64,000 bases of DNA, taken from positions 1 to 64,000 of the forward strand of contig NZ_WVHT01000011.1 in NCBI RefSeq assembly GCF_009834875.1. The letters are read 5' to 3'. Under the pieces are notes generated by a model, which saw nothing but the letters and a program-made list of their open reading frames with translations, was not told where the DNA came from and ran no database searches. Of this stretch, positions 1-64,000 are shown piece by piece; position 1 is the stretch's first letter, and the number at the start of each line of letters is the position of its first letter. Source of the stretch: Hufsiella arboris (lineage in GTDB: Bacteria; Bacteroidota; Bacteroidia; Sphingobacteriales; Sphingobacteriaceae). The translations under genes and the position numbers were made by a program.

Positions 1-409
1 CTGTATTGACAGCGGCATGGTTTCGATTAGTCAATCGCGCAGCTGATTCAAGGTTGTTTGCAAGCAGCATTGTCTTTAAAAATCCAGCAAAACTCCTCCA
101 ATAGCGAAATAATCCACCCTTGAGGGCGGTTAGGTGGCTGATCTTTAAGCGGTTAATTGGGTCTCATACGGCTAGAGGTTTCAGTTTCTGGCCTGCACTT
201 CGATAACTTAAGCCTTGTTTAATAAATCAAGTTTTTAAATTCATATCTATTCTGAGAAACGGCTATCAGGAAATGATAACTGTGAAGTTTTTTAAGCTAA
301 TTAGTTTTTTTTCACAAAACCTGTGCAAAAAAATTGTTAAACTCTACAATTAGGTTATTTCATTTACTTATATCAGCTTTTGTATTTAATTTTAGTTAAA
401 CATACTATT
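1..409. other. Left-edge region without a recognisable gene
   Basis: No complete gene is visible here. One plus-strand frame is open from the window edge to a stop at 102-104 (about 33 codons, beginning VLTAAWFRLV) and could be the last residues of a gene starting outside the window, but I do not recognise it. The remainder, from about 105 to 409, is AT-rich with several A and T runs and is best read as the upstream region of the glycosidase fragment. I found no convincing TTTG / TAnnTTTG promoter pair. Confidence 0.35.
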
Positions 410-1159
410 ATGATGATGTTTAATCGCTACAAGCTGTTGCTAATTATGTTTATCGCAACAGGAAGTCTGTCGTCGTGTAAGAAGGATTCAGATTTTGGAG
501 TAGTTGATGAAAACGTAAACGGGAGTTTTTCTAAGAATAGTTTAGCGACTGTCAATACTGCTGCAGTTAATCAAAACTTAATTTTCGGCATCAACGGGCA
601 TCCCCTTGACCTATCTCCGTCTTATCGTGGGATCGGCCCTTATACGCAGATTAACCTGGTAACCAGCATGGGTATGAATTGGTACCGTTTTGATATTGTT
701 GCTCAATCGAGCGGTATAGTTACAGTACCATATTTATTTAGGCCAATTCACGATGCCGCTGTTGCAAGCGGTGTAAACATACTTCCGGTAGTTTATCCAC
801 GAACACTTAACCTTAATTCCACCGAAGCGGTTGCTTACCAGGCAGGCAAGCTGCTTGCAACCAATTTTGCAAAGCAAAACGGTCAGTATTTTACACATTA
901 CGAGTTGGGTAATGAGCTGGGGATAAAGCTTGTTCTTCCCGGGAAAACAGGACAAAGTCAGTCACATTTTGATCCGGCTAAAATAAAAGCGGTCGCGGCT
1001 TATTTGAAGGGGATGGATGAAGGAATAAAAGCAACAGATCCGGGCGCTAAAACGATGGTTGATGCTTCCTGGCTTCGTTATGGCTATTTAAAATACCTCG
1101 AAACCTATGGCGTCAAATTCGATATCATCGCATATCATTGGTATAACAATTGCCGTTGA
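410..1159 (+). pseudogene. Truncated glycoside hydrolase-like lipoprotein (N-terminal part)
   Basis: Starting at the ATG at 410, the protein begins with a lipoprotein signal ending in a lipobox-like GSLSSC and continues into what looks like the first half of a clan-A TIM-barrel glycosidase. The stretch FDIVAQ follows a conserved NWYRFD, and HYELGNELG resembles the NE motif that carries the acid/base glutamate. The frame stops at HWYNNCR, before a second catalytic glutamate could occur, and the sequence switches at about 1140 to an NHL-repeat gene in another frame. I therefore read it as the 5' half of a broken gene, probably inactive. The exact GH family (GH5-, GH39- or GH53-like) cannot be fixed. 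Confidence 0.6.
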
Positions 1160-1766
1160 TAACCAGGGCATTATGTATATAACAGATTTTGCGGAATGTA
1201 CCGTCTTAAAAGTGCAGCCGGACGGTACCGCATCCTTACTCGCGGGAAAAAAGAAAGTATCGGCATTAGTAGACGGAAAAGGTGGCGATGCGCGGTTTAG
1301 CGGCCCTACTGCAATACGGCTGGCGGCCGAAGGTTATTTGGTTGTAACCGATGGCAGCGGCAAAGCATGGTGGGATGTTGACAAAACGCTTAGAAAAATT
1401 TACCTGGGTGGCACCGTTCGCACGTTTTACAAGGCAAAAGAAAATGAATATATTGATGATGTTGCGATTGCGAAAAGGGATAAAGACTTTAAAGCCTCAC
1501 GCTATGAAAATTATATTTTGGCCATCGAAAGTTTCGCGGACGATTACTCAAGCAACTACCAGATCAGGCATTTGAGCGATACCGGCGAAGAAACTCCTAT
1601 TACCGCGCTAAATGCAAATGGCTTTAAAAATGGGTACGGGTATGAAGCTCAGTTTAACACCAACTTTGGCTATGGCTCTCCGTTAAGTTTAACTGTCTGG
1701 CAAAACACAATTTATGTTGCCGATAATGGTAACGATGCAATCCGAACTATTCGTGCAGCAAGGTAA
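1140..1766 (+). pseudogene. C-terminal fragment of an NHL-repeat protein
   Basis: From about 1140 a different frame carries GITIAVDNQGIMYITDF, a typical NHL beta-propeller blade (VD..G..YVTD). Further blades follow: FSGPTAIRLAAEGYLVVTD, and finally TIYVADNGNDAIRTI at the C-terminus. Full-length relatives in this phylum are secreted lipoproteins, often IPT/TIG plus NHL, found beside SusC/SusD genes. Here signal peptide, TIG domains and first blades are missing, and the fragment abuts the glycosidase N-terminus out of frame. A short protein from an internal start is possible but would be an incomplete propeller. I call it a 3' gene remnant created by a deletion or recombination. Confidence 0.65.
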
Positions 1767-1789
1767 GAATTGAACGAGATCGATCATAG

Positions 1790-1823
1790 GAATAAGGTCT
1801 TTGCATGGTTTAGCACCTTATTC
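1790..1823. terminator. Weak hairpin between convergent genes
   Basis: GAATAAGGT and ACCTTATTC form a 9-bp inverted repeat with a 16-nt loop. The right arm overlaps the stop codon of the minus-strand gene ending at 1818. There is no long T tract, so this is at best a weak bidirectional terminator. Confidence 0.25.
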
Positions 1824-2585
1824 AAACAGTTGCATCCTCACACCCAACGTAAAAAATATATTGGTCATCTTATAGCCTATGCCTTTGAACGATGGTGGAA
1901 AGACAGGGCGTAAACCCCACTGCAAATCGCCTGTGACGGCATAACGCTTTAAAAACCGTTTTTCTGCCCCTGCTTGCAAGCCCCAGTCGAATTTTCGTTG
2001 TACATCGTCAAAATTAAAGGTAGCTGTATCAATAGCTACTTTCTCACCTAAGGAGTTTCCTTTGCGGATATAACCGTTCGAAACCTGCCCGCTGAAAGAA
2101 GGGCGGATCAGGTAAGCCGTATAAAAGCCCAGCTTAAAACGCCAATTACCCCGGGCGCTGTACACGACGTTTATCGGCAGGGACAGGTACATGTTTTTGT
2201 CGACAGTTTTATTGGTCCCGGTAAAGTCGCCTTCGAATTCCGAATTATCCATCGTTACAAGCGTATGAAAATATTGAACACTGTCTGTTATGTTCATGCC
2301 CTTAATATCAAACCGGAGTGCGGCACCGATACCAAGCGTTTTGCTTAGCGGGTAAACGACTTCATAGCTCAGTGAAGGCGAAAACCCGGGCGAATAACTA
2401 TCAATTTTTCTGATGGTGTTTGGCAGGGGTATTGGGGCTAAACCTCCGAAATTATACCCGACGTGCACATAGTGTTTTAAACGCTTTGAGTTGGAGGAAA
2501 CACTTGCCGAAGAGCTATCAATTTGCGCGAAAAGGGATTGGCCCCCCGGTATAGTCAGTATGAGAAACAGGAACTTTTTAAGCAT
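1818..2585 (-). CDS. Outer-membrane beta-barrel protein (porin-like, PorT family type)
   Basis: This encodes a 255-aa secreted protein. The chosen start at 2585 (MLKKFLFLILTIPGG) gives a clean signal peptide ending in SLFAQ; a more upstream ATG at 2627 would overlap the preceding gene. The mature part has alternating aromatic and hydrophobic strands (YVHVGYNFGG, LSYEVVYPL, NVVYSARGNWRFKLGFYTAYL) and ends in ITNIFFTLGVRMQLFE, with aromatic and hydrophobic residues spaced as in a final barrel strand. Such barrels of roughly 200-270 aa are common and functionally undefined in Bacteroidota. It follows the PCMD lipoprotein gene by 10 nt, so the two are probably cotranscribed and may form an envelope unit. 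Confidence 0.75.
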   Translation of the reverse strand: MLKKFLFLILTIPGGQSLFAQIDSSSASVSSNSKRLKHYVHVGYNFGGLAPIPLPNTIRKIDSYSPGFSPSLSYEVVYPLSKTLGIGAALRFDIKGMNITDSVQYFHTLVTMDNSEFEGDFTGTNKTVDKNMYLSLPINVVYSARGNWRFKLGFYTAYLIRPSFSGQVSNGYIRKGNSLGEKVAIDTATFNFDDVQRKFDWGLQAGAEKRFLKRYAVTGDLQWGLRPVFPPSFKGIGYKMTNIFFTLGVRMQLFE

Positions 2586-2595
2586 GCTGGCAGAA

Positions 2596-3681
2596 TTATT
2601 TTGGAACAATGGCGAGGCTATCAACAACTAATTTACTTCCTATCGCACCCCGGTAATGGTCTCCTTCAACGGAGGAAGAAGCAACGATCGCCATCAGCAG
2701 ATTTTTCCCGGCAGGATCTCGACCCTGTATGTAGGTGAAGGGAATGTCAAATCTCGTAAACGAGGACTTTGCAGATCCGTCGGGCAGCGTAGCGGTTGCG
2801 ATAATGCGATCAGAGGTATGGATGTTGGTCGCATTTAACTTGTCAGGACCTTCATAAAGCACGGCGTAAATCGCACACTGATCTGTTTTACCGGATACGG
2901 GGTTTTGATTTTCGTCCTGGAAAACCGGGCCAGGCGTATATTTATAGTAGCCGGTGAAACTTTTGGGTAGTCCTACATAAGGTTCACCGAATTCAGTTGC
3001 TTGTAAGGGATTCGCTAGGGCAAATTCAGGATTGAAGTCGCCAAGGAAAAGTGAACCGGCAAAGATGTAAGCACCAACAAAATCTGACAGAAAGGTTCCT
3101 TTTATTGTTACCATTTCTGCAGCGCCCTTACCGCTATAAGCATCGCTGGTAAAACGTGTAGGGTACGCATCGCGCCGTTGTTCAACGCCTGCCAGGGCAA
3201 CACCGGGATTTCCTGAGGTCCAAAGTTCCACGTTCCCGCTTTCAACAGGAAATTCGTATTTATCGTCAGCGTTTTGTTGCCATACTTCGAAATCAAAGCT
3301 CCAGTCGCCTACATTGACCACTTCGACGGTGTAGATTTTTTTATTAACTCCATTTTCAGATGTAACCGTGTACTGTACCTGTTTGTCTTTTGGATGAATA
3401 GAGTCGCCTGATGCCGGGGCGATACCTGCACCTTTGGAAACGGTTATTGAAGGTGCGACTCCCTGATCATACGCTTCGCTGGTGATATAAAGTTTGATTA
3501 CATTATTGACCTGGTCTATCACCGTTTTACTGGTTGTTAAAGCCGGATCTATAGTGAAAACCTCAATATCCGCCTCGGGGTTTAAAGGTGCATCTTTAAT
3601 ACAGGACACTGCAAAGAATATTGTAACGAATAACAGAAGACGCTTTATTAAATGATTAAGTGTTTTATTTCGATTGCCCAT
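2596..3681 (-). CDS. PCMD domain-containing lipoprotein (putative carbohydrate-binding)
   Basis: A 361-aa lipoprotein with signal peptide and lipobox (FFAVSC, cysteine near residue 27). An N-terminal region of about 100 aa with IDPALTTSKTVIDQ and KKIYTVEVV resembles the Ig-like domain usually found before PCMD. From about residue 128 the pattern WSFDFEVWQ, NVELWTSGNPGVAL and KGAAEMVTI matches the putative carbohydrate metabolism (PCMD) family, a jelly-roll domain of cell-surface proteins. It lies 10 nt upstream of the barrel protein and reads in the same direction. Binding of a glycan at the cell surface is inferred from the family; no ligand can be named. Confidence 0.75.
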   Translation of the reverse strand: MGNRNKTLNHLIKRLLLFVTIFFAVSCIKDAPLNPEADIEVFTIDPALTTSKTVIDQVNNVIKLYITSEAYDQGVAPSITVSKGAGIAPASGDSIHPKDKQVQYTVTSENGVNKKIYTVEVVNVGDWSFDFEVWQQNADDKYEFPVESGNVELWTSGNPGVALAGVEQRRDAYPTRFTSDAYSGKGAAEMVTIKGTFLSDFVGAYIFAGSLFLGDFNPEFALANPLQATEFGEPYVGLPKSFTGYYKYTPGPVFQDENQNPVSGKTDQCAIYAVLYEGPDKLNATNIHTSDRIIATATLPDGSAKSSFTRFDIPFTYIQGRDPAGKNLLMAIVASSSVEGDHYRGAIGSKLVVDSLAIVPK

Positions 3682-3793
3682 ACTGATTGGTGTTTTTCAT
3701 TTTACAGCCTTGGTAGCCTTAACTGCTTCGGTATAAATTCAATAAAAGTTGTTGGTTCTTAAATGACAGGCATTATGAACCACAACGCTGCTT

Positions 3794-4633
3794 TTATTTA
3801 CTTAAGCTCAGCGGACTTCTTTTAAGGAGGTATTCAAGCGGGCTGCCGTATGATCCGTCTGTATTTGAGAAAAATGCCTGGTGAGATTGGTTGTAGATGC
3901 TGGCGTTATTATCCATATAGATATGTAAGCTGACAGAAACGTCATAATTTTGCTGTGTATAACTGCTGCTTGATCCGTAGCCGTCCACTTTCTTTTTATT
4001 GTCATTAGCTTTAACAGTTCCGTATGAACTAGTTGTGCTGGTTTGCATGGACTTATTCTGCATCACCGATCCGTCGATAATATATTCTGCACCCAGAATG
4101 TCGCCAAGCTCTTTCATCGTAAAACCCGCCAGCTTATCCCGGGTGGCTCCGGCCTTTATCAGCATCGCGTTGGTTGTCCGCGGGTCAAGGATCGTGTAAC
4201 CGGCGGAATGTTTGGTAAGGTAAGAATAGGTATCGCCCTGTGCTTTAAGCCCGATCTCGTCGGCTCCCGGCTGGTTGTCTTTAAGGAAGGCAAAGGGCAG
4301 GATAGCGATTTTGTTGTGATGATCGGCAGGGCTGGCCGCCATGGCAACCGGATCACTCTGACGGGACTGGGCGGCAGGCGCTGTTTGATTAAATGTTTCA
4401 ACTCTCCCGCTGGAATGGGTGATTTTTAAAACGTCAGCTTTTTTAACGGTATACTCAACTGTCTCACCGGAATATACGTAGGTCACATCGTCGTCGGTTA
4501 TCCTAATAAGTTTACCCTTAATCTCATCGCCATTTGTTTTTAAGATGATATCTGCCCCGGCAGATGCAGTTGTTTGTGCCGATACATTAAACGCTAATAA
4601 GGCGGCAATTAACAGCAAGTAAGCTTTTTTCAT
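3794..4633 (-). CDS. FlgO/CsgG-like secreted protein with N-terminal small beta domain
   Basis: A 279-aa protein with a signal peptide (MKKAYLLLIAALLAFNVSAQ). Residues about 28-80 (IILKTNGDEIKGKLIRITDD, then VTYVYSGETVEYTVKKADV) form a small beta domain frequent in Bacteroidota envelope proteins. From about residue 107, NKIAILPFAFLKDNQ, YTILDPRTTNAML and LGAEYIIDGSVM match the TolB-like / FlgO / CsgG nucleotide-independent fold, where the last motif is the usual GA.Y...G. The C-terminal part is rich in S, T and Y. Function is unknown; the family includes lipoproteins linked to secretion or envelope assembly. It stands alone, with 112 bp to the PCMD gene. Confidence 0.6.
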   Translation of the reverse strand: MKKAYLLLIAALLAFNVSAQTTASAGADIILKTNGDEIKGKLIRITDDDVTYVYSGETVEYTVKKADVLKITHSSGRVETFNQTAPAAQSRQSDPVAMAASPADHHNKIAILPFAFLKDNQPGADEIGLKAQGDTYSYLTKHSAGYTILDPRTTNAMLIKAGATRDKLAGFTMKELGDILGAEYIIDGSVMQNKSMQTSTTSSYGTVKANDNKKKVDGYGSSSSYTQQNYDVSVSLHIYMDNNASIYNQSHQAFFSNTDGSYGSPLEYLLKRSPLSLSK

Positions 4634-4852
4634 ACGGTAGTTTCATTAATTAAATATACTTATCAATTATTAAAATTTGCGGAGGTAAGCTTGTGAATGG
4701 TTTGATGCTGCCTATCCAGCGGTGGCGATGATAGCAAAGTTAGCCTTAAAGGCATGGTGGATTTATGATTACCGCAGCTGGTATGTTTCAACTTATAAAA
4801 TGAAACAAGTTTTTACCGCCAGGTAAAAGAAGGAGAGAGTTTTAGGTAAAAA

Positions 4853-6199
4853 TTAACCTTCGCCAAGTTTTTGCAGGGCGGCAATTATTCCTTCATTTCG
4901 TAAAATATGCAATCCCATTCTTTCGCCGTTAAGCCCTTCCCTGAGTTTATAATTATAATTGCCGGGATTTTCATCGGAACTTCCGAAGCTAAAGAAACGC
5001 AGAGTTTTATTGACCTTCAGGTCATCAAATAATTCCACAAAATGGCTGGAAACTAAAAATTTTGAATTTTTAATAGCAGAAAATGATGAGATGACAATCT
5101 TTGAGGCTTCGAGCGCATCTTTCAGATTCGTCCCTTTAAACATTTCGTCGAATATCAAAAACAGGCTTTTGTTTTCAGAAAGCAGGTTTACAATACTCTT
5201 AAGGCGTTTGATTTCATTATAGTAATGGCTTAATCCTTCATTGATGTTGTCCGGTAAATTGATGGTTGTGATCAAACCGTCGAAAATTTGGGTCTTCATT
5301 TTTGATGCCGGAACCGGAAAGCCCAAGTGCGATAAATAAATGGAGATCCCGACGGCTTTTAGAAAGGACGACTTTCCTGCCATATTAGGTCCCGTCAGAA
5401 AAATCACTGTGGTGTTTTCATCCAATGCTGTAGAGTTTGGAACCGCCTGCGGGATTAGCGGGTGAAACAAGTCATTAATTACAAGGCCGGAATGCGACTC
5501 TGTGCTATATTCTGGTAACGACCAGCGGTTTTTTGTAAGTAACAACGCGACAGAGTGATAGACATCTATTTGATAAATAAAATCTAAGAATGACCGTAAC
5601 TGTTGCTTGTGCGTTTTTCTCGAGAACTGATCCAGTCGGGACACGAGAAACGGATTTAGTTTTTTAGCAGCAAAAGCTTTTCTTATTAATTGATGATTCA
5701 GCAGTCTTTTAACGTCGGCCAGATGTTCTTTAAAAGATTCTGGTAAACTGAAATCTTCCAGTCGGGAGATAATGCGTTCAAACAATTTTAACAGCTTGAT
5801 GAGTGCTTTGAGTCCGGCAACTATAAAATAGTACTCCTTTGTTCCCCGCAATTTATAGTTCCCATAATCTTTGAGCGAATCAACGGGATTAGTGTGCAGA
5901 ATATTTCGTCCTATGATGAAATAATGTTCAATATCATCTGCTTCGCCTTTTTTTATATCAAACGGGAACTCCATTTTACTCAATGCAGCGATTATGCTGG
6001 TTCGCTGGTTTAATAAAGCGGTATCGCAGGATGGGGAAGTCATTATTTCAAGTAATAATTTCTTTCCACCGTCAGTTTGGGTGTTATTTAGAAAGTCGAA
6101 AATGCATTTTGAATTGTATTGGGTGTTAAATATTTCCAGATCATTTAAGGAATTCCGGTCGATATCAAATCTCATAGAAGCAAACTGAGTGTCTGACAA
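4853..6199 (-). CDS. MutS-like ATPase lacking the mismatch-recognition domain
   Basis: A 448-aa protein whose C-terminal half is a MutS ATPase: Walker A GPNMAGKS at residues 270-277, Walker B LFLIFDE with D351-E352, and a downstream SSHFVELFD switch-like segment. The N-terminal half is a helical core/clamp-type region without the mismatch-binding domain I, and there is no MutS2 Smr domain. At about half the length of true MutS (~850 aa) it belongs to the short MutS-like group common in Bacteroidota, often annotated as mismatch repair protein. A role in canonical mismatch repair is doubtful; DNA-structure binding is more plausible. It stands alone, with about 110 bp separating it from the upstream kinase gene. 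Confidence 0.8.
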   Translation of the reverse strand: MSDTQFASMRFDIDRNSLNDLEIFNTQYNSKCIFDFLNNTQTDGGKKLLLEIMTSPSCDTALLNQRTSIIAALSKMEFPFDIKKGEADDIEHYFIIGRNILHTNPVDSLKDYGNYKLRGTKEYYFIVAGLKALIKLLKLFERIISRLEDFSLPESFKEHLADVKRLLNHQLIRKAFAAKKLNPFLVSRLDQFSRKTHKQQLRSFLDFIYQIDVYHSVALLLTKNRWSLPEYSTESHSGLVINDLFHPLIPQAVPNSTALDENTTVIFLTGPNMAGKSSFLKAVGISIYLSHLGFPVPASKMKTQIFDGLITTINLPDNINEGLSHYYNEIKRLKSIVNLLSENKSLFLIFDEMFKGTNLKDALEASKIVISSFSAIKNSKFLVSSHFVELFDDLKVNKTLRFFSFGSSDENPGNYNYKLREGLNGERMGLHILRNEGIIAALQKLGEG

Positions 6200-6309
6200 A
6201 ATACAAAAAGCCAGGCTAATGCGACTAAATGCGGCTATTCAGTTTGACACCGGCAACATCAAGACCTGATAAGTCTCTCCGGGCAACACCGGGTACTAAA
6301 AGCAACTGA

Positions 6310-9099
6310 TCAAACCGGCAGACTAAAATAAAAGGTTGAACCTTTGCCGATTTCGCTCTCTACCCAAATTTCTCCATCGTGCCTGTGGATGATTTCGGCG
6401 CTTAAATATAGTCCAATACCAAACCCTGAAATATGCCGGTTATGGCTGCTTTCCACCCTGAAATACCGGTCAAATACTTTATTCATATCTTCTGGTTTTA
6501 AGCCTATGCCTCCGTCTTTCACGCTGACCTGTGCCTTTTTTCCAATAATTTCACAACGAATGTCAACAGCCGTTCCTTTAGGGGAGTATTTGACTGCATT
6601 GCCGACCAAATTTGTAATAACAGACCCAATCTTATCCTGATCCGCATTGATGATAACCCGATCTTCGGTATTGAAGGTGATGGTATGCGAAGACACGGTC
6701 AGTGTAGTTTCCTTAATTACCTCTTCAATCAGCTCATTTAAATTGAAGTCTTTTTTATCTATCAGCAATTTGGCAGATTCGAGCCGTGACACATTCAAAA
6801 AGCCATTAATCATATTAGCCATTCGCCGGGTCTGAAGCTTTGCATTTTCCATGGCCCCAGCCAGAAATGTATCTTCACTGTTTTTAAGTTTGGCACCGGC
6901 AACTTGTATAATGGCAGTCAGCGAAGTGAGTGGTGTTTTCAATTCATGGCTTACCATTCCGATAAAATCATTTTTCCGCTGCTCATCTTCTTTTTGTTCT
7001 GTGATATCATTAATGATACCGGTAAAAAAAACATCCGTGCTGTCACTGTCATGCTGTAACGTTCCAATGCCTCTGAGCCATCGTTGTTTCCCGTCATGGA
7101 AGCCGATAGCCGGATATTCGAGTTCAAATCGTTCGCCCTTGTTTACGGTGGTTTCTATCATTTGGAAAGCAAGCTGCCGGTAATCTTCCCTGATTTGTCC
7201 CATGCAGGCTTCGTAAGACATCTCTTCATCCCGCCTGAAGCCGAAAAGCTCTTTTAGCCGCGGCGATGCAAAAAAATCGAAGGTGCGTGTATTGATAGAA
7301 AAGGTGCCTGAATCGGCAGCTTCGATCGCCATTCTCAAACTCTCTTCTGCACGTTGCACATTTTTGTTTGCGAGATATTGTTCCGTAATATCCATCACTA
7401 CGCCGGTGAAGGCAGAGAATGCTCCGGACGGATCTGCTTTCAGGTTTCCGATACTCCGCAACCAGCGCAGCTTATTGTCATGTAAGCCGACAACAGGATA
7501 AGTGACGTCATAATCACCATTGTGATAGATAGCATTTTCCAGTTTGTTGGACACATATCCACGGTATTCGTCAGTAATCTGCGCCAGTGCCTGTTCAATA
7601 GAAAGATCCTCGTCAGGATAATAGCCGAATAACTCTTTTAAGCGTGCGTCGGTAATGAACTCTCGCGTTACCGAGTGAATGAACCAAGTGCCAAAATTGG
7701 CGGCGCTGATTGCCAGCCGCAGAGCTACTTCACTCTCTTCTATTTTCTGGCGGGCTTCCACCAACTCCTGATTCAGGAAGGCCAGCTCATTGTTTGCGGC
7801 TGACAATTCCTCATTAGATGCAGCCTGCTCCTCGTTCGTTGCAGCCATCTCTTCGTTGATCGCTTGTAATTCCTCCGAACTTTGCGCCAACGCTTGTTCC
7901 ATTTGTTTTCGTTCGGTAACATCCCTGGTAGTGCCTGCTACTGCTTCGACGTCGCCACGTTCATTGAGCACAGGTATCAGGATATAATCGTAGATCCGTC
8001 TTCCTAACGTAGCGTGAGGAAAAGCGACTTCACCCCGTACCGATTGTTTGGTTGCTATTACATAGTCTATTTCCCGCTCGTGCATCGCTGCATGCCATTC
8101 TTCGTAGCCATTTTCCCTCAGGCCCACACCAATCGCCGTCTCCCAGGTTTTTCCCCACATCGTAAGCAGGGCGCTGTTCGCATAGGTAAAACGATATTCC
8201 AGGTCCCACACATACATTAGGTCGGGTGTACCGGAAGTGATCGTTTCATAAACCCTTTTTTGCTGCTCCGCCTGTTCCCTTGCTTTCCTCAGTTCCTGTT
8301 GTACACTGATCATTTCCGTTACCTCATAAACGATGTTCAAGATACCGTCGATGATGTTATTGTCGTCCCGCCGTGCCTGAAAGCTAAAGCTGAAATAGCG
8401 GTCCTTTGTTGGCCCGCCTTCATGTGTCGAAACAGGAATCAGCAATTCATTTATCTCATAGGATTCACCTGTGCGGTAAACATTCAGCATCACCTCCCGC
8501 AATGGCGTCTCCGCAAGTTCTGGAAGTGCCTCGAAGATCGGTCGCCCCGATAAATTCCGCCCGGGTAATAATTGTTGGTATGCGGGGTTTATCAATTCAT
8601 AAGCCAGTTCCGGACCGCTCAGGATACAGATACCAACCTTGGCCTGCATGAAAAAACTTTGGAGACGGTCACGCTCCTCCCGGAATGCAAGTTTTGCAAC
8701 TTCCGACTTTTGGCGTTCTGCAACCTGATTTGTGTTTTCCAGTACCCAAATGGCCACCTTAGTGATTTCGCCAGCTTTATTTCTGATGGGTGCATAAACA
8801 AAGGTGACAACGATCGTCTCCTCAATGCCGTGGCGGACCAGCATCATTTCTACCTCATTGGCATGATAAGGTTTCCCGGTTTCGACAACACTGGTTAACG
8901 CTGTTTCATAATCAGACCTTACCTCCGCAAAGGCATCCCAATAGAATCGGCCGAAAATTGTGTCATATGGCTTGCCGGACACTTCCAGGAATTTATCATT
9001 AACCATCTCGGCGACAAGAGTTTCCGAATTGAGTATGCATATCGCGATAGGCGCGTCAAGTATAATTTGTTCTAACTCTTCTCCGTCAGTTAATTCCAT
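6310..9099 (-). CDS. Multi-PAS sensor histidine kinase
   Basis: A 929-aa kinase with no obvious membrane segments, so probably cytosolic. About five PAS/PAC modules fill residues 1-690; the fourth and fifth are close copies of each other (ISAANFGTWFIHSVTREF versus IEAADSGTFSINTRTFDF). Between PAS 3 and 4, around residues 410-465, lies a coiled coil rich in NEE/NEL repeats, as seen in CheR/CheB-linked PAS kinases. The H-box is FIGMVSHELKTPLTS with H718, followed by HATPase motifs NLVGNAVKYSP, DGGIGL and GFGIGLYLS. No receiver domain is fused and no response regulator is adjacent, so its partner is elsewhere. Likely inputs are small molecules or redox state, but no cofactor-binding residues are diagnostic. 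Confidence 0.9.
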   Translation of the reverse strand: MELTDGEELEQIILDAPIAICILNSETLVAEMVNDKFLEVSGKPYDTIFGRFYWDAFAEVRSDYETALTSVVETGKPYHANEVEMMLVRHGIEETIVVTFVYAPIRNKAGEITKVAIWVLENTNQVAERQKSEVAKLAFREERDRLQSFFMQAKVGICILSGPELAYELINPAYQQLLPGRNLSGRPIFEALPELAETPLREVMLNVYRTGESYEINELLIPVSTHEGGPTKDRYFSFSFQARRDDNNIIDGILNIVYEVTEMISVQQELRKAREQAEQQKRVYETITSGTPDLMYVWDLEYRFTYANSALLTMWGKTWETAIGVGLRENGYEEWHAAMHEREIDYVIATKQSVRGEVAFPHATLGRRIYDYILIPVLNERGDVEAVAGTTRDVTERKQMEQALAQSSEELQAINEEMAATNEEQAASNEELSAANNELAFLNQELVEARQKIEESEVALRLAISAANFGTWFIHSVTREFITDARLKELFGYYPDEDLSIEQALAQITDEYRGYVSNKLENAIYHNGDYDVTYPVVGLHDNKLRWLRSIGNLKADPSGAFSAFTGVVMDITEQYLANKNVQRAEESLRMAIEAADSGTFSINTRTFDFFASPRLKELFGFRRDEEMSYEACMGQIREDYRQLAFQMIETTVNKGERFELEYPAIGFHDGKQRWLRGIGTLQHDSDSTDVFFTGIINDITEQKEDEQRKNDFIGMVSHELKTPLTSLTAIIQVAGAKLKNSEDTFLAGAMENAKLQTRRMANMINGFLNVSRLESAKLLIDKKDFNLNELIEEVIKETTLTVSSHTITFNTEDRVIINADQDKIGSVITNLVGNAVKYSPKGTAVDIRCEIIGKKAQVSVKDGGIGLKPEDMNKVFDRYFRVESSHNRHISGFGIGLYLSAEIIHRHDGEIWVESEIGKGSTFYFSLPV

Positions 9100-9266
9100 A
9101 ACAAGGCAGGTTGTTTAATACACAAGCAAAGCAACTAAAAATTTTGTATTTGTTTAAGCAGTCGGCCGGTTTATCGAAACAGATTTTTAGGATCAAAAGC
9201 TAAAGACCCTGCACTTTTGGTCGCTTAAGCCAGTCGAAGCAGAAGGCAATACAATAATTTATAGCG

Positions 9267-9297
9267 TTTGTGACTTCCCGGTAAAAATTTATATTTG
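9267..9297 (+). promoter_or_regulatory. Bacteroidota-type promoter for the DUF4139 gene
   Basis: TTTG at 9267-9270, a 19-bp spacer and TATATTTG at 9290-9297 match the -33/-7 consensus TTTG-N19/20-TAnnTTTG exactly. Transcription would begin near 9301, about 36 nt before the TTG start at 9337, which supports that start codon. This is the best promoter match seen in the window. Confidence 0.7.
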
Positions 9298-9336
9298 AGT
9301 TAAAAAACTCCGAATTTAACTTAAAAACTCAATCCC

Positions 9337-11265
9337 TTGGAAAAACTTTCGAACCTTTTACAAGCTAGTTTCAGCCATAAGATTTTAAATTTCAATGCCA
9401 AATTATTAAGTGCTTTAATACTGATTTTCGTGGTATCCGGTGTTAGTGCGCAGGAAAAGATATCCTTGCAAAGTAAGATAAGCCGGGTAATTGTTTTTCT
9501 GAAAGGAGCGCAGGTAGAGCGGATTGCGCAGGCAAGCATTTCTGCAGGCAACTCGGTGATCCTGTTGAAAGGCTTGTCTCCAGAAATTGAAGAGCAGAGC
9601 ATCCAGGTAAAAGGCATGGGAAATTTCGTGATTTTGTCGGTTAACAAACAGGCGAATTTTTTAAACGAGCAAAAAGAAGATGCCGAAACGAAGAAGCAGG
9701 AAGATGCAGCGGATGCGATCCGCGATAAAATTGAGATCAGGCAAAACGACCTGGCTATCCTGAAAAAAGAAGAGGATATGCTGGCACAGAATCAGCGTGT
9801 AGGCAGCGATGCTGCCGGACTGGATTTGAATAAGCTTAAACAGGCCCTGGATTTTCAGAAAGCCCGGCTGGCGGATAATAAGTTGAAACAGCTGCAGATC
9901 AGGAAGGAGTTGAATAAGCTCAATGATGAGCTGGCTGACGTGAATAAGCAGTTAGCGGACCTGAAAGGGAAGGGCAAAAGTAATACAAGTGATATTGCGA
10001 TAACAATTAGTTCCAAAGCAGCCGGTTCTGCTAATTTTCAGGTTAGTTACCTGGTGAAAAACGCAACATGGTTTCCTACTTATGATATTCGCGCCACCGA
10101 CATCAGTAAGCCTATTGAGCTGGTTTACCGGGCGAATGTTTCGCAGCAGTGCGGGGAAGAATGGAATAACGTAAACCTGGCGCTGTCGTCCGGCGACCCA
10201 TCGCAGGGCGGTAACCGGCCGGTTCTTAACCCTTACAAGATCGGCTACAATGTTTTCAATTATAAACCGTCTGAAACGATCACCAATGTGTATGGACATA
10301 TTAGCGATGCAAGCGATGGAAGCGCATTGCCGGGAGTATCAGTGCGGATTAAGGGAACGTCAATCGGTGCTGCTTCAGATGCTTCAGGAAATTATACTAT
10401 CCAGATTCCGTCACCTGCCAGCGTGCTGGAGTACAATTATGTAGGTTATGAAAAGATCGAACGACCGGCTGTTTCAACACGGGTTGACGTACGCATGCAG
10501 CAAAATACTCAGGCGCTTAATGAGGTAGTTGCGGTGGGCTATAGTCAAAAAAGCGATATAACTGGTTCTGTTCAAAGGGTAGTCTCAGGTGTAAAAATCA
10601 GGGGAGTATCATCTGTTCCGCAGGCGTCGGCCGTTGAAGTGCAGGTGCAACAAAGTCAAACAACTGTGCAGTTTGAGGTGAAACAGCCTTATACAATTTC
10701 GAGCGACGGTAAACAACTTTCGGTGGAAGTAGCGAAAAGTGAACTGCCGGCCAGCTTCCGTTATTACGCGGTTCCCAAGTTGAGTCAGCAGGCATATTTA
10801 ACTGCAGCGATTACCGGCGTAAACGATCTTAACCTTTTAAGCGGAGAAGCAACGATTTTCTTCGAGGGTGCATTTCTGGGTAAAACATTAATTGACATGA
10901 GCAATACCGGTGATACATTAAATGTTTCGCTTGGCGCAGACAAGGGTGTCACCGTAAAGCGAACTCAACAATTAGATAAAAACAGCAGAACCTTTGCCGG
11001 ATCTAATGCAAGGGCTGAGCGTGCCTACCTGCTGGAGGTGTATAATCATAAGTCACAGGCAATTCAGCTGACGCTGGAAGACCAGTTGCCTGTTTCAAAC
11101 AGCAGTGAGGTAACCGTTGAAAAGCAGGAAATTTCCGGCGCAAGCCTGGAAGAGCAAAGCGGCAGGCTAACCTGGAACCTGGATTTGAAGCCTAATGAAA
11201 GGAAAACGGAAACATTGAGATATCAGGTTAAATATCCCCGGAATAAGCCTGTGATACTGGAGTGA
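9337..11265 (+). CDS. DUF4139 / MuiA-family protein with inserted SusC-like regulatory domain
   Basis: A 642-aa exported protein. The start is a TTG at 9337; no in-frame ATG precedes the signal peptide (core LLSALILIFVVSGVSAQ). An N-terminal DUF4140-like region (SRVIVFLKGAQVERIA) is followed by a coiled coil at about 100-215 and a DUF4139 beta domain (VSYLVKNATWFPTYDIRA). Around residues 316-420 the DUF4139 part is interrupted by a carboxypeptidase-regulatory-like domain (VYGHISDASDGSALPGVSV, VGYEKIE) ending in LNEVVAVGYSQ and a DITGSVQRV segment, exactly the elements that precede the plug of SusC proteins. DUF4139 resumes and ends with LTWNLDLKPNE and YQVKYPRNK. The function of the family is unknown. 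Confidence 0.85.
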   Translation: MEKLSNLLQASFSHKILNFNAKLLSALILIFVVSGVSAQEKISLQSKISRVIVFLKGAQVERIAQASISAGNSVILLKGLSPEIEEQSIQVKGMGNFVILSVNKQANFLNEQKEDAETKKQEDAADAIRDKIEIRQNDLAILKKEEDMLAQNQRVGSDAAGLDLNKLKQALDFQKARLADNKLKQLQIRKELNKLNDELADVNKQLADLKGKGKSNTSDIAITISSKAAGSANFQVSYLVKNATWFPTYDIRATDISKPIELVYRANVSQQCGEEWNNVNLALSSGDPSQGGNRPVLNPYKIGYNVFNYKPSETITNVYGHISDASDGSALPGVSVRIKGTSIGAASDASGNYTIQIPSPASVLEYNYVGYEKIERPAVSTRVDVRMQQNTQALNEVVAVGYSQKSDITGSVQRVVSGVKIRGVSSVPQASAVEVQVQQSQTTVQFEVKQPYTISSDGKQLSVEVAKSELPASFRYYAVPKLSQQAYLTAAITGVNDLNLLSGEATIFFEGAFLGKTLIDMSNTGDTLNVSLGADKGVTVKRTQQLDKNSRTFAGSNARAERAYLLEVYNHKSQAIQLTLEDQLPVSNSSEVTVEKQEISGASLEEQSGRLTWNLDLKPNERKTETLRYQVKYPRNKPVILE

Positions 11266-11586
11266 ACAACCATTTAAACGGTGCGGTTAATTACGAGTAA
11301 GCTCGATGCAATGCCGCTCCTATCAAACTCGTTGCGGCCTTAATCGCTCCAATAAATGGGGATAAAATCCATCATTGTATATCGTGTTACCAAGACGGAA
11401 TCTGAGTAATAATGAAAGTTAGTTATAACCTAATCCCATACTATCTGATTTTGATTCGTAATGTTTACACACTATGTAATAATTATGTTAATAAATGTTA
11501 AAAATTTTTTACCGAGGCAACTAAATAAAAAATAAGTATAATTTTATACTACTAAATTTTTAGTTATACAGTTTGTTGATACCTCA
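11266..11586. other. 321-bp intergenic region
   Basis: No gene is visible. The distal half (from about 11440) is strongly AT-rich and holds a short palindrome, AGTATAATTTTATACT at about 11534-11550, and the sequence TACAGTTTG shortly before the next start, which misses the TAnnTTTG consensus by one base of spacing. It probably carries the promoter of the downstream OMP-GLPGLI unit. No terminator hairpin with a T tract was found after the DUF4139 gene. Confidence 0.4.
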
Positions 11587-14373
11587 ATGAAAATTTTTTA
11601 CCTGCTACTTTCCGTTATGTGTTTGTCGGCCCGTCTGTATGCACAAACTGGCTATCTTGTAAAAGGGGCTGTAACTGATACGGCATCAAACACAAATCTT
11701 CAAAATGCGTCAGTAAGCGTATTGCAGGCAAAAGACTCAATGCTTGTGTCATTTACAAGAACTAAACTGGACGGCGCCTTTAATCTCACCCTTCCAAAAA
11801 AGGGCAGTTACATTCTTATGATAACCTACCCAAAGTACGCTGATTACGTGGAACGCTTTACACTTGATTCAGCGCATCAAAGCCGTGACTTTGGCAAGTT
11901 AAACTTGTTTCTAAAGTCACGGTTGCTTCAGGAAGTGATTATCAAAGGCCAGGTTTCTGCAATTAAAATCAAGGGCGATACTACCGAGTTTAATGCCGGT
12001 AATTTTAAAGTTCAACCCAATGCGAAAGTGGAAGATCTGCTAAAGCAATTGCCGGGTATACAGGTCGACCAAAACGGCAAGATCACCGCGCAGGGACAAG
12101 CAGTAAGCAAAGTATTAGTAGACGGCGAAGAATTTTTTGGAGATGACCCGACTTTGGTTACCAAAAACATACGGGCGGACATGGTTGATAAAGTGCAGCT
12201 ATACGATAAAAAAAGCGATCAGGCGACCTTTACCGGTATCGACGACGGGGAGAAGACCAAAACGATCAATATCAAACTCAAAGAAGATAAGAAGAACGGA
12301 ATGTTCGGTAAGGTTGACGCTGGCGCAGGCACAGACGGTTATTACCAGGGACAGGCCATGATCAACGCCTTTAAAGGAAAGAAGAAGCTGGCAGCGTACG
12401 GTACGGCAGCAAACAACGGAAAAGTAAGCCTTGGCTGGGAGGACAACAATAAATACGGTACTAGCGGAGATGACATGCAGTTTGAAGATGGAATGATCTT
12501 TATTAACGGGAACAACGATGAGTTCAGTTCCTGGAATGGTAACTATAACGGAGAAGGAATTCCTGTTGCCAGAAATGGCGGCGCTCACTTCGAAAATAAG
12601 TGGAAGAACGACAAGCAATCGCTGAACGCCAATTATAAGATCGGCTCACTGGATGTCAGCGGTAACCGGAATTCGTTGATTAACAATACGCTGCCCTCGG
12701 GTGTCAATACCACCAGTTCAGACGAAAACTTTGACAACTACCTGTTTCGGCAAAAGCTGGATTTTACTTACCAGGTTAAGCTCGATACCACTTCCAATCT
12801 GAAAATATCCGTGGATGGCACCTTGAGAAACTCGCGTTCATCGAGCGCTTATCAATCAAGTGTGCAGCGCGGTTTTGATACATTGTTGAACCACAATGCC
12901 AGATCCCTGACGAGTGAAGGCGATCAAAGGAATATGAATATGACGGCTTTCTGGAATAAGAAATTTAAAAAGGCAGGCCGTACCATCTCTCTGAATCTGA
13001 AGGAATCACTTAACGACGATAACAGCGATGGTTTTTTGAATTCAGAAATCGATTTTTACGATGAGCTTGGGCAGCAGGACAGTGTTTCAAATATCAATCA
13101 ACAAAAAACAAATACCAGTAAAAGCTCCCTTTTCAATTCCAATTTAACCTATACCGAGCCGCTGTCTAAAACCTTTTCGACCATTCTGAACTACGGGCTG
13201 AACTATAATCACGCTATTTCAGACCTGCGCTCGTACAACCAGACCCTGCCTGGCATTTACAATGAGCTGGACAGTCTTTACAGCAATAAATTCACGTTCG
13301 ACCAGTTCTCGCATGCCGGTGGATTGAACTTTAACTATAAGAAGGGGAAGACAACGCTCAACTTTGGTACCAAGGCACAGACCTTAAATTTCAAACAATT
13401 GAATGGTTACACGAGCAGGGTTTACGAAAGGAATTTCTTTAACTGGATGCCTCAGGCGATGTTCCAGTACCGGTTTTCGCAGCAACGCTCATTTCGGTTT
13501 AACTACAATGGAAGTACGGAACAACCAACTATTAATCAATTGCAGCCCGTGCTGGTGAACGACGACCCGCTCAATATCGTGATCGGAAACCCCGCGTTGA
13601 AACCCGCTTTCCGAAACAGGTTTAACATCAACTACAATTCATATAAGGTGCTTACCAACCAGAATATTTACGTTTATGGAAGCGTGTCGTTAGTCTCGAA
13701 CCCGATCGTAAGCAATAATGTGACGGATCAAACGGGTAAAACTGTTTACCAGTCATCAAACCTAAGCGGGAAAACACCGGTCAACTATTATGGAGGTTTT
13801 GGTTACTATAGCAAGATCAAAAAGCCCGAGTTGAACTACGGTATCTCTTTTAACACAGATGGTAACACTTATTATAATCTGACGAATAACGTCGTGAACC
13901 GAACAGTGTCTAATAATTATTCGGGTAATATTCAGCTGTCAAAATATAAACAGAAGAAGTACGAATTTTCGGTCAATTTCCGCCCTGGATATTCGTTTGG
14001 CGAGTCTTCGCTGCAGCAACAGGTTAATAATAATGGCTGGACATTTAACTCGGATGCATCTTTTAATATTTATCTGCCGGGTAAACTTCAAATCGGTTCA
14101 GACGCGAATTATGAATTTCGTCAAAAGACACAGTCGTTTAACGAAAATTTCGACCGCATGATATGGAATGCCTGGATCTCCCGAAAATTCTTAAAACAGG
14201 ATAACCTGGCTGTTACGGTGAAAGGGAATGACTTGTTGAATCAAAACGTCGGCTTCAACCGCTATGCTTTTAATAACCAGATTTCACAAACCAATTACAC
14301 CACTATTCGACGATACTTTATGTTTTCAGTAACCTGGGATTTTAATAAAATGGGGGGCGCATCAGCGAAATAG
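11587..14373 (+). CDS. Outer-membrane beta-barrel protein, TonB-receptor-like (OMP_b-brl_3 family)
   Basis: A 928-aa protein: signal peptide (ending in RLYAQ), a carboxypeptidase-regulatory-like domain at about 25-105 (VKGAVTDTASNTNLQNASVS), a plug-like region (VEDLLKQLPGIQVDQNG, KVLVDGEEFFGDDP) and a long barrel rich in aromatic and N/S residues. The barrel and plug pattern fits the OMP_b-brl_3 group rather than SusC: the SusC signature before the plug is missing. These proteins usually occur next to GLPGLI-family proteins, and here one follows after a single base, giving a clear two-gene unit. The transported substrate is unknown. Confidence 0.85.
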   Translation: MKIFYLLLSVMCLSARLYAQTGYLVKGAVTDTASNTNLQNASVSVLQAKDSMLVSFTRTKLDGAFNLTLPKKGSYILMITYPKYADYVERFTLDSAHQSRDFGKLNLFLKSRLLQEVIIKGQVSAIKIKGDTTEFNAGNFKVQPNAKVEDLLKQLPGIQVDQNGKITAQGQAVSKVLVDGEEFFGDDPTLVTKNIRADMVDKVQLYDKKSDQATFTGIDDGEKTKTINIKLKEDKKNGMFGKVDAGAGTDGYYQGQAMINAFKGKKKLAAYGTAANNGKVSLGWEDNNKYGTSGDDMQFEDGMIFINGNNDEFSSWNGNYNGEGIPVARNGGAHFENKWKNDKQSLNANYKIGSLDVSGNRNSLINNTLPSGVNTTSSDENFDNYLFRQKLDFTYQVKLDTTSNLKISVDGTLRNSRSSSAYQSSVQRGFDTLLNHNARSLTSEGDQRNMNMTAFWNKKFKKAGRTISLNLKESLNDDNSDGFLNSEIDFYDELGQQDSVSNINQQKTNTSKSSLFNSNLTYTEPLSKTFSTILNYGLNYNHAISDLRSYNQTLPGIYNELDSLYSNKFTFDQFSHAGGLNFNYKKGKTTLNFGTKAQTLNFKQLNGYTSRVYERNFFNWMPQAMFQYRFSQQRSFRFNYNGSTEQPTINQLQPVLVNDDPLNIVIGNPALKPAFRNRFNINYNSYKVLTNQNIYVYGSVSLVSNPIVSNNVTDQTGKTVYQSSNLSGKTPVNYYGGFGYYSKIKKPELNYGISFNTDGNTYYNLTNNVVNRTVSNNYSGNIQLSKYKQKKYEFSVNFRPGYSFGESSLQQQVNNNGWTFNSDASFNIYLPGKLQIGSDANYEFRQKTQSFNENFDRMIWNAWISRKFLKQDNLAVTVKGNDLLNQNVGFNRYAFNNQISQTNYTTIRRYFMFSVTWDFNKMGGASAK

Positions 14374-14374
14374 T

Positions 14375-15142
14375 ATGAAAGCGACGATTTTAACGATAGC
14401 AGCTCTTTTAATGTTGGCCCGCGCGTTTGCTCAAAATATACATTTTGTCACCTCAGGGCAAATCACGTACGAGAAAAAGGTGAACATGTATGCTTTGCTT
14501 AACAAGCGGGCCAATAATGAGAATGGTTCCTGGATGCAACAGATCATTGATGACTATAAAAAGAATCAACCTCAGTTTAAAACGATGAAGAGTACGCTGA
14601 ACTTTTCTGGAGACCAGACACTTTTCACACCTGAAACAACTACGGAAACAGGCGGTTTTTTCATTGGAGATCCCGCGGCGACACAACCCAATGTCATCTA
14701 CTCAGATATGAACGCCCAAAGCAGTACCAGCCAAAAAAAGGTTTACGAAGAGTTGTTCCTTGTAAAGGACAGCATTCGTAAAATCAACTGGAAAATAACC
14801 AGTGAAACGCGTGAGATAGCTGGTTACTCCTGCAGGCGGGCTAACGCTGTTATTATGGATTCGGTGTATGTGGTTGCTTTTTATACCGACTTGATTCCCC
14901 TTTCCGGTGGCCCCGAATCGTTTAACGGCTTGCCAGGGATGATTTTGGGCGTTGCTTTGCCGCATGAAAATGTGAGCTGGTTCGCTACAGCGGTTACCGA
15001 CCGATCGATAACAGCTAACGAAATGAAGCCGCCGGTTAAAGGCAAGGCAAGCAATCGTAAAGACTTCATAAACACGCTTCAGTCGGCCTTGAAAAATTGG
15101 GGTTCGTATGCACAAACGGCGTTGAAAGCTTATCTTCTTTGA
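14375..15142 (+). CDS. GLPGLI family protein
   Basis: A 255-aa exported protein (signal MKATILTIAALLMLARAFAQ). The family signature is intact: FNGLPGMILGV near residues 187-197, preceded by the typical IAGYSCRRANAVI and VAFYTDLIPLSGGP. The N-terminal GQITYEKKVNMYALL is also standard. The start codon is one base after the stop of the upstream barrel gene, so the two are translationally coupled. GLPGLI proteins are Bacteroidota-specific and found beside OMP_b-brl_3 proteins; a periplasmic or surface partner role is inferred, the molecular function is not known. Confidence 0.9.
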   Translation: MKATILTIAALLMLARAFAQNIHFVTSGQITYEKKVNMYALLNKRANNENGSWMQQIIDDYKKNQPQFKTMKSTLNFSGDQTLFTPETTTETGGFFIGDPAATQPNVIYSDMNAQSSTSQKKVYEELFLVKDSIRKINWKITSETREIAGYSCRRANAVIMDSVYVVAFYTDLIPLSGGPESFNGLPGMILGVALPHENVSWFATAVTDRSITANEMKPPVKGKASNRKDFINTLQSALKNWGSYAQTALKAYLL

Positions 15143-15225
15143 AGAGGCGATGCAATTTATTTCATCCCCAACGTCTTAATTTATCATATCATCCCTATTT
15201 TAGATTTTCCATTAATCGTAAATCA

Positions 15226-15966
15226 ATGAAGAAAGTCCGCCTGCTTCTTTTAATCAAACTGTTTCTTTTCGCGGGCATGTTTGCACAAGCTCAAACACCC
15301 GCAAAGGCTTATGGTGATTACTATCAGCTGAGTTTTTATCATACGCAGAGGAAATCGCAGCTTGATTCGCTTAGCGATTATATCCAGCAAAAGTATTTGC
15401 CGAAACTACATCAGGCAGGTTTTAAAGATATTGGTGTGTTTTTCCCGATTGCGAATGATACCAGTTCGGATAAACAGTTAGTGTTATGGACACCATTGCA
15501 GTCACTCGATCAACTGGTGAAGATTAATCCTGGGCGGGATGCTCCGAGTTATGCCAGATTAGAAACTATCATTCTGACGGCATTCGAGAAAGCTCCGAAA
15601 TATAAATTACCGCGGTTAAATGGTTCAAGGGAAGAACATATTTTTGAACTCCGCAGTTACGAAAGCCCGACAGAGGAACGTTATATCTCTAAAGTGAAAA
15701 TGTTTAATGCAGGCGATGAAGTTGGGTTATTTGCACGTTTAGGTTTTAATGCTGTTTTCTATGCGCATGTACTTGCCGGCAGCCGCATGCCTAATTTAAT
15801 GTATATGACAAGCTTCGATAACCAGGCGGCACATGACGAGCACTGGAAAGCCTTCGGTAATGATTCGCAATGGAAAAAGCTTTCGGCGTTACAGGAGTAC
15901 CAAAAAAACGTAAACAAGGCGGATATTATATTGATGCATGCATCGAGCTATTCGGATGTGTATTAG
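15226..15966 (+). CDS. NIPSNAP family protein
   Basis: A 246-aa exported protein. The start at 15226 (MKKVRLLLLIKLFLFAGMFA) yields a clear signal peptide; a longer frame from 15097 would overlap the GLPGLI gene and place the signal internally. Two NIPSNAP-type ferredoxin-like halves are visible: YQLSFYHTQRKSQLDSLSDY and IFELRSYESPTEERYISKV, the latter being the diagnostic E.R.Y motif, plus HWKAFGNDSQWK. Bacterial NIPSNAP proteins have no settled function. It is 83 bp from the OMP-GLPGLI pair and could be transcribed with it or separately. Confidence 0.85.
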   Translation: MKKVRLLLLIKLFLFAGMFAQAQTPAKAYGDYYQLSFYHTQRKSQLDSLSDYIQQKYLPKLHQAGFKDIGVFFPIANDTSSDKQLVLWTPLQSLDQLVKINPGRDAPSYARLETIILTAFEKAPKYKLPRLNGSREEHIFELRSYESPTEERYISKVKMFNAGDEVGLFARLGFNAVFYAHVLAGSRMPNLMYMTSFDNQAAHDEHWKAFGNDSQWKKLSALQEYQKNVNKADIILMHASSYSDVY

Positions 15967-16118
15967 CCGCAGTGGGAATTGTCTGCTTAATTTCAGCTTA
16001 TCGCTGTACAGCGTTGACCGGTCGCTTCAAGTAACCATTTTATGACAATTAATCCCTGCTGATCTGTTGCAGTCAATAAGTATATCATGAGAAATCATGA
16101 TTATTTAATGGAATGTTT

Positions 16119-16247
16119 ATGGAAATCAGTTTAACAGATAAACAGCAACGTGTTATTTTAATTGCCGGCGCCGCATTTTTACTGTCTTGTTTTGGCTTCA
16201 TGATCGCGTTTGGCGATGCCAGTAATTTTTCAACTATCGGGTTTTAA
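16119..16247 (+). CDS. Small hypothetical single-TM protein (42 aa)
   Basis: A 42-codon frame starts with ATG at 16119 and has MEISLTDKQQRVI followed by one predicted membrane helix (LIAGAAFLLSCFGFMIAF) and a short tail ending in TIGF. It has a plausible topology (charged N-terminus, one hydrophobic segment) and fills an otherwise empty region, but there is no homology I recognise and no neighbour that implies a role. It lies 6 bp before an inverted repeat. It may be a real small membrane protein or a chance frame. Confidence 0.35.
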   Translation: MEISLTDKQQRVILIAGAAFLLSCFGFMIAFGDASNFSTIGF

Positions 16248-16252
16248 TGGAG

Positions 16253-16320
16253 ATGTCATGGGTAGCGGAATCGAAGGGACTAAAGTATTAAAGACTCTTC
16301 GACTCCGCTTAGAGTGACAT
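16253..16320. repeat. Imperfect 28-bp inverted repeat (REP-like / bidirectional terminator)
   Basis: The arms 16253-16280 and 16293-16320 are imperfect reverse complements: they share ATGTCA, AGCGGA and TCGAAG blocks on a 12-nt loop. The composition (GTCACTCTAAGCGGAGTCGA when read on the minus strand) is like dispersed extragenic palindromes common in Sphingobacteriaceae. It sits between the end of a plus-strand small frame and the end of the minus-strand SusD gene, consistent with a transcript-ending hairpin. Confidence 0.55.
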
Positions 16321-16329
16321 TCGTAGCAA

Positions 16330-17775
16330 CTATTTATCCCACCACATCCTTGTCCCCAGCTCATCAGGGCCTTGCCTGGCTACAGCTTCCTGGTAATTTT
16401 TAGTATTGATCGTCGCTTCGTCGGTCGGGTAACCCATACGCCTCGGAATGTAGTCCACCACGCCTTCTTCTGCAGGTTTCAATACCGGGAAGCCAGTTCG
16501 TCTCCAATCCGACCATGCTTCAAATCCGTTCAGATACTGGTGTATCCACTTTTGGTAAATGATTTTTTTAATCCCTTCCGCAGGTGAATAAGCTATTTCC
16601 GGTAATGAGATATAAGTTTGGTAAGCGGCCTCGTCAAAAACTCCATACATTTCGAATGACGATTTAATGGCGTTCCTGTAATGTTCTTCGGCAGTTGCGT
16701 CACCGCCTGGCAAATAGCCAACTTTAGCTCCTTCGGCCAGTGCGAATAAAACCTGGGCGTAAGTGTAAATGTAAGCCGGCGAGTTTGCAGCTCTGAAATC
16801 ATCTCCCAGACGACTGAAAGCACCGGTAATACTTTGTGCTGCTTGTCCGTAAGGCAAACCTTTGACTGTTCCGTCGGCCAATACTTCGCCATATAAAGGC
16901 AAACGCGGATCGTTTAGCTGGCCCATATAATCAGTCAATGTTGCACTGATGGCGTAGTCATTCCGCTGATTCACGCTATAATTGTTGTACCAGGGATTGT
17001 AATTTTTCGGATCATTCAGAAAATGATAAATGACATTTTCAAGATTCCCTGAGAGTATGCCTGAACTGACTGCATCGGTAAATTCTGCTTTGCCTTTGTC
17101 ATAGTCGTTTTTAACAAGCCGCAGAGCCATAAACAGGCGGGTTGTGTTGGCGAATTTCTTCCATTCAGTCATGTTGCCATGCAAAAGAATATCGCCGGAA
17201 ACACCAGCCTCCGTTTCGCTTATCTGCTGGCTGGCTTCCTTAAGTTCCTTGAACAAGTCGTAATAGATATCCTGCTGCTTATCGTATTTTGGGGATATGT
17301 TCTCAATGCCTTTCAGTGCTTCAGAATACGGAATGTCGCCGTACTTGTCTGTTAGTGTCCAGAAATAGAATGCTCTCAGGATACGGGCTACAGCAAGCTG
17401 GTTGTTCTTCGATCCGTTCACGCTTGGATCGGCTAATGGATTGTCTGCTGTATTATAATCTATGATCGCCTGCAGGTTTGCCAATGGGCGATAGTAAAAA
17501 GCATCCCATGGCTGATTAAGCGTAGTATAGTTTGCGGCACCCGGATAAGGACCTTCCGACACATATTGCACGTAATAGTTGCCGTTTTGTTCATAGGTAA
17601 GGGTATCGATATAACCAAGCGTGGTAAAAGGAACGCGCTGTATTGCGTTGGTAAGCAAATTTTTCGTCGGTGCACTGCTCACTTTGGTAGGATCATCATT
17701 TAAGTTGCCAAAGTCTGCCTTACAGGCAGCGAGCAGTGATATCGCTATTAAAAGATATTTTAATGTATGTTTCAT
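16330..17775 (-). CDS. SusD/RagB-family nutrient-binding outer-membrane lipoprotein (SusD-like_2 type)
   Basis: A 481-aa lipoprotein with signal peptide and lipobox (LLAACKADFGNLNDDP). The N-terminal NLNDDPTK and the helical segments ARILRAFYFWTLTDKYGDIP and GFEAWSDWRRTGFPVL are characteristic of the SusD-like_2 subgroup. These proteins cap a SusC barrel at the cell surface and bind the incoming nutrient. The SusC partner lies immediately upstream in transcription, only 10 bp away. No glycosidases flank this pair, so the ligand may be a peptide, metal complex or oligosaccharide; nothing in the sequence decides. Confidence 0.9.
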   Translation of the reverse strand: MKHTLKYLLIAISLLAACKADFGNLNDDPTKVSSAPTKNLLTNAIQRVPFTTLGYIDTLTYEQNGNYYVQYVSEGPYPGAANYTTLNQPWDAFYYRPLANLQAIIDYNTADNPLADPSVNGSKNNQLAVARILRAFYFWTLTDKYGDIPYSEALKGIENISPKYDKQQDIYYDLFKELKEASQQISETEAGVSGDILLHGNMTEWKKFANTTRLFMALRLVKNDYDKGKAEFTDAVSSGILSGNLENVIYHFLNDPKNYNPWYNNYSVNQRNDYAISATLTDYMGQLNDPRLPLYGEVLADGTVKGLPYGQAAQSITGAFSRLGDDFRAANSPAYIYTYAQVLFALAEGAKVGYLPGGDATAEEHYRNAIKSSFEMYGVFDEAAYQTYISLPEIAYSPAEGIKKIIYQKWIHQYLNGFEAWSDWRRTGFPVLKPAEEGVVDYIPRRMGYPTDEATINTKNYQEAVARQGPDELGTRMWWDK

Positions 17776-17785
17776 TTTCTTGATT

Positions 17786-20700
17786 TTAGAATGTAACCTT
17801 CAGGTTTAATCCGTATTGTCGTGTCGATGGCAACTGTCCTCCTTCCGTCCAAACGTTCTCCAGTTCGGATGGATCAACACCCCATTTTTTTCCGGGTGCG
17901 GCAATCAGCCAGGCATTTCCAACGAAGACGCCCAGGTTGGCATTTTTAACGGCATTGCCGAACAGGGCTTTAGGAAGATTGTAGCCAATGCGGACGTCGC
18001 GCAGTTTCAGGTATGAGGCGTCTACGATGAAATTATGAGCGTCGGCCTGCATAATATTGCTGTAATATCTTCTTGCCGAAACGTAGATGGTAGTTGGCTC
18101 GCCGGCCGTATTAACGCCATCCACCCTAACACCGCCGCCATTATCAGGAAATTCGCGAATGTCGTTTCCCTTGTCGTTCACGCCGACGGTATATGCCGAC
18201 AGACCCGAACCAAGATTGAACTGCTTGGTGGACGAAAAGAAGTTTCCGCCTTTCTGGAAATCGAGTGAAAATGCCAGATCCAGGTTTTTGTACCTGAATG
18301 CGTTAACGAATCCCCCGGTCCAGTCGGGCAATACCTGTGCGATTTTGTTGTTGGTGGTATAGGCTGCATTTCCGCTGGCGGAAGAAAATACAAGGCGCCC
18401 CTGGTCGTCGCGCTTCCATTCGCGGCCAACAATAGTACCCCATTGCTCACCGACAAAATGGTACAAATACGTGTCATTCCAGCTGTTTCCATATAGGTAT
18501 GAATCTTTGCCGTTAGCCAATTCTTTTACAACAGATGTATTTTTCGCGAAATTGAGCGTAACATCCCAGTTGAAATTTTTGGATTTAAGCGGCGTTGCGT
18601 TAAGACTAAGTTCCCACCCTTTGCGTTGGATGTTGCCGGCATTTACCTGCGCTGAAGAATAACCGGTTGTCGACGGGATATCGAGACTGATAATCTGGTT
18701 GATATTGTTGTCGACATAATAAGCGAAATCCAGGCCAAAGCGATTAAAGAAACGCAACTCGGATCCAACTTCCCATGATTTGGTTAGAGCTGGTTTTACT
18801 TTGCCGGAGCGGTATTGGTTACCAATTTCAAAAGAGGCGTCACTTCCATAGGTTGATCCGTTATTAATGGCGATGCGTACCTGGTTAAAGCCCAAATCAG
18901 AACCTACCTGCGCATAAGATCCTCTGATTTTTGCAAAGGATAATACCCTGCGAACGTTTGCTCCCAGCAATTCAGAAAACACGAAGCTGGATGAAACTGA
19001 AGGGTAGAGATAGGAATTGTTATCCTTTGGCAGGGTAGACGACCAGTCGTTACGTAGCGTCCCGTCAAGGTACAGGAAGTTTTTGTACCCGAAAGACACA
19101 CGGCCGTAAACGCTTCTTACGTTTCGGTTATCCACCGTTTTAATAGTATTCGGCCGGGCGATGGAAGCGCTAATATCAAAATAGTTTGGCGCCGATAACC
19201 CCCCGGCGGTGCTGTTTTCAAGCAGCTCGAAACGGCTTCTGCGCAAGTTTCCGCCAATGAAGCCATTGAGGCTGAGTTCACCAAACGATTTTTTAAAATT
19301 CAGGTTCGCCTCGTAGTTTGTTTCCGTATCAAAATACTGATGATAAGAATAGGCATCGAGCTGTAAACCGCCGGTTGCCATGCGGAAATCGCCGTTACCG
19401 GTATTTGAGTTTAGTCTCGCATAAGCGGTGATATTGAAAATATCGTTTAGTTTATAATTCAGTCCCAGGTTCCCCGTTAAGAGATTAGTTTTTGCCGTCT
19501 GATAATTTTCGTCAACAACAAACCATGGGCTATCCCAATAGGCGGGATGCGTAATTTCGTTCAGATCGCCGGAAGTGTTGGGTGAATTAATATTCCAGGA
19601 AGTAACACCGCCGGATGGTGTACGATAATTTTTGAGCAGGTCAAGATCGAGCTGCCGCTGAAACCACTGATTAAAATTCTGAGTTACATTCAAACCGTCA
19701 TTACGATATCCCTCAAAAGGCTGGCCCTTCAGGTTGTTGTTTGTAAAAGCCAGGTCGGTGCTTACCGTAAAGTTTTTAGATATGTCGTAATTACCATTTA
19801 CAGCGATCTGATTTTGTTTGCGGTTGGCGCCCGGCTGTACAAGGTTTCGGTATTGATTTGAATAAGCGAGCCTGTACCGGTACTTATCGCCGCCTCCCCG
19901 TATTGCCACGCTGTTATTAAGATTTGTGCCTGACTGAAAGAAATTCTTCACGTTATCCGGGTTAGCAACCAGCGCAGTAGTCTTTCCAAACCCATCTCCC
20001 TCATACCAGGAATAATACGGACGATATTGCTGCCCGTTCATTTTTGGTCCCCAGCTCTCATCGTAATCGTACTGAAGCATGCGCTGGCCATCAAATGTTG
20101 CCCACTCAGCCGGGTGAATGGACGGATCGTAATGGAAAAGCGGAAAGCCTTCGTTATCCAATGGGTTGCCGCTGGATGCTGCCTGCGCTGTACTGGTATA
20201 GGCCGATTTGAAACCTCCGGCATACTCATTTTGATATTTCGGCATCAGCGAGATGTTTTCGAAAGTTGCACCAAGATTAAATTCAACAGCAGGCGGGCCT
20301 GACATCGCGCCTTTTTTGGACGTTATAACGACCACGCCGTACTGGGCGCGGTTACCGTAAAGCGCGGTAGCCGAAGCGCCTTTAAGCACAGACACAGATT
20401 CCACATTTTCCATAATGACATTGGCAGGATTTGTCGGGGTGCCATCCACTATATACAAGGGATTGTCGCTGCTGGCGAAAGAGGTGATACCACTCGATGT
20501 AGCGGCGCGGGTATTTGCGCCCAGGGAGGCGACCGTTCCATTGCCGCCGCCCGGTGTGGCACTCAATGATCCTACGCCACGAATCACAATGTTGGCGTTG
20601 TCAAAACTGGAACTTGGCGATCCTACAAGTTGAACACCGGCTACCTTACCTGCCAGCGACGCATTAATATCCACAGATTTTGCAAACGTCAGGTTGTCGC

Positions 20701-21082
20701 CTTTCACTTCCTGAACTGCGTAGCCAATGGATTTCTTCTCCCGCGAAACACCCAGCGCTGTTACAACAACTTCACCTAATTGCTTAGAATCGGGATCGAG
20801 TCGGATAGTTAAGGCGCTTTTGCCGGCGACGAGAATTTCCTGGCTGGCATAACCGATAAACGAGATGACAAGTGTGCCGTTATCGGGTACAGGGATGGAA
20901 AATTTTCCGTTCGAATCAGAAAGGGTTCCGATTGAGCTGCCTTTGATCTTAACGCTCGCCCCGGGTACCGGCGCACCATCATCGGATGCCGTAATGACAC
21001 CTGTAACTGATCGTGTTTGGGCAATAACCGTGTTTACGAACAAGTACAGCACCACTAAGCCTGGTAGTAGTTTTTTTTTCAT
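17786..21082 (-). CDS. SusC/RagA-family TonB-linked outer-membrane transporter
   Basis: A 1098-aa protein: signal peptide (ending in VNTVIAQ), carboxypeptidase-regulatory-like domain at about 24-100 (VTGVITASDDGAPVPGASVK), the LGEVVVTALG motif in the TonB-box position, a plug domain (ASLAGKVAGVQLVGSP, DNPLYIVDGTP, VLKGASATALYGNRA) and a 22-strand-type barrel ending in YGLNLKVTF. It imports a substrate captured by the SusD partner encoded 10 bp downstream. Upstream is a divergent region shared with a sensor kinase on the plus strand. I did not find a clear -33/-7 pair for it. Confidence 0.95.
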   Translation of the reverse strand: MKKKLLPGLVVLYLFVNTVIAQTRSVTGVITASDDGAPVPGASVKIKGSSIGTLSDSNGKFSIPVPDNGTLVISFIGYASQEILVAGKSALTIRLDPDSKQLGEVVVTALGVSREKKSIGYAVQEVKGDNLTFAKSVDINASLAGKVAGVQLVGSPSSSFDNANIVIRGVGSLSATPGGGNGTVASLGANTRAATSSGITSFASSDNPLYIVDGTPTNPANVIMENVESVSVLKGASATALYGNRAQYGVVVITSKKGAMSGPPAVEFNLGATFENISLMPKYQNEYAGGFKSAYTSTAQAASSGNPLDNEGFPLFHYDPSIHPAEWATFDGQRMLQYDYDESWGPKMNGQQYRPYYSWYEGDGFGKTTALVANPDNVKNFFQSGTNLNNSVAIRGGGDKYRYRLAYSNQYRNLVQPGANRKQNQIAVNGNYDISKNFTVSTDLAFTNNNLKGQPFEGYRNDGLNVTQNFNQWFQRQLDLDLLKNYRTPSGGVTSWNINSPNTSGDLNEITHPAYWDSPWFVVDENYQTAKTNLLTGNLGLNYKLNDIFNITAYARLNSNTGNGDFRMATGGLQLDAYSYHQYFDTETNYEANLNFKKSFGELSLNGFIGGNLRRSRFELLENSTAGGLSAPNYFDISASIARPNTIKTVDNRNVRSVYGRVSFGYKNFLYLDGTLRNDWSSTLPKDNNSYLYPSVSSSFVFSELLGANVRRVLSFAKIRGSYAQVGSDLGFNQVRIAINNGSTYGSDASFEIGNQYRSGKVKPALTKSWEVGSELRFFNRFGLDFAYYVDNNINQIISLDIPSTTGYSSAQVNAGNIQRKGWELSLNATPLKSKNFNWDVTLNFAKNTSVVKELANGKDSYLYGNSWNDTYLYHFVGEQWGTIVGREWKRDDQGRLVFSSASGNAAYTTNNKIAQVLPDWTGGFVNAFRYKNLDLAFSLDFQKGGNFFSSTKQFNLGSGLSAYTVGVNDKGNDIREFPDNGGGVRVDGVNTAGEPTTIYVSARRYYSNIMQADAHNFIVDASYLKLRDVRIGYNLPKALFGNAVKNANLGVFVGNAWLIAAPGKKWGVDPSELENVWTEGGQLPSTRQYGLNLKVTF

Positions 21083-21229
21083 GAGTTTAAATTTTAGTGA
21101 TAATCATCTCCACCATTTTGAGAGTCGTTCAACCCGCAAATTAGCCCTGCAGGCATAGTTCAAAATGTGCGAAAGCCACCATTTATTGCTATGTGTCAGT
21201 TAGTTAGATTTTGGCTGTAGATGTCGTTA

Positions 21230-21291
21230 GTCTGCAAAAAAATGCCTTATGTCGATGAATAAGGTGCGAAAAGAGCTGCCGGTTATATTTG
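21230..21291 (+). promoter_or_regulatory. Candidate LytTR-type operator and -7 element upstream of the TPR kinase
   Basis: The 28-bp segment 21230-21257 (GTCTGCAAAAAAATGC followed by CTTATGTCGATG) is 20/28 identical without gaps to a segment at 24733. A TATATTTG -7 element lies at 21284-21291, 26 bp after the motif, but no TTTG is found at -33, which suits an activator-dependent promoter. Transcription would start near 21295, 29 nt before the ATG. Confidence 0.45.
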
Positions 21292-21323
21292 TTAACTGAA
21301 TCATTGTTAGCCCTTAACTTGTC

Positions 21324-23174
21324 ATGAGCCTGTTTATACGCTGTATTTTTTGCCTGGCGATCGTGTCGGGCTGCTGTGTTACTGTTGTTCGCGCCGAAAC
21401 GCAAAGCCCCCGTTGGCTATCGGACACAGCGCAGGTAACACGGCTTTTGGGAATTGCCGGAAAAAAAACCGGTATCGGGGAAACTGATTCGGCAGAATAT
21501 TATATCCGTAAGGCAGGGAAACTCGCCGCCGGAATCAAGTCGCCAAAGTCACAGATAAAGTACTTTGCCTACTACGCGAATTTCTTATTTGACCGGCTAC
21601 GATACCAGGAAGCGCTGGATGTTAGTAAGGAACAATTGAAAGTGAGCAGGCAGGTAAACGATTTGAAAAGTGCCGCCAATGCTTATAATAATATGGCCAT
21701 CCAATATGGCTCGCTGGGGCAGCTGGAAACTGCTTCGAAATGTTTAATCCAGGCTTTGAAAATTTCCGAACAGACGCACGACCTGCTTAATCAGCGGAAG
21801 TTTTATAATAACCTCGCAACTATTTTCCTGGATCTGAACGATCAAAAAAATAGCCTGTTTTACGCCAGCAAAAGTTACGAGCTGGCCAGAAAGCTAAAGG
21901 ATACCATGCAATTGGCGCGCAGTTTAACCAATCTCGCGTTAAGCGAAGTTATCAGCGGACGTTATGACCGGGCTATCAGCTACCAGCAACTTCAGCTCGA
22001 CATTGCCAAACGAAAAGGCTACTACGACCTGGTTATGGATGCCAGCGTTAACCTGGGTGAAACCTATATCCGCAAAAAAGAATATCCAAAGGCTCTTGCT
22101 CAGTTTGCTGAAGCTGAAAAAGTACTTCAGAAAAATCCGGACGAAGACTACAAAATGTATATTCATAACGGATTCGCTTCAGCTTATTATCATCTCGGCA
22201 ACTACCGGCTGGCAAAAGCACATCTTGACAGGATGTTTGAACAGGCTAAAATGTATATGCCTAAGATCGATCTGAAAAACCTGTACCGTTTGGCTGCCGA
22301 AATACACGAAAAGTTAAATGACCCGGAAAAGGGACTTGCACTATGGAAAAAATATAATGACCTCAACGATTCGATCATCAGTGCAAATACGCAAAAGGCA
22401 ATACACGAAGCGGAGATCCGGTATCAAACCAATGTCAAGGAAAAAGCGATTGCCCAGCAGAAACTCCTGATAAGTAACAAGAACCTGGAAATTCAAAAGA
22501 AAGATCAATATATCCTGGTTTCAATTATGATCATTGTATTGCTACTGAGTATTTCAGTGATCATCTTCCTGATCTATAAAAATAAAAACCAGGTTGTTCA
22601 GCTCAGTTTGCTGAAAGCCCAGATACATCCGCATTTTTTGTTTAATACCCTGAATAACCTGTATGCCTTAAGTCTCAGTAAATCGGATGAATCGCCAGCG
22701 GTGATCATGGGCTTAAGTAAAATTCTGCGTTATATGCTCTATGAGTGTAACGCGCCGAAAGTAAGCCTGCAAAAGGAAATTGATATTATCGAACAATATA
22801 TTTCACTGGAAAAGATCAGGTATCACAATCGCCTGGAAGTGAACATGGATATTAACGGCGACCTGGAAAGTCAGCAAATTACACCCCTGCTTATTCTGCC
22901 GCTGGTTGAAAACGCGTTTAAACATGGCATCAGTAAACTGGTTGATAACGGCTGGATAAAAATTGAAACGCAATTAAAACAGAGCAAACTCATTTTTAAG
23001 ATCTCTAACAACAAACTGGCGGAAGCTGAATTTAAAGAGAAACAATCGCGTTTTGGCAATATCGGTTTATTGAACATCAAGCGACGGCTGAAAATTCTTT
23101 ACCGCGGGCGGCATCAATTGAGAATTATTGACGAGGATGAGCTGTTTATGGTTATTATGAAGATCAGCTTGTAA
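21324..23174 (+). CDS. TPR-containing LytS-type sensor histidine kinase
   Basis: A 616-aa protein with signal sequence, a periplasmic region of about six TPR units (residues 60-365; AYNNMAIQYGSLGQLETASK, NLATIFLDLNDQKNS), a membrane helix at about 396-417 and a cytoplasmic His_kinase domain. The phosphoacceptor motif is QIHPHFLFNTLNNLY with H435/H437; the N-box is LPLVENAFKHG and the G-box NIGLLNIKRRL. The kinase half is very close to that of the LytS kinase at 24809. No response regulator is adjacent, so it probably signals through the LytTR regulator at 25902. It is divergent from the SusC/SusD pair and may sense peptides or glycans imported by it. Confidence 0.9.
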   Translation: MSLFIRCIFCLAIVSGCCVTVVRAETQSPRWLSDTAQVTRLLGIAGKKTGIGETDSAEYYIRKAGKLAAGIKSPKSQIKYFAYYANFLFDRLRYQEALDVSKEQLKVSRQVNDLKSAANAYNNMAIQYGSLGQLETASKCLIQALKISEQTHDLLNQRKFYNNLATIFLDLNDQKNSLFYASKSYELARKLKDTMQLARSLTNLALSEVISGRYDRAISYQQLQLDIAKRKGYYDLVMDASVNLGETYIRKKEYPKALAQFAEAEKVLQKNPDEDYKMYIHNGFASAYYHLGNYRLAKAHLDRMFEQAKMYMPKIDLKNLYRLAAEIHEKLNDPEKGLALWKKYNDLNDSIISANTQKAIHEAEIRYQTNVKEKAIAQQKLLISNKNLEIQKKDQYILVSIMIIVLLLSISVIIFLIYKNKNQVVQLSLLKAQIHPHFLFNTLNNLYALSLSKSDESPAVIMGLSKILRYMLYECNAPKVSLQKEIDIIEQYISLEKIRYHNRLEVNMDINGDLESQQITPLLILPLVENAFKHGISKLVDNGWIKIETQLKQSKLIFKISNNKLAEAEFKEKQSRFGNIGLLNIKRRLKILYRGRHQLRIIDEDELFMVIMKISL

Positions 23175-23189
23175 GGGATCTGCCAGCAC

Positions 23190-23237
23190 TATAAAAAAAA
23201 ATAGCAAGTAACCCTCGCGGTACTTGCTATTCCTTTT
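23190..23237. terminator. Bidirectional rho-independent terminator
   Basis: ATAGCAAGTA and TACTTGCTAT form a 10-bp perfect stem (extended by CC/GG across one unpaired A) around a CTCGC loop. An A run precedes the stem and CCTTTTT follows, so it can act on both strands. It lies between convergent genes: the TPR kinase (+) and the AraC regulator (-). Confidence 0.8.
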
Positions 23238-23339
23238 TAATCATTAACAACAGAATTAGCGTATGAAGTTTACTGCTGATGAATCAAATTTACGTTGCTT
23301 CCCGGTGAATAAATGTGCGGTGATCACCAATTAACAAAT

Positions 23340-24218
23340 TCAAAGGGCGGCATACAAGCGGGCCATCCTGTATTTAAGGGGTGTTACAGCAAACCGGCTT
23401 TTAAACAAACGGATGAATGCACTGCTGCATTCGAAGCCAATCTCAGCGACAATTTCTGAAATAGGAAGTTTGGTTTGACGTAAAAAATACTTCGCCTGGT
23501 CCAGCCGTACCTGGGTTAGAAACTGGTGTGGCGACAGCTGATAGGCTTCCTTAAAAGTCCGTAAAAAATGATTAACAGACAGGCAGGAGTTTCGGGCGAT
23601 TTCTTCAACCGAAAGTTGCTTGTTATAGTTGGTCCGCATAAACTCCTTGGCGAGCATTAAACGTTTGAATATTTCATCCCGGGTTTGCCGTTTAACGCAT
23701 GTTAATCCTTGCCGGCATTTGAAAATCTCTTTATTGCATATTTTGTGTTGATTGATAAGGCAGTGATGCAGATAATCGTTTATCAGCAGCTCATCCGGCG
23801 ATCCGTTGACGATCTTATTCTTCAGATGCATTACCGTATACCATAAGTCGCCCTTGAGCGGGTAAAGCGATTCAACAAATTGAGGAGTTTGAAAATCATT
23901 AAACGGCTCATCCAACAGTCTGTCGTCTCCGCTAACTGACGACCGGTAAAAATCGCTCAGAAAGCTTTCTGAGTAGCAAATAGAGAATGTATAAGTTGGA
24001 TAAACGGCAGCACCCAGGTTTTGAAATTCGCTTCCCTGATTTACCGCCAGGAAACTGCCGGAGTGAATACTTAGCTTCCTTTTATTCAGCAGGCAGTCTT
24101 CCTTTCCGGTGAGTGTAATTTTCAGTTGATAATCTGTTTTATGTTGGTAATTACCATTTATACGCGTGCTGCCGATTATCAGCTTATTGTTATTGCTAAG
24201 TTCTTTAAAAAAGTACAT
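23340..24218 (-). CDS. AraC-family transcriptional regulator
   Basis: A 292-aa protein with a C-terminal double helix-turn-helix domain at about 185-290: VEEIARNSCLSVNHFLRTFK, then AYQLSPHQFLTQVRLDQA and ISEIVAEIGFECSSAFIRLF, with the closing GVTPLKYR-like VTPLKYRMARL. The N-terminal 180 aa are a weak cupin-like ligand or dimerisation domain (LSIHSGSFLAVNQGSEFQ). The gene is 5 bp downstream of the small VOC gene and probably cotranscribed with it. Targets are not evident. Confidence 0.85.
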   Translation of the reverse strand: MYFFKELSNNNKLIIGSTRINGNYQHKTDYQLKITLTGKEDCLLNKRKLSIHSGSFLAVNQGSEFQNLGAAVYPTYTFSICYSESFLSDFYRSSVSGDDRLLDEPFNDFQTPQFVESLYPLKGDLWYTVMHLKNKIVNGSPDELLINDYLHHCLINQHKICNKEIFKCRQGLTCVKRQTRDEIFKRLMLAKEFMRTNYNKQLSVEEIARNSCLSVNHFLRTFKEAYQLSPHQFLTQVRLDQAKYFLRQTKLPISEIVAEIGFECSSAFIRLFKSRFAVTPLKYRMARLYAAL

Positions 24219-24223
24219 GCCGA

Positions 24224-24589
24224 TTAATTTTCTGCGTAGTTCCGTTCCTCAAGCAGCCAATAGACATCGCCCTGCTGGTCGATAAACCTCGCTGCCAGAC
24301 CCCTCGCAGTATAATATGGTTCCGAAATAAACTTCACATTTCTTCGGCGCAGCAGGAAATAGGTTTCAAGGCAATCATTCGTTCGCAAAACAAGTCCGGA
24401 ATCCGGATTCGGTTGTTGGTTCTTTTTCAGGATTATCTGTGATTTACGATCGAACGAAACCAGCGCGATCGCACCATTCATGGAGGCAGGTTTTTCATCC
24501 GAAATAGAGAGTCCTAGATCGAGCAGAAAATCAAGTTTACTGAGCGATCCCCGAACAACTATCATCTGGGGGCTTTTTATTAGATTCAT
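24224..24589 (-). CDS. VOC (glyoxalase/bleomycin-resistance fold) family protein
   Basis: A 121-aa single-domain protein. The pattern PQMIVVRGSLSKLDFLLDLG, ALVSFDRKSQIILKK, VLRTNDCLETYFLLRRRNVK and RFIDQQGDVYWLLEER follows the beta-alpha-beta-beta-beta architecture of VOC proteins, ending in the usual DP.G..W-like segment (here DQQGDVYWL). The metal ligands of glyoxalase I are not obvious, so catalysis is uncertain; many such proteins bind small ligands. It leads a two-gene minus-strand unit with the AraC regulator. Confidence 0.65.
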   Translation of the reverse strand: MNLIKSPQMIVVRGSLSKLDFLLDLGLSISDEKPASMNGAIALVSFDRKSQIILKKNQQPNPDSGLVLRTNDCLETYFLLRRRNVKFISEPYYTARGLAARFIDQQGDVYWLLEERNYAEN

Positions 24590-24732
24590 GGCATTATGTC
24601 TTATCTTAAAACTGGGATAATTAGCGTCTTGGGAAAAGTTGCCATTATATATGCCATGGGATTGAAGACGGACTTAAAATGAGCAAATACAAACGGTAAG
24701 TAGTGTATCACAGATGTTTTTGCATGCCGTTA

Positions 24733-24805
24733 ATCGACGGAAAAATACCGTCTGTCGATGTTACTGCCGGAATGAGTATCTATCGGCGTTCCTTTCTTAT
24801 TTTTG
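24733..24805 (+). promoter_or_regulatory. Candidate LytTR-type operator and -7 element upstream of lytS-like gene
   Basis: The 28 bp at 24733-24760 (ATCGACGGAAAAATACC then GTCTGTCGATG) contain an ATCGAC/GTCGAT inverted repeat and match segments at 21230 and 29051. A perfect TATTTTTG -7 element lies at 24798-24805, 37 bp after the motif, about one helical turn further than in the other two copies. Transcription from it would begin at or next to the ATG at 24809, implying a leaderless mRNA. Confidence 0.45.
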
Positions 24806-24808
24806 GAA

Positions 24809-25900
24809 ATGCAACTAAGCTTAACCGGCTATCGGAGTAAAAATCAGCGAATTATTTATCATGTGCTTTTTTGGCTGATCGTATGGCTTTTGATGACGCT
24901 GGTTTATGCAATTGGCATTCCGGGATATGGGCTGGCCGCACTCATCATCCTGATGTTCCTGCCCATCCACATGTTCAGTTTCTATACAATTGCTTATTTC
25001 GCCACCCCAAGATATTTGTACAAAAAGAAATATGTACAGTTTGTCGTGTTCCTGGTTCTCATGATCACAGTTTCGGCGGTGCTGTTCCGGCTCGGAGAAA
25101 TATTTTTCGCTGATCCGATAATTTACAGGGCGATAAAAAAGATAAAAAATGATTTTGTATGGCACAAATTAGACGGGGATTTCTGGCAGCAATTTTTAAA
25201 CCCGACTTATATTGTTAATTGCATCGAACAAAGTAACCTGGTAGTTTGGGTGGCGCTCGCTTTTAAGTTTATCAAAATGTGGTTCGAGAGAAGGCAGGCC
25301 GCAATGGAAGCGGAACTAAATTTCTTAAAATCGCAGGTCCATCCGCATTTTTTGTTCAACACGCTTAACAATCTTTATTCGCTCACGCTGCAGCAATCGC
25401 CGCAATCGCCGGGGGTTGTGCTAGGTTTATCGGAGATTTTGCGGTATATGCTGTATGAATGTAACTCAGAAACTATCGCGCTGTCTAAAGATGTACAAAT
25501 CCTGGAGAGTTATATCGCACTTGAAAAGATAAGGTATGAGGATCGCATTGATATAACGTTCAGCATAACGGGCGATTTACGTAACAACCAGATCGCTCCG
25601 CTGCTGCTGATGCCCCTAGTGGAAAATGCCTTTAAGCATGGCGCCAGTGAAGAGCTGGAGGAAGCCTGGATAAATATGGATTTGTATGTTAAAAACAACC
25701 AGCTTAAATTTAAGATATCGAACAGCCTGCCCGAACAGTTGACAGAACCGGCTAATACAAAGGGAAAGATCGGGCTGTTAAATCTTAAAAAAAGGCTTGA
25801 TATTTTGTATCCCCAATCGCATGGATTTCGCGTTTTTCGGGCTGATGAGATGTTTGTAGCAATTTTAGAACTCGATCTTAATAAACGTATCGCTGTTTAA
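24809..25900 (+). CDS. LytS-type sensor histidine kinase
   Basis: A 363-aa membrane kinase. I chose the ATG at 24809 over a TTG two codons earlier. The N-terminal half has four predicted membrane helices (IIYHVLFWLIVWLLMTLVYA, GLAALIILMFLPIHMFSFYT, FVVFLVLMITVSAVLF, NLVVWVALAFKFI). The His_kinase motif QVHPHFLFNTLNNLYSL has the histidine at about residue 178; the ATPase carries LPLVENAFKHG-type LMPLVENAFKHG and KIGLLNLKKRLD. The LytTR response regulator begins one base after the stop, so the pair forms one two-component system. There is no separate sensor domain; the signal is probably perceived in the membrane. Confidence 0.93.
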   Translation: MQLSLTGYRSKNQRIIYHVLFWLIVWLLMTLVYAIGIPGYGLAALIILMFLPIHMFSFYTIAYFATPRYLYKKKYVQFVVFLVLMITVSAVLFRLGEIFFADPIIYRAIKKIKNDFVWHKLDGDFWQQFLNPTYIVNCIEQSNLVVWVALAFKFIKMWFERRQAAMEAELNFLKSQVHPHFLFNTLNNLYSLTLQQSPQSPGVVLGLSEILRYMLYECNSETIALSKDVQILESYIALEKIRYEDRIDITFSITGDLRNNQIAPLLLMPLVENAFKHGASEELEEAWINMDLYVKNNQLKFKISNSLPEQLTEPANTKGKIGLLNLKKRLDILYPQSHGFRVFRADEMFVAILELDLNKRIAV

Positions 25901-25901
25901 T

Positions 25902-26624
25902 ATGAAAATCAAAACGTTATTGGTTGACGACGAACCACACGCGCTGGAAGTGATCGAAAACTACCTCCAGAATTTCAGTGAACTTGAAATCGTCACAAAA
26001 TGTAGCAATGCGATACAGGCATTCCAGGTATTGCAGCAAACGCGTGTCGACCTGATGTTTTTAGACATCAAAATGCCTGGCTTATCGGGCACCGATTTGA
26101 TGCGAAGCCTGAAGCATCCGCCAAAGGTAATCTTTACAACTGCTTATCACGATTACGCGGTTGAGGGGTTCGATTTGAATGCCCTGGATTACCTGATGAA
26201 GCCTATCGCTTTCGATCGCTTTTTAAAAGCAATGGACAAAGTATTTGCCACATTCAGTGTAGCAAACAAACAGATAAGTATCGAGGAAAAACCGGCACTC
26301 TCCAATAAGGATGTGTTTCTTTACTTAAAGGTGGAGCGTAAAATGGTAAAGGTAAATGTCAATGATATCTACTGGATGGAAAGTCTGAAAGACTATATTA
26401 AAGTGGTTTTGAAAGACAAAGTGCTTATTTCAAAGCAGAAGATCAGCTTATTGGAAGAGCTGCTGCCGGAAGAAAAATTCGTACGGATCCATCGTTCGTT
26501 CATCGTTTCAATGGATAAAGTGGATAGCTATCATTCTTATTCTGTGGAGATCGGTGGTAAAGAACTGCCTATCGGAAGAAATTATAAAGCCGAATGCCAT
26601 CGCCGCTTTAAAATGGTTTATTAG
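25902..26624 (+). CDS. LytTR-type response regulator
   Basis: A 240-aa response regulator. The receiver domain (1-120) has the acidic pair D9/D10, phospho-acceptor D55 in LMFLDIKMPGLSG, the conserved T in IFTTAYHDYA and K in LMKPI. The LytTR DNA-binding domain occupies about 140-240 (FLYLKVERKMVKV, IYWMESLKDYIKVV, FVRIHRSFIVSMDKV). It begins one base after the LytS kinase gene. It is the only response regulator in the window and a plausible shared partner for the TPR kinase at 21324. The repeated motif at 21230, 24733 and 29051 is a candidate binding site. Confidence 0.95.
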   Translation: MKIKTLLVDDEPHALEVIENYLQNFSELEIVTKCSNAIQAFQVLQQTRVDLMFLDIKMPGLSGTDLMRSLKHPPKVIFTTAYHDYAVEGFDLNALDYLMKPIAFDRFLKAMDKVFATFSVANKQISIEEKPALSNKDVFLYLKVERKMVKVNVNDIYWMESLKDYIKVVLKDKVLISKQKISLLEELLPEEKFVRIHRSFIVSMDKVDSYHSYSVEIGGKELPIGRNYKAECHRRFKMVY

Positions 26625-26652
26625 CAGGAGACATCCGGCAGTTGCCCATATT

Positions 26653-27279
26653 TTAAAATTGCATGCTTTTAATCCCGTTCAGGTTTAAGCTTATAGCAAT
26701 TTTAGGATTAATAAACTGATCATCGGGAAGCGTATCGTCTGAAGCATAAGTAATCCCCCAATCCAGCCGGTTAATTTCGAACTGCGCCTCTATCGTGATC
26801 TTGTTATCAGCCAAATTTATTTTAGCCGGAAATGTAACCGGTTTTGTTTTGCCAAGGATAGTCAGATTACCGTTTATCACATATTGGTCTTGTGTTGGTG
26901 CAGAGGTTACAAAGCTGGCTGAGGTAATAACGAAAGATATCTCGGGATGCAGCGCCATATTGAAAAAATCCGCGGATTGTAAATGATGGATCAGCATATG
27001 TTTCAGCTCGTCGGTAGGCAGATTGTTATTTTGTAAAGAGCTTAGGGGCATGCGAAAGCTGCCCGACCGGATATGCCCTCTTTCATCAGTTTCTATATCG
27101 CTGCCCGAAACCTTTATCGTTCCTTCATTAAAATATCCTGTTTTCAAAAAGCCTTTCCAGCCTGCAACGGAACTGTCGGCCAGCTGATAAACTGCTTTTT
27201 TTGTGTTTTGATGCTTTTTGCAGGAAGTCCCTGAAACAACAGTGATTAGAATTAGAGCAAGTAGTTTTAAGTGTTTCAT
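26653..27279 (-). CDS. YceI-family lipoprotein
   Basis: A 208-aa lipoprotein (lipobox VVSGTSCKK). The mature part is a YceI/LipA-type lipocalin-like barrel: GSFRMPLSSLQNNNL, SADFFNMALHPEISF, and GNLTILGKTKPVTFPAKI, which is the most conserved family segment. YceI proteins bind polyisoprenoids or similar amphiphiles in the periplasm; a specific role is not known. It follows the cupin gene by 22 bp on the same strand and may share its transcript. Confidence 0.88.
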   Translation of the reverse strand: MKHLKLLALILITVVSGTSCKKHQNTKKAVYQLADSSVAGWKGFLKTGYFNEGTIKVSGSDIETDERGHIRSGSFRMPLSSLQNNNLPTDELKHMLIHHLQSADFFNMALHPEISFVITSASFVTSAPTQDQYVINGNLTILGKTKPVTFPAKINLADNKITIEAQFEINRLDWGITYASDDTLPDDQFINPKIAISLNLNGIKSMQF

Positions 27280-27301
27280 TGTATAAAATTTGTATTAGAA
27301 T

Positions 27302-27853
27302 TTAATTGAGGTATTTGCGCATCCTCTTTTTATATCCCGCCAGGATGAATAGCGGCGATGCGATGGTGAAAAGGATGCGTTGGACAACCAACGATGGTTT
27401 TGCAAGCCTGAACGATTTATTATATGTTTTTAACAAATAAAATAGCTGCAGCAATGGCGGAACACCGTCATCGTCGGTACGGTCATCATTCGCAAGGCCG
27501 GTTGCAGTCTCCAGAAAATATTCCGTGTCCAGTGCCGGGTAAACCTTCCAGTTGACGACTGCAGGTTTGTTCGAGTTGTTCCACATTGAATGCGTTTTAC
27601 CGGGCAAAATATGTATCAAACTGCCCGGCTGATATTTCTGAATATGATGATCAATCCGAACAGTCAGCTCACCCGAAAGAACCGTAAAAAATTCTTCCTG
27701 GGACGGATGGTAATGCGAGGGCGGCTCCCTCGAAAACGGCGGATATGTAGCCTCCATTTCCAGCATTTCACCTGAAGTGTCGGACGAACTGTTTATATAT
27801 TGAATAACCTGCCCGGTTTTAGCATTGGTGATAATCTTATTCTTATATGCCAT
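27302..27853 (-). CDS. Cupin domain-containing protein
   Basis: A 183-aa protein starting at the ATG at 27853 (MAYKNKIITNAKTGQ); an earlier ATG at 27886 is possible but gives an atypical N-terminus. A single cupin domain covers about 10-110: PSHYHPSQEEFFTVLSGEL supplies the H.H.....E metal ligands of motif 1, and PGSLIHILPGKTHSMWN motif 2. The C-terminal 60 aa are helical with a hydrophobic stretch (ILFTIASPLFILAGY) that may dip into the membrane. Probably a small-molecule-binding protein or sensor; no substrate can be assigned. Confidence 0.8.
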   Translation of the reverse strand: MAYKNKIITNAKTGQVIQYINSSSDTSGEMLEMEATYPPFSREPPSHYHPSQEEFFTVLSGELTVRIDHHIQKYQPGSLIHILPGKTHSMWNNSNKPAVVNWKVYPALDTEYFLETATGLANDDRTDDDGVPPLLQLFYLLKTYNKSFRLAKPSLVVQRILFTIASPLFILAGYKKRMRKYLN

Positions 27854-27963
27854 AATTTTAATGTTCGGGGGAAAGCGGGGGAACAAACGTCCCCCCGCTG
27901 AATCACAATTAACTAAATTGCATTGAGCACACTCGCCTGAGCAGGCGTTTAGAGAAGGGGTAT

Positions 27964-28803
27964 TTATTCTATTTTTTGGAGTACCGTTGTAGACATGCCG
28001 GTGCTGGTTGAGCTGATTGATTTAACCACGCCAACTCCGTGCGCTACCCAAACTTCCAAACTCTCGTGAATGTCGAAGCCACCCACGTTGTTTCCGTTGA
28101 TCTTTGTTGATGAGGAAATGTCATTGCCGCTTTCAAACTTGCTGCAGGTAAACGTTCCCGCCGGAACTGTGATGGTTTCCACCTTTGTAACCGTTCCCGG
28201 ATGTTGCTTAATTGACTGAGTCATTTCATACAGGTCTACATCTGTGTCCGAGCTTTTCAATTCATACTTTAAGTACATGCCCTGCGTTTCGGGCCCGGCA
28301 AAAGTTAGCTTGCTGCCTTGTTTTACAGCATTTTCCATTACCTGGCTTACCGGGAAGCCTATGGGTGCCGCTTCCAAAACGGTAACGCCCTCCATTGCTT
28401 TGAAAATGTCGATCACTTCATTCCATTTTTCAGGTAAAACGAGCCGTGTAAATGTTTTCCCGTCGGCCGTATACATGCCGTTATTGAAATCCATTTGTTC
28501 GTCATCATAAACCAGGTGTGTGCGAAGATTGTAAACGCGCAGGCCGGCTGAGTCTTTTGCCCCGGTTATCCATCTTGTTTCCGTTCCCTTGCTGCCATCT
28601 TCCATCTCGACAGCATACTGGTATTTGCGCCCGGACTCCGGAATAAAACTTGCTTCGGCGTCGTCGCCGTTTCCACCATTGTCGCCGGGAGAATCATCGG
28701 TTTTTTTACATGACGCTATGCTAAGTAAAAGCGCGGCAAATAGGCCCGCGTAGAATAGCCTTCGTTGATGTCTTTGTTTGTTGTTGATCTTAAACACATT
28801 CAT
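27964..28803 (-). CDS. Hypothetical lipoprotein
   Basis: A 279-aa lipoprotein: signal peptide, lipobox LLSIASCKKTD, then a Gly/Asp/Asn-rich linker (GDNGGNGDD). The mature domain has alternating strands (YQYAVEMEDGSKGTETRW, YNLRTHLVYDDEQMDF, ETITVPAGTFTCSKFES) and VAHGVGVVKSI, a pattern seen in DUF3108-like beta proteins that bind lipophilic ligands. I can place it only as an envelope lipoprotein of unknown function. It heads the minus-strand run with the cupin and YceI genes, 110 bp upstream of the cupin. Confidence 0.65.
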   Translation of the reverse strand: MNVFKINNKQRHQRRLFYAGLFAALLLSIASCKKTDDSPGDNGGNGDDAEASFIPESGRKYQYAVEMEDGSKGTETRWITGAKDSAGLRVYNLRTHLVYDDEQMDFNNGMYTADGKTFTRLVLPEKWNEVIDIFKAMEGVTVLEAAPIGFPVSQVMENAVKQGSKLTFAGPETQGMYLKYELKSSDTDVDLYEMTQSIKQHPGTVTKVETITVPAGTFTCSKFESGNDISSSTKINGNNVGGFDIHESLEVWVAHGVGVVKSISSTSTGMSTTVLQKIE

Positions 28804-29050
28804 TTCCTTAATTTTTCTGCAAGGTTAATGGCTGCGTTTTTTTAATTAATGCCAGCACGACATACAGCATGCTGCTGTAATTAAGCACGTTGTTATTGAC
28901 GCTTAACGCGATTAATAAACCTAATTTGCTGTTGATTGGGGTTTTTTTGCAGTTCGTCGATAATAAGAATTTCCTATTTCGTGCGGCGATTTTAAACCAG
29001 GAATGGCAGACTTCTTAACGCTACGGTTTTCACTCTCGTTTTAACGGTTT
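28804..29050. other. Divergent intergenic region
   Basis: No gene is visible. It separates the minus-strand lipoprotein gene from the plus-strand Bor-like gene. TTAATG at 28825-28830 and ATTAATG at 28845-28851 followed by CCAGCACG resemble, with one missing base, the operator-like boxes found upstream of the SusC gene at 39739. The right part leads into the LytTR-type motif at 29051. Confidence 0.35.
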
Positions 29051-29113
29051 GTCGACGAAATACATCCCTCTGTCGCTATGGCTTTAACATCGTAAATGCC
29101 GTGGATAGCTTTG
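29051..29113 (+). promoter_or_regulatory. Candidate LytTR-type operator and -7 element upstream of the Bor-like gene
   Basis: The segment 29051-29078 (GTCGACGAAATACATCC then CTCTGTCGC) matches the motif at 24733 in the blocks TCGACG, AA, CC and TCTGTCG at identical spacing. TAGCTTTG at 29106-29113 fits the TAnnTTTG -7 consensus and lies 27 bp after the motif, nearly the same distance as at 21284. Transcription would start about 18 nt before the ATG at 29135. Confidence 0.45.
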
Positions 29114-29134
29114 ATCAAAATTATTAACGCTAAA

Positions 29135-29431
29135 ATGATTAAAAAAGCAACTCAAATTACCTTATCGATGTTAGCAGCTGCCATGCTCTTAACATCCTGC
29201 TATTCTTACACCGCTGTTGTAGGAAAAGGGCCTCAAACCAATCAGGCTGTGAAAAAGTGGAACCATTATGTCGTGTACGGACTGGCTCCCGTTGGTGTGT
29301 CAGATTCAAAGGAGCTGATAGGTGATGCCAAAGATTACACTATCAATGTTCAGCACTCGTTCGTTAACGGATTAGTTGCTGCTTTGACACTAGGAATTTA
29401 CACCCCTACAACTACCACAGTTACCAAGTAG
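29135..29431 (+). CDS. Bor-family-like small lipoprotein
   Basis: A 98-aa lipoprotein. The start at 29135 (MIKKATQITLSMLAAAM) gives a proper signal with lipobox LLTSCYSYTA. The mature segment KKWNHYVVYGLAPVGVSD, INVQHSFVNGLVAALTLGIYTP and the threonine-rich end resemble the Bor lipoproteins and their Bacteroidota relatives: a W..y..yGL.p and a hydrophobic Gly-rich segment followed by YTP. The function in this phylum is unknown. It is followed by a small membrane-protein gene 64 bp downstream and preceded by a candidate LytTR-controlled promoter. Confidence 0.7.
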   Translation: MIKKATQITLSMLAAAMLLTSCYSYTAVVGKGPQTNQAVKKWNHYVVYGLAPVGVSDSKELIGDAKDYTINVQHSFVNGLVAALTLGIYTPTTTTVTK

Positions 29432-29495
29432 TAACGCTTTCTCACATTCGCGTATGATTATTTACTTAGTCATACGCGATCAGTCAATTTTAATT

Positions 29496-29699
29496 ATGCG
29501 GTTTAAGAAACTACTAATATCACTTGCCCTTATTTTATCACTTATCAGCGTTCGCGAAGTGGTCAATGTATGCCGCTATAATGACAGCCTTAACAGTTAC
29601 GGGTACGGCTATATATCTGGCAATATCATGCTGGTTGTTTTTTGGATGGGATTTTGTTGTTTTTTGGCCGGCAAAATCCGCAAAGAGGGAAAATATTAA
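29496..29699 (+). CDS. Small membrane protein (67 aa), hypothetical
   Basis: Starting at the ATG at 29496, the protein has two predicted membrane helices (KLLISLALILSLISV and GNIMLVVFWMGFCCFLAG) separated by a short polar loop (VCRYNDSLNSYGYGY) and a charged C-terminus (KIRKEGKY). An in-frame ATG at 29454 would add 14 residues with no clear role. I do not recognise a family. It lies between the Bor-like and cytochrome c genes on the same strand, with gaps of about 64 bp on both sides, so a shared transcript is likely. Confidence 0.55.
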   Translation: MRFKKLLISLALILSLISVREVVNVCRYNDSLNSYGYGYISGNIMLVVFWMGFCCFLAGKIRKEGKY

Positions 29700-29762
29700 T
29701 TCAGTGGGCTGATAATCAGCATATCCTGGCGCAACGAACTAATCAATATAAATAATTCACAA

Positions 29763-30737
29763 ATGAAAATTTTAAAAGTACTGGCTTGTGTTTTAGCCTT
29801 TGTAGTATTACTGGCTTTCGCGGCAGGCGGATATGTCTATTATGCGCTGCCCAATACCGGCAAACCGGCTGATGTAACGATTGAAGCCACTAGTCAAAGG
29901 ATTGAACGTGGTAAATATCTGGCGAATCATGTAACAGTTTGTATGGATTGCCATAGCAGCCGCGACTGGAGCTTATATGGCGGCCCCATGAAAGAAGGCA
30001 ATTTTGGTGGCGGCGGCGAAGTGTTCGATGCGCTTAAAGGGTTTCCCGGCAATTTTTACGCTTCCAACATCACACCTTTCGCGCTGGGAAAGTGGACTGA
30101 CGGAGAAGTGTTGCGCGCAATAACAACTGGCGTGAGTAAAAATGGAAAAGCTTTGTTTCCGGTGATGGGATACCACCGCTTTGGCCGCATGGATCAGGAA
30201 GACGTTTACAGTATCATTGCCTACATCCGTACCCTGCAGCCTGTAAGTAATAATGTGCCAGTGTCAAAAGCCGATTTTCCGGTAAGCGTGCTGATAAATA
30301 CCTTTCCCCAAAAAGCCGATTTTCAAAAAATTCCAAGTGAATTTGATACTGTTAGTTATGGTGGTTACCTGGTTAACGCAGCCGGTTGTGTCGATTGTCA
30401 TAGTAAAACGGATAAGGGTAACATTATCCCGGGAACAGAATTTGGCGGAGGGATGGAATTCAAACAGCCCGGAGGCGTTATGCGCTCCCCCAATATTACG
30501 TTTGATAAAGGTACCGGAATAGGCGGTTGGTCGGCCGAAAATTTCGTAAGCAGGTTTAGGGCTTACGCCGACAGCAATTATCATCCCACTAGACTGAAAC
30601 TTTCGGATGTAAACACACCGATGCCCTGGAAAATGTATGGGGGTATGAAAGCCTCTGATTTGCAAGCTATTTACGTGTATTTGAAAACGTTGACACCAAT
30701 GAAAAATGCAGTGGTTAGAATTGAGAAATCCCGTTAA
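29763..30737 (+). CDS. Diheme cytochrome c
   Basis: A 324-aa protein anchored by an N-terminal membrane helix (VLACVLAFVVLLAFAAGGYV). Two class-I heme sites are visible: CMDCH at residues 60-64 and CVDCH at 209-213, each followed by the usual ...G.Y, NIT-type and methionine-bearing segments (ASNITPFALGKW, RSPNITFDKGTGIGGW, MPWKMYGGM). The tandem layout corresponds to periplasmic electron-transfer cytochromes found with alcohol or sugar dehydrogenases. The gene ends before a strong terminator at 30811. It is a plausible electron acceptor for the PQQ-dependent dehydrogenase at 63422, but they are far apart. Confidence 0.9.
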   Translation: MKILKVLACVLAFVVLLAFAAGGYVYYALPNTGKPADVTIEATSQRIERGKYLANHVTVCMDCHSSRDWSLYGGPMKEGNFGGGGEVFDALKGFPGNFYASNITPFALGKWTDGEVLRAITTGVSKNGKALFPVMGYHRFGRMDQEDVYSIIAYIRTLQPVSNNVPVSKADFPVSVLINTFPQKADFQKIPSEFDTVSYGGYLVNAAGCVDCHSKTDKGNIIPGTEFGGGMEFKQPGGVMRSPNITFDKGTGIGGWSAENFVSRFRAYADSNYHPTRLKLSDVNTPMPWKMYGGMKASDLQAIYVYLKTLTPMKNAVVRIEKSR

Positions 30738-30810
30738 TAACATTTTCAATAAAGTCAGTTATACTCGAAATAGCCAAAAAGGCAGATACAATCAGGAAAA
30801 TTGCCTGACA

Positions 30811-30844
30811 GAAGAGGCCGCCTTAATGAGCGGCTTCTTTTTTT
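30811..30844 (+). terminator. Rho-independent terminator after cytochrome c
   Basis: A 10-bp stem (AAGAGGCCGC with GCGGCTTCTT, one G-U pair) closes a loop of about 7 nt and is followed by a T tract. It marks the end of the Bor-like / small membrane protein / cytochrome c unit and separates it from the PUL. Confidence 0.85.
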
Positions 30845-30877
30845 ACCCGACTTCCTGTTAGTGATTTCAAAAACTCG

Positions 30878-30909
30878 TTTGGTCCTCGCAGTTCTGTTAC
30901 CTAGCTTAG
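30878..30909 (+). promoter_or_regulatory. Likely promoter of the GH42 gene
   Basis: TTTG at 30878-30881, a 20-bp spacer and TAGCTTAG at 30902-30909 (7 of 8 consistent with TAnnTTTG) fit the Bacteroidota consensus. The start site would be near 30913, 16 nt before the ATG at 30929. Confidence 0.5.
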
Positions 30910-30928
30910 TGAGCAGAAACTAATAACA

Positions 30929-33010
30929 ATGATCCAAATAAACTTACGCATTCTAATCCTTGTCCTTCTTTCAGCTATTGCTGTTAACGGGACAAGTTTT
31001 GCGCAAATAAAAAAAGATAAACTGCTTTTTGGTGTTGCTTATTACGATGAGTATATGCCATATGACCGGCTCGATAGTGACGTTTCAATGATGAAAGAAG
31101 CGGGTATCAATGTCGTGCGCATCGCCGAATCCACTTGGAGTACCATGGAGCCCCAGGACGGTGTTTTTGATTTCAGTCATATAGACAGAGTGCTTAACGC
31201 GATGAACAAAGCGGGTATAAGCGTAATTATCGGCACACCTACTTATGCCGTGCCGACCTGGCTGGTAAAAAAGTATCCTGATGTGTTGGCCATTACGCCG
31301 AAAGGCCCAAACCAATATGGGCCTCGTCAGAATATGGATATCTCAAACATTCATTTCCGCGAATATGCGGAAAGGGCAATCCGCAAAATGCTGGAGCACG
31401 TTAAAAATCATCCGGCGATAATCGGTTATCAAATCGACAATGAAACTAAGTCATATGGTACAAGCGGACCAAATGTACAATCGCAGTTTGTCGCTTATAT
31501 GAAAGAGCGATATCCTTCGCTGGATAGCCTGAATAAAATATTCGGCCTGGATTACTGGAGTAACCGGATCAATAACTGGAATGATTTCCCATCAGTCAAC
31601 GGAAGTATAAATGCTAGTTTGAATGCAGAGTTTGCCAAATTTCAACGCTCGCTGGTAACAGAATATCTTGGCTGGCAGGCCAAAATTGTGAGAGAATATA
31701 AAAAGCCGGAGCAGTTTGTGACACAAAATTTCGACTTCGACTGGAAAGGGTACTCTTACGGAATACAGCCGGAGGTGGATCATTTTGCAGCTGCCAAGGT
31801 CCTTGATATCGCAGGAGTGGATATTTATCACCCATCACAGGATAAACTTACAGGTGCAGAAATTTCTTTCGGCGGTGATATGGCCAGATCTATGAAGGGC
31901 GGACAAAACTACCTGGTGATTGAAACGGAGGCACAGGGGTTTCCGCAATGGGTTCCTTATCCGGGACAGTTAAGGTTGCAGGCATTCAGTCATCTGGCAT
32001 CGGGGGCCGACATGGTTTCATACTGGCACTGGCATTCAATACACAACTCGGCGGAGACTTATTGGAAAGGTTTGTTGAGCCATGATTTTCAGCCAAATCC
32101 TACTTACCAGGAGGCCAAAACTATTGGAGCTGATTTCCAGAAACTTAGTCCGCATCTGGCGAATTTGAAGAAGCAAAACCAGGTAGCGATACTCTTCAGT
32201 AACGAAGCACTTACCGCTTACAACTCGTTCGGACCAGGTACTTACAACAATGTTCTGCGGCCGATGTATGATTTGCTTTATAATATGAACGTCGGCGTCG
32301 ATTTCGTCGATCCTTCCAGTAAGGAGATTGAAAAATATAAACTCGCTATTGTGCCAGCATTGTATGCTGCACCCGACAGCCTGTTGCAGCGCTTAAATCG
32401 CTTTGTGAAAAATGGTGGCCATATCGTTTATACTTTCAAGAGCGGGTTTTCAGATGAGCACAACAAAGTAAGAACAACTATTCAGCCAGGCATTATCGGC
32501 GAAGCCTGTGGTATTCGCTACAGTGAGTTTACTGATCCGGGGAAGATCGGGCTCAAGAATGATCCTTTCCTGGTTGGTAAAGCGGATAATTATACCGAAA
32601 AATGGATGGAACTGATTGAGCCCACAACGGCTAAAGTACTGGCATATTACGATCATCCGGCTTGGGGAAAGTACGCGGCCGTTACCCGAAATAATTACGG
32701 CAAGGGCGTGGCAATTTATATTGGATGCGGTACCAGTACGGCTATAACAGAAAAGATACTGGAAACAGCAATTAAGAGCGCGGGACTATGGGGAAAAGAT
32801 CAAAGTCTAAGGTTTCCGTTGATTGTTAAATCCGGAATCAACCAGCAGGGAAAGGCAGTTCATTACTACTTCAACTATTCAGCTGAGCCAAGGACAATAA
32901 ATTATACGTATCAAAAGGGAATCGAACTGATCTCAGGAGGAGCCATAAGCGCTCAAAGTAAATTAACCTTGCCCGCCTGGGGTTTTCGTATCATCGAGGA
33001 ACAATGGTAG
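30929..33010 (+). CDS. GH42 beta-galactosidase
   Basis: A 693-aa secreted enzyme (signal peptide ending in TSFAQ). Domain order is typical of GH42: TIM barrel (30-400; FGVAYYDEYMPYDRLDSD, RIAESTWSTMEPQDG), a trimerisation-type domain (400-610; FKSGFSDEHNKV) and a small beta domain at the C-terminus. The acid/base is E172 in GYQIDNETKS and the probable nucleophile E332 in LVIETEAQGFPQW. It removes terminal beta-galactosyl residues from plant or microbial oligosaccharides. It opens the PUL: its own promoter and terminator isolate it, and the membrane regulator follows downstream. Confidence 0.95.
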   Translation: MIQINLRILILVLLSAIAVNGTSFAQIKKDKLLFGVAYYDEYMPYDRLDSDVSMMKEAGINVVRIAESTWSTMEPQDGVFDFSHIDRVLNAMNKAGISVIIGTPTYAVPTWLVKKYPDVLAITPKGPNQYGPRQNMDISNIHFREYAERAIRKMLEHVKNHPAIIGYQIDNETKSYGTSGPNVQSQFVAYMKERYPSLDSLNKIFGLDYWSNRINNWNDFPSVNGSINASLNAEFAKFQRSLVTEYLGWQAKIVREYKKPEQFVTQNFDFDWKGYSYGIQPEVDHFAAAKVLDIAGVDIYHPSQDKLTGAEISFGGDMARSMKGGQNYLVIETEAQGFPQWVPYPGQLRLQAFSHLASGADMVSYWHWHSIHNSAETYWKGLLSHDFQPNPTYQEAKTIGADFQKLSPHLANLKKQNQVAILFSNEALTAYNSFGPGTYNNVLRPMYDLLYNMNVGVDFVDPSSKEIEKYKLAIVPALYAAPDSLLQRLNRFVKNGGHIVYTFKSGFSDEHNKVRTTIQPGIIGEACGIRYSEFTDPGKIGLKNDPFLVGKADNYTEKWMELIEPTTAKVLAYYDHPAWGKYAAVTRNNYGKGVAIYIGCGTSTAITEKILETAIKSAGLWGKDQSLRFPLIVKSGINQQGKAVHYYFNYSAEPRTINYTYQKGIELISGGAISAQSKLTLPAWGFRIIEEQW

Positions 33011-33069
33011 TGGGCGGCAGCTGCAAAGTTGCCTGCAGACAATCTTCATTAAACAAAGAGAGCGTCGAT

Positions 33070-33127
33070 ACCAATATTGAAAGCAAAAAAAGCAGACTTC
33101 AGTGTTATCTGCGATATTGGTTTTTTT
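33070..33127 (+). terminator. Terminator after GH42
   Basis: ACCAATAT (33070-33077) pairs with ATATTGGT (33114-33121) and encloses an inner GCAGA/TCTGC hairpin. A seven-T run follows directly. It ends the GH42 transcript before the regulator gene. Confidence 0.75.
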
Positions 33128-33175
33128 GTTTATTTTTAGAGCATATAACCATTTTATTTTAAACCTGAATTTTAA

Positions 33176-33192
33176 CTTAATACTGAATTAAG
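33176..33192. promoter_or_regulatory. Short inverted repeat upstream of the regulator gene
   Basis: CTTAAT-ACTGA-ATTAAG is a perfect 6-bp inverted repeat about 30 bp before the ATG at 33223. A further TTAATG lies at about 33202. It could be an autoregulatory site since the TTAAT core recurs in the boxes upstream of GH3, GH43 and SusC, but the arrangement differs. Confidence 0.3.
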
Positions 33193-33222
33193 TACAAGGC
33201 TTAATGGGTAAGTTCTGAAATA

Positions 33223-35811
33223 ATGCGCCTTCCTGATCTTAAGTTGTTTATAACTGCTATACTAATATTTCTGTTCGCTGGAAACTCGAATGCGCAGTCT
33301 TATGGCCTTGCTTTTAACAGTTATGATGTAGTACAGGATAAGCGGACCTCACTTGATATAGATCTGGACAAACTAAACCGGGCGGGCCAGATCGAACTTG
33401 CATTCGATCTTTCTTTTCTGCCTAATCACTCAAATTATTTCGGTTATGTATTCCGTTTGATCGGTAATGAACAGCAAAATATCGATCTCGTGTACGACAA
33501 TCAATTTAGCAATCATCATTTTAAATTAGTTGTAGGCGAAAAGGTAAGTAACATTTCTTTTGATATTCCTGTCACCTGTCTGTTTTCTGAATGGAACAGG
33601 TTAATTATCAGTCTTGATGTTGATCACGATAGAATTTCTTTAAGCTCAGGTAAGATCAATCTTTCACAATCAGGACTTCATTTACAAAAAAGTAATACTT
33701 ATAAGCTTTTATTCGGTGCTAATAATTATAAACGGTATCAAACGACCGATGTTCCGCCGATGAAGCTGAAAGATATTCGTATCAGTTCAGGCGGTAAGCT
33801 TGTTTATGATTTTCCGCTTTCAGAAAGTAACGGCAATTTTTTGACGGACAAAATAAACCAGTCGAAAGCATCTGTCTCTAATCCGCTTTGGGTAAAGGCT
33901 GGTCATCAAAAATGGTTTCTTGAAAAAGAAGCAACAATAAATGGCGTTGTAAGTACTGCGTTCAACGCCGCAAAAGAGGAAATTTACTTTATTTCGCCTG
34001 ATTCGTTGAAAATTTACTCTGCCAGAGACGGGCGTTTTTTAACATCTGTTGCTTATAGATCAGGAACCCAGAAATTTATACCAGGTTCTCAGTCGCTATA
34101 CGGTGATGGCCAGCTTTACAGTATTTATACGGACATGAAGACGGTTGTTCCGTACAACTTTCAAAGCCGGGATTGGAACCAGTATTATAAAACTGTGGTC
34201 GATGCCACGAATTATGGCCACATTAACAAGTTTTATTCGGCCGCTGACAATTCGGTTTACATGATTGGAGGTTATGGCCAGTTCATCTATAAAGACAGTG
34301 TTCTGAAATATGACATAACAAAACAATACTGGCAAAATGTCCCTGTAAAAGGAGATGTTTTTACGCCACGTTATCTCGCCGGGCTCGGTACAACTGCTAA
34401 TGGCGATACAGCTTATATCATTGGTGGTTACGGCAGCGCGACCGGCAGGCAAATAGCTAATCCGCGCAATCTATATGATATTATGCGCTTCACAGTTAAG
34501 GATAGATCTTTTAAGAAGCTAGCGGAAATAAAGACACAAAATGAAGATTTCGTATTCGCCAATTCCCTGATTATTGATTCAAAACACAAAACCTATTACG
34601 GATTAATATTTCCTCAAAACAAGTATAAAACCTCGCTGCAGTTAATCAAGGGCTCGCTCATGTCACCTGATTACGAACTGCTTGGAGATAATATTCCATT
34701 TCTTTTCCATGATGTGGAATCGTACGTCGATTTTTTTTACTGCGCGCAAACGAAAAAGTTTTTTGCTGTCACCTTGCTAAAAGTGAAGAACCAAACTCAG
34801 GTTAAGATATTTTCGCTACTGGCGCCGCCCGAGCCGTTTGTCGTTACATCGATTGAAAATAAAATTTCCATTAGCTGGGTAATAGCAGGGACAGCAATCC
34901 TGCTAGCGGGTATTCTGTTGTTTTTTTATTTTAAACGGAAGCGAGTTAGAAAGAATTTTATACCTGAAAAGCCGCTTTCTGCCGAAATATTAGAAGTGTT
35001 AAATAAGCCAAGTTCCTATACACATTCGGAAAATCGCGTAAAATTTGAGTCGAATGACGAGGAATCAGCTGAAACGCAGCCGGTAAAAAGCTCGGTATTT
35101 CTTTTTGGCGATGTGCAGCTCTTCACTGCTAATGGAACAGACATCACCGGGAGCTTTACACCGCTTTTAAAGGAGCTCTTCGCGGTTATCCTGATTTATT
35201 CGGTTAAGTGGGGAAGGGGTGTCAGTTCCGAAAAGCTAAATGAAATTTTATGGTTTGATAAATCGGAGCAAAGTGCACGTAATAATCGATCGGTGAACAT
35301 TGCCAAGCTAAAATCGCTTTTGGACCAGTTTAACGGTAAATGTAACCTTGTTAAAAATTCGGGGAACTATAAAATTGAAGTTGACTACAGCGAAGTTTTT
35401 GTTGATTATCATAGCTTTTTGAATATTATTTCTTCAAAAAATAAGATCAGTAAGGAAAATGTCACACAGCTCACTCAGATAACACAGCGGGGTAATTTCC
35501 TTGCAAATATGGAATTCGAGTGGCTGGATATTTTCAAATCTGAGGTTTCAAATGAAGTAATTGACTACTACCTGGAAGCTGCAAGTTTAACAACCATTGC
35601 CTCTGATCCTGAATTTCTGATTAGGCTTGCCAATCATATTTTTTATGTCGACCCGGTTAATGAAGAGGCGATGAGGTTAAAATGTAAGGCACTCGTATTT
35701 CTCGGCAAACATTCACTGGCAAAAAGCACTTTTGAAAACTTCAACAAGGAATACCGCTTGATCTATGGTGAAAACTTTATGAAAGATTTCCACGCAGTGC
35801 TCGAGTATTAA
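33223..35811 (+). CDS. Membrane-spanning transcription regulator: LamG/kelch sensor with SARP-like output
   Basis: An 862-aa protein. After a signal peptide (ending in NSNAQ) residues about 26-230 look like a concanavalin/LamG-type domain (RLIISLDVDHDRISLSSG), and about 230-545 like a kelch beta-propeller (VYMIGGYGQFIYKDSVLKY, AYIIGGYGSATGRQ). A single membrane helix at about 550-570 (WVIAGTAILLAGILLFFYF) precedes a positive KRKRVRK stop. The cytoplasmic part has a winged helix (LKELFAVILIYSVKW, GVSSEKLNEILWF, ARNNRSVNIAKLKSLL) followed by about 120 aa of helices resembling a BTAD domain, as in SARP regulators. Placed between GH42 and GH3 with no other PUL regulator intact nearby, it is the best candidate activator of this locus. 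Sensing and DNA-binding are inferred. Confidence 0.75.
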   Translation: MRLPDLKLFITAILIFLFAGNSNAQSYGLAFNSYDVVQDKRTSLDIDLDKLNRAGQIELAFDLSFLPNHSNYFGYVFRLIGNEQQNIDLVYDNQFSNHHFKLVVGEKVSNISFDIPVTCLFSEWNRLIISLDVDHDRISLSSGKINLSQSGLHLQKSNTYKLLFGANNYKRYQTTDVPPMKLKDIRISSGGKLVYDFPLSESNGNFLTDKINQSKASVSNPLWVKAGHQKWFLEKEATINGVVSTAFNAAKEEIYFISPDSLKIYSARDGRFLTSVAYRSGTQKFIPGSQSLYGDGQLYSIYTDMKTVVPYNFQSRDWNQYYKTVVDATNYGHINKFYSAADNSVYMIGGYGQFIYKDSVLKYDITKQYWQNVPVKGDVFTPRYLAGLGTTANGDTAYIIGGYGSATGRQIANPRNLYDIMRFTVKDRSFKKLAEIKTQNEDFVFANSLIIDSKHKTYYGLIFPQNKYKTSLQLIKGSLMSPDYELLGDNIPFLFHDVESYVDFFYCAQTKKFFAVTLLKVKNQTQVKIFSLLAPPEPFVVTSIENKISISWVIAGTAILLAGILLFFYFKRKRVRKNFIPEKPLSAEILEVLNKPSSYTHSENRVKFESNDEESAETQPVKSSVFLFGDVQLFTANGTDITGSFTPLLKELFAVILIYSVKWGRGVSSEKLNEILWFDKSEQSARNNRSVNIAKLKSLLDQFNGKCNLVKNSGNYKIEVDYSEVFVDYHSFLNIISSKNKISKENVTQLTQITQRGNFLANMEFEWLDIFKSEVSNEVIDYYLEAASLTTIASDPEFLIRLANHIFYVDPVNEEAMRLKCKALVFLGKHSLAKSTFENFNKEYRLIYGENFMKDFHAVLEY

Positions 35812-35976
35812 TTTATAACGCTCACGTTATTTTAAGATAAAATACCTCCTCCTTACTATTACAGAACCATTTTATAAGGTCATTTCTGCAAATAGCAGAA
35901 GAACTATTTATGCATTTAAAAAAAACAACGCCTGAAAATCAGTGGTTTAATAAATCGATTTTAAATTTTCAATGTC
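35812..35976. other. Intergenic region after the regulator
   Basis: No gene and no strong terminator hairpin is visible. It is AT-rich and leads into the operator-like boxes of GH3. TTCTGCAAATAGCAGAA at about 35885 is a short palindrome that may form a hairpin but lacks a T tract. Confidence 0.35.
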
Positions 35977-36035
35977 ATTAATGCCTCATTAATTCTTTGT
36001 TAAGCGGAATAATTTATTTGCTGAAGTATTTAACC
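35977..36035 (+). promoter_or_regulatory. Operator-like box upstream of GH3 (third, diverged copy)
   Basis: ATTAATG at 35977 and ATTAAT at 35988 lie one helical turn apart. From 35988, ATTAATTCTTTGTTAAG parallels the first 17 positions of the 54-bp elements at 38359 and 39550, and GTATTTAACC at 36026 parallels their GTATTTAGC/GTAATTAGC with a one-base shift. The ATG of GH3 is at 36064. Confidence 0.5.
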
Positions 36036-36063
36036 AAGCTTTAAACCATCTTCTGCAAAATTT

Positions 36064-38325
36064 ATGATCCTCTTTAAAGGCAGGTACCTGAGCCTCATTA
36101 CTATTTCCTGTGTTTTGCTTTTCGCATTTAAAAATGAAGAGAGAACTTCTCCTTATCCATATAAAAATCCAAAACTTTCAGTCGACGAGCGGGTGAAGGA
36201 TTTACTCTCCAGAATGACATTAAAGGAGAAAATCCTGCAGCTCGATATGTTCTGGGGAAAAGAGGTCGCTGATTCTACGGGACACGAAACGAAGGAATAT
36301 TCAGCAAAAAAAACCGCCGCAATTTTAGGTGATACAGGCATCGGATCGGTTCATGACCTTTATCCTCTAACAGCCGATATCACTAACAAGATTCAGAAAT
36401 ATGCACTGGAAAATACCCGTCTAGGTATTCCCGTCTTATTTATTGAAGAGGGGCTGCATGGATACAGTAGTAAAGGAAGCACGTCATTTCCAATCCCATT
36501 GCAAATGTCTGCCGCGTGGGATACAGCTTTGGTTTATAAAGCTGGCCGTGTTATCGCTACCGAAACGCGTGCTCATGGCGTGAACATGATATTAGGTCCG
36601 GTGCTTTGTTTACCGCACGATCCGCGATGGGGCCGGGTGGAAGAAACTTTTGGGGAAGATCCTTACCTCGATGCTTTGAACGGCGTGGCGATGGTTAAGG
36701 GTTTGCAGGGAAAACGGCTGAGCGACAACGACGCCGTGGTTGCAGAACCTAAGCATTTTTCTGTGCATGGTATTCCCGAGGCCGGAAGTAATACTGCCCC
36801 GGTAAATATCGGCGAACGGGAGGAACGTTCTACTTATCTCTACGTGTTTGAAAGAGCTGTGAAGGAAGGCGGGGCCAAAGGGATCATGGCAGCTTACAGC
36901 GAAATTGATGGCATCCCCTGTGTGGATAACAAATGGTTGCTGACCGATGTGTTACGCAAAGAATGGGGTTTTGATGGGTTTGTATTGTCTGATTTAGGAG
37001 CAATAAAAATGTCGCTGGAAAGCCACGCTATAGCCAGCAGCGTGAGCGACGCTCTTGCTCAAACTTTTAATGCCGGACTGAATATGCAGTTTTATGATTT
37101 CGATCATAAGTTATTCATGACATCGGTCGAGCAGGCAATAAAAGACAAAAAACTGTCGGAAGCCCAGCTCAATAAAACAGTTGGCGAAGTGCTTCGGGTC
37201 AAATTTTTACTGGGCCTTTTTGATAATCCCTATATACTGAATGACCGGGTTTCAAAAGTGTTTCACTCGTCTGAAAGCCAGGATCTGGCCCTAAAAATTG
37301 CTCAGGAGAGTATTTGTCTGCTCAAAAACGACGATGTGTTGCCGCTTAAGGCCAATCAATCGATCGCCGTTTTGGGACCTTTGGCTAAAAGTACCTACCT
37401 GGGGGGCTATTCAAATACGGAAGATAAAGCCATATCAGTACTTGAGGGTTTGCAGCAACGTGCAGGCAGTTCTGCAAAGATCAGTTTTGAACCCGGCTAT
37501 TCGATGGAGAAAGATCAGGGTGATTTACTGCAAAAAGCAGTCAACCTGGCGAAGGCATCAGATGTCGCCATCGTTGTTTTAGGCGAAGATCTTTCAATAG
37601 TTGGTGAAGGGAAAGATCGTGCTCACCTGGATCTCGACGAAAATCAGATGGAACTTGTTCGCGCGGTAAAAGCGACAGCAAAACCGGTTGTTGTGGTGCT
37701 TGAAAACGGCCGGCCATTGACAATCAACTGGATTGCGAAAAATATTCCCGCTATTGTTGAAAGCTGGTTTGGTGGCGAGAAAAACGGGCTGGCAATTGCC
37801 GACGTGCTATTGGGAAATGTTAATCCTTCAGGCAAACTTCCAATGACCTTCCCGCGATCCCTTGGCCAGGTCCCATTTTACTACAATCATAAACCAACTT
37901 CCTATCACCGTTATGTTGATGAGCAAAGTACGCCGTTATATGCGTTCGGGCATGGTCTGAGCTATACGAAGTTTGAATATAGCGACTTGTCATTCGATAA
38001 ACCAAAGATTGCAGCAGATGAAACTATCGAAGTGAGTTTGAATGTTAAAAATACTGGTCCCGTCGCCGGTGCCGAGGTAGTGCAGGTTTACGTCAGAGAC
38101 GTGGTTTCCAGTGTCACAACACCCGTGATGGCATTGAAAGGGTTTCATAAGGTTATGCTCAAGCCGGGCGAAACGTCAGTAATCAGATTTAAGCTGGGGC
38201 CTGAGCATTTATCGTTATGGAATAAATCAATGAAACGGGTAGTCGAGCCGGGAGAATTTAAGATAATGGTTGGAAGCGCTTCCGATGATATCCGGCTCAA
38301 TGGAAGTTTCCAGGTAATAAAATAA
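36064..38325 (+). CDS. GH3 glycoside hydrolase (beta-glucosidase/xylosidase type)
   Basis: A 753-aa secreted enzyme with a short N-terminal signal segment. The GH3 N-domain contains LFIEEGLHGY, GPVLCLPHDPRWGRVEETFGED-like features and KHFSVHG; the nucleophile is D310 in GFDGFVLSDLGAI. The GH3 C-domain (KIAQESICLLKNDDVLPLK, AIVVLGEDLSIVGEGKDR) and a C-terminal fibronectin-III-like domain (VSLNVKNTGPVAGAEVVQVY) complete the usual three-domain layout. It hydrolyses terminal beta-linked glucose or xylose, possibly in the periplasm. It is the first gene of the apparent ATTAATG-box regulon. Confidence 0.95.
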   Translation: MILFKGRYLSLITISCVLLFAFKNEERTSPYPYKNPKLSVDERVKDLLSRMTLKEKILQLDMFWGKEVADSTGHETKEYSAKKTAAILGDTGIGSVHDLYPLTADITNKIQKYALENTRLGIPVLFIEEGLHGYSSKGSTSFPIPLQMSAAWDTALVYKAGRVIATETRAHGVNMILGPVLCLPHDPRWGRVEETFGEDPYLDALNGVAMVKGLQGKRLSDNDAVVAEPKHFSVHGIPEAGSNTAPVNIGEREERSTYLYVFERAVKEGGAKGIMAAYSEIDGIPCVDNKWLLTDVLRKEWGFDGFVLSDLGAIKMSLESHAIASSVSDALAQTFNAGLNMQFYDFDHKLFMTSVEQAIKDKKLSEAQLNKTVGEVLRVKFLLGLFDNPYILNDRVSKVFHSSESQDLALKIAQESICLLKNDDVLPLKANQSIAVLGPLAKSTYLGGYSNTEDKAISVLEGLQQRAGSSAKISFEPGYSMEKDQGDLLQKAVNLAKASDVAIVVLGEDLSIVGEGKDRAHLDLDENQMELVRAVKATAKPVVVVLENGRPLTINWIAKNIPAIVESWFGGEKNGLAIADVLLGNVNPSGKLPMTFPRSLGQVPFYYNHKPTSYHRYVDEQSTPLYAFGHGLSYTKFEYSDLSFDKPKIAADETIEVSLNVKNTGPVAGAEVVQVYVRDVVSSVTTPVMALKGFHKVMLKPGETSVIRFKLGPEHLSLWNKSMKRVVEPGEFKIMVGSASDDIRLNGSFQVIK

Positions 38326-38358
38326 AAGATTTTTTAAAAAAGTGCTTTATGCGCATTA

Positions 38359-38412
38359 ATTAATGTTTTGTTAGGCTCTCATTAATGCTCAGACGGTAAT
38401 TAGCACTAACAA
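38359..38412 (+). promoter_or_regulatory. 54-bp operator/promoter element upstream of GH43
   Basis: Two ATTAATG boxes (38359-38365 and 38381-38387) lie exactly 22 bp apart, two helical turns. The second continues as CTCAG and then GTAATTAGCA, a likely -7 variant. The whole 54 bp aligns without gaps to 39550-39603 with 44 identical bases, while flanking sequence does not align. It lies 28 bp before the ATG at 38440. Confidence 0.65.
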
Positions 38413-38439
38413 AACCAATCAGAAACCAAGTTCAGAAAC

Positions 38440-39387
38440 ATGAAATTTTTTAAACGCATCACTTTTAGTTGTGCCGCTTTAATGGCTGCTTTGCTGATAA
38501 CCGGGAATTCGTATTCTCAAAAAAATCCTTTTATAACATCAATGTATACAGCCGATCCTTCGGCGCATGTTTGGGCCGACGGCCGCTTATATGTCTATGC
38601 ATCGCATGATGTTGCTCCGCCTCGTGGCTGCGACCTGATGGATCGTTACCATGTTTTTTCTACCGACGACATGATTCACTGGAAAGATCACGGTGAAATA
38701 CTCAATTCAGGCCAGGTTCCCTGGGGCAGAAAAGAAGGTGGCTTTATGTGGGCGCCGGATTGCGCTTACAAAAACGGTACTTACTATTACTATTTTCCAC
38801 ATCCAAGCGATACCAAATGGAACGATACCTGGAAAATCGGAGTAGCTACCAGCAAAAAACCGGCTAGTGATTTTAAAGTACAGGGCTACATAAAAGGACT
38901 CGAATCAATGATCGATCCTACAGTTTTTATTGACGATGACGGCCAGGCATATTTCTACTATGGTGGCGGCGGAACCTGCAAAGGCGGTAAGCTGAAAGAT
39001 AATATGACCGAGATCGATGGCGATATGAAAAAAATGGAAGGGTTGGAAGATTTCCACGAAGCAACCTGGGTACATAAAAGAAAGGGAATTTACTATCTGT
39101 CATATTCAGATAATCACGATGAGGGCGACAAACATAACCGCATGCGCTATGCTACGAGCAATAATCCGTTAGGCCCCTGGAAATACCAGGGAATTTACAT
39201 GGATCCTACCGACAGCTATACCAATCATGGATCGATCGTGGAATATAAAGGGCAGTGGTATTCCTTTTATCATAATAGTTCCTTGTCGGGAAACGACTGG
39301 CTGCGCTCGATCTGCGTGGATAAATTATACTTCAACGAAGACGGAACGATACAAAAAGTAGTACAAACAAACGGCCTGAGTAAATGA
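38440..39387 (+). CDS. GH43-family glycosidase
   Basis: A 315-aa secreted enzyme (signal peptide ending in NSYSQ). It is a five-bladed GH43 propeller with all three catalytic carboxylates: general base D39 in YTADPSAHVWADG, pKa modulator D159 in SMIDPTVFIDDDG and acid E207 in FHEATWVHKRKG. There is no accessory CBM. Typical activities are alpha-L-arabinofuranosidase, beta-xylosidase or exo-beta-galactosidase; the subfamily cannot be set by eye. It has its own operator element and is followed by a hairpin before the SusC operon. Confidence 0.93.
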   Translation: MKFFKRITFSCAALMAALLITGNSYSQKNPFITSMYTADPSAHVWADGRLYVYASHDVAPPRGCDLMDRYHVFSTDDMIHWKDHGEILNSGQVPWGRKEGGFMWAPDCAYKNGTYYYYFPHPSDTKWNDTWKIGVATSKKPASDFKVQGYIKGLESMIDPTVFIDDDGQAYFYYGGGGTCKGGKLKDNMTEIDGDMKKMEGLEDFHEATWVHKRKGIYYLSYSDNHDEGDKHNRMRYATSNNPLGPWKYQGIYMDPTDSYTNHGSIVEYKGQWYSFYHNSSLSGNDWLRSICVDKLYFNEDGTIQKVVQTNGLSK

Positions 39388-39463
39388 GCCGCATCCCTTG
39401 TGGAAGCGGCGGCGAAAGAGAACCCCAGTGGTTGATTTTTAATAATTGGTTTGAAGCTTAAAC

Positions 39464-39489
39464 GGGCGAAGAAAGCAAGTTCTTCGCCC
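39464..39489 (+). terminator. Hairpin between GH43 and SusC
   Basis: GGGCGAAGAA and TTCTTCGCCC form a perfect 10-bp stem with a 6-nt loop. No T tract follows, so it may serve as a weak terminator or as a 3'-end stabiliser of the GH43 mRNA. Confidence 0.5.
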
Positions 39490-39549
39490 CGATAGGCGAA
39501 ACCATAAAAGATCAAAAAAATTAGATAAAAAAACGTGTTTAAAGGTCTT

Positions 39550-39603
39550 TATTAATGCTTTTTTAGGATTTCATTAATGCTCAGCACGTATTTAGCAGTA
39601 CCA
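39550..39603 (+). promoter_or_regulatory. 54-bp operator/promoter element upstream of the PUL operon
   Basis: ATTAATG at 39550-39556 and at 39572-39578 repeat the 22-bp spacing found at 38359. CTCAGCACGTATTTAGCA follows, with GTATTTAGC as the likely -7 variant. The stretch from 39604 to the ATG at 39739 would form an untranslated leader of roughly 130 nt with no recognised riboswitch; the rest of the GH43-SusC gap holds only the hairpin at 39464. Confidence 0.65.
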
Positions 39604-39738
39604 ATTTTAACCAATTAACCCAAATACAAACTCATGAAACCTAATTAATTTCTTTCTTAAAAGAGACGCAGCCTGTCTTTTTTAAAATCTCATTTTAAAG
39701 ATTAAATCTATAAATGACTAACCAAATCAAACTACAAA

Positions 39739-42700
39739 ATGAAGATTAAATTTTTACAAAGAAATGGGAGATACCTGCTTAAGAGAACGCTTTGCAATAG
39801 CTTTTTCCTAAGTTCCCTCTTTATTGTTTCTGCTAACGCTTATGCAGCTTCACCCCGCAATGCTGCAATAGAAAGCACATTCCAGAAACAGCCGATAACG
39901 GTAACCGGTACCGTTGTTGATGACAAGGACGAGGTAATGCCGGGTGTAAGTATCCGTGTTAAAGGTACAAGCACAACTGCCGCAACCGATGCCGCTGGTA
40001 AATTTTCCATCGCGGTGCCGGGTAACGATGCCATACTTCAGGTTTCCTTTATCGGCTTTGCCACACAGGAAATAATTGTCGGCAATAACAAAACTTTTCG
40101 CATTAAACTGGCCAGTGATACCAAGGGCCTGAACGAAGTTGTCGTAGTAGGTTATGGTACACAAAGAAAGTTTACTGTTACCGGTTCTGTCGCGACGCTT
40201 AAAAGCGAGGATATCGTGATAACCAAAAATGAAAACACGGTAAATATGCTTACCGGAAAAATGCCGGGGTTACGCGTAATGCAGCGCACATCAGAGCCGG
40301 GAGGCTACGAGAATGCCTTTGATATCCGTGGCTTCGGAAAACCGCTGATCGTGATTGACAACGTGCCGCGTGATGGCGGTGACTTTTCAAGAATGGACCC
40401 GAACGAAATCGAAAACGTTACAATCCTCAAAGATGCCTCGGCAGCGATTTATGGTGTACGCGCAGCTAATGGCGTTATCCTGATCACGACGAAAAAAGGC
40501 AATAAAACCGGCAAATATGATATAAACTATTCCGTGAATCAGGGATGGCAGCAGTTTTTGGGAATGCCTGATGGCGTGAACGCTGTTGACTATATGCTGC
40601 TGACCAACGAAAAAAACAAACGTTCGTTCGCAAATAACTTCCTGGGTAACTCTGAGCCGACTTTCTCTTATGGAGATATTGAACCATGGCTGAACGGAAC
40701 GTTTCCCTCAGCCGACTGGATTGGTGCGGCGTTTAGAAACACTTCGCCACAGATTCAGCATAATCTCAATGTGAATGGCGGTACCGACAAGGCAAACCTT
40801 TTTTTAAATCTTGGTTATATGAACCAGGATGGTTTGATGAAAAGCGGCGACCTGAATTATAACAGGTGGAATTTCCGGGCTAACGCGTCAGCAACAATTG
40901 TTAAAGGCCTAAAGGCAGACATGTTGCTTTCCGGATTCCAGGATCAAAAGAACCAGCCTTACCAGGATTTATGGACGATTTTTAAATATACATGGAATCA
41001 GATTCCGCGTAACCAGATCTACGCAAACAACAATCCGCTGTATCCTAACGTAATGCCGGATAATGCTAACCCGGTAATGATCACCGACGGAGACTTTGTC
41101 GGTACCAAGCAGTTTAACAACAAAAACTTCCAGGGGCAGGCAAGCCTGGATTATGAAATTCCAGGAACGAAAGGTTTAAAAGCGCGCGCGATGTACAACT
41201 ACGGCTATACTTCCGGCGATAACACCGAACACAGGAAGGATTACGATCTGTACACCTATGATGCCGGAACCGACATTTACATGCCTTCAAATGTAAACGG
41301 TCCGACGCGGATACTTCGCTATTTTGGAAATACCACGTCAAATCTCGCGCAGTTATCATTGAACTATACCCATTCGTTTTGGGGTGCTCATAACGTCTCC
41401 GGCTTATTGCTTTACGAATACAGCCATTCTAAAGGTGATAACTTCTTTGCGCAACGGAACATCAATTTGCCGATCGATTATTTGTTTGGTGGAGAGGATG
41501 CCAACCAGTTGGGCAGCATGAATACAGGCGGCTTATTTGAAGTGGCGACGGAAGCTGTTTTGGGACGCTTTAACTACGATTACAAGGGGAAATATTTATT
41601 TGAATTCCTTTTCAGGGAAGACGGATCAAATAAATTTAAACCCGGGCCGAGCCAATGGGGCTTTTTCCCGGCTGTTTCTGCAGGATGGCGAATTAGTGAG
41701 GAGAAGTTCATGCACAACCTGACAACAAGCGGTACCATTACAAATTTGAAACTGCGCCTATCTTATGGTAAAACCGGTGATGATAGCGCCACAGCATTTC
41801 AATATATTTCCGGATTCAAGTATCCAACCATTAATCCGAATGATAACTCCATCTACGGCTATATTTTTGGCGGCAATTTTACCAACGGCGCGGCCTCGAG
41901 CGGGGTGGTAAACCCGGATCTTACCTGGTTTACAGCTACCACGAAAAATATCGGACTAGATTTCGGGCTGTTCAAAGGCAAGCTCGACGGGTCGATCGAT
42001 GTATTCAGAAGAGACCGCGACGGCCTTTTGGCGAGAAGAGATGTTGCCGTTCCCGGAACTGTCGGCGCAGATCTTCCGCAGGAAAACCTGAACAGCGACC
42101 GGACACAAGGTATCGATCTGATACTGACACACCGCAATAAACTCGGAAAGTTCGGTTACAGCGTTAGCGGCAACATTGGTACCACTCGCTCTGAAAACCG
42201 CGATGTTATTCAAACCATGGCCGGCAATCAATATGATAACTGGAGAAATTCACAGCAAAATCGCTATACCAGTATTTGGTGGGGCAAAGTTTATGAGGGG
42301 CAGTTTACAAACTACGACCAGATCTATAAATATCCTGTAAATACCGGCGGCGGCAATAACAATACAATTCCAGGCGATTATTATTACCAGGACTGGAATG
42401 AAGATGGCGTTATTGACGGCAAGGATGATCAGCCGATCGCTACAAAGGATATTCCGCTGGTAAACTTCGGCTTAAACCTCGGACTAAACTTTAAAGGCTT
42501 CGACCTGAACGTACTTTTCCAGGGAGCAACAGGTTTCTATGTTCAGTATGCTGAGCAATATGCGGAACCCCTGATGTATAACCGCAGCTCGTTAACCCGC
42601 TTTTTGGATAGCTGGCATACCGTCAATCCGAATGATAATGTTTTCGACCCAAATACGCAGTGGGTTCCGGGCTATTATCCGGCAATGGGTTCACAGTACG

Positions 42701-42975
42701 CACAAGGCACGAAAGCTGTTCAGGATGCTACTTATCTCCGCATCAAAACGCTTGAGTTGGGTTATTCGCTTCCGCAAACTTTACTGAAGCATGTTGGAGT
42801 GAAAAGGTTGCGGGTTTACGTCAACAGCTATAATCTGGCTACGTTTACGGGACTTAAGAATTACGATCCTGAACACCCTGGCGATGTTCCCGACACCGGC
42901 TTCGACCAGTCGTTAGGGGGTTATAAATACCCGCTCAACAGAACCTTTAACCTGGGCGCCAATATTTCCTTTTAA
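39739..42975 (+). CDS. SusC/RagA-family TonB-linked outer-membrane transporter (PUL)
   Basis: A 1078-aa transporter: signal peptide (ending in SANAYA), carboxypeptidase-regulatory-like domain at about 50-125 (VTGTVVDDKDEVMPGVSIRV), LNEVVVVGYGTQ just before the plug, plug motifs (MLTGKMPGLRVMQR, VTILKDASAAIYGVRAANG) and a long barrel ending in FNLGANISF. It imports oligosaccharides released at the surface, working with the SusD lipoprotein encoded 4 bp downstream. It is the first gene of the main PUL operon and lies behind a 54-bp operator element. Confidence 0.96.
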   Translation: MKIKFLQRNGRYLLKRTLCNSFFLSSLFIVSANAYAASPRNAAIESTFQKQPITVTGTVVDDKDEVMPGVSIRVKGTSTTAATDAAGKFSIAVPGNDAILQVSFIGFATQEIIVGNNKTFRIKLASDTKGLNEVVVVGYGTQRKFTVTGSVATLKSEDIVITKNENTVNMLTGKMPGLRVMQRTSEPGGYENAFDIRGFGKPLIVIDNVPRDGGDFSRMDPNEIENVTILKDASAAIYGVRAANGVILITTKKGNKTGKYDINYSVNQGWQQFLGMPDGVNAVDYMLLTNEKNKRSFANNFLGNSEPTFSYGDIEPWLNGTFPSADWIGAAFRNTSPQIQHNLNVNGGTDKANLFLNLGYMNQDGLMKSGDLNYNRWNFRANASATIVKGLKADMLLSGFQDQKNQPYQDLWTIFKYTWNQIPRNQIYANNNPLYPNVMPDNANPVMITDGDFVGTKQFNNKNFQGQASLDYEIPGTKGLKARAMYNYGYTSGDNTEHRKDYDLYTYDAGTDIYMPSNVNGPTRILRYFGNTTSNLAQLSLNYTHSFWGAHNVSGLLLYEYSHSKGDNFFAQRNINLPIDYLFGGEDANQLGSMNTGGLFEVATEAVLGRFNYDYKGKYLFEFLFREDGSNKFKPGPSQWGFFPAVSAGWRISEEKFMHNLTTSGTITNLKLRLSYGKTGDDSATAFQYISGFKYPTINPNDNSIYGYIFGGNFTNGAASSGVVNPDLTWFTATTKNIGLDFGLFKGKLDGSIDVFRRDRDGLLARRDVAVPGTVGADLPQENLNSDRTQGIDLILTHRNKLGKFGYSVSGNIGTTRSENRDVIQTMAGNQYDNWRNSQQNRYTSIWWGKVYEGQFTNYDQIYKYPVNTGGGNNNTIPGDYYYQDWNEDGVIDGKDDQPIATKDIPLVNFGLNLGLNFKGFDLNVLFQGATGFYVQYAEQYAEPLMYNRSSLTRFLDSWHTVNPNDNVFDPNTQWVPGYYPAMGSQYAQGTKAVQDATYLRIKTLELGYSLPQTLLKHVGVKRLRVYVNSYNLATFTGLKNYDPEHPGDVPDTGFDQSLGGYKYPLNRTFNLGANISF

Positions 42976-42979
42976 ACTA

Positions 42980-44827
42980 TTGAAGATGAAAAGTATCAGA
43001 AAACTGATTATAGCAATTGGCGTGGGAGTGAGCTTGTTAACTTCCTGCCAGAAACTCGATATAAAGCCAACTAATATACTTACCGATGATGTAATATTTG
43101 GCGGAGAAGGAGGCGTGAACTCTTATCTGGCGGATGTTTACCGGAAATTGCCGATAGAAGATTTCACTTACCGGCCAACCGGGCGGGATGGCAGATGGGG
43201 CTTTAACCTTCACCACGAGTGGGAGCATTTCTGGAATGCAGGTTCAGCAACCGGCGAAATGGTAGGCCCTTACGGAGGTATGGATATTGGCGGCGGCTGT
43301 GCATACTGGCCGTACAGCGACATCCGCGCGGTAAATTATTTAATTGAAACCCTGCCTAAATATTCGGCAAATTTCACTGGAAACCGCGTCAATGAAATTC
43401 TGGGCGAAGCCTATTTTCTTCGTGCTTATTACTATTTCGCTTTAGCGAAGCGCTATGGCGGCGTTCCGATCATTACCTCGGTTCAAAATTACCCGGAGCA
43501 AAGTATAGAAGAACTGCAGGTTCATCGCAGCAAAGAGGATGAGGTTTGGGAGTTTATCGGCAAAGATCTGGATCAGGCCTATTCCATGATGCCCGAAACA
43601 AGTCTGAGGGCGCGGGCTAATAAATACGTCGCTGCAGCCCTTAAGTCGAGAGCCATGTTATACGCCGGATCTATTGCAAAATACGGATCGGTAAACTTTG
43701 TCGATGGCGACGCGAAGGCACAGGGATATGTGGGCATTCCGGCAGATAAGGCCGCCGCTTATTTCCAGCAGGCATGGGATGCCGCGAAACTGCTCGATGG
43801 CCATTATTCCCTGTACCAGAAAAATCCGGACAAGGAACTGAACTACGCTGATTTGTTCCTGGATCACGACAGCCCGGAAAATATCCTGGTAAGGGATTAT
43901 TCGATAACAAGCAACACGGCGCATAGCTGGGATGCGACGTTTTCTCCAAGGTTTATGACTGCCGATGCGTTGTCAAGGGCATATCCGACACTGGAGTTTG
44001 TTCAGCGTTTTGTACAGCTCCCGGTAACTAATGCCGATGGAACACCGCGGCGGTTTGATAATCTGGCCGATCTGAAACAAGGACTTGAGCCTCGACTATT
44101 GGCAACTGTTTATTTCCCCGGCGCGACACTGCGGGGCCGGCAGTTTGATATGCAGCGCGGCATTTACCCAACCTTTTCAGGAACAGCCGCTGCTGAAGTT
44201 GCCAAGCAACCGGATCAGCGTAATCGCATCGTAGCGTCCGATCCCAATACCTTATACCAGGGATTGCCTGTGATCGGGCAAACGGGTATTCGTCCTCCAG
44301 GAAGTTCTGACGAAGTGTCGCGTACAGGATTTTACGTAAGGAAATATATTGATTATAAAAAACCTCAGAATGAGTGCGGCTTATTTCAAAGTACACAAAG
44401 CTGGATCGAGTTCCGTTACGCTGAAATTTTGCTTAACAGGGCTGAAGCAGCTACAGAGCTTGGGAAAGCCGATGATGCGCTGTTTTGCCTTAACCAACTA
44501 CGAAGTAGAGCTGGTGCTACAGTGATGAGTATGGCAGATGTTACGATTGATAATGTACGTAATGAACGCTGTAAAGAGCTTGCTTTCGAGAATCATTACT
44601 GGTGGGATATCCGCAGATGGCGTATAGCCGATCAGCTGCTTGATAATGCGCGGTTCAGGGGCCTGATGCCTTACTATGTGCTCAACGAAAAGAAGTACAT
44701 CTTTCTTAACGAGCCGGAGGTTTTCGAACGGAATTATTTCTTCGACAAGAAGTTTTATTACGAACCGATTCCAGGCGGCGAATTGGGTAAAAATCCCAAT
44801 CTGTACCCGAACAACCCAAATTACTAA
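42980..44827 (+). CDS. SusD/RagB-family glycan-binding lipoprotein (PUL)
   Basis: A 615-aa surface lipoprotein, lipobox LLTSCQKLDIKPTN. Features of the RagB/SusD family include FLRAYYYFALAKRYGGVPII, RSKEDEVWEFIGKDLDQA, and the C-terminal FRYAEILLNRAEAATELGK and FENHYWWDIRRWRIADQ. It caps the adjacent SusC barrel and captures glycan chains. Only 4 bp separate the two genes. The C-terminus ends in NPNLYPNNPNY, typical of full-length family members. Confidence 0.96.
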   Translation: MKMKSIRKLIIAIGVGVSLLTSCQKLDIKPTNILTDDVIFGGEGGVNSYLADVYRKLPIEDFTYRPTGRDGRWGFNLHHEWEHFWNAGSATGEMVGPYGGMDIGGGCAYWPYSDIRAVNYLIETLPKYSANFTGNRVNEILGEAYFLRAYYYFALAKRYGGVPIITSVQNYPEQSIEELQVHRSKEDEVWEFIGKDLDQAYSMMPETSLRARANKYVAAALKSRAMLYAGSIAKYGSVNFVDGDAKAQGYVGIPADKAAAYFQQAWDAAKLLDGHYSLYQKNPDKELNYADLFLDHDSPENILVRDYSITSNTAHSWDATFSPRFMTADALSRAYPTLEFVQRFVQLPVTNADGTPRRFDNLADLKQGLEPRLLATVYFPGATLRGRQFDMQRGIYPTFSGTAAAEVAKQPDQRNRIVASDPNTLYQGLPVIGQTGIRPPGSSDEVSRTGFYVRKYIDYKKPQNECGLFQSTQSWIEFRYAEILLNRAEAATELGKADDALFCLNQLRSRAGATVMSMADVTIDNVRNERCKELAFENHYWWDIRRWRIADQLLDNARFRGLMPYYVLNEKKYIFLNEPEVFERNYFFDKKFYYEPIPGGELGKNPNLYPNNPNY

Positions 44828-44837
44828 GCAGTAAAAA

Positions 44838-45560
44838 TTGAATGAAATGAAAAGATTAGTTAGCAAAATCCTGTTAGGAATAACATTACTGGCGGGATCA
44901 GCTTGTACCAAAATAGATAATTACGACGGCCCAAACGCTTCATTTGAAGGAAAATTGGTCGACGCCACAACGGGGGGTAATTTTCAAACATCGACCGGAA
45001 GTGTGCGCGTAAGGCTTGAGCAGATCAGTTGGAGCGATACGCCGTCGCCGCAGGATATTCCGAGCAAGTTTGACGGGACCTTTAAAGACAGTAAGTTATT
45101 TAAAGGGAAATACCGGATCACACCAATCGGTGGTGCTTTCTGGCCGATTTACGAACCGGTCGAAATGGACATCAACGGAAAAAGCTCGCACGATTTCGAG
45201 TTGACGCCCTACGTCGTTATAAAAAATCTTACTTCGACACTGAACGGCAACGAGCTCACACTCAATTTTAATATCGATGCGCCGGTTACAGCCGGGATGC
45301 CGGGAGTGATTGATGTACAGCCCTACGTTAACACGACTGAACTGGTTGGCGCCGGAGCTTCTATTTATGATTATTCGGATTTGATGAAGGTTACTCTGAA
45401 TAAAGATTGGGCTGCTCTGACTGATGCTGATAAGAACATGACGCTGAAAATACCCGGACTGTTGCCCGGCAGGACGTTTTATGTACGCGTTGGCGTTCGA
45501 TTAAACGACAGTTTCAAAAGCTCAAATTTTTCAGAAATCATCGAAGTAAAGGTTCCCTGA
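44838..45560 (+). CDS. DUF3823 domain-containing lipoprotein
   Basis: A 240-aa lipoprotein (lipobox LLAGSACTKID). The opening YDGPNASFEGKLVDATTG is the hallmark of DUF3823, with the N-terminal beta-sandwich (FKDSKLFKGKYRITP, GAFWPIYEPVEMDI) and a C-terminal Ig-like domain from about 125. Such proteins regularly follow susD genes and are thought to be surface glycan-binding accessory proteins. It starts 10 bp after SusD and is part of the same operon. Confidence 0.88.
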   Translation: MNEMKRLVSKILLGITLLAGSACTKIDNYDGPNASFEGKLVDATTGGNFQTSTGSVRVRLEQISWSDTPSPQDIPSKFDGTFKDSKLFKGKYRITPIGGAFWPIYEPVEMDINGKSSHDFELTPYVVIKNLTSTLNGNELTLNFNIDAPVTAGMPGVIDVQPYVNTTELVGAGASIYDYSDLMKVTLNKDWAALTDADKNMTLKIPGLLPGRTFYVRVGVRLNDSFKSSNFSEIIEVKVP

Positions 45561-45616
45561 CACAGGACTTAGCCGGGTGTTCTTGCATCCGGCTGAACCT
45601 TTTAAGCAGAATAATT

Positions 45617-46945
45617 ATGAGCACATTAAAAATACTGTTGTCTGTTACCTTTTTGCTGGGACTATTATCCTGTTCAAAAAAAGATAGTGCCGGTGTGCCC
45701 TCTCCTGGTAAACCACCAGGAGAAAAAACCGGTCTCAAATACGATACAACCGGCCTTAGGTATAAATCGTATTCCAAATTGGTTATGGCCGGTTACCAGG
45801 GATGGTTCGCAGCCGAAGGAGACGGATCCAATCGCGGCTGGTATCATTACCAGGGTCCAGGAGGTTTTTATCCCGGAAATACGAACGTGGATTTTTGGCC
45901 TGATATCACCGAATACAGCAAAACGTATAAGTCGCCATTCAAATTTGCCAACGGAAATGACGCTTACCTTTATAGTCCGTATAACGAGGAAAGCGTTGAT
46001 CTTCATTTTAAATGGATGAAAGATTACGGCATTGACGGCGTTCATATGCAGCGTTTCGTTGGTGAGGTAAAACCGACTAATCCTTCGGGTAAAAGGCACT
46101 TCAACAAAGTTCTTGGGAACGCACTTAAGGCGGCAAAAAAATATGGCCGGGCAATCAGCGTCATGTACGATTTGAGTGGTTGTACAAGCAGTGATCTTGA
46201 TTACATTCAGCAGGACTTAAAAGAGCTGGTTAATACATTCAAACTTTTTGACAGCAAGGAAAATCCCACCTACCTGTTCCATAACGGCAAACCGCTGGTT
46301 ACAATATGGGGCGTAGGGTTTAACGATAATCGGAAATATACTATTGATGACGTAAACAAGCTGGTTGACAAGCTTAAAGGCGACGATTTTGGGGTGTCGG
46401 TGATGCTGGGAGTTCCTTACTATTGGCGCACCCTTGGAAATGACACGGAGAAATCGCCGGCACTGCATGAGCTGATAAAAAAAGCTGACATCATTATGCC
46501 CTGGGCGGTCGGCAGGTTTGACTCGAAGGCTTACAATTCCAAAAATGTTTACGACGATATACAATGGTGCAAAACCAATAAGGTCGACTACGTTCCGCTT
46601 GTGTTTCCTGGTTTTTCGTGGGGAAATATGCACAAGGACCCCGTAATTTATAATGCGATCCCCAGGCTGAAGGGCGATTTCCTCTGGCAGCAGATTGCCG
46701 GCGCAAAAAATGCCGGCGCCGGTTCCCTATACGTCGCGATGTTTGACGAAATCGACGAGGGCACGGCTATTTTTAAAACTGCAAGAGAAGCTGACACCCC
46801 ACTTAACGGAACCGGCGGCCTGCGTTTTATGGGAATTGAAAACGACCTCCCTTCCGATTATTATTTGTGGCTCACAGGCCAGGGAGCCAGATGGTTTCAT
46901 GGTGAACAGGGGTTCAACTTATCCAAACCGGCCAGAAATCCTTAA
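45617..46945 (+). CDS. GH71/99-like glycoside hydrolase, lipoprotein (copy 1)
   Basis: A 442-aa lipoprotein (LLGLLSCSKKDS). The core begins with VMAGYQGWFAAEGDG, then WPDITEYSKTY, DGVHMQRFVGEV, AISVMYDLSGC and ends with YVAMFDEIDEGTAIF. The last motif places E378 and E381 three residues apart, corresponding to the paired glutamates of the GH99 NEWHEG motif, the catalytic residues of endo-alpha-mannosidases. The fold is therefore most likely a GH99/GH71-type TIM barrel acting on alpha-linked glycans at the cell surface. Substrate is unproven. A paralogue lies two genes downstream. Confidence 0.8.
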   Translation: MSTLKILLSVTFLLGLLSCSKKDSAGVPSPGKPPGEKTGLKYDTTGLRYKSYSKLVMAGYQGWFAAEGDGSNRGWYHYQGPGGFYPGNTNVDFWPDITEYSKTYKSPFKFANGNDAYLYSPYNEESVDLHFKWMKDYGIDGVHMQRFVGEVKPTNPSGKRHFNKVLGNALKAAKKYGRAISVMYDLSGCTSSDLDYIQQDLKELVNTFKLFDSKENPTYLFHNGKPLVTIWGVGFNDNRKYTIDDVNKLVDKLKGDDFGVSVMLGVPYYWRTLGNDTEKSPALHELIKKADIIMPWAVGRFDSKAYNSKNVYDDIQWCKTNKVDYVPLVFPGFSWGNMHKDPVIYNAIPRLKGDFLWQQIAGAKNAGAGSLYVAMFDEIDEGTAIFKTAREADTPLNGTGGLRFMGIENDLPSDYYLWLTGQGARWFHGEQGFNLSKPARNP

Positions 46946-46978
46946 ACAAACCAATTATAAACTTAAAAGATAAAGGAC

Positions 46979-48649
46979 ATGAAATTTATAAAACTAATGA
47001 TGGTATTATCCATCTTCTTAAGCGGACTGTTGTTTAACAGCTGCAAAAAAGAAACCTATCTCTCGCGGGATACTTCCGGCCTTGTACCGCCGGATGATCC
47101 GGATGACCCTGATCAGCCAGATCCAACTTTCGTGCTGTTCGACAGTGCGGATTCTGATACGGGCTGGGAAATCGTCGGGCCGAAAAGTGTCGAAACGACC
47201 GGGATGAAGGAAGGTAAGGGTTATCTGAAATCAACCATCAAACAGGGCGAAGATTATATGCATTTCATCAAAAAGCCGGCTTCAGCCACAAATCCAAACC
47301 TGACAAAGGAAAATGGCCAGCTCACCTTTTGGTTTTATGTATCAAACGTGGCAGATATAAAAGCTGACGGGCAGGTTGAAATCAGCAGCTCGGGCGAATC
47401 GGATAAAAAGGAACTCGCCTGGCCGGTCGCCTCTTTGTTGCCTTCACTAAAAAATGGCTGGAACGAGGTTAAACTAAACTTCAAGGATGGCGAGTCTACG
47501 TCTGACGGTGGCGCTGATATTGCGGCAATTAATTTCTTCCGCATTTTCTTCTGGACAAACGACAAGAACCACGCGGATCTGACTGTAGGTGTAGATGCTG
47601 TGGGCTTTGTAGCGTCCAGCGGCACTCCAGGCGGCCCGGCCCAGGAATGGTTATTTGACGGAGCGGACTCTGATGCCGGATGGGAAATAGTAGGCCCGAA
47701 AAGCGTTGAAACGTCCGGAAAAAAGGAAGGGACAGGTTATCTGAAATCAACCATTGTAAAGGGTGAGGACTACATGCATTTTATTAAAAAGGCTTCCACA
47801 CCGCTTGTTACCGGGCTGACAAAAGCGAACGGACAGCTTTCATTCTGGTTTTATGTTTCGAGTGTGGCGGATCTTAAGGAAGATGGTCAGATCGAACTGA
47901 CAAGCTCGGGCGAATCTGATAAAAAAGAATATGCCTGGTCGGTGGCGAAATTGATCCCAACCCTGAAAAATGGCTGGAACGAGATTAAGCTGAACTTCTC
48001 CGATGCCGAGCTTTCTTCCGATGGCGGACCGGATCTCGCGGCCGGATTTAACTTTTTCCGCATTTACTTCTGGACTAAAGACAAAAACCACGAGGATGTA
48101 ACTGTCGGAGTCGATGGTATCAAATTGTCGGTAACCAGCGGTGGGCCTGCGCCAATTTCGGTAGCTTTTGACAGCGCCGATTCTGACAAAGACTGGGAAG
48201 TAGTGGGACCGAAAAGTATTGAAACAAGCGGCAAAAAGGAAGGTACTGGTTATTTGAAGTCGGCGATTCTGAAAGGCGAGGATTACATGCACTTTATCAA
48301 ACGTGCGCCGGCCGCTATCAATCCCGGTTTAACAAAAGAGAATGGTCAGTTTGCCTTCTGGTTTTATGTTTCGGACGTGAGCACATTGAAGGAAGATGGC
48401 CAGATCGAACTGACCAGCTCGGGGAAATCGGATTCAAAAGAATATGCCTGGTCTGTTGCCAAGCTGATCCCAACGCTTAAAAACGGATGGAATGAAGTTA
48501 AGCTTAATTTTAGCGACGCCGAAGTTTCAGCGGACGGCGAGCCTGACCTGGCTGCGCTGAACTTTTTCCGGATCTATTTCTGGACGAAAGACAAAGCTCA
48601 TGATGACGTAGCCGTTGGCGTTGACGATCTGCGATTCCTTTCAAAATAA
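46979..48649 (+). CDS. Triple-repeat surface lipoprotein, putative glycan-binding
   Basis: A 556-aa lipoprotein (lipobox LLFNSCKKE, Cys22) with a Pro/Asp-rich linker (PPDDPDDPDQPDP) followed by three tandem domains of about 165 aa starting near residues 51, 224 and 395. Each domain contains W-I/V-VGPKSVET, GEDYMHFIKK, GQ-FWFYVS, SSGESDKKE, LKNGWNEVKLNF and NFFRI-FWT-DK and ends in VGVD. The strand pattern suggests a galactose-binding-like jelly roll, so a multivalent carbohydrate-binding role is likely. It has no catalytic motif. Located between two GH71/99-like genes, it takes the place a surface glycan-binding protein would have in this PUL. I do not recognise a named family. Confidence 0.7.
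   Translation: MKFIKLMMVLSIFLSGLLFNSCKKETYLSRDTSGLVPPDDPDDPDQPDPTFVLFDSADSDTGWEIVGPKSVETTGMKEGKGYLKSTIKQGEDYMHFIKKPASATNPNLTKENGQLTFWFYVSNVADIKADGQVEISSSGESDKKELAWPVASLLPSLKNGWNEVKLNFKDGESTSDGGADIAAINFFRIFFWTNDKNHADLTVGVDAVGFVASSGTPGGPAQEWLFDGADSDAGWEIVGPKSVETSGKKEGTGYLKSTIVKGEDYMHFIKKASTPLVTGLTKANGQLSFWFYVSSVADLKEDGQIELTSSGESDKKEYAWSVAKLIPTLKNGWNEIKLNFSDAELSSDGGPDLAAGFNFFRIYFWTKDKNHEDVTVGVDGIKLSVTSGGPAPISVAFDSADSDKDWEVVGPKSIETSGKKEGTGYLKSAILKGEDYMHFIKRAPAAINPGLTKENGQFAFWFYVSDVSTLKEDGQIELTSSGKSDSKEYAWSVAKLIPTLKNGWNEVKLNFSDAEVSADGEPDLAALNFFRIYFWTKDKAHDDVAVGVDDLRFLSK
47129..48646 (+). repeat. Three tandem ~500-bp coding repeats
   Basis: The repeats begin at about 47129, 47648 and 48161 and encode the three domains of the lipoprotein. 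Units 2 and 3 are closest to each other (KKEGTGYLKS, LKEDGQIELTSSG and KEYAWSVAKLIPTLKNGWNE are shared), while unit 1 is more diverged. This order suggests an older duplication followed by a more recent one. Confidence 0.8.
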
Positions 48650-48704
48650 TTTTTACACAGATGCCGGGAATCATCCTGGCATCTGCTTTTTGCGACCTCC
48701 GGAT

Positions 48705-49970
48705 ATGAAATTCAAGACAAATAAATTACCGCTATTAATCCTGATCATTTTATTTTCAAGCTGCTCAAAGAAGAGCAACGAGGAAAAGCCTGACCCTCCA
48801 AAGCCTGCCGACGATAATCCGGAATGGCCCTCACCGGCAGGAGATATAGTCGGAAAAATCACGGTCGGCTACCAGGGTTGGTTCGCCGCTAAAGGGGATG
48901 GTTCGCCTATCGATGCCTGGTGGCATTGGACCCAGGACTGGTCGAAAACACCATCACCAAATAACCTCGGCATCAAATCATGGCCGGATGTAAGAGACTA
49001 CACGAATACCTATCAAACAGGTTTTGCTAATTTGAATAATGGCCAGCCCGCCAAACTTTTCTCATCATTCAGCGATCAAACGGTTGACATCCAGTTTTCC
49101 TGGATGAAACAGTTCGACATCGATGTTGCCGCTTTACAGCGTTTTAATCCCAACGGAATTGAAGGCCCGGTTCGTGATGCGATAACTGCTAAAGTTAAAG
49201 CCGCATCCGAAAAATACGGCCGCAAATTTTACATTATGTACGACGTAAGCGGCTGGACAGCTATGCAGCCGGAAATAAAAACCGACTGGACAAATAAAAT
49301 GAAGGCCTATACCTCGTCTTCTGCTTATGCCAGGCAAAATAATAAACCGGTTGTATGTATCTGGGGATTTGGATTTAACGATAATAATCACCCATGGTCG
49401 GCAAGTGCCTGCATCGACGTTATAAAATGGTTTAAAGATCAGGGATGTTATGTGATCGGCGGCGTGCCCACCAACTGGCGCACACAAACGAGCGATTCCC
49501 GTTCCGGCTTTATCGAGGTCTATAAATCGTTGAATATGATTTCCCCCTGGATGGTTGGCCGGATCGGTAACGCCAATCAATCAGACGGATTTTACGTGCA
49601 AACCAACAAGCCGGATATGGATTTTTGTAAGAAAAACGGTATTGACTACCAGCCTTGTGTTTTGCCGGGCGACTTGCAGGAAAAACAACGGGCGCATGGT
49701 GATTTTATGTGGAGGCAGTTTTATAATATGGTCCGGCTTGGCGTCCAGGGTATTTATATCTCCATGTTCGACGAATACAACGAAGGCAACCAGATAGCAA
49801 AAACAGCGGAAAATACTTCGATGATCCCGGCAGGATCAACTTTTATTACCTTAGATGAAGATGGAACTGCTTGCTCGTCAGATTACTACTTACGTTTAAC
49901 AGGCGACGGTGGTAAAATGCTAAAAGGACAAATTGCATTAACCGATAAAAGGCCGACATCACCCAAATAA
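48705..49970 (+). CDS. GH71/99-like glycoside hydrolase, lipoprotein (copy 2)
   Basis: A 421-aa lipoprotein. The ATG at 48705 gives a proper signal peptide and lipobox (LILFSSCSKKSN); a longer frame from 48615 overlaps the previous gene. It shares the architecture of the enzyme at 45617: ITVGYQGWFAAKGDG, WPDVRDYTNTY, KFYIMYDVSGW, VCIWGFGFNDN, and the catalytic-type motif SMFDEYNEGNQI with E357 and E360 three residues apart. The two paralogues have diverged in loops (copy 1 has longer inserts), suggesting different linkage or subsite preferences on the same glycan. Confidence 0.8.
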   Translation: MKFKTNKLPLLILIILFSSCSKKSNEEKPDPPKPADDNPEWPSPAGDIVGKITVGYQGWFAAKGDGSPIDAWWHWTQDWSKTPSPNNLGIKSWPDVRDYTNTYQTGFANLNNGQPAKLFSSFSDQTVDIQFSWMKQFDIDVAALQRFNPNGIEGPVRDAITAKVKAASEKYGRKFYIMYDVSGWTAMQPEIKTDWTNKMKAYTSSSAYARQNNKPVVCIWGFGFNDNNHPWSASACIDVIKWFKDQGCYVIGGVPTNWRTQTSDSRSGFIEVYKSLNMISPWMVGRIGNANQSDGFYVQTNKPDMDFCKKNGIDYQPCVLPGDLQEKQRAHGDFMWRQFYNMVRLGVQGIYISMFDEYNEGNQIAKTAENTSMIPAGSTFITLDEDGTACSSDYYLRLTGDGGKMLKGQIALTDKRPTSPK

Positions 49971-50007
49971 GATAGACTGAAAAATTCCGGTACGTAGTTT
50001 GAATTTA

Positions 50008-52494
50008 ATGGCCAAAAACCTGCTTCTTTTAATTTCTTTCGTGTTTACGCTGCCTCTAAAAACATTTTCGCAGGCCGGCACCGATCGCATTGAACCTGCC
50101 ACAAAAAGGAATAGCAAGATCACAGCATCCTGGGATGACCGTGCGACATTTTCGGGAACAGGTAGGAAACCTGACGGAAACCACCTGTTATGGTATCGTC
50201 AACCCGCGAAGATCTGGGAAGAAGCCTTGCCTTTGGGTAACGGCAGAATCGGGGCCATGATGTTCGGCGGCGTTTCTGACGAGCGGATCCAGCTGAATGA
50301 AAGCACCTTGTGGGATGGACAGCCATTAAATCCCAATAATCCCAATGCGCTTAAAGTACTTCCGGTAGTAAGGAAACTGTTATTTGAAAATAGGAATAAT
50401 GAAGCGGTTGCACTCGCTGAAAAGAATATGCTGGGCCGGCCTCCCGGTGTCAGGCCATACCAGTCGCTGGGCGAACTTTGGTTTGATACACCGCAAACAA
50501 GGGCGGAAAATTATGTACGGTCGCTCGATCTTTCACAAGCTGTAACAAGGATAAAGTTTCGTTCCGGCAACACCGGATTCCGGCGAGAAGCATTTTCATC
50601 CTTAACAGACGGCGTTCTTGTTATTCATCTGACAGCTGATAAACCCGGGTTAATAAGCTTGAACCTGATGTTTAAACGCGAAGAAAATGCAGTTTGTGAG
50701 AATTATTCCGCTGATAAATCGTCATTGATTCTCCATGGGCAATTGCCTGCCAGGGATTCGACGGGAAAGCAGGTTGGTCTGCATTTTGCAGCCCGGCTGA
50801 AGGCCGTCAATAAAGGAGGAACAATTTCTGTTTCCAACGGAATTATGAGCATCAAAAATGCTGATTCGGTTACTTTGCTTATTGCAGCAGCCACTGATTA
50901 TCCCGGCTTTTCCGGATCGGCGGACTGGGGCAAAAAGCCCGGTCCCAACCCGGTAGTTCTCTGTAATAAAGCAATAACATCAGCCGGCAAAATTTCTTAC
51001 CAAGATCTGAAAGCACGGCATATCTCTGCTTACCGGAAATTATTCGATCGCGTGGATCTTTTGATCAGCGATCCGACAGATACCGACAGTTTGCTGCCCA
51101 CCGATCAGCAACTGGCGCAGGCAGCACGGGCAGGCACCCCAAGTCCTAAGCTGGTGGAAGATTACTTCCAGTTTGGCAGATACCTGCTGATCTCATCGTC
51201 GCAGCCTGGCGGAATGCCGGCAAATCTGCAGGGTTTATGGGCTTGGCAAATGAACCCGCCCTGGAATGCCGATTTCCATACAAATATTAATGTACAAATG
51301 AACTATTGGCCGGCGGAGATCACCAACTTACCGGAAATGCATTTGCCATTGTTCGAACTGGAAAAGGCGTTAGTTAAGCCGGGGTCGGTCACGGCAAAAA
51401 CTTTATATGGTGCAAGAGGATGGGTTGTTCATCACTTAACGGATGCCTGGGGTTATACCGCTCCGGCGGACGGCCCGCAGGGGATCTGGCCTATGGGAGC
51501 GGCATGGCTGGTACAGCATGCCTGGGAACATTATAATTTCAGTGGAGATAAGGCGTTCCTGCAAAAAACCGGTTACCCCTTGATGAAAGGTGCTGCTGAA
51601 TTTATGATGGACTTTCTCGTCGAAGCGCCTGCCGGTACCGCTTACGCCGGCAAGCTGGTTACCAATCCTTCCTACTCGCCTGAAAATGCATTTATTTTAC
51701 CTGACGGAACGCAATCGGTTTTTACATATGGCGCGACTATGGACCTGGAAATTATTCATGACCTGCTGACCAACTGCATCGCGGCTGCGAAAGTGCTTCA
51801 TGTGGACGATAATTTTAGGGATGAATGTGTGAAAACGTTATCCCGGCTGGCCCGAATTCGTATCAGCCGGGCTACCGGTCGCATTATGGAATGGGCAGAG
51901 GACTATAAAGAGGCTGAGCCGCATCACCGGCATACCTCGCATCTTTTCGGCCTGTATCCCGGAAACCAGATAACCATGTACGGAACACCTGAACTGGCTG
52001 CCGCAGCACGCAAAACATTGGAAGCCCGCGGCGATGACGGCACCGGGTGGAGCCTGGCCTGGAAGATCAACATGTGGAACCGCCTGCTGGACGGAGACCA
52101 TGCTTACCGGCTGCTGTCGGTTTTGTTAGCCACCAAAACACTCCCAAACCTTTTCGATAATCATCCGCCTTTTCAAATTGATGGAAATTTCGGCGCGACG
52201 GTGGCAATTGCCGAGATGTTCGTTCAGAGTCAGCTATCCACTGCGGACGGAAGTTTTGAAATTCAACTTCTTCCTGCACTGCCTTCATCCTGGAAGAATG
52301 GCTTTGTAAAAGGACTTCGCGCTCGCGGTGGATTTACCTTGGACGTTGAATGGAAGGACGGGAAATTAGTATCAGCTCAAATAGTATCTGCACTTGGAAA
52401 ACCGCTGCATCTACGTTCGGGGTCCCTGACAGCGGTATACCCCACTAAAACCGGCCAGGTGGTTAAAATTACTCCAGAACTTAAAACAGAATAA
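50008..52494 (+). CDS. GH95-family glycosidase (alpha-L-fucosidase/galactosidase)
   Basis: An 828-aa secreted enzyme; the ATG at 50008 starts a normal signal peptide (ending in KTFSQ). GH95 signatures are clear: [60 protein letters not shown] and [18 protein letters not shown]. The family uses an inverting mechanism with carboxylates in an (alpha/alpha)6 barrel. Members cleave terminal alpha-1,2-fucose or alpha-L-galactose. It follows the second GH71/99-like gene by 37 bp, so it belongs to the same operon. Confidence 0.93.
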
Positions 52495-52513
52495 AACTCA
52501 AAATTCAATATTG

Positions 52514-54745
52514 ATGAACGCGGTATTTATAAAAAATATTTTAACCACCACGCTTTGTATCACGACAAGCGTGGCTTTAAGTCAAAACAATGCGGGCACC
52601 GGCAACCTGCAGTATATCGATCCGACTATTGGAAATGTTGGTCAGCTGCTCGAACCAACACGCCCTACGGTTCAGCTTCCCAACCAGATGATCCGGATGT
52701 TCCCAATACGAGGCAGTTACATGAACGATCAGATTTCGAGCTTCCCATTGAATGTTGTCTCACACAGGCTGGGCGAAGTGTTCGCCATGAAGCCATCTGT
52801 TAAAACGGCCGGCCCGGATGCCTGGAAGCAGCCACAGACATTCGATCATGACCTGGAGGTGACCCGTCCCTGGTATTATTCAACCTATCTCGTCGATGAT
52901 GACATTACCGTCGATTTTACAACCGGAAGGAAAGCAGCCATCTATCGCATAAAATTCCCATCAACGAGGAAATCTAAATCGCTGTTGTTCAGCTTATACA
53001 ATTCAGGAAATGGCTCTTTCGCACTCACTTCGTTTAATGAGATTGAAGGAATGGAGACGTATCATGATGACATTAAAGTCTATTTGTACGGGAAGTTTAA
53101 TAGCACCGGTTTGGCAGGAACCGGCACTGAAAATCAATTGTCTCCGGAAAAGAAAGTTGAGGGTAAAAACGTAAAAGCCTGGATTCGCTTTAAGGATGAT
53201 GTTCAGAACGTCGAATTCAGGTATGCTATTTCCTACGTCAGCGCAGAACAAGCACGGAAAAATTTTAAAGAACTTGAGGGAAAAAGCTTTGATGACCTGA
53301 AATCTTCCGGAGAGCAAACCTGGTTAAAAGAATTCAGCAAGATCGAGGTAGAAGGTGGAACAACAGCTCAGAAGAGATCGTTTTATACGGCCCTGTATCG
53401 CTGTAATGAGCGAATGGTTGATATCACAGAAGACGGCCAATATTACAGCGGCTATGACAAAAAAGTTCATAAAACCACCCGGCCGTTTTATGTGGATGAC
53501 TGGACTTGGGACACCTACCTGGCCTTGCATCCCTTACGAACTATCATCAACCCGAAGATGGAAGAAGACATGCTGAATTCATATGTTAACATGTATGAGC
53601 AAAGCGGCTGGATGCCGACCTTCCCGGTACTGTTTGGTGATAACCCCTGCATGAATGGCTTCCACTCAACGATCATGTTCCTTGACGACTACCGGAAAGG
53701 GATCAGGAATTTCGATACCCAGAAAGCTTACCAGGGAATGCTGAAAAACGCCGACCAGGCGACGATGCTGCCCTGGGAAAACGGCCCGAAAACATCGCTG
53801 GATGATTTTTATCACAGCAAAGGTTATTTTCCTGCATTGAAAAAAGGCGAGAAGGAAAATGTTCCGGAGGTGCATTCCTTTGAGAAACGCCAGGCTGTCG
53901 CCGTAACGTTAGGTGGTGCTTACGATGACTGGGCCGTAGGGCAGTTTGCAAAGGAGCTTGGAAAAAATGACGACGTAAAGCGTTTTGAAACGAGGGCGTT
54001 GAACTACGGAAATCTTTGGAATAATGATGCGAAGATGTTCCTGCCAAAAGACTCGGCAGGTAACTGGATCAGCATCGATCCGAAGTTTGACGGTGGAATG
54101 GGCGGCCGCGATTATTACGATGAAAATAACGGTTGGACCTATCTCTGGCAGGTTCAACACGATATTAACGGCCTGATTGGATTGATGGGTGGCAAAGATG
54201 CGTTTGAAGCGAAGCTGGATCAACTTTTCCGTGAGGGCCTTGATCGCAGCAAATATGAATTCTGGGCAAAATTCCCTGACGCGACCGGGTTAGTCGGCCA
54301 ATATTCGATGGGGAACGAGCCGAGTTTCCATATTCCTTATCTGTATAATTATGTTGGAGCGCCCTGGAAAACCCAAAAGCGCATCCGGTTTTTACTGGAT
54401 ACCTGGTTTAAGGATAACGTTTTCGGAATCCCGGGCGATGAGGATGGCGGTGGTATGACAGCATTTGTTGTTTTCTCGTCGATGGGTTTTTACCCGGTAA
54501 CGCCGGGACTGCCGGTTTATACGATAGGGAGCCCTGTTTTTGAAAAAGTGACAATCAATCTGCCAAACAGTAAGCAATTTAAGCTAATCGCCAATAATTG
54601 CTCGACGGTCAATAAATATATTCAGAACGCAAAATTCAATGGCAGGCAATTAAATAAGCCCTGGTTTACACATGAGGAGCTTATTCAGGGCGGTTTGCTG
54701 GAACTTGAAATGGGGCCGAAGCCTAATAAAACCTGGGGAAAATAA
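52514..54745 (+). CDS. GH92-family alpha-mannosidase
   Basis: A 743-aa secreted enzyme; ATG at 52514 is used (a TTG one codon earlier is less likely). GH92 features: N-terminal beta domain with YIDPTIGNVGQLLEPTRP, and the (alpha/alpha)6 domain with YTALYRCN, DDWTWDTYLALHPL, MGNEPSFHIPYLYNYVGAPWK and GDEDGGGMTAF followed by VVFSSMGFYPVTPG. These enzymes are calcium-dependent exo-alpha-mannosidases. The sequence is divergent from standard members, where the last motif usually reads DD.GQMSAWYVFSA. It ends the operon and converges on the glycan-synthesis cassette 19 bp away. Confidence 0.92.
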   Translation: MNAVFIKNILTTTLCITTSVALSQNNAGTGNLQYIDPTIGNVGQLLEPTRPTVQLPNQMIRMFPIRGSYMNDQISSFPLNVVSHRLGEVFAMKPSVKTAGPDAWKQPQTFDHDLEVTRPWYYSTYLVDDDITVDFTTGRKAAIYRIKFPSTRKSKSLLFSLYNSGNGSFALTSFNEIEGMETYHDDIKVYLYGKFNSTGLAGTGTENQLSPEKKVEGKNVKAWIRFKDDVQNVEFRYAISYVSAEQARKNFKELEGKSFDDLKSSGEQTWLKEFSKIEVEGGTTAQKRSFYTALYRCNERMVDITEDGQYYSGYDKKVHKTTRPFYVDDWTWDTYLALHPLRTIINPKMEEDMLNSYVNMYEQSGWMPTFPVLFGDNPCMNGFHSTIMFLDDYRKGIRNFDTQKAYQGMLKNADQATMLPWENGPKTSLDDFYHSKGYFPALKKGEKENVPEVHSFEKRQAVAVTLGGAYDDWAVGQFAKELGKNDDVKRFETRALNYGNLWNNDAKMFLPKDSAGNWISIDPKFDGGMGGRDYYDENNGWTYLWQVQHDINGLIGLMGGKDAFEAKLDQLFREGLDRSKYEFWAKFPDATGLVGQYSMGNEPSFHIPYLYNYVGAPWKTQKRIRFLLDTWFKDNVFGIPGDEDGGGMTAFVVFSSMGFYPVTPGLPVYTIGSPVFEKVTINLPNSKQFKLIANNCSTVNKYIQNAKFNGRQLNKPWFTHEELIQGGLLELEMGPKPNKTWGK

Positions 54746-54764
54746 CAGTGCCTGGCAGTAAAAC

Positions 54765-55358
54765 TCAGTTGCCTGTTTGCCTTAAAACCGCAACAACTGT
54801 TTTAAGTAAGATAGATGTGTCCATACGCAAGTTGCGACGCGAAATATAAATCATGTCGAACTCCATCATTTGCTCCAGGTTTACATTACTTCGCGGTCCT
54901 ACTTGCCACAAACCAGTTATGCCGGGTTTTACGCTATTCCGGAGCATTCGCTGCCCCTCGCTAAGCGATTCAGCCAAAGCAAGCTCGATCGGTCTTGGGC
55001 CAATAAAAGCCATATCTCCCGTTAATACGTTGATAAGCTGCGGCAATTCGTCAATACTGAATCTGCGTGCCAGCTTGCCAGCTTTACCAGCGATCCGTGG
55101 ATCGTTTTTTAAACAGCCGAAATCCTTCCACTCCTGCGCCAACTGCTCATCCTTTTCAATTATACTCGCTAACCTGGCATTCGCATCCGATACCATTGTA
55201 CGCAGCTTCCAAATCAAAAAATGCTGGCCGTTTCTGCCTTCTCTAACCTGTTTGTAAAAGATGGGACCGGGATATTTCGCCTTTATGATCAATGCAAAAA
55301 AAATAATAATCGGCAGGCTGCAAAGCAGCAATATGCTGGCTATGATTTTCGTAAACAT
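54765..55358 (-). CDS. Small phosphoglycosyl transferase (bacterial sugar transferase, PglC type)
   Basis: A 197-aa monotopic enzyme consisting of the catalytic domain only. An N-terminal re-entrant membrane segment (IIASILLLCSLPIIIFFALI) is followed by YKQVREGRNGQHFLIWKLRT, with the KLRT core at about residue 51, and PQLINVLTGDMAFIGPRPIE. It transfers a sugar phosphate to undecaprenyl phosphate, starting a lipid-linked glycan. Length is typical for PglC-like members, in contrast to WcaJ types with extra helices. It is the last gene of a minus-strand cassette, 3 bp after the PIG-L gene. Confidence 0.92.
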   Translation of the reverse strand: MFTKIIASILLLCSLPIIIFFALIIKAKYPGPIFYKQVREGRNGQHFLIWKLRTMVSDANARLASIIEKDEQLAQEWKDFGCLKNDPRIAGKAGKLARRFSIDELPQLINVLTGDMAFIGPRPIELALAESLSEGQRMLRNSVKPGITGLWQVGPRSNVNLEQMMEFDMIYISRRNLRMDTSILLKTVVAVLRQTGN

Positions 55359-55361
55359 GAG

Positions 55362-56009
55362 TTAAAAGAAATGTCGTGCTATCACATATGCTTCAGCAAA
55401 ATCCTGGCCGGATTGTGCGCCACGTAACCGCAATTGATTTTCGAGATTTGCAGGTGTCCGGCCGGCGTCCATTTCCGTATCGTACTGTAACATTGCGCGC
55501 TTCTTGTTTTCGACATCCAACGGGGATAGTTCTACAAAACAGTTAGGTGAAAACGTGTTCGTGAACGCCTGGTCGGTGGATGTTGCGATCTCAAAAAAAA
55601 GCACTGTCTTATGAGTTCTGAAAGGCCTGGTGGCTAGCTCTACGGCCCTCGAAATAGCACGATGGGCCTGGTGAGAATCGCCGTGCCAGTGGGTTAGTAT
55701 AATTTCTGCCCAGTCAACATAGCTGTTTATCAGGCCATACAATTGGTGGACATATAATTCTGCAGTTATATCGGGCACCATTTGCTCGCTTATAATAAGT
55801 TCTGCACCAAGGATGTCGCACGCAGACCTTAGCTGTGCTATCAATCTTTCCCAATTAGCTATTCCCCTTTTATCACCGCGCTGCAGAGGTAACAATACTT
55901 TGCAATGCGCATTTTGTGCTGCAGCCTTGCTCAGCAAGCCGCCGCAGCCGATAGTTTCGTCATCCGGATGCGCAATGATCACCAGAATGTTTTTGTTGCT
56001 TATTACCAT
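55362..56009 (-). CDS. PIG-L family deacetylase
   Basis: A 215-aa protein with the family motif IIAHPDDETIGCGG at residues 11-24, whose H14, D16 and D17 region binds zinc, and the second conserved region ILTHWHGDSHQAHRAISRA. PIG-L enzymes remove the acetyl group from N-acetylglucosamine units or related small molecules. Its start overlaps the end of the epimerase gene by 7 bp. In this cassette it probably makes an amino sugar or prepares a lipid-linked precursor. Confidence 0.92.
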   Translation of the reverse strand: MVISNKNILVIIAHPDDETIGCGGLLSKAAAQNAHCKVLLPLQRGDKRGIANWERLIAQLRSACDILGAELIISEQMVPDITAELYVHQLYGLINSYVDWAEIILTHWHGDSHQAHRAISRAVELATRPFRTHKTVLFFEIATSTDQAFTNTFSPNCFVELSPLDVENKKRAMLQYDTEMDAGRTPANLENQLRLRGAQSGQDFAEAYVIARHFF

Positions 56010-56953
56010 GCCATATCAAAGGGTTGGCTGAAGCCGTAGAAGTTTAGAGCAGCATCAATATCATGCGGTGGTAGATGCTCATAATATGCTAACGATTCTT
56101 TAAGCGCTTGTTGATATGGGGTGAATTCTATTGGGCCGATATGTTCAAATAAAGCGGTGTTATCGGCTACCAGCCGCGTGTTAGGTGTTTCCCCAATTCG
56201 CATCGGCATGTTCTTTATACCTGCTTTATTGTTAAAGTATTCGTTTACAGATTCAGCTACCTCCATAACCGTCATTTCGGTGCCGGTTCCGCAATCCATC
56301 GCATTAGGATTGTATTTTTTTCTGAGTACGTCAACTGTTATACGTGCAGCGTCTTTCACATAAATCATATCGACTGTTTGATTGCCGTTGCCGTATACAT
56401 GCAGTGGCAGTCCCCTCATAGCCTGGATTGCCATTGCCGGCAGCACCTTTCGTACCGGGTATATTTTCTGCCCTGGCCCGTAAATGTTCAGATAACGCAG
56501 CACACTGATCTCAATAGGGTGATATCTCGATAATAGGCTTCCAATTTTTTCGGCGGTGTGTTTTGTAATGGTGTAGGTATTAAGCCATACACTTGGTTTT
56601 GAAGCTAGAAATACTTTAGGCACCCTCACCGCGATGGCTGTTTCGAAAACGTTTAGCGCTCCCAGTATATTGGTTTCGATCGCACCCCGCATGGAAGATT
56701 CCAGTTCCGAAGTGCCTAATTGCCCCGCCAGGTGATATATTTCATCTGCGCCTTCAAATAAAGGTGTAAGCGTTTCCTTGTTTAGGATATTACCTTGCAC
56801 GAACTTTAATTTATCAGAAAGCTCATGCCCAGCTTCGGGGTTTTTTCTCTTAATTCCCCTGTCAAAGGCTATAACTTCATCCCCTCGGCCGAGTAGCTCG
56901 TCAACACAGGCACTTCCTACGAAACCCGAGGCTCCTATAACAATACATTTCAT
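56003..56953 (-). CDS. NAD-dependent sugar epimerase/dehydratase (SDR)
   Basis: A 316-aa extended short-chain dehydrogenase. The nucleotide-binding motif GASGFVGSACV (residues 8-18) is followed by HLAGQLG, and the catalytic YTITK with Y127 and K131. The sugar-binding half contains VLRYLNIYGPGQ and YVKDAARITVDVL. The sequence suits UDP-glucose 4-epimerase-like enzymes acting on nucleotide sugars; the exact substrate is open. It overlaps the PIG-L gene and is 153 bp downstream of the GT4 gene. Confidence 0.92.
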   Translation of the reverse strand: MKCIVIGASGFVGSACVDELLGRGDEVIAFDRGIKRKNPEAGHELSDKLKFVQGNILNKETLTPLFEGADEIYHLAGQLGTSELESSMRGAIETNILGALNVFETAIAVRVPKVFLASKPSVWLNTYTITKHTAEKIGSLLSRYHPIEISVLRYLNIYGPGQKIYPVRKVLPAMAIQAMRGLPLHVYGNGNQTVDMIYVKDAARITVDVLRKKYNPNAMDCGTGTEMTVMEVAESVNEYFNNKAGIKNMPMRIGETPNTRLVADNTALFEHIGPIEFTPYQQALKESLAYYEHLPPHDIDAALNFYGFSQPFDMAW

Positions 56954-57106
56954 GTTTTTTGCTGTAAAAAGAGAGTTAATACGCGAAATTCGTCTCTACC
57001 TCGTATCGTCATGCAAGGTGTATAATCAAATATAAAGTTGTAACTAATACGAAATGCAGTTCCTTTATCATTGTATAATATATTGTATAAGCCGGGAAAT
57101 TTTAAT

Positions 57107-58231
57107 TCAGGATTTAAAGAAAATGGCGGTCTTTTCCGCTACAAAGTCCCGATATTCCTGCTCAAACCGCTGCCGGCTGAACCTGTTAACGCTGGCGCTG
57201 ATGACACCTGAAACAAAAAAATTGCTTAATCTGTCAAATCGATTTACACAATCAATAATACTATCCGGAGTTTGCTCAGGAAAAAAAAGCCCTGTTTTGT
57301 TTTCGATAACTGTTTCGAGAATGCCGCCTTTTGCAAAGGCCAACACCGGTGTGCCGCATGCCATCGCCTCGACGGGAGCAATGCCGAAATCTTCTTGCGC
57401 TGCAAACACAAAAGCCCTGGCCTTTTGCATATAGCTAACAAGTGAAGACCGCGGTTGCTGACCTAAAAAAATAACGTTGGCGCCGGCAATGCTTTTTAAA
57501 TAAGCAAGCTCGGGCCCATCACCCGCTACAATCAGGCGTTTGTTGGGCATAGCTGTAAAAGCTTTTACAAGGATATCAACACGTTTATGATACACTAGTC
57601 TTGATGCAGAGATGAAGTAGTCATCTTTACTCTCTTCCAATTTAAACACATCGGTATCCACAGGAGGATAAATCACAGTGGATTCTCGCCGGTACAGCTT
57701 TTCAATACGTTTAGCGGTAAAGTTAGAATTTGCGATAAAGTAATCTACCCTGTTGGCTGACACTACATCCCACAATCGCATGAAGTGCAAAACCCCACGT
57801 ATAAAATGCCCTTTTATGCCTTTCTGGTTTCCCCGGTGATTTAAAAATGATTGATACAATTCCCAGGCTGCTCTGATAGGATTGTGCAAATAGCAAATGT
57901 GAAGCTGATCAATACCCGATATGGCACCTTTAGCAACTATAAATGACGACGAAAGAATAAGATCGTATTGCCGAAGATCAAACTGTTCGATTGCCAGCGG
58001 ATACAGCGGCAGATAGCTGCGGTATTTTTTTACTCCGAAGGGCAGTTTCTGGATAAAAGATGTTTTAATATCGGCCGACCCTAACACGGTTGAGATGAGC
58101 TCGGCATGCTTCGCCATTAGTGTATAAACGGGCGATGGATAAATTTTTAATATTGATTCCAGCGTACTGTCGGCTCCTCCGTTACCCGTTACCAGGTCGT
58201 GTACTATTGCGGTTTTTAGCTTTCCTTGCAT
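57107..58231 (-). CDS. GT4-family glycosyltransferase
   Basis: A 374-aa GT-B enzyme. The N-domain has the nucleotide- or acceptor-facing VHDLVTGNGGAD and CYLHNPIRAAWELYQ; the C-domain has SASRLVYHKRVDILVKAF, AGDGPELAYLKS and the EX7E motif EDFGIAPVE (E280/E288) followed by MACGTPVLAFAKGG. It extends a lipid-linked glycan using a nucleotide sugar. The start overlaps the oxidoreductase gene by 16 bp. A gap of 153 bp separates it from the epimerase. Confidence 0.92.
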   Translation of the reverse strand: MQGKLKTAIVHDLVTGNGGADSTLESILKIYPSPVYTLMAKHAELISTVLGSADIKTSFIQKLPFGVKKYRSYLPLYPLAIEQFDLRQYDLILSSSFIVAKGAISGIDQLHICYLHNPIRAAWELYQSFLNHRGNQKGIKGHFIRGVLHFMRLWDVVSANRVDYFIANSNFTAKRIEKLYRRESTVIYPPVDTDVFKLEESKDDYFISASRLVYHKRVDILVKAFTAMPNKRLIVAGDGPELAYLKSIAGANVIFLGQQPRSSLVSYMQKARAFVFAAQEDFGIAPVEAMACGTPVLAFAKGGILETVIENKTGLFFPEQTPDSIIDCVNRFDRLSNFFVSGVISASVNRFSRQRFEQEYRDFVAEKTAIFFKS

Positions 58232-59577
58232 GCGGCAGGTTGGTTCACTGTTTTCAAAAGCTGTTCTGAAAGTTTAAGGCCATCGTGTATGGCATTTTCC
58301 ATCCCATAGTTAAAGCTAATTGATGCCGTTCTGCCCGTTACAAACAGATTTTCATATTGACTTAATTGATTGAACATAGCTTCACGGGTTTGCACTACAT
58401 CAATGACCGGTATTTGAAAAGCATTCTCAATTTTTTTTATCGACGAGCTCAGCACTTCCAATCCGCTGAATATTTTTAATTTATTAAGCGCTGATATGGC
58501 ATGTCCAATTATCGCCTCGTCTGAGGAACGCCATAGTTCGTCAGTTTTATCGCACCAGCATTCCACTAGCAAAATACTGAAATCCCTGCTCTTCGTTTGA
58601 TTGAATTGGTTGAAGTTTGTTATTCGTGTAACGGCTACGTCTTCGCGATAGACATAAAAGCATTGTGCCGCAACACCTGAATTAAATGTTACCTTCAGAT
58701 AAACAAGTATATCGCATCTGAATCGTGATACGGTTGTGCTTTCGACGATTTGCGCAGCTTTCAGGTAGGAGAATAATGGTGCAAGCGGTATAGTTGCAAT
58801 TACAACGTCGTATTTTTGAATGCTGCCGTCGGCAAGCCTGAGGCCGCTAATCCGGCAAGGTTCATCACAGATCAATTCTTTGATAACAGCGGAGAGGAAA
58901 AATCTTCCGCCATTAATTTCGGTGGCGATTTTCAATACCTGCCACAGCGTCGAAAGTCCATTATGCGGGTAGATATAACAGTTTGTGTCCGGTTTTCTTT
59001 GTAAACCATCTTTTATTTTTTTCCAGGCGATTTTTCCGGGTGAATAACCGCTGCTAAACCCCAATAATGACCTGGCGAACACATCTGATACATTACCGGC
59101 CGCCAAACCCCAAAGTTTCCTGGAAAAGCTGGCAAAGAAATGTTCGTACAGATAGCCGCCTAATGAACGTTTTACAAATTGCTCAGCGGTGCCATCAGGC
59201 TTAACCGGCAATATGCTTTGTTTTAAAAGCCCTCCGATTGCTTTGGCTGTTTCCCAGATATTCATTTGCTTCAGCATATCGGCAACTGCCGGTGGATATT
59301 TGAAAAGTTTCTGGGGTGTTATGATATAGGTTTTACGCTCATAAACATCAAAGCGGCCTTTTAAAACCGTGCTTACAAATTTATAAACAGCAGGGATGTA
59401 ACCGATATTTAAAAAGTGCGGTCCTATCTCCACGGGGACGTCCCACATCAGTATACTTTTCGCAAAGCCGCCTACTTCGGCCGCGTTATCATATACGTCA
59501 ACTGATACTCCATTTGCTGATAGCTGATGGGCAATTGTTAGTCCGGCGGGTCCGGCACCTATAATAGCTGCTCGCAT
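58216..59577 (-). CDS. FAD-dependent amine-oxidase-type oxidoreductase (UGM/protoporphyrinogen-oxidase-like)
   Basis: A 453-aa flavoprotein. The Rossmann motif IGAGPAGLTIAHQL lies at residues 6-19, with the DNAAEVGGFAKS second segment. The C-terminus has TGRTASISFNYGMENAI. Segments such as FFASFSRKLWGLAAGNVSD resemble the NAD(P)/FAD oxidoreductases that accompany polysaccharide loci and are distantly related to UDP-galactopyranose mutase. It is the first gene of the cassette. Conversion of a nucleotide sugar or desaturation of a lipid carrier are both possible; I cannot choose. Confidence 0.8.
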   Translation of the reverse strand: MRAAIIGAGPAGLTIAHQLSANGVSVDVYDNAAEVGGFAKSILMWDVPVEIGPHFLNIGYIPAVYKFVSTVLKGRFDVYERKTYIITPQKLFKYPPAVADMLKQMNIWETAKAIGGLLKQSILPVKPDGTAEQFVKRSLGGYLYEHFFASFSRKLWGLAAGNVSDVFARSLLGFSSGYSPGKIAWKKIKDGLQRKPDTNCYIYPHNGLSTLWQVLKIATEINGGRFFLSAVIKELICDEPCRISGLRLADGSIQKYDVVIATIPLAPLFSYLKAAQIVESTTVSRFRCDILVYLKVTFNSGVAAQCFYVYREDVAVTRITNFNQFNQTKSRDFSILLVECWCDKTDELWRSSDEAIIGHAISALNKLKIFSGLEVLSSSIKKIENAFQIPVIDVVQTREAMFNQLSQYENLFVTGRTASISFNYGMENAIHDGLKLSEQLLKTVNQPAACKES

Positions 59578-59618
59578 TTATTAGGGTTTGTCGCAGGAGA
59601 CAAAATAGCTTGATTAAG

Positions 59619-59626
59619 CAAAAATA
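59619..59626 (-). promoter_or_regulatory. Candidate -7 element of the glycan-synthesis cassette
   Basis: Read on the minus strand, TATTTTTG fits TAnnTTTG and would start transcription about 33 nt before the ATG at 59577. No TTTG lies at the right distance upstream, so support is only partial. The rest of 59578-59785 is AT-rich and otherwise empty. Confidence 0.35.
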
Positions 59627-59785
59627 TAGGTGGCGCCTGCTTAATTGCGTAAAAATTGAGCAACGACGTGAGAAAATTACGGGGGTTTCGGCTGAAAGAA
59701 ATTAAAAACAATGCGAATTAAAAGTACAATTTCTTGCAGATACCCCAAAAACCCTCTGTGAACACAAGATGATTATCAATATTTG

Positions 59786-60118
59786 TTACTCTAAGAGCTG
59801 TTTTTTCTTATTTAAATCCTGCACAAATTGTGACTGTGTTACACCGAATTCTTTTTTAAATGCCCTAGAAAAGTATGAAACGCTCTGAAATCCGATTCGA
59901 TCTATCAGCTCATTTAGGTTGATGTCTTCATGGGTCATAATATAAACACCTTTGTTCAACCTGGCGGTTCTTATAAACTCACCGACCGGCTGATCGGAAA
60001 TGCTTTTAATTTTTTGATATAGTCCGGTCCGGCTGATGAACAGATTTTTACACAGATAATCTACGTCAAGTTCTTCGCGCTGCAGGTTCTCATCAATCAA
60101 CTTGAGCAGTTTGTCCAC
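59786..60118 (-). pseudogene. Truncated AraC-type DNA-binding domain, HTCS-like remnant
   Basis: A 110-aa frame opens with GTG at 60118 and encodes only a double helix-turn-helix domain: YLCKNLFISRTGLYQKIKS, GEFIRTARLNKGVYIMT, INLNELIDRIGFQSVSYFSR and AFKKEFGVTQSQFV. The N-terminal VDKLLKLIDENLQREELDV is what precedes the HTH in hybrid two-component systems of PULs. Sensor, kinase and receiver parts are missing: upstream the sequence turns abruptly into an oppositely oriented GH92 remnant. I read it as the 3' remnant of an HTCS gene. A functional solo HTH protein is possible but less likely. Confidence 0.6.
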
Positions 60119-60120
60119 AA

Positions 60121-60526
60121 TATTGGGTGCGCGAAGCTATGAACAGGTTATACCACGCAACTCCCGACGGCTATTGCGGAGATGAGGATAACGGACAAAC
60201 ATCGGCGTGGTACGTTTTTTCCGCCATGGGCTTTTACCCGGTATGCCCAACGAGCGGACAATATGTGTTAGGCACTCCTTTGTTTAAAAAATCACCTTAA
60301 ACCTGGAAAATGGTAAACAGTTGATTTTAAACGCACCTGCCAATAAGAAGTAAATAAATATGTAAAAAGCATCAACTATAACGGAAAGATTTATAATAAC
60401 AACTGGCTGGGTCATGAGTCTGTGCTAAAAGGCGGAACTATCACTTTTGATATGTCGAACCAGCCGAATAAGCAACGAGGCGTTTCAGCATCGAGTTTCC
60501 CGTATTCACTTTCAAATGAGAAATAA
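60121..60526 (+). pseudogene. C-terminal remnant of a GH92 alpha-mannosidase
   Basis: The plus strand from 60121 reads YWVREAMNRLYHATPDGYC and GDEDNGQTSAWYVFSAMGFY, a canonical GH92 C-terminal core, up to a stop at 60298. Adding one base in the A run at about 60287-60292 restores ITLNLENGKQLILNAPANKK; a second missing base near 60350 restores NKYVKSINYNGKIYNNNW up to FPYSLSNEK and a final stop at 60524-60526. Two single-base deletions and loss of the whole N-terminal part show a pseudogene. It is much closer to standard GH92 than the intact gene at 52514, so it was a second mannosidase. Confidence 0.85.
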
Positions 60527-60636
60527 ATTTTAAAATCCAATCACGCATTGTGATATGACCATATAATATGCTCTTCCACCATGTAGTTAAATAGTGTATC
60601 TTGATCTGGATGCAACCTGCGTTCGTTGTCTGATTT

Positions 60637-63393
60637 ATGAAAAAGATTTTTTTTTATCTCTTATTTACCTTCATTTCCGTAACAGTGTTTTCCCAGGAAA
60701 CAATTACGAGGTATTTATCGGGAACAGATAAAGACCATACTGTTTTGTGGGATTTTTATTGTACCGGCGGCAGGAACAGCGGAAAATGGACTAAAATAGC
60801 GGTACCCTCAAACTGGGAATTACAGGGCTTTGGAACCTATAACTATGGCCATGATAAAGTAAAAGCGAATGAACAGGGGCTTTACAAACACGATTTTTTT
60901 TTAAAAAGCCAGAGTGGTAAAAAGGTCTTTATCGTTTTCGAAGGATCCATGACGGATACGAAAGTTATGATCAACGGAAAACAGGCTGGGCCGATTCGCC
61001 AGGGAAGTTTTTATCGTTTCAAATATGACATCACAAACCTGCTTAATCCGACTGGGAAAAACTTACTGGAAGTTACCGTTGACAAAACATCGGCAAATTC
61101 TTCTGTAAATGATGCAGAACGCCGCAATAGTGATTTTTGGGTGTTTGGCGGAATCTTTCGGCCGGTTTATCTGGAGATCGTGCCCAAAACTTTTACTGAT
61201 AGAGTAGCGATAAATGCGAAAGCTGATGGTTCGTTTCGGCTTGACGTCTATTCTCAAAATCTAAAGAATGATGACCTTATTGAAGCCCAGGTTCAAAAAC
61301 TTAGCGGCGAAAACGTCGGTAAGCCGATCTCTGTAAAAGTGGATCCGTTAGGCAGTAATCAGGAACTAAGAGGAAATTTCGCCAAACCTTTATTATGGAG
61401 TGCAGAGTTTCCAAACTTATACCAGGTGTTGGTTAGCATAAAAAATAATCAGGGCCTTGTCCACATCGTCAGGCAAAAGTTCGGCTTCCGCACGGTTGAA
61501 CTGCGCGCTAATGACGGATTATATGTGAACAGCAAAAAAATAATATTAAAGGGTTGCAATCGTCATAGCTTTTGGCCCGAAACCGGGCGCACATTAAGTC
61601 ATCAGATCCAGGTAATGGATGTTAAGCTGATGAAGGAAATGAACATGAACGCAGTGCGCATGTCGCATTATCCTCCGGACCGCGATTTTCTGGACGTTTG
61701 TGATTCATTGGGTTTATATGTTTTGGATGAACTGACTGGCTGGCAAGCGAAATACGATACGATTGTTGGCCAAAAATTAGTTAAGGAACTCGTAGTTCGA
61801 GATGTGAATCATCCATCTATCCTGCTTTGGGATAATGGCAATGAAGGCGGCTGGAACACAGGTTTGGATAATGACTATGCTTTATACGACCCTCAAAAAC
61901 GCACAGTGATTCATCCTTGGGAGAAATTTAACGGGACAGATACAAAGCATTACCAGGATTATAATGGTATAGCCAAAACAGTTGCCAGCGGCCAGGAAGT
62001 GTTTTTTCCAACGGAATTTATGCACGGCCTTTATGACGGTGGTGCCGGCGCGTCGCTCGATGATTTCTGGAGCTTGATGCTTCAGCATCCGCATGCAGCA
62101 GGCGGTTTTATCTGGGCGTTTTTAGACGAGGCCGTTATTCGTACAGACAAAAACGGTATCTATGATTCGGATGGCAACCACGCACCCGATGGAATCGTTG
62201 GCCCGCACCGCGAAAAGGAAGCCAGTTTTTACACGATAAAGGAAATTTGGTCGCCTGTTTACATCAATCCGCAGCCGATCAGTCAGAGTTTCAATGGTAA
62301 AATTCCGGTGGAAAACAGGTATGACTTTACCAACCTGAATCAATGCACGTTTATTTGGAAGCTGGTTAAATTTCCTTCTGCCTCTGATAACTCAACAGTG
62401 TCCATGCAGCAAGCAAAAGGTACGGCCGAAAGGTTGAATCTTGATCCCGGTAAAAGTGGGATACTGAACTTAAATCTGCCCGCATCATGGCCGGAAAGCG
62501 ATGCGCTTTATCTTACTGCTTATGGTCCGGATAAAAAAGAGCTGTTCACCTGGAGCTGGCCTATTGCCGGCCCGCCTGCTATCGAAAAAATCATCCCATC
62601 GTCGCCTAAAGCTGGTATTGAAGCTGAAGAAACAGACCAATCAATTGTTGTAAAGTGTGATGGTATCAGCTATTATTTCGACAAAACCACCGGATACATC
62701 CAAAAAGTAATTAAACCATCTGTCACGATTTCTTTGTCTGGCGGACCGGTATTGGCGGGTGTTAAAACCACTTTGGAAAAATTCGATCACAAAACAGTAA
62801 ACGGCCAGTATGTTGTGGAAGCCAACTACCACGGTGCGGGATCACTAAACGTAAAATGGACTTTCGCCCCAGGCAATCCTGTAAAACTCGAGTATCAATA
62901 CGCTCAAAACGGAACCGCTGATTTTGTGGGTATCACATTCAATTATCCTGAAGAAAAGATCACCGGCATGAAATGGCTCGGGCGAGGTCCATACCGGGTT
63001 TGGAAAAACAGGTTGAAAGGGCAGCAATTCGGTGTTTGGCATAAAACTTACAACAATACCATAACCGGCGAAAGTTGGGACTATCCGGAATTTAAGGGTT
63101 ACCACGCCGAAGTCAATTGGGTTACCATCGAAAATAAGGAATCACCGTTTACGATTTTTAGCGGCGACAAAAATATGTACCTGCAAATGTTGCGTCCCGG
63201 CAGGGAAAAAGACGCGCTTAAAAATAACAATGTCGAGCCGGCTTTCCCGGATGGAAGCATTGGTTTTTTAAACGCGATCAGCGCTATTGGTACCAAGTTT
63301 CAATCAGCAGAGGTGATGGGTCCGCAAGCTCAAAAAAACCATGCTGACGGGGAGACCATTGCCGGAACGCTATGGTTTGATTTTAATCATTAA
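60637..63393 (+). CDS. GH2-family glycoside hydrolase (beta-galactosidase-like)
   Basis: A 918-aa secreted enzyme (signal peptide ending in VTVFSQ). The order is sugar-binding jelly roll (25-185; WTKIAVPSNWELQGFGTYNY), Ig-like domain (186-285), TIM barrel (290-560) and C-terminal beta domains. The acid/base is E403 in LLWDNGNEGGWN and the probable nucleophile E460 in FFPTEFMHGLYDGG. RHSFWPETGRTLS and RMSHYPPDRDFLDVCDSLGL are typical GH2 barrel features. The last part (ITGMKWLGRGPYRVWKNR) matches the beta-galactosidase small-chain-like domain. Substrate could be a beta-galactoside or related pyranoside. It resumes the PUL right of the rearranged zone. Confidence 0.92.
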   Translation: MKKIFFYLLFTFISVTVFSQETITRYLSGTDKDHTVLWDFYCTGGRNSGKWTKIAVPSNWELQGFGTYNYGHDKVKANEQGLYKHDFFLKSQSGKKVFIVFEGSMTDTKVMINGKQAGPIRQGSFYRFKYDITNLLNPTGKNLLEVTVDKTSANSSVNDAERRNSDFWVFGGIFRPVYLEIVPKTFTDRVAINAKADGSFRLDVYSQNLKNDDLIEAQVQKLSGENVGKPISVKVDPLGSNQELRGNFAKPLLWSAEFPNLYQVLVSIKNNQGLVHIVRQKFGFRTVELRANDGLYVNSKKIILKGCNRHSFWPETGRTLSHQIQVMDVKLMKEMNMNAVRMSHYPPDRDFLDVCDSLGLYVLDELTGWQAKYDTIVGQKLVKELVVRDVNHPSILLWDNGNEGGWNTGLDNDYALYDPQKRTVIHPWEKFNGTDTKHYQDYNGIAKTVASGQEVFFPTEFMHGLYDGGAGASLDDFWSLMLQHPHAAGGFIWAFLDEAVIRTDKNGIYDSDGNHAPDGIVGPHREKEASFYTIKEIWSPVYINPQPISQSFNGKIPVENRYDFTNLNQCTFIWKLVKFPSASDNSTVSMQQAKGTAERLNLDPGKSGILNLNLPASWPESDALYLTAYGPDKKELFTWSWPIAGPPAIEKIIPSSPKAGIEAEETDQSIVVKCDGISYYFDKTTGYIQKVIKPSVTISLSGGPVLAGVKTTLEKFDHKTVNGQYVVEANYHGAGSLNVKWTFAPGNPVKLEYQYAQNGTADFVGITFNYPEEKITGMKWLGRGPYRVWKNRLKGQQFGVWHKTYNNTITGESWDYPEFKGYHAEVNWVTIENKESPFTIFSGDKNMYLQMLRPGREKDALKNNNVEPAFPDGSIGFLNAISAIGTKFQSAEVMGPQAQKNHADGETIAGTLWFDFNH

Positions 63394-63421
63394 TAACTAA
63401 TCGAGTAAACAGTATTACGAT

Positions 63422-64000
63422 ATGAAACAACCTTTAACGAATAAATCCAGCTTATTTTTCATCCTGTTGTCTTCAATTATTTGCATGTATCTGCTGCCTT
63501 CTTTTGTCGTTTTTTACAAGCCCAAACCGGCGGAACCTGGCAGCGGTCTGCCGGCAATTACGTTAAAAGTTTTGCAGCTTACTAACAACCTGGAAGCGCC
63601 TACAGATATGGCTTTCCCGGGCAACGGCGATATTTGGATATTGGAGCAAAAAGGACAAATACGGGTGATCAGAAATGGAAAGTTGATTGATGCGCCCATT
63701 CTTGATCTGAAAAGCAAGATGATAAAAGTAAACAACGGTTATGAAGAACGGGGTTTACTAGGAATAGCTCTGCATCCGGATTTTAAATCCAACAGGAAAT
63801 TTTATGTCTTTTACAGCGTGCCTTCCGACAATAAATCTGATCATAAGGATGTGGTGGCTGAATTCAAGCTGTCGACAAACTCATCCCAGGTTGATCCCAA
63901 CAGTGGCCGCGTCATTTTAAGCGCTGAAAAGCCTGACGGAAACCATGATGGAGGATGTGTAAAATTTGGCCCCGACGGGTATTTATATATTTCATTTGGC
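63422..64000 (+). CDS. PQQ-dependent sugar dehydrogenase, N-terminal part (runs off window)
   Basis: At least 193 aa starting from the ATG at 63422, with an N-terminal membrane or signal segment (LFFILLSSIICMYLLPSFVV). From about 45 the sequence reads LQLTNNLEAPTDMAFPGNGD, IWILEQKGQIRVI, ERGLLGIALHPDFKSN and DGGCVKFGPDGYLYISFG, the first blades of a glucose/sorbosone dehydrogenase six-bladed propeller that uses pyrroloquinoline quinone. It would oxidise aldose sugars in the periplasm. It follows GH2 by 28 bp and is probably cotranscribed. The 3' end is outside the window. Confidence 0.88.
   Translation, partial: MKQPLTNKSSLFFILLSSIICMYLLPSFVVFYKPKPAEPGSGLPAITLKVLQLTNNLEAPTDMAFPGNGDIWILEQKGQIRVIRNGKLIDAPILDLKSKMIKVNNGYEERGLLGIALHPDFKSNRKFYVFYSVPSDNKSDHKDVVAEFKLSTNSSQVDPNSGRVILSAEKPDGNHDGGCVKFGPDGYLYISFG

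Follow-up and report, generated by a model that had tools for sequence, protein, structure and literature searches.

How is a PUL controlled when it lacks the regulators that usually accompany such loci? Reviews of PUL regulation describe HTCS, SusR-like proteins and ECF/anti-sigma systems (PMC3878776; PMC10766802). The question is raised by a GH42-GH92 gene cluster in a 64,000-nucleotide stretch of Hufsiella arboris DNA (the window; Table 1). The original prediction assigned control of this cluster to a transmembrane protein encoded between GH42 and GH3, the only intact regulator of the PUL. Both neighbours were confirmed by Pfam, a Pfam scan of the GH42-GH92 cluster showed no further gene with a recognisable regulator domain, and the PUL yielded no gene recognised as anti-sigma, sigma, FecR-like or protease. 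The open reading frame is present as a single copy in the 4.8-Mb genome. We propose, with a probability of about 0.8, that its product sits in the inner membrane and, as a one-component regulator, activates transcription of the PUL around it, that it acts through a SARP domain on triples of heptamers and is triggered by glycan.

Table 1. Features of the regulator, the PUL and its putative promoters, numbered from the first nucleotide of the window; residues are those of the regulator.
Feature	Coordinates	Strand	Basis
GH42 beta-galactosidase	30929..33010	+	Pfam 1.6e-82
Weak operator-like triple just upstream of regulator	33165..33193	+	Score 16.7; no clear -7 box follows
Transmembrane SARP-type regulator, 862 aa, ATG start	33223..35811	+	Open reading frame
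Signal peptide, residues 1-25 (MRLPDLKLFITAILIFLFAGNSNAQ/S)	33223..33297	+	Read from sequence
N-terminal all-beta domain, residues 29-219, family not assigned	33307..33879	+	AF2 secondary structure
Kelch-type beta-propeller, residues about 232-533	33916..34821	+	Pfam kelch, PDB profile search, Foldseek
Single transmembrane helix, residues 550-574, then KRKRVRK	34870..34944	+	AF2 model and transmembrane prediction
Disordered cytoplasmic linker, residues 575-618	34945..35076	+	pLDDT <50 at 574-618
OmpR/SARP-type winged helix, residues 624-720	35092..35382	+	AF2, hhalign, fold search
Recognition helix, residues 682-703, containing ARNNRSVNIAKLK	35266..35331	+	Model; nearly invariant in close group
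BTAD-like helical domain, residues 728-861	35404..35805	+	AF2, hhalign, fold search
Putative operator 1 (GH3 promoter): ATTAATG-CCTC-ATTAATT-CTTT-GTTAAGC	35977..36005	+	Sequence, repeat score
Predicted -7 box, GH3 promoter (TATTTGC), 9 bp past operator 1	36015..36021	+	Sequence; family profile
GH3	36064..38325	+	Pfam 4e-62
Putative operator 2 (GH43 promoter): ATTAATG-TTTT-GTTAGGC-TCTC-ATTAATG	38359..38387	+	Sequence, repeat score
Predicted -7 box, GH43 promoter (TAATTAGC), 9 bp past operator 2	38397..38404	+	Sequence; family profile
GH43	38440..39387	+	Pfam 9e-42
Putative operator 3 (susC promoter): ATTAATG-CTTT-TTTAGGA-TTTC-ATTAATG	39551..39579	+	Sequence, repeat score
Predicted -7 box, susC promoter (TATTTAGC), 9 bp past operator 3	39589..39596	+	Sequence; family profile
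SusC-like TonB-dependent receptor, STN domain not found	39739..42975	+	Domain search
SusD	42980..44827	+	Pfam
DUF3823 protein	44838..45560	+	Pfam
GH95	49999..52494	+	Pfam
GH92	52511..54745	+	Pfam

Three further proteins of the PUL (442, 556 and 451 residues; window positions 45617-49970) match no Pfam family significantly; the first and third have relatives in other loci of the family. The region 16330-26624 contains a second susCD pair (SusD-like_2), separate from the PUL of the regulator, in the vicinity of an AraC-type regulator, a TPR histidine kinase and a LytS/LytTR pair. A convergent cluster on the reverse strand (54765-59577), encoding a sugar transferase, a PIG-L deacetylase, an epimerase, a glycosyltransferase and an amine oxidoreductase, looks like a locus for surface polysaccharide synthesis. 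Porph_ging and weak PNGase F-II N-terminal matches are found in the protein encoded at 14375-15142, behind a gene for an outer-membrane beta-barrel protein.

The full-length AF2 model of the regulator (mean pLDDT 87.7) is consistent with a predicted topology in which a periplasmic sensor is followed by a transmembrane helix and a cytoplasmic, C-terminal DNA-binding domain. The position of the helix agrees with the single span that had been expected at about residues 550-570, and the arrangement recurs among 141 homologues, in which the N-terminus is hydrophobic in 117, exactly one transmembrane segment is predicted past residue 70 in 132, and the charge after that segment is more positive than before it in 128. 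The kelch propeller of the sensor, likewise part of the original prediction, is recognised by Kelch_6 (1.5e-5) and Kelch_4 (7e-5), both of which reach their own Pfam cut-offs, by broader kelch models at 3e-8, and by Foldseek, where the full AF2 model matches kelch proteins with a best E of about 3e-11. The LamG label given to the N-terminal domain was not confirmed; residues 29-219 are modelled as all-beta, yet neither Pfam nor the PDB profile search returned a significant match to LamG or to a family of any kind.

What the ectodomain senses can be read in two ways. It could be argued that the sensor responds to a protein partner, such as SusD, the DUF3823 protein or another envelope protein, or to the state of the envelope, and not to glycan directly, the promoters still being regulated. 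Kelch propellers commonly bind proteins, the Foldseek matches are largely protein-binding kelch domains, and DUF3823 adjoins SusD in both subgroups of homologues. The periplasmic domains of HTCS and SusR, however, bind sugars (PMC3878776), and W124, W223, W231 and W318, the aromatic residues of the ectodomain that are invariant across homologues, could serve in sugar stacking. By analogy with SusR and HTCS direct glycan sensing by the regulator is plausible, and we regard the sensing of a protein or of the envelope as a credible alternative of clearly less than even likelihood.

By profile and modelled fold, the output domain of the regulator is a SARP domain. Modelled alone, the C-terminal part (pLDDT 93.8) consists of two strands, three helices and a wing, followed by a helical repeat, and its matches in the PDB at E<0.001 comprise only six chains, all of them from EmbR (2fez, 2ff4) or AfsR (8hvr, 8k60). 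A profile of 43 homologues was compared by hhalign with eight Bacteroidota SARP/BTAD domains found via Pfam PF03704; the two profiles align end to end (E 9.4e-21 over 236 columns), with both the winged helix and the BTAD covered. These results bear out the SARP-like output with a BTAD-like tail that had been suggested, and the structure predicted for residues 620-735, on which that suggestion had been staked, does contain the winged helix. To single-sequence searches the relationship is nearly invisible. The window protein itself has no Pfam BTAD match, the homologue L067 reaches 3.8e-4, just below the cut-off, and a profile of the C-terminal domain compared with the PDB by sequence alone found no SARP, whereas the fold search does. 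NCBIfam gave no family in the proteins scanned and, because their output domain is named at cut-off by no Pfam or NCBIfam model, the homologue genes are likely to be annotated only as kelch or hypothetical proteins.

The junction between sensor and output domain bears on how a signal would cross the membrane. In regulated intramembrane proteolysis the sensor would trigger cleavage in or near the transmembrane helix, freeing the SARP domain as a soluble activator. The single helix, the disordered linker of about 45 residues and the independently folded DNA-binding domain that follows would suit such a release, and the SARP domains of Streptomyces are soluble and monomeric until bound to DNA (PMC10936776). 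Among the genes of the PUL, however, none was recognised as encoding a protease. Tethered wHTH activators of the CadC type, moreover, work without release. We consider proteolytic release unlikely and favour a regulator that stays in the membrane, in which the signal would be passed by induced assembly or by a conformational change of the tethered protein.

The ATTAATG boxes of the window, whose promoters the regulator had been predicted to control, are direct repeats in a fixed register, comprising three heptamers with 4-bp spacers and hence an 11-bp period. SARP operators, by the published rule, consist of direct repeats spaced by 11 or 22 bp, and 8 bp separate the 3' repeat from the -10 element (PMC10936776); the PimR operator contains three heptamers with 4-nt spacers (PMC5930380). 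The putative operators of the window share with those of SARPs the tandem repeats of 11- or 22-bp period close upstream of a -10/-7 element, and with that of PimR the three heptamers and 4-bp spacers; the published 8 bp to the -10 element compares with 9 bp to the predicted -7 box at the window promoters. Because this layout is the same as the published SARP/PimR arrangement, class-II-like activation by tethered SARP domains is, by analogy, the best reading. It could also be proposed that the regulator is a repressor of the PUL and that the signal lifts repression. The operators are close to the promoter, with nothing more specific in favour of this view, whereas they end 9 bp upstream of the -7 box, in the class-II-like position of a SARP activator (PMC10936776), do not overlap the predicted start, and are paired with a protein that retains the BTAD tail; repression is thus very improbable.

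Within the 4.8-Mb genome the exact 22-bp pair has two matches, at the GH43 and susC operators, and the triple pattern has one, at the GH3 operator; a loose TTAA-triple search of the same genome gave 90 matches, too close to the 72 of the control to be informative. Neither GH42 nor the genes behind DUF3823 possess a separate operator, which counts against the proposed model; their transcription would depend on read-through or on a different promoter. The weak triple in front of the regulator gene makes autoregulation possible, though uncertain.

Of 251 genomes of the same family, 66 contain relatives of the regulator. An alignment query of genome contigs recovered 319 relatives, where a single-sequence scan recovered none. 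The named records include Mucilaginibacter, Pedobacter, Dyadobacter, Spirosoma, Larkinella, Sphingobacterium, Parapedobacter, Niastella, Ferruginibacter and Paraflavitalea. Two groups are apparent among the homologues, one close (32-56% identity) and one distant (21-29%), and both are linked to PULs, the point at which the original prediction could have failed: 130 of 137 loci have a susC or GH gene beside the homologue (108/112 close and 22/25 distant loci, counting SusC and six GH families within 8 kb), and in many loci susC is the next gene after the regulator. It should be emphasized that the neighbour labels come from home-made HMMs, checked in part against Pfam, and that these counts, and several of the percentages, are drawn from related genomes and are not independent. 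Two homologues (L065:9065-11084 and L206:2-2238) are seemingly split into two reading frames by a frameshift or sequencing error, and two loci contain two regulator copies each, in tandem in L145 (7339-9909 and 9977-12550) and at 4294-6873 and 15322-17961 in L040.

The repeats recur with these homologues. In 110 of 114 close-homologue loci an ATTAAT-type repeat with period 11, and no other, lies upstream of genes. When all 5-mers were scanned at all spacings in the intergenic DNA of the close loci, TTAAT at 11 bp ranked first (158 pairs versus a mean of 15.7 at other spacings), with a further strong peak at 22 bp, and every one of the 68 distinct ATTAAT pairs at 11 or 22 bp falls between genes. 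A triple scoring at least 17 at period 11 is present in 152 of 644 non-redundant upstream regions, compared with at most 25 at the other periods (7 to 17) and 4.6 expected from shuffles. The heptamers ascribed to the SARP domain have the form (A/G)TTAATN, with 4-bp spacers. In the averaged profile, which was aligned on the repeats alone, a -7-like element (T-A/T-N-T-T-T-G) emerged unsought about 9 bp past the third heptamer. The genes behind the operators (n=57) include 12 for SusC, 11 for GH92, 7 for GH3, 6 for GH95 and 4 for GH99. Across the 251 genomes 21 of 97 triple matches are located within 30 kb of a regulator gene, where 0.15 would be expected, and a 10-bp spacing pattern, used as a negative control in the same genomes, gave 0 of 43; the 62 of the 97 that fall in genomes with no detected close homologue are as expected of an AT-rich pattern.

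The ATTAAT repeats might, nevertheless, be sites of another regulator, such as an AraC or response regulator encoded at a distance, of which the SARP-type protein is a mere frequent neighbour. Indeed the operators do not always adjoin the regulator gene, some being several kb away, and some have no detected close homologue. The period and layout match those of SARP operators, however, the window PUL contains no other regulator domain that was found, and the heptamer and its period shift together with the recognition helix between subgroups. This helix reads N-N-R-S-V-N-I-A-K-L-K in the close group and N-I/S-R/K-G-V-T-I-N-H-L-R in the distant one, beside which the repeats are TTAACCC with a period of 12 bp, unusual among SARPs, or in some loci 11. 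In the distant loci L067-L090 these repeats lie between the regulator and the adjacent operon, with 11 bp in L083. Of the 25 distant loci, 18 have a TTAACCC-type pair adjoining the regulator, and of the 114 close loci none does; for the ATTAAT pair the counts are 1 of 25 and 46 of 114, respectively. This co-variation is the best evidence, drawn from sequence comparison, that the regulator itself reads the repeats, and we hold it highly improbable that another protein does so. That the regulator is their binding partner we infer from co-occurrence, and it is in this form, SARP-type 11-bp direct repeats found together with the regulator, that its predicted control of the ATTAATG-box promoters is supported.

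How does this protein relate to known systems? SARPs are known as soluble activators of antibiotic clusters in Actinobacteria, binding DNA as side-by-side dimers in contact with RNA polymerase. With AfsR, EmbR, PimR, ActII-ORF4 and DnrI the regulator shares the OmpR-type winged helix and BTAD, alike in fold and profile. In contrast with these SARPs, which are soluble proteins of Actinobacteria with an N-terminal SARP domain and antibiotic or cell-wall genes as targets, its SARP domain is C-terminal, is preceded by a signal peptide and transmembrane helix that anchor it behind a periplasmic sensor, and has PUL genes as predicted targets. ToxR and CadC resemble it as single-span, one-component regulators with an OmpR-like winged helix, but their domain order is the reverse. 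In the regulator the sensor, with a signal peptide, is N-terminal, the DNA-binding domain is C-terminal and a BTAD is present (the CadC/ToxR family is described in PMC5430869).

Among PUL regulators, HTCS also combine a large periplasmic sensor, PUL linkage and DNA binding in one chain, but the regulator has no histidine kinase, receiver or AraC-type domain (Pfam, E<=1). ECF sigma/anti-sigma control likewise signals across the membrane to PUL promoters; here, however, the SusC of the PUL has no STN domain and none of the genes of such a system was recognised. SusR of Bacteroides joins a sensor in the periplasm to a DNA-binding domain in the cytoplasm (PMC3878776), is similarly a one-component membrane protein with that domain at its C-terminus, and activates susCD-type operons, like the PUL targets proposed for the regulator. 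The DNA-binding domain of SusR is reportedly unlike any other known, and its predicted sites pair two boxes at a distance of 67 or 77 bp (PMC3878776), which is not the arrangement of the window operators. By that description of SusR, the regulator is set apart by its SARP domain and by three heptamers at an 11-bp period. The view that the layout lies outside HTCS, SusR and ECF systems stands for HTCS and for ECF; from SusR the regulator differs in its operator, but the topology is shared with SusR. Similarly, of the claim to an undescribed class of PUL regulator, the SARP output, the operator code and the kelch sensor are new, while the transmembrane one-component principle is known from SusR (PMC3878776). 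Our searches of the open-licence literature turned up no paper on a transmembrane PUL regulator of the SARP type. The regulator, a SARP by domain and SusR-like in layout by topology, appears to be a combination not previously described, and apparently represents a fourth class, transmembrane, SARP-type and one-component, beside HTCS, SusR and ECF/anti-sigma.

In the mechanism that we favour, the all-beta domain and the kelch propeller would together form the periplasmic sensor, coupled through one transmembrane helix and the flexible linker to the cytoplasmic SARP domain. On sensing a glycan breakdown product, the SARP domain would bind the three tandem heptamers of the GH3, GH43 and susC promoters and probably recruit RNA polymerase, as AfsR does. 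A more detailed version, in which three tethered copies would occupy the tandem heptamers with neither phosphorylation nor proteolysis, the operator code having changed alongside the recognition helix (ATTAATN at 11 bp versus TTAACCC at 12 bp) and the fourth class extending through several Bacteroidota families, is tentative, falling a little short of even odds.

This study extends the setting in which SARP domains are met, placing a SARP module, with SARP promoter geometry, at the output end of a membrane-spanning protein that probably senses nutrients, in Bacteroidota such as Mucilaginibacter, Pedobacter, Dyadobacter and Spirosoma. The readable operator would permit regulon prediction where, as in the window, no HTCS, SusR or ECF gene can be recognised adjacent to a PUL, and the regulator family offers a small, directly testable one-component switch.
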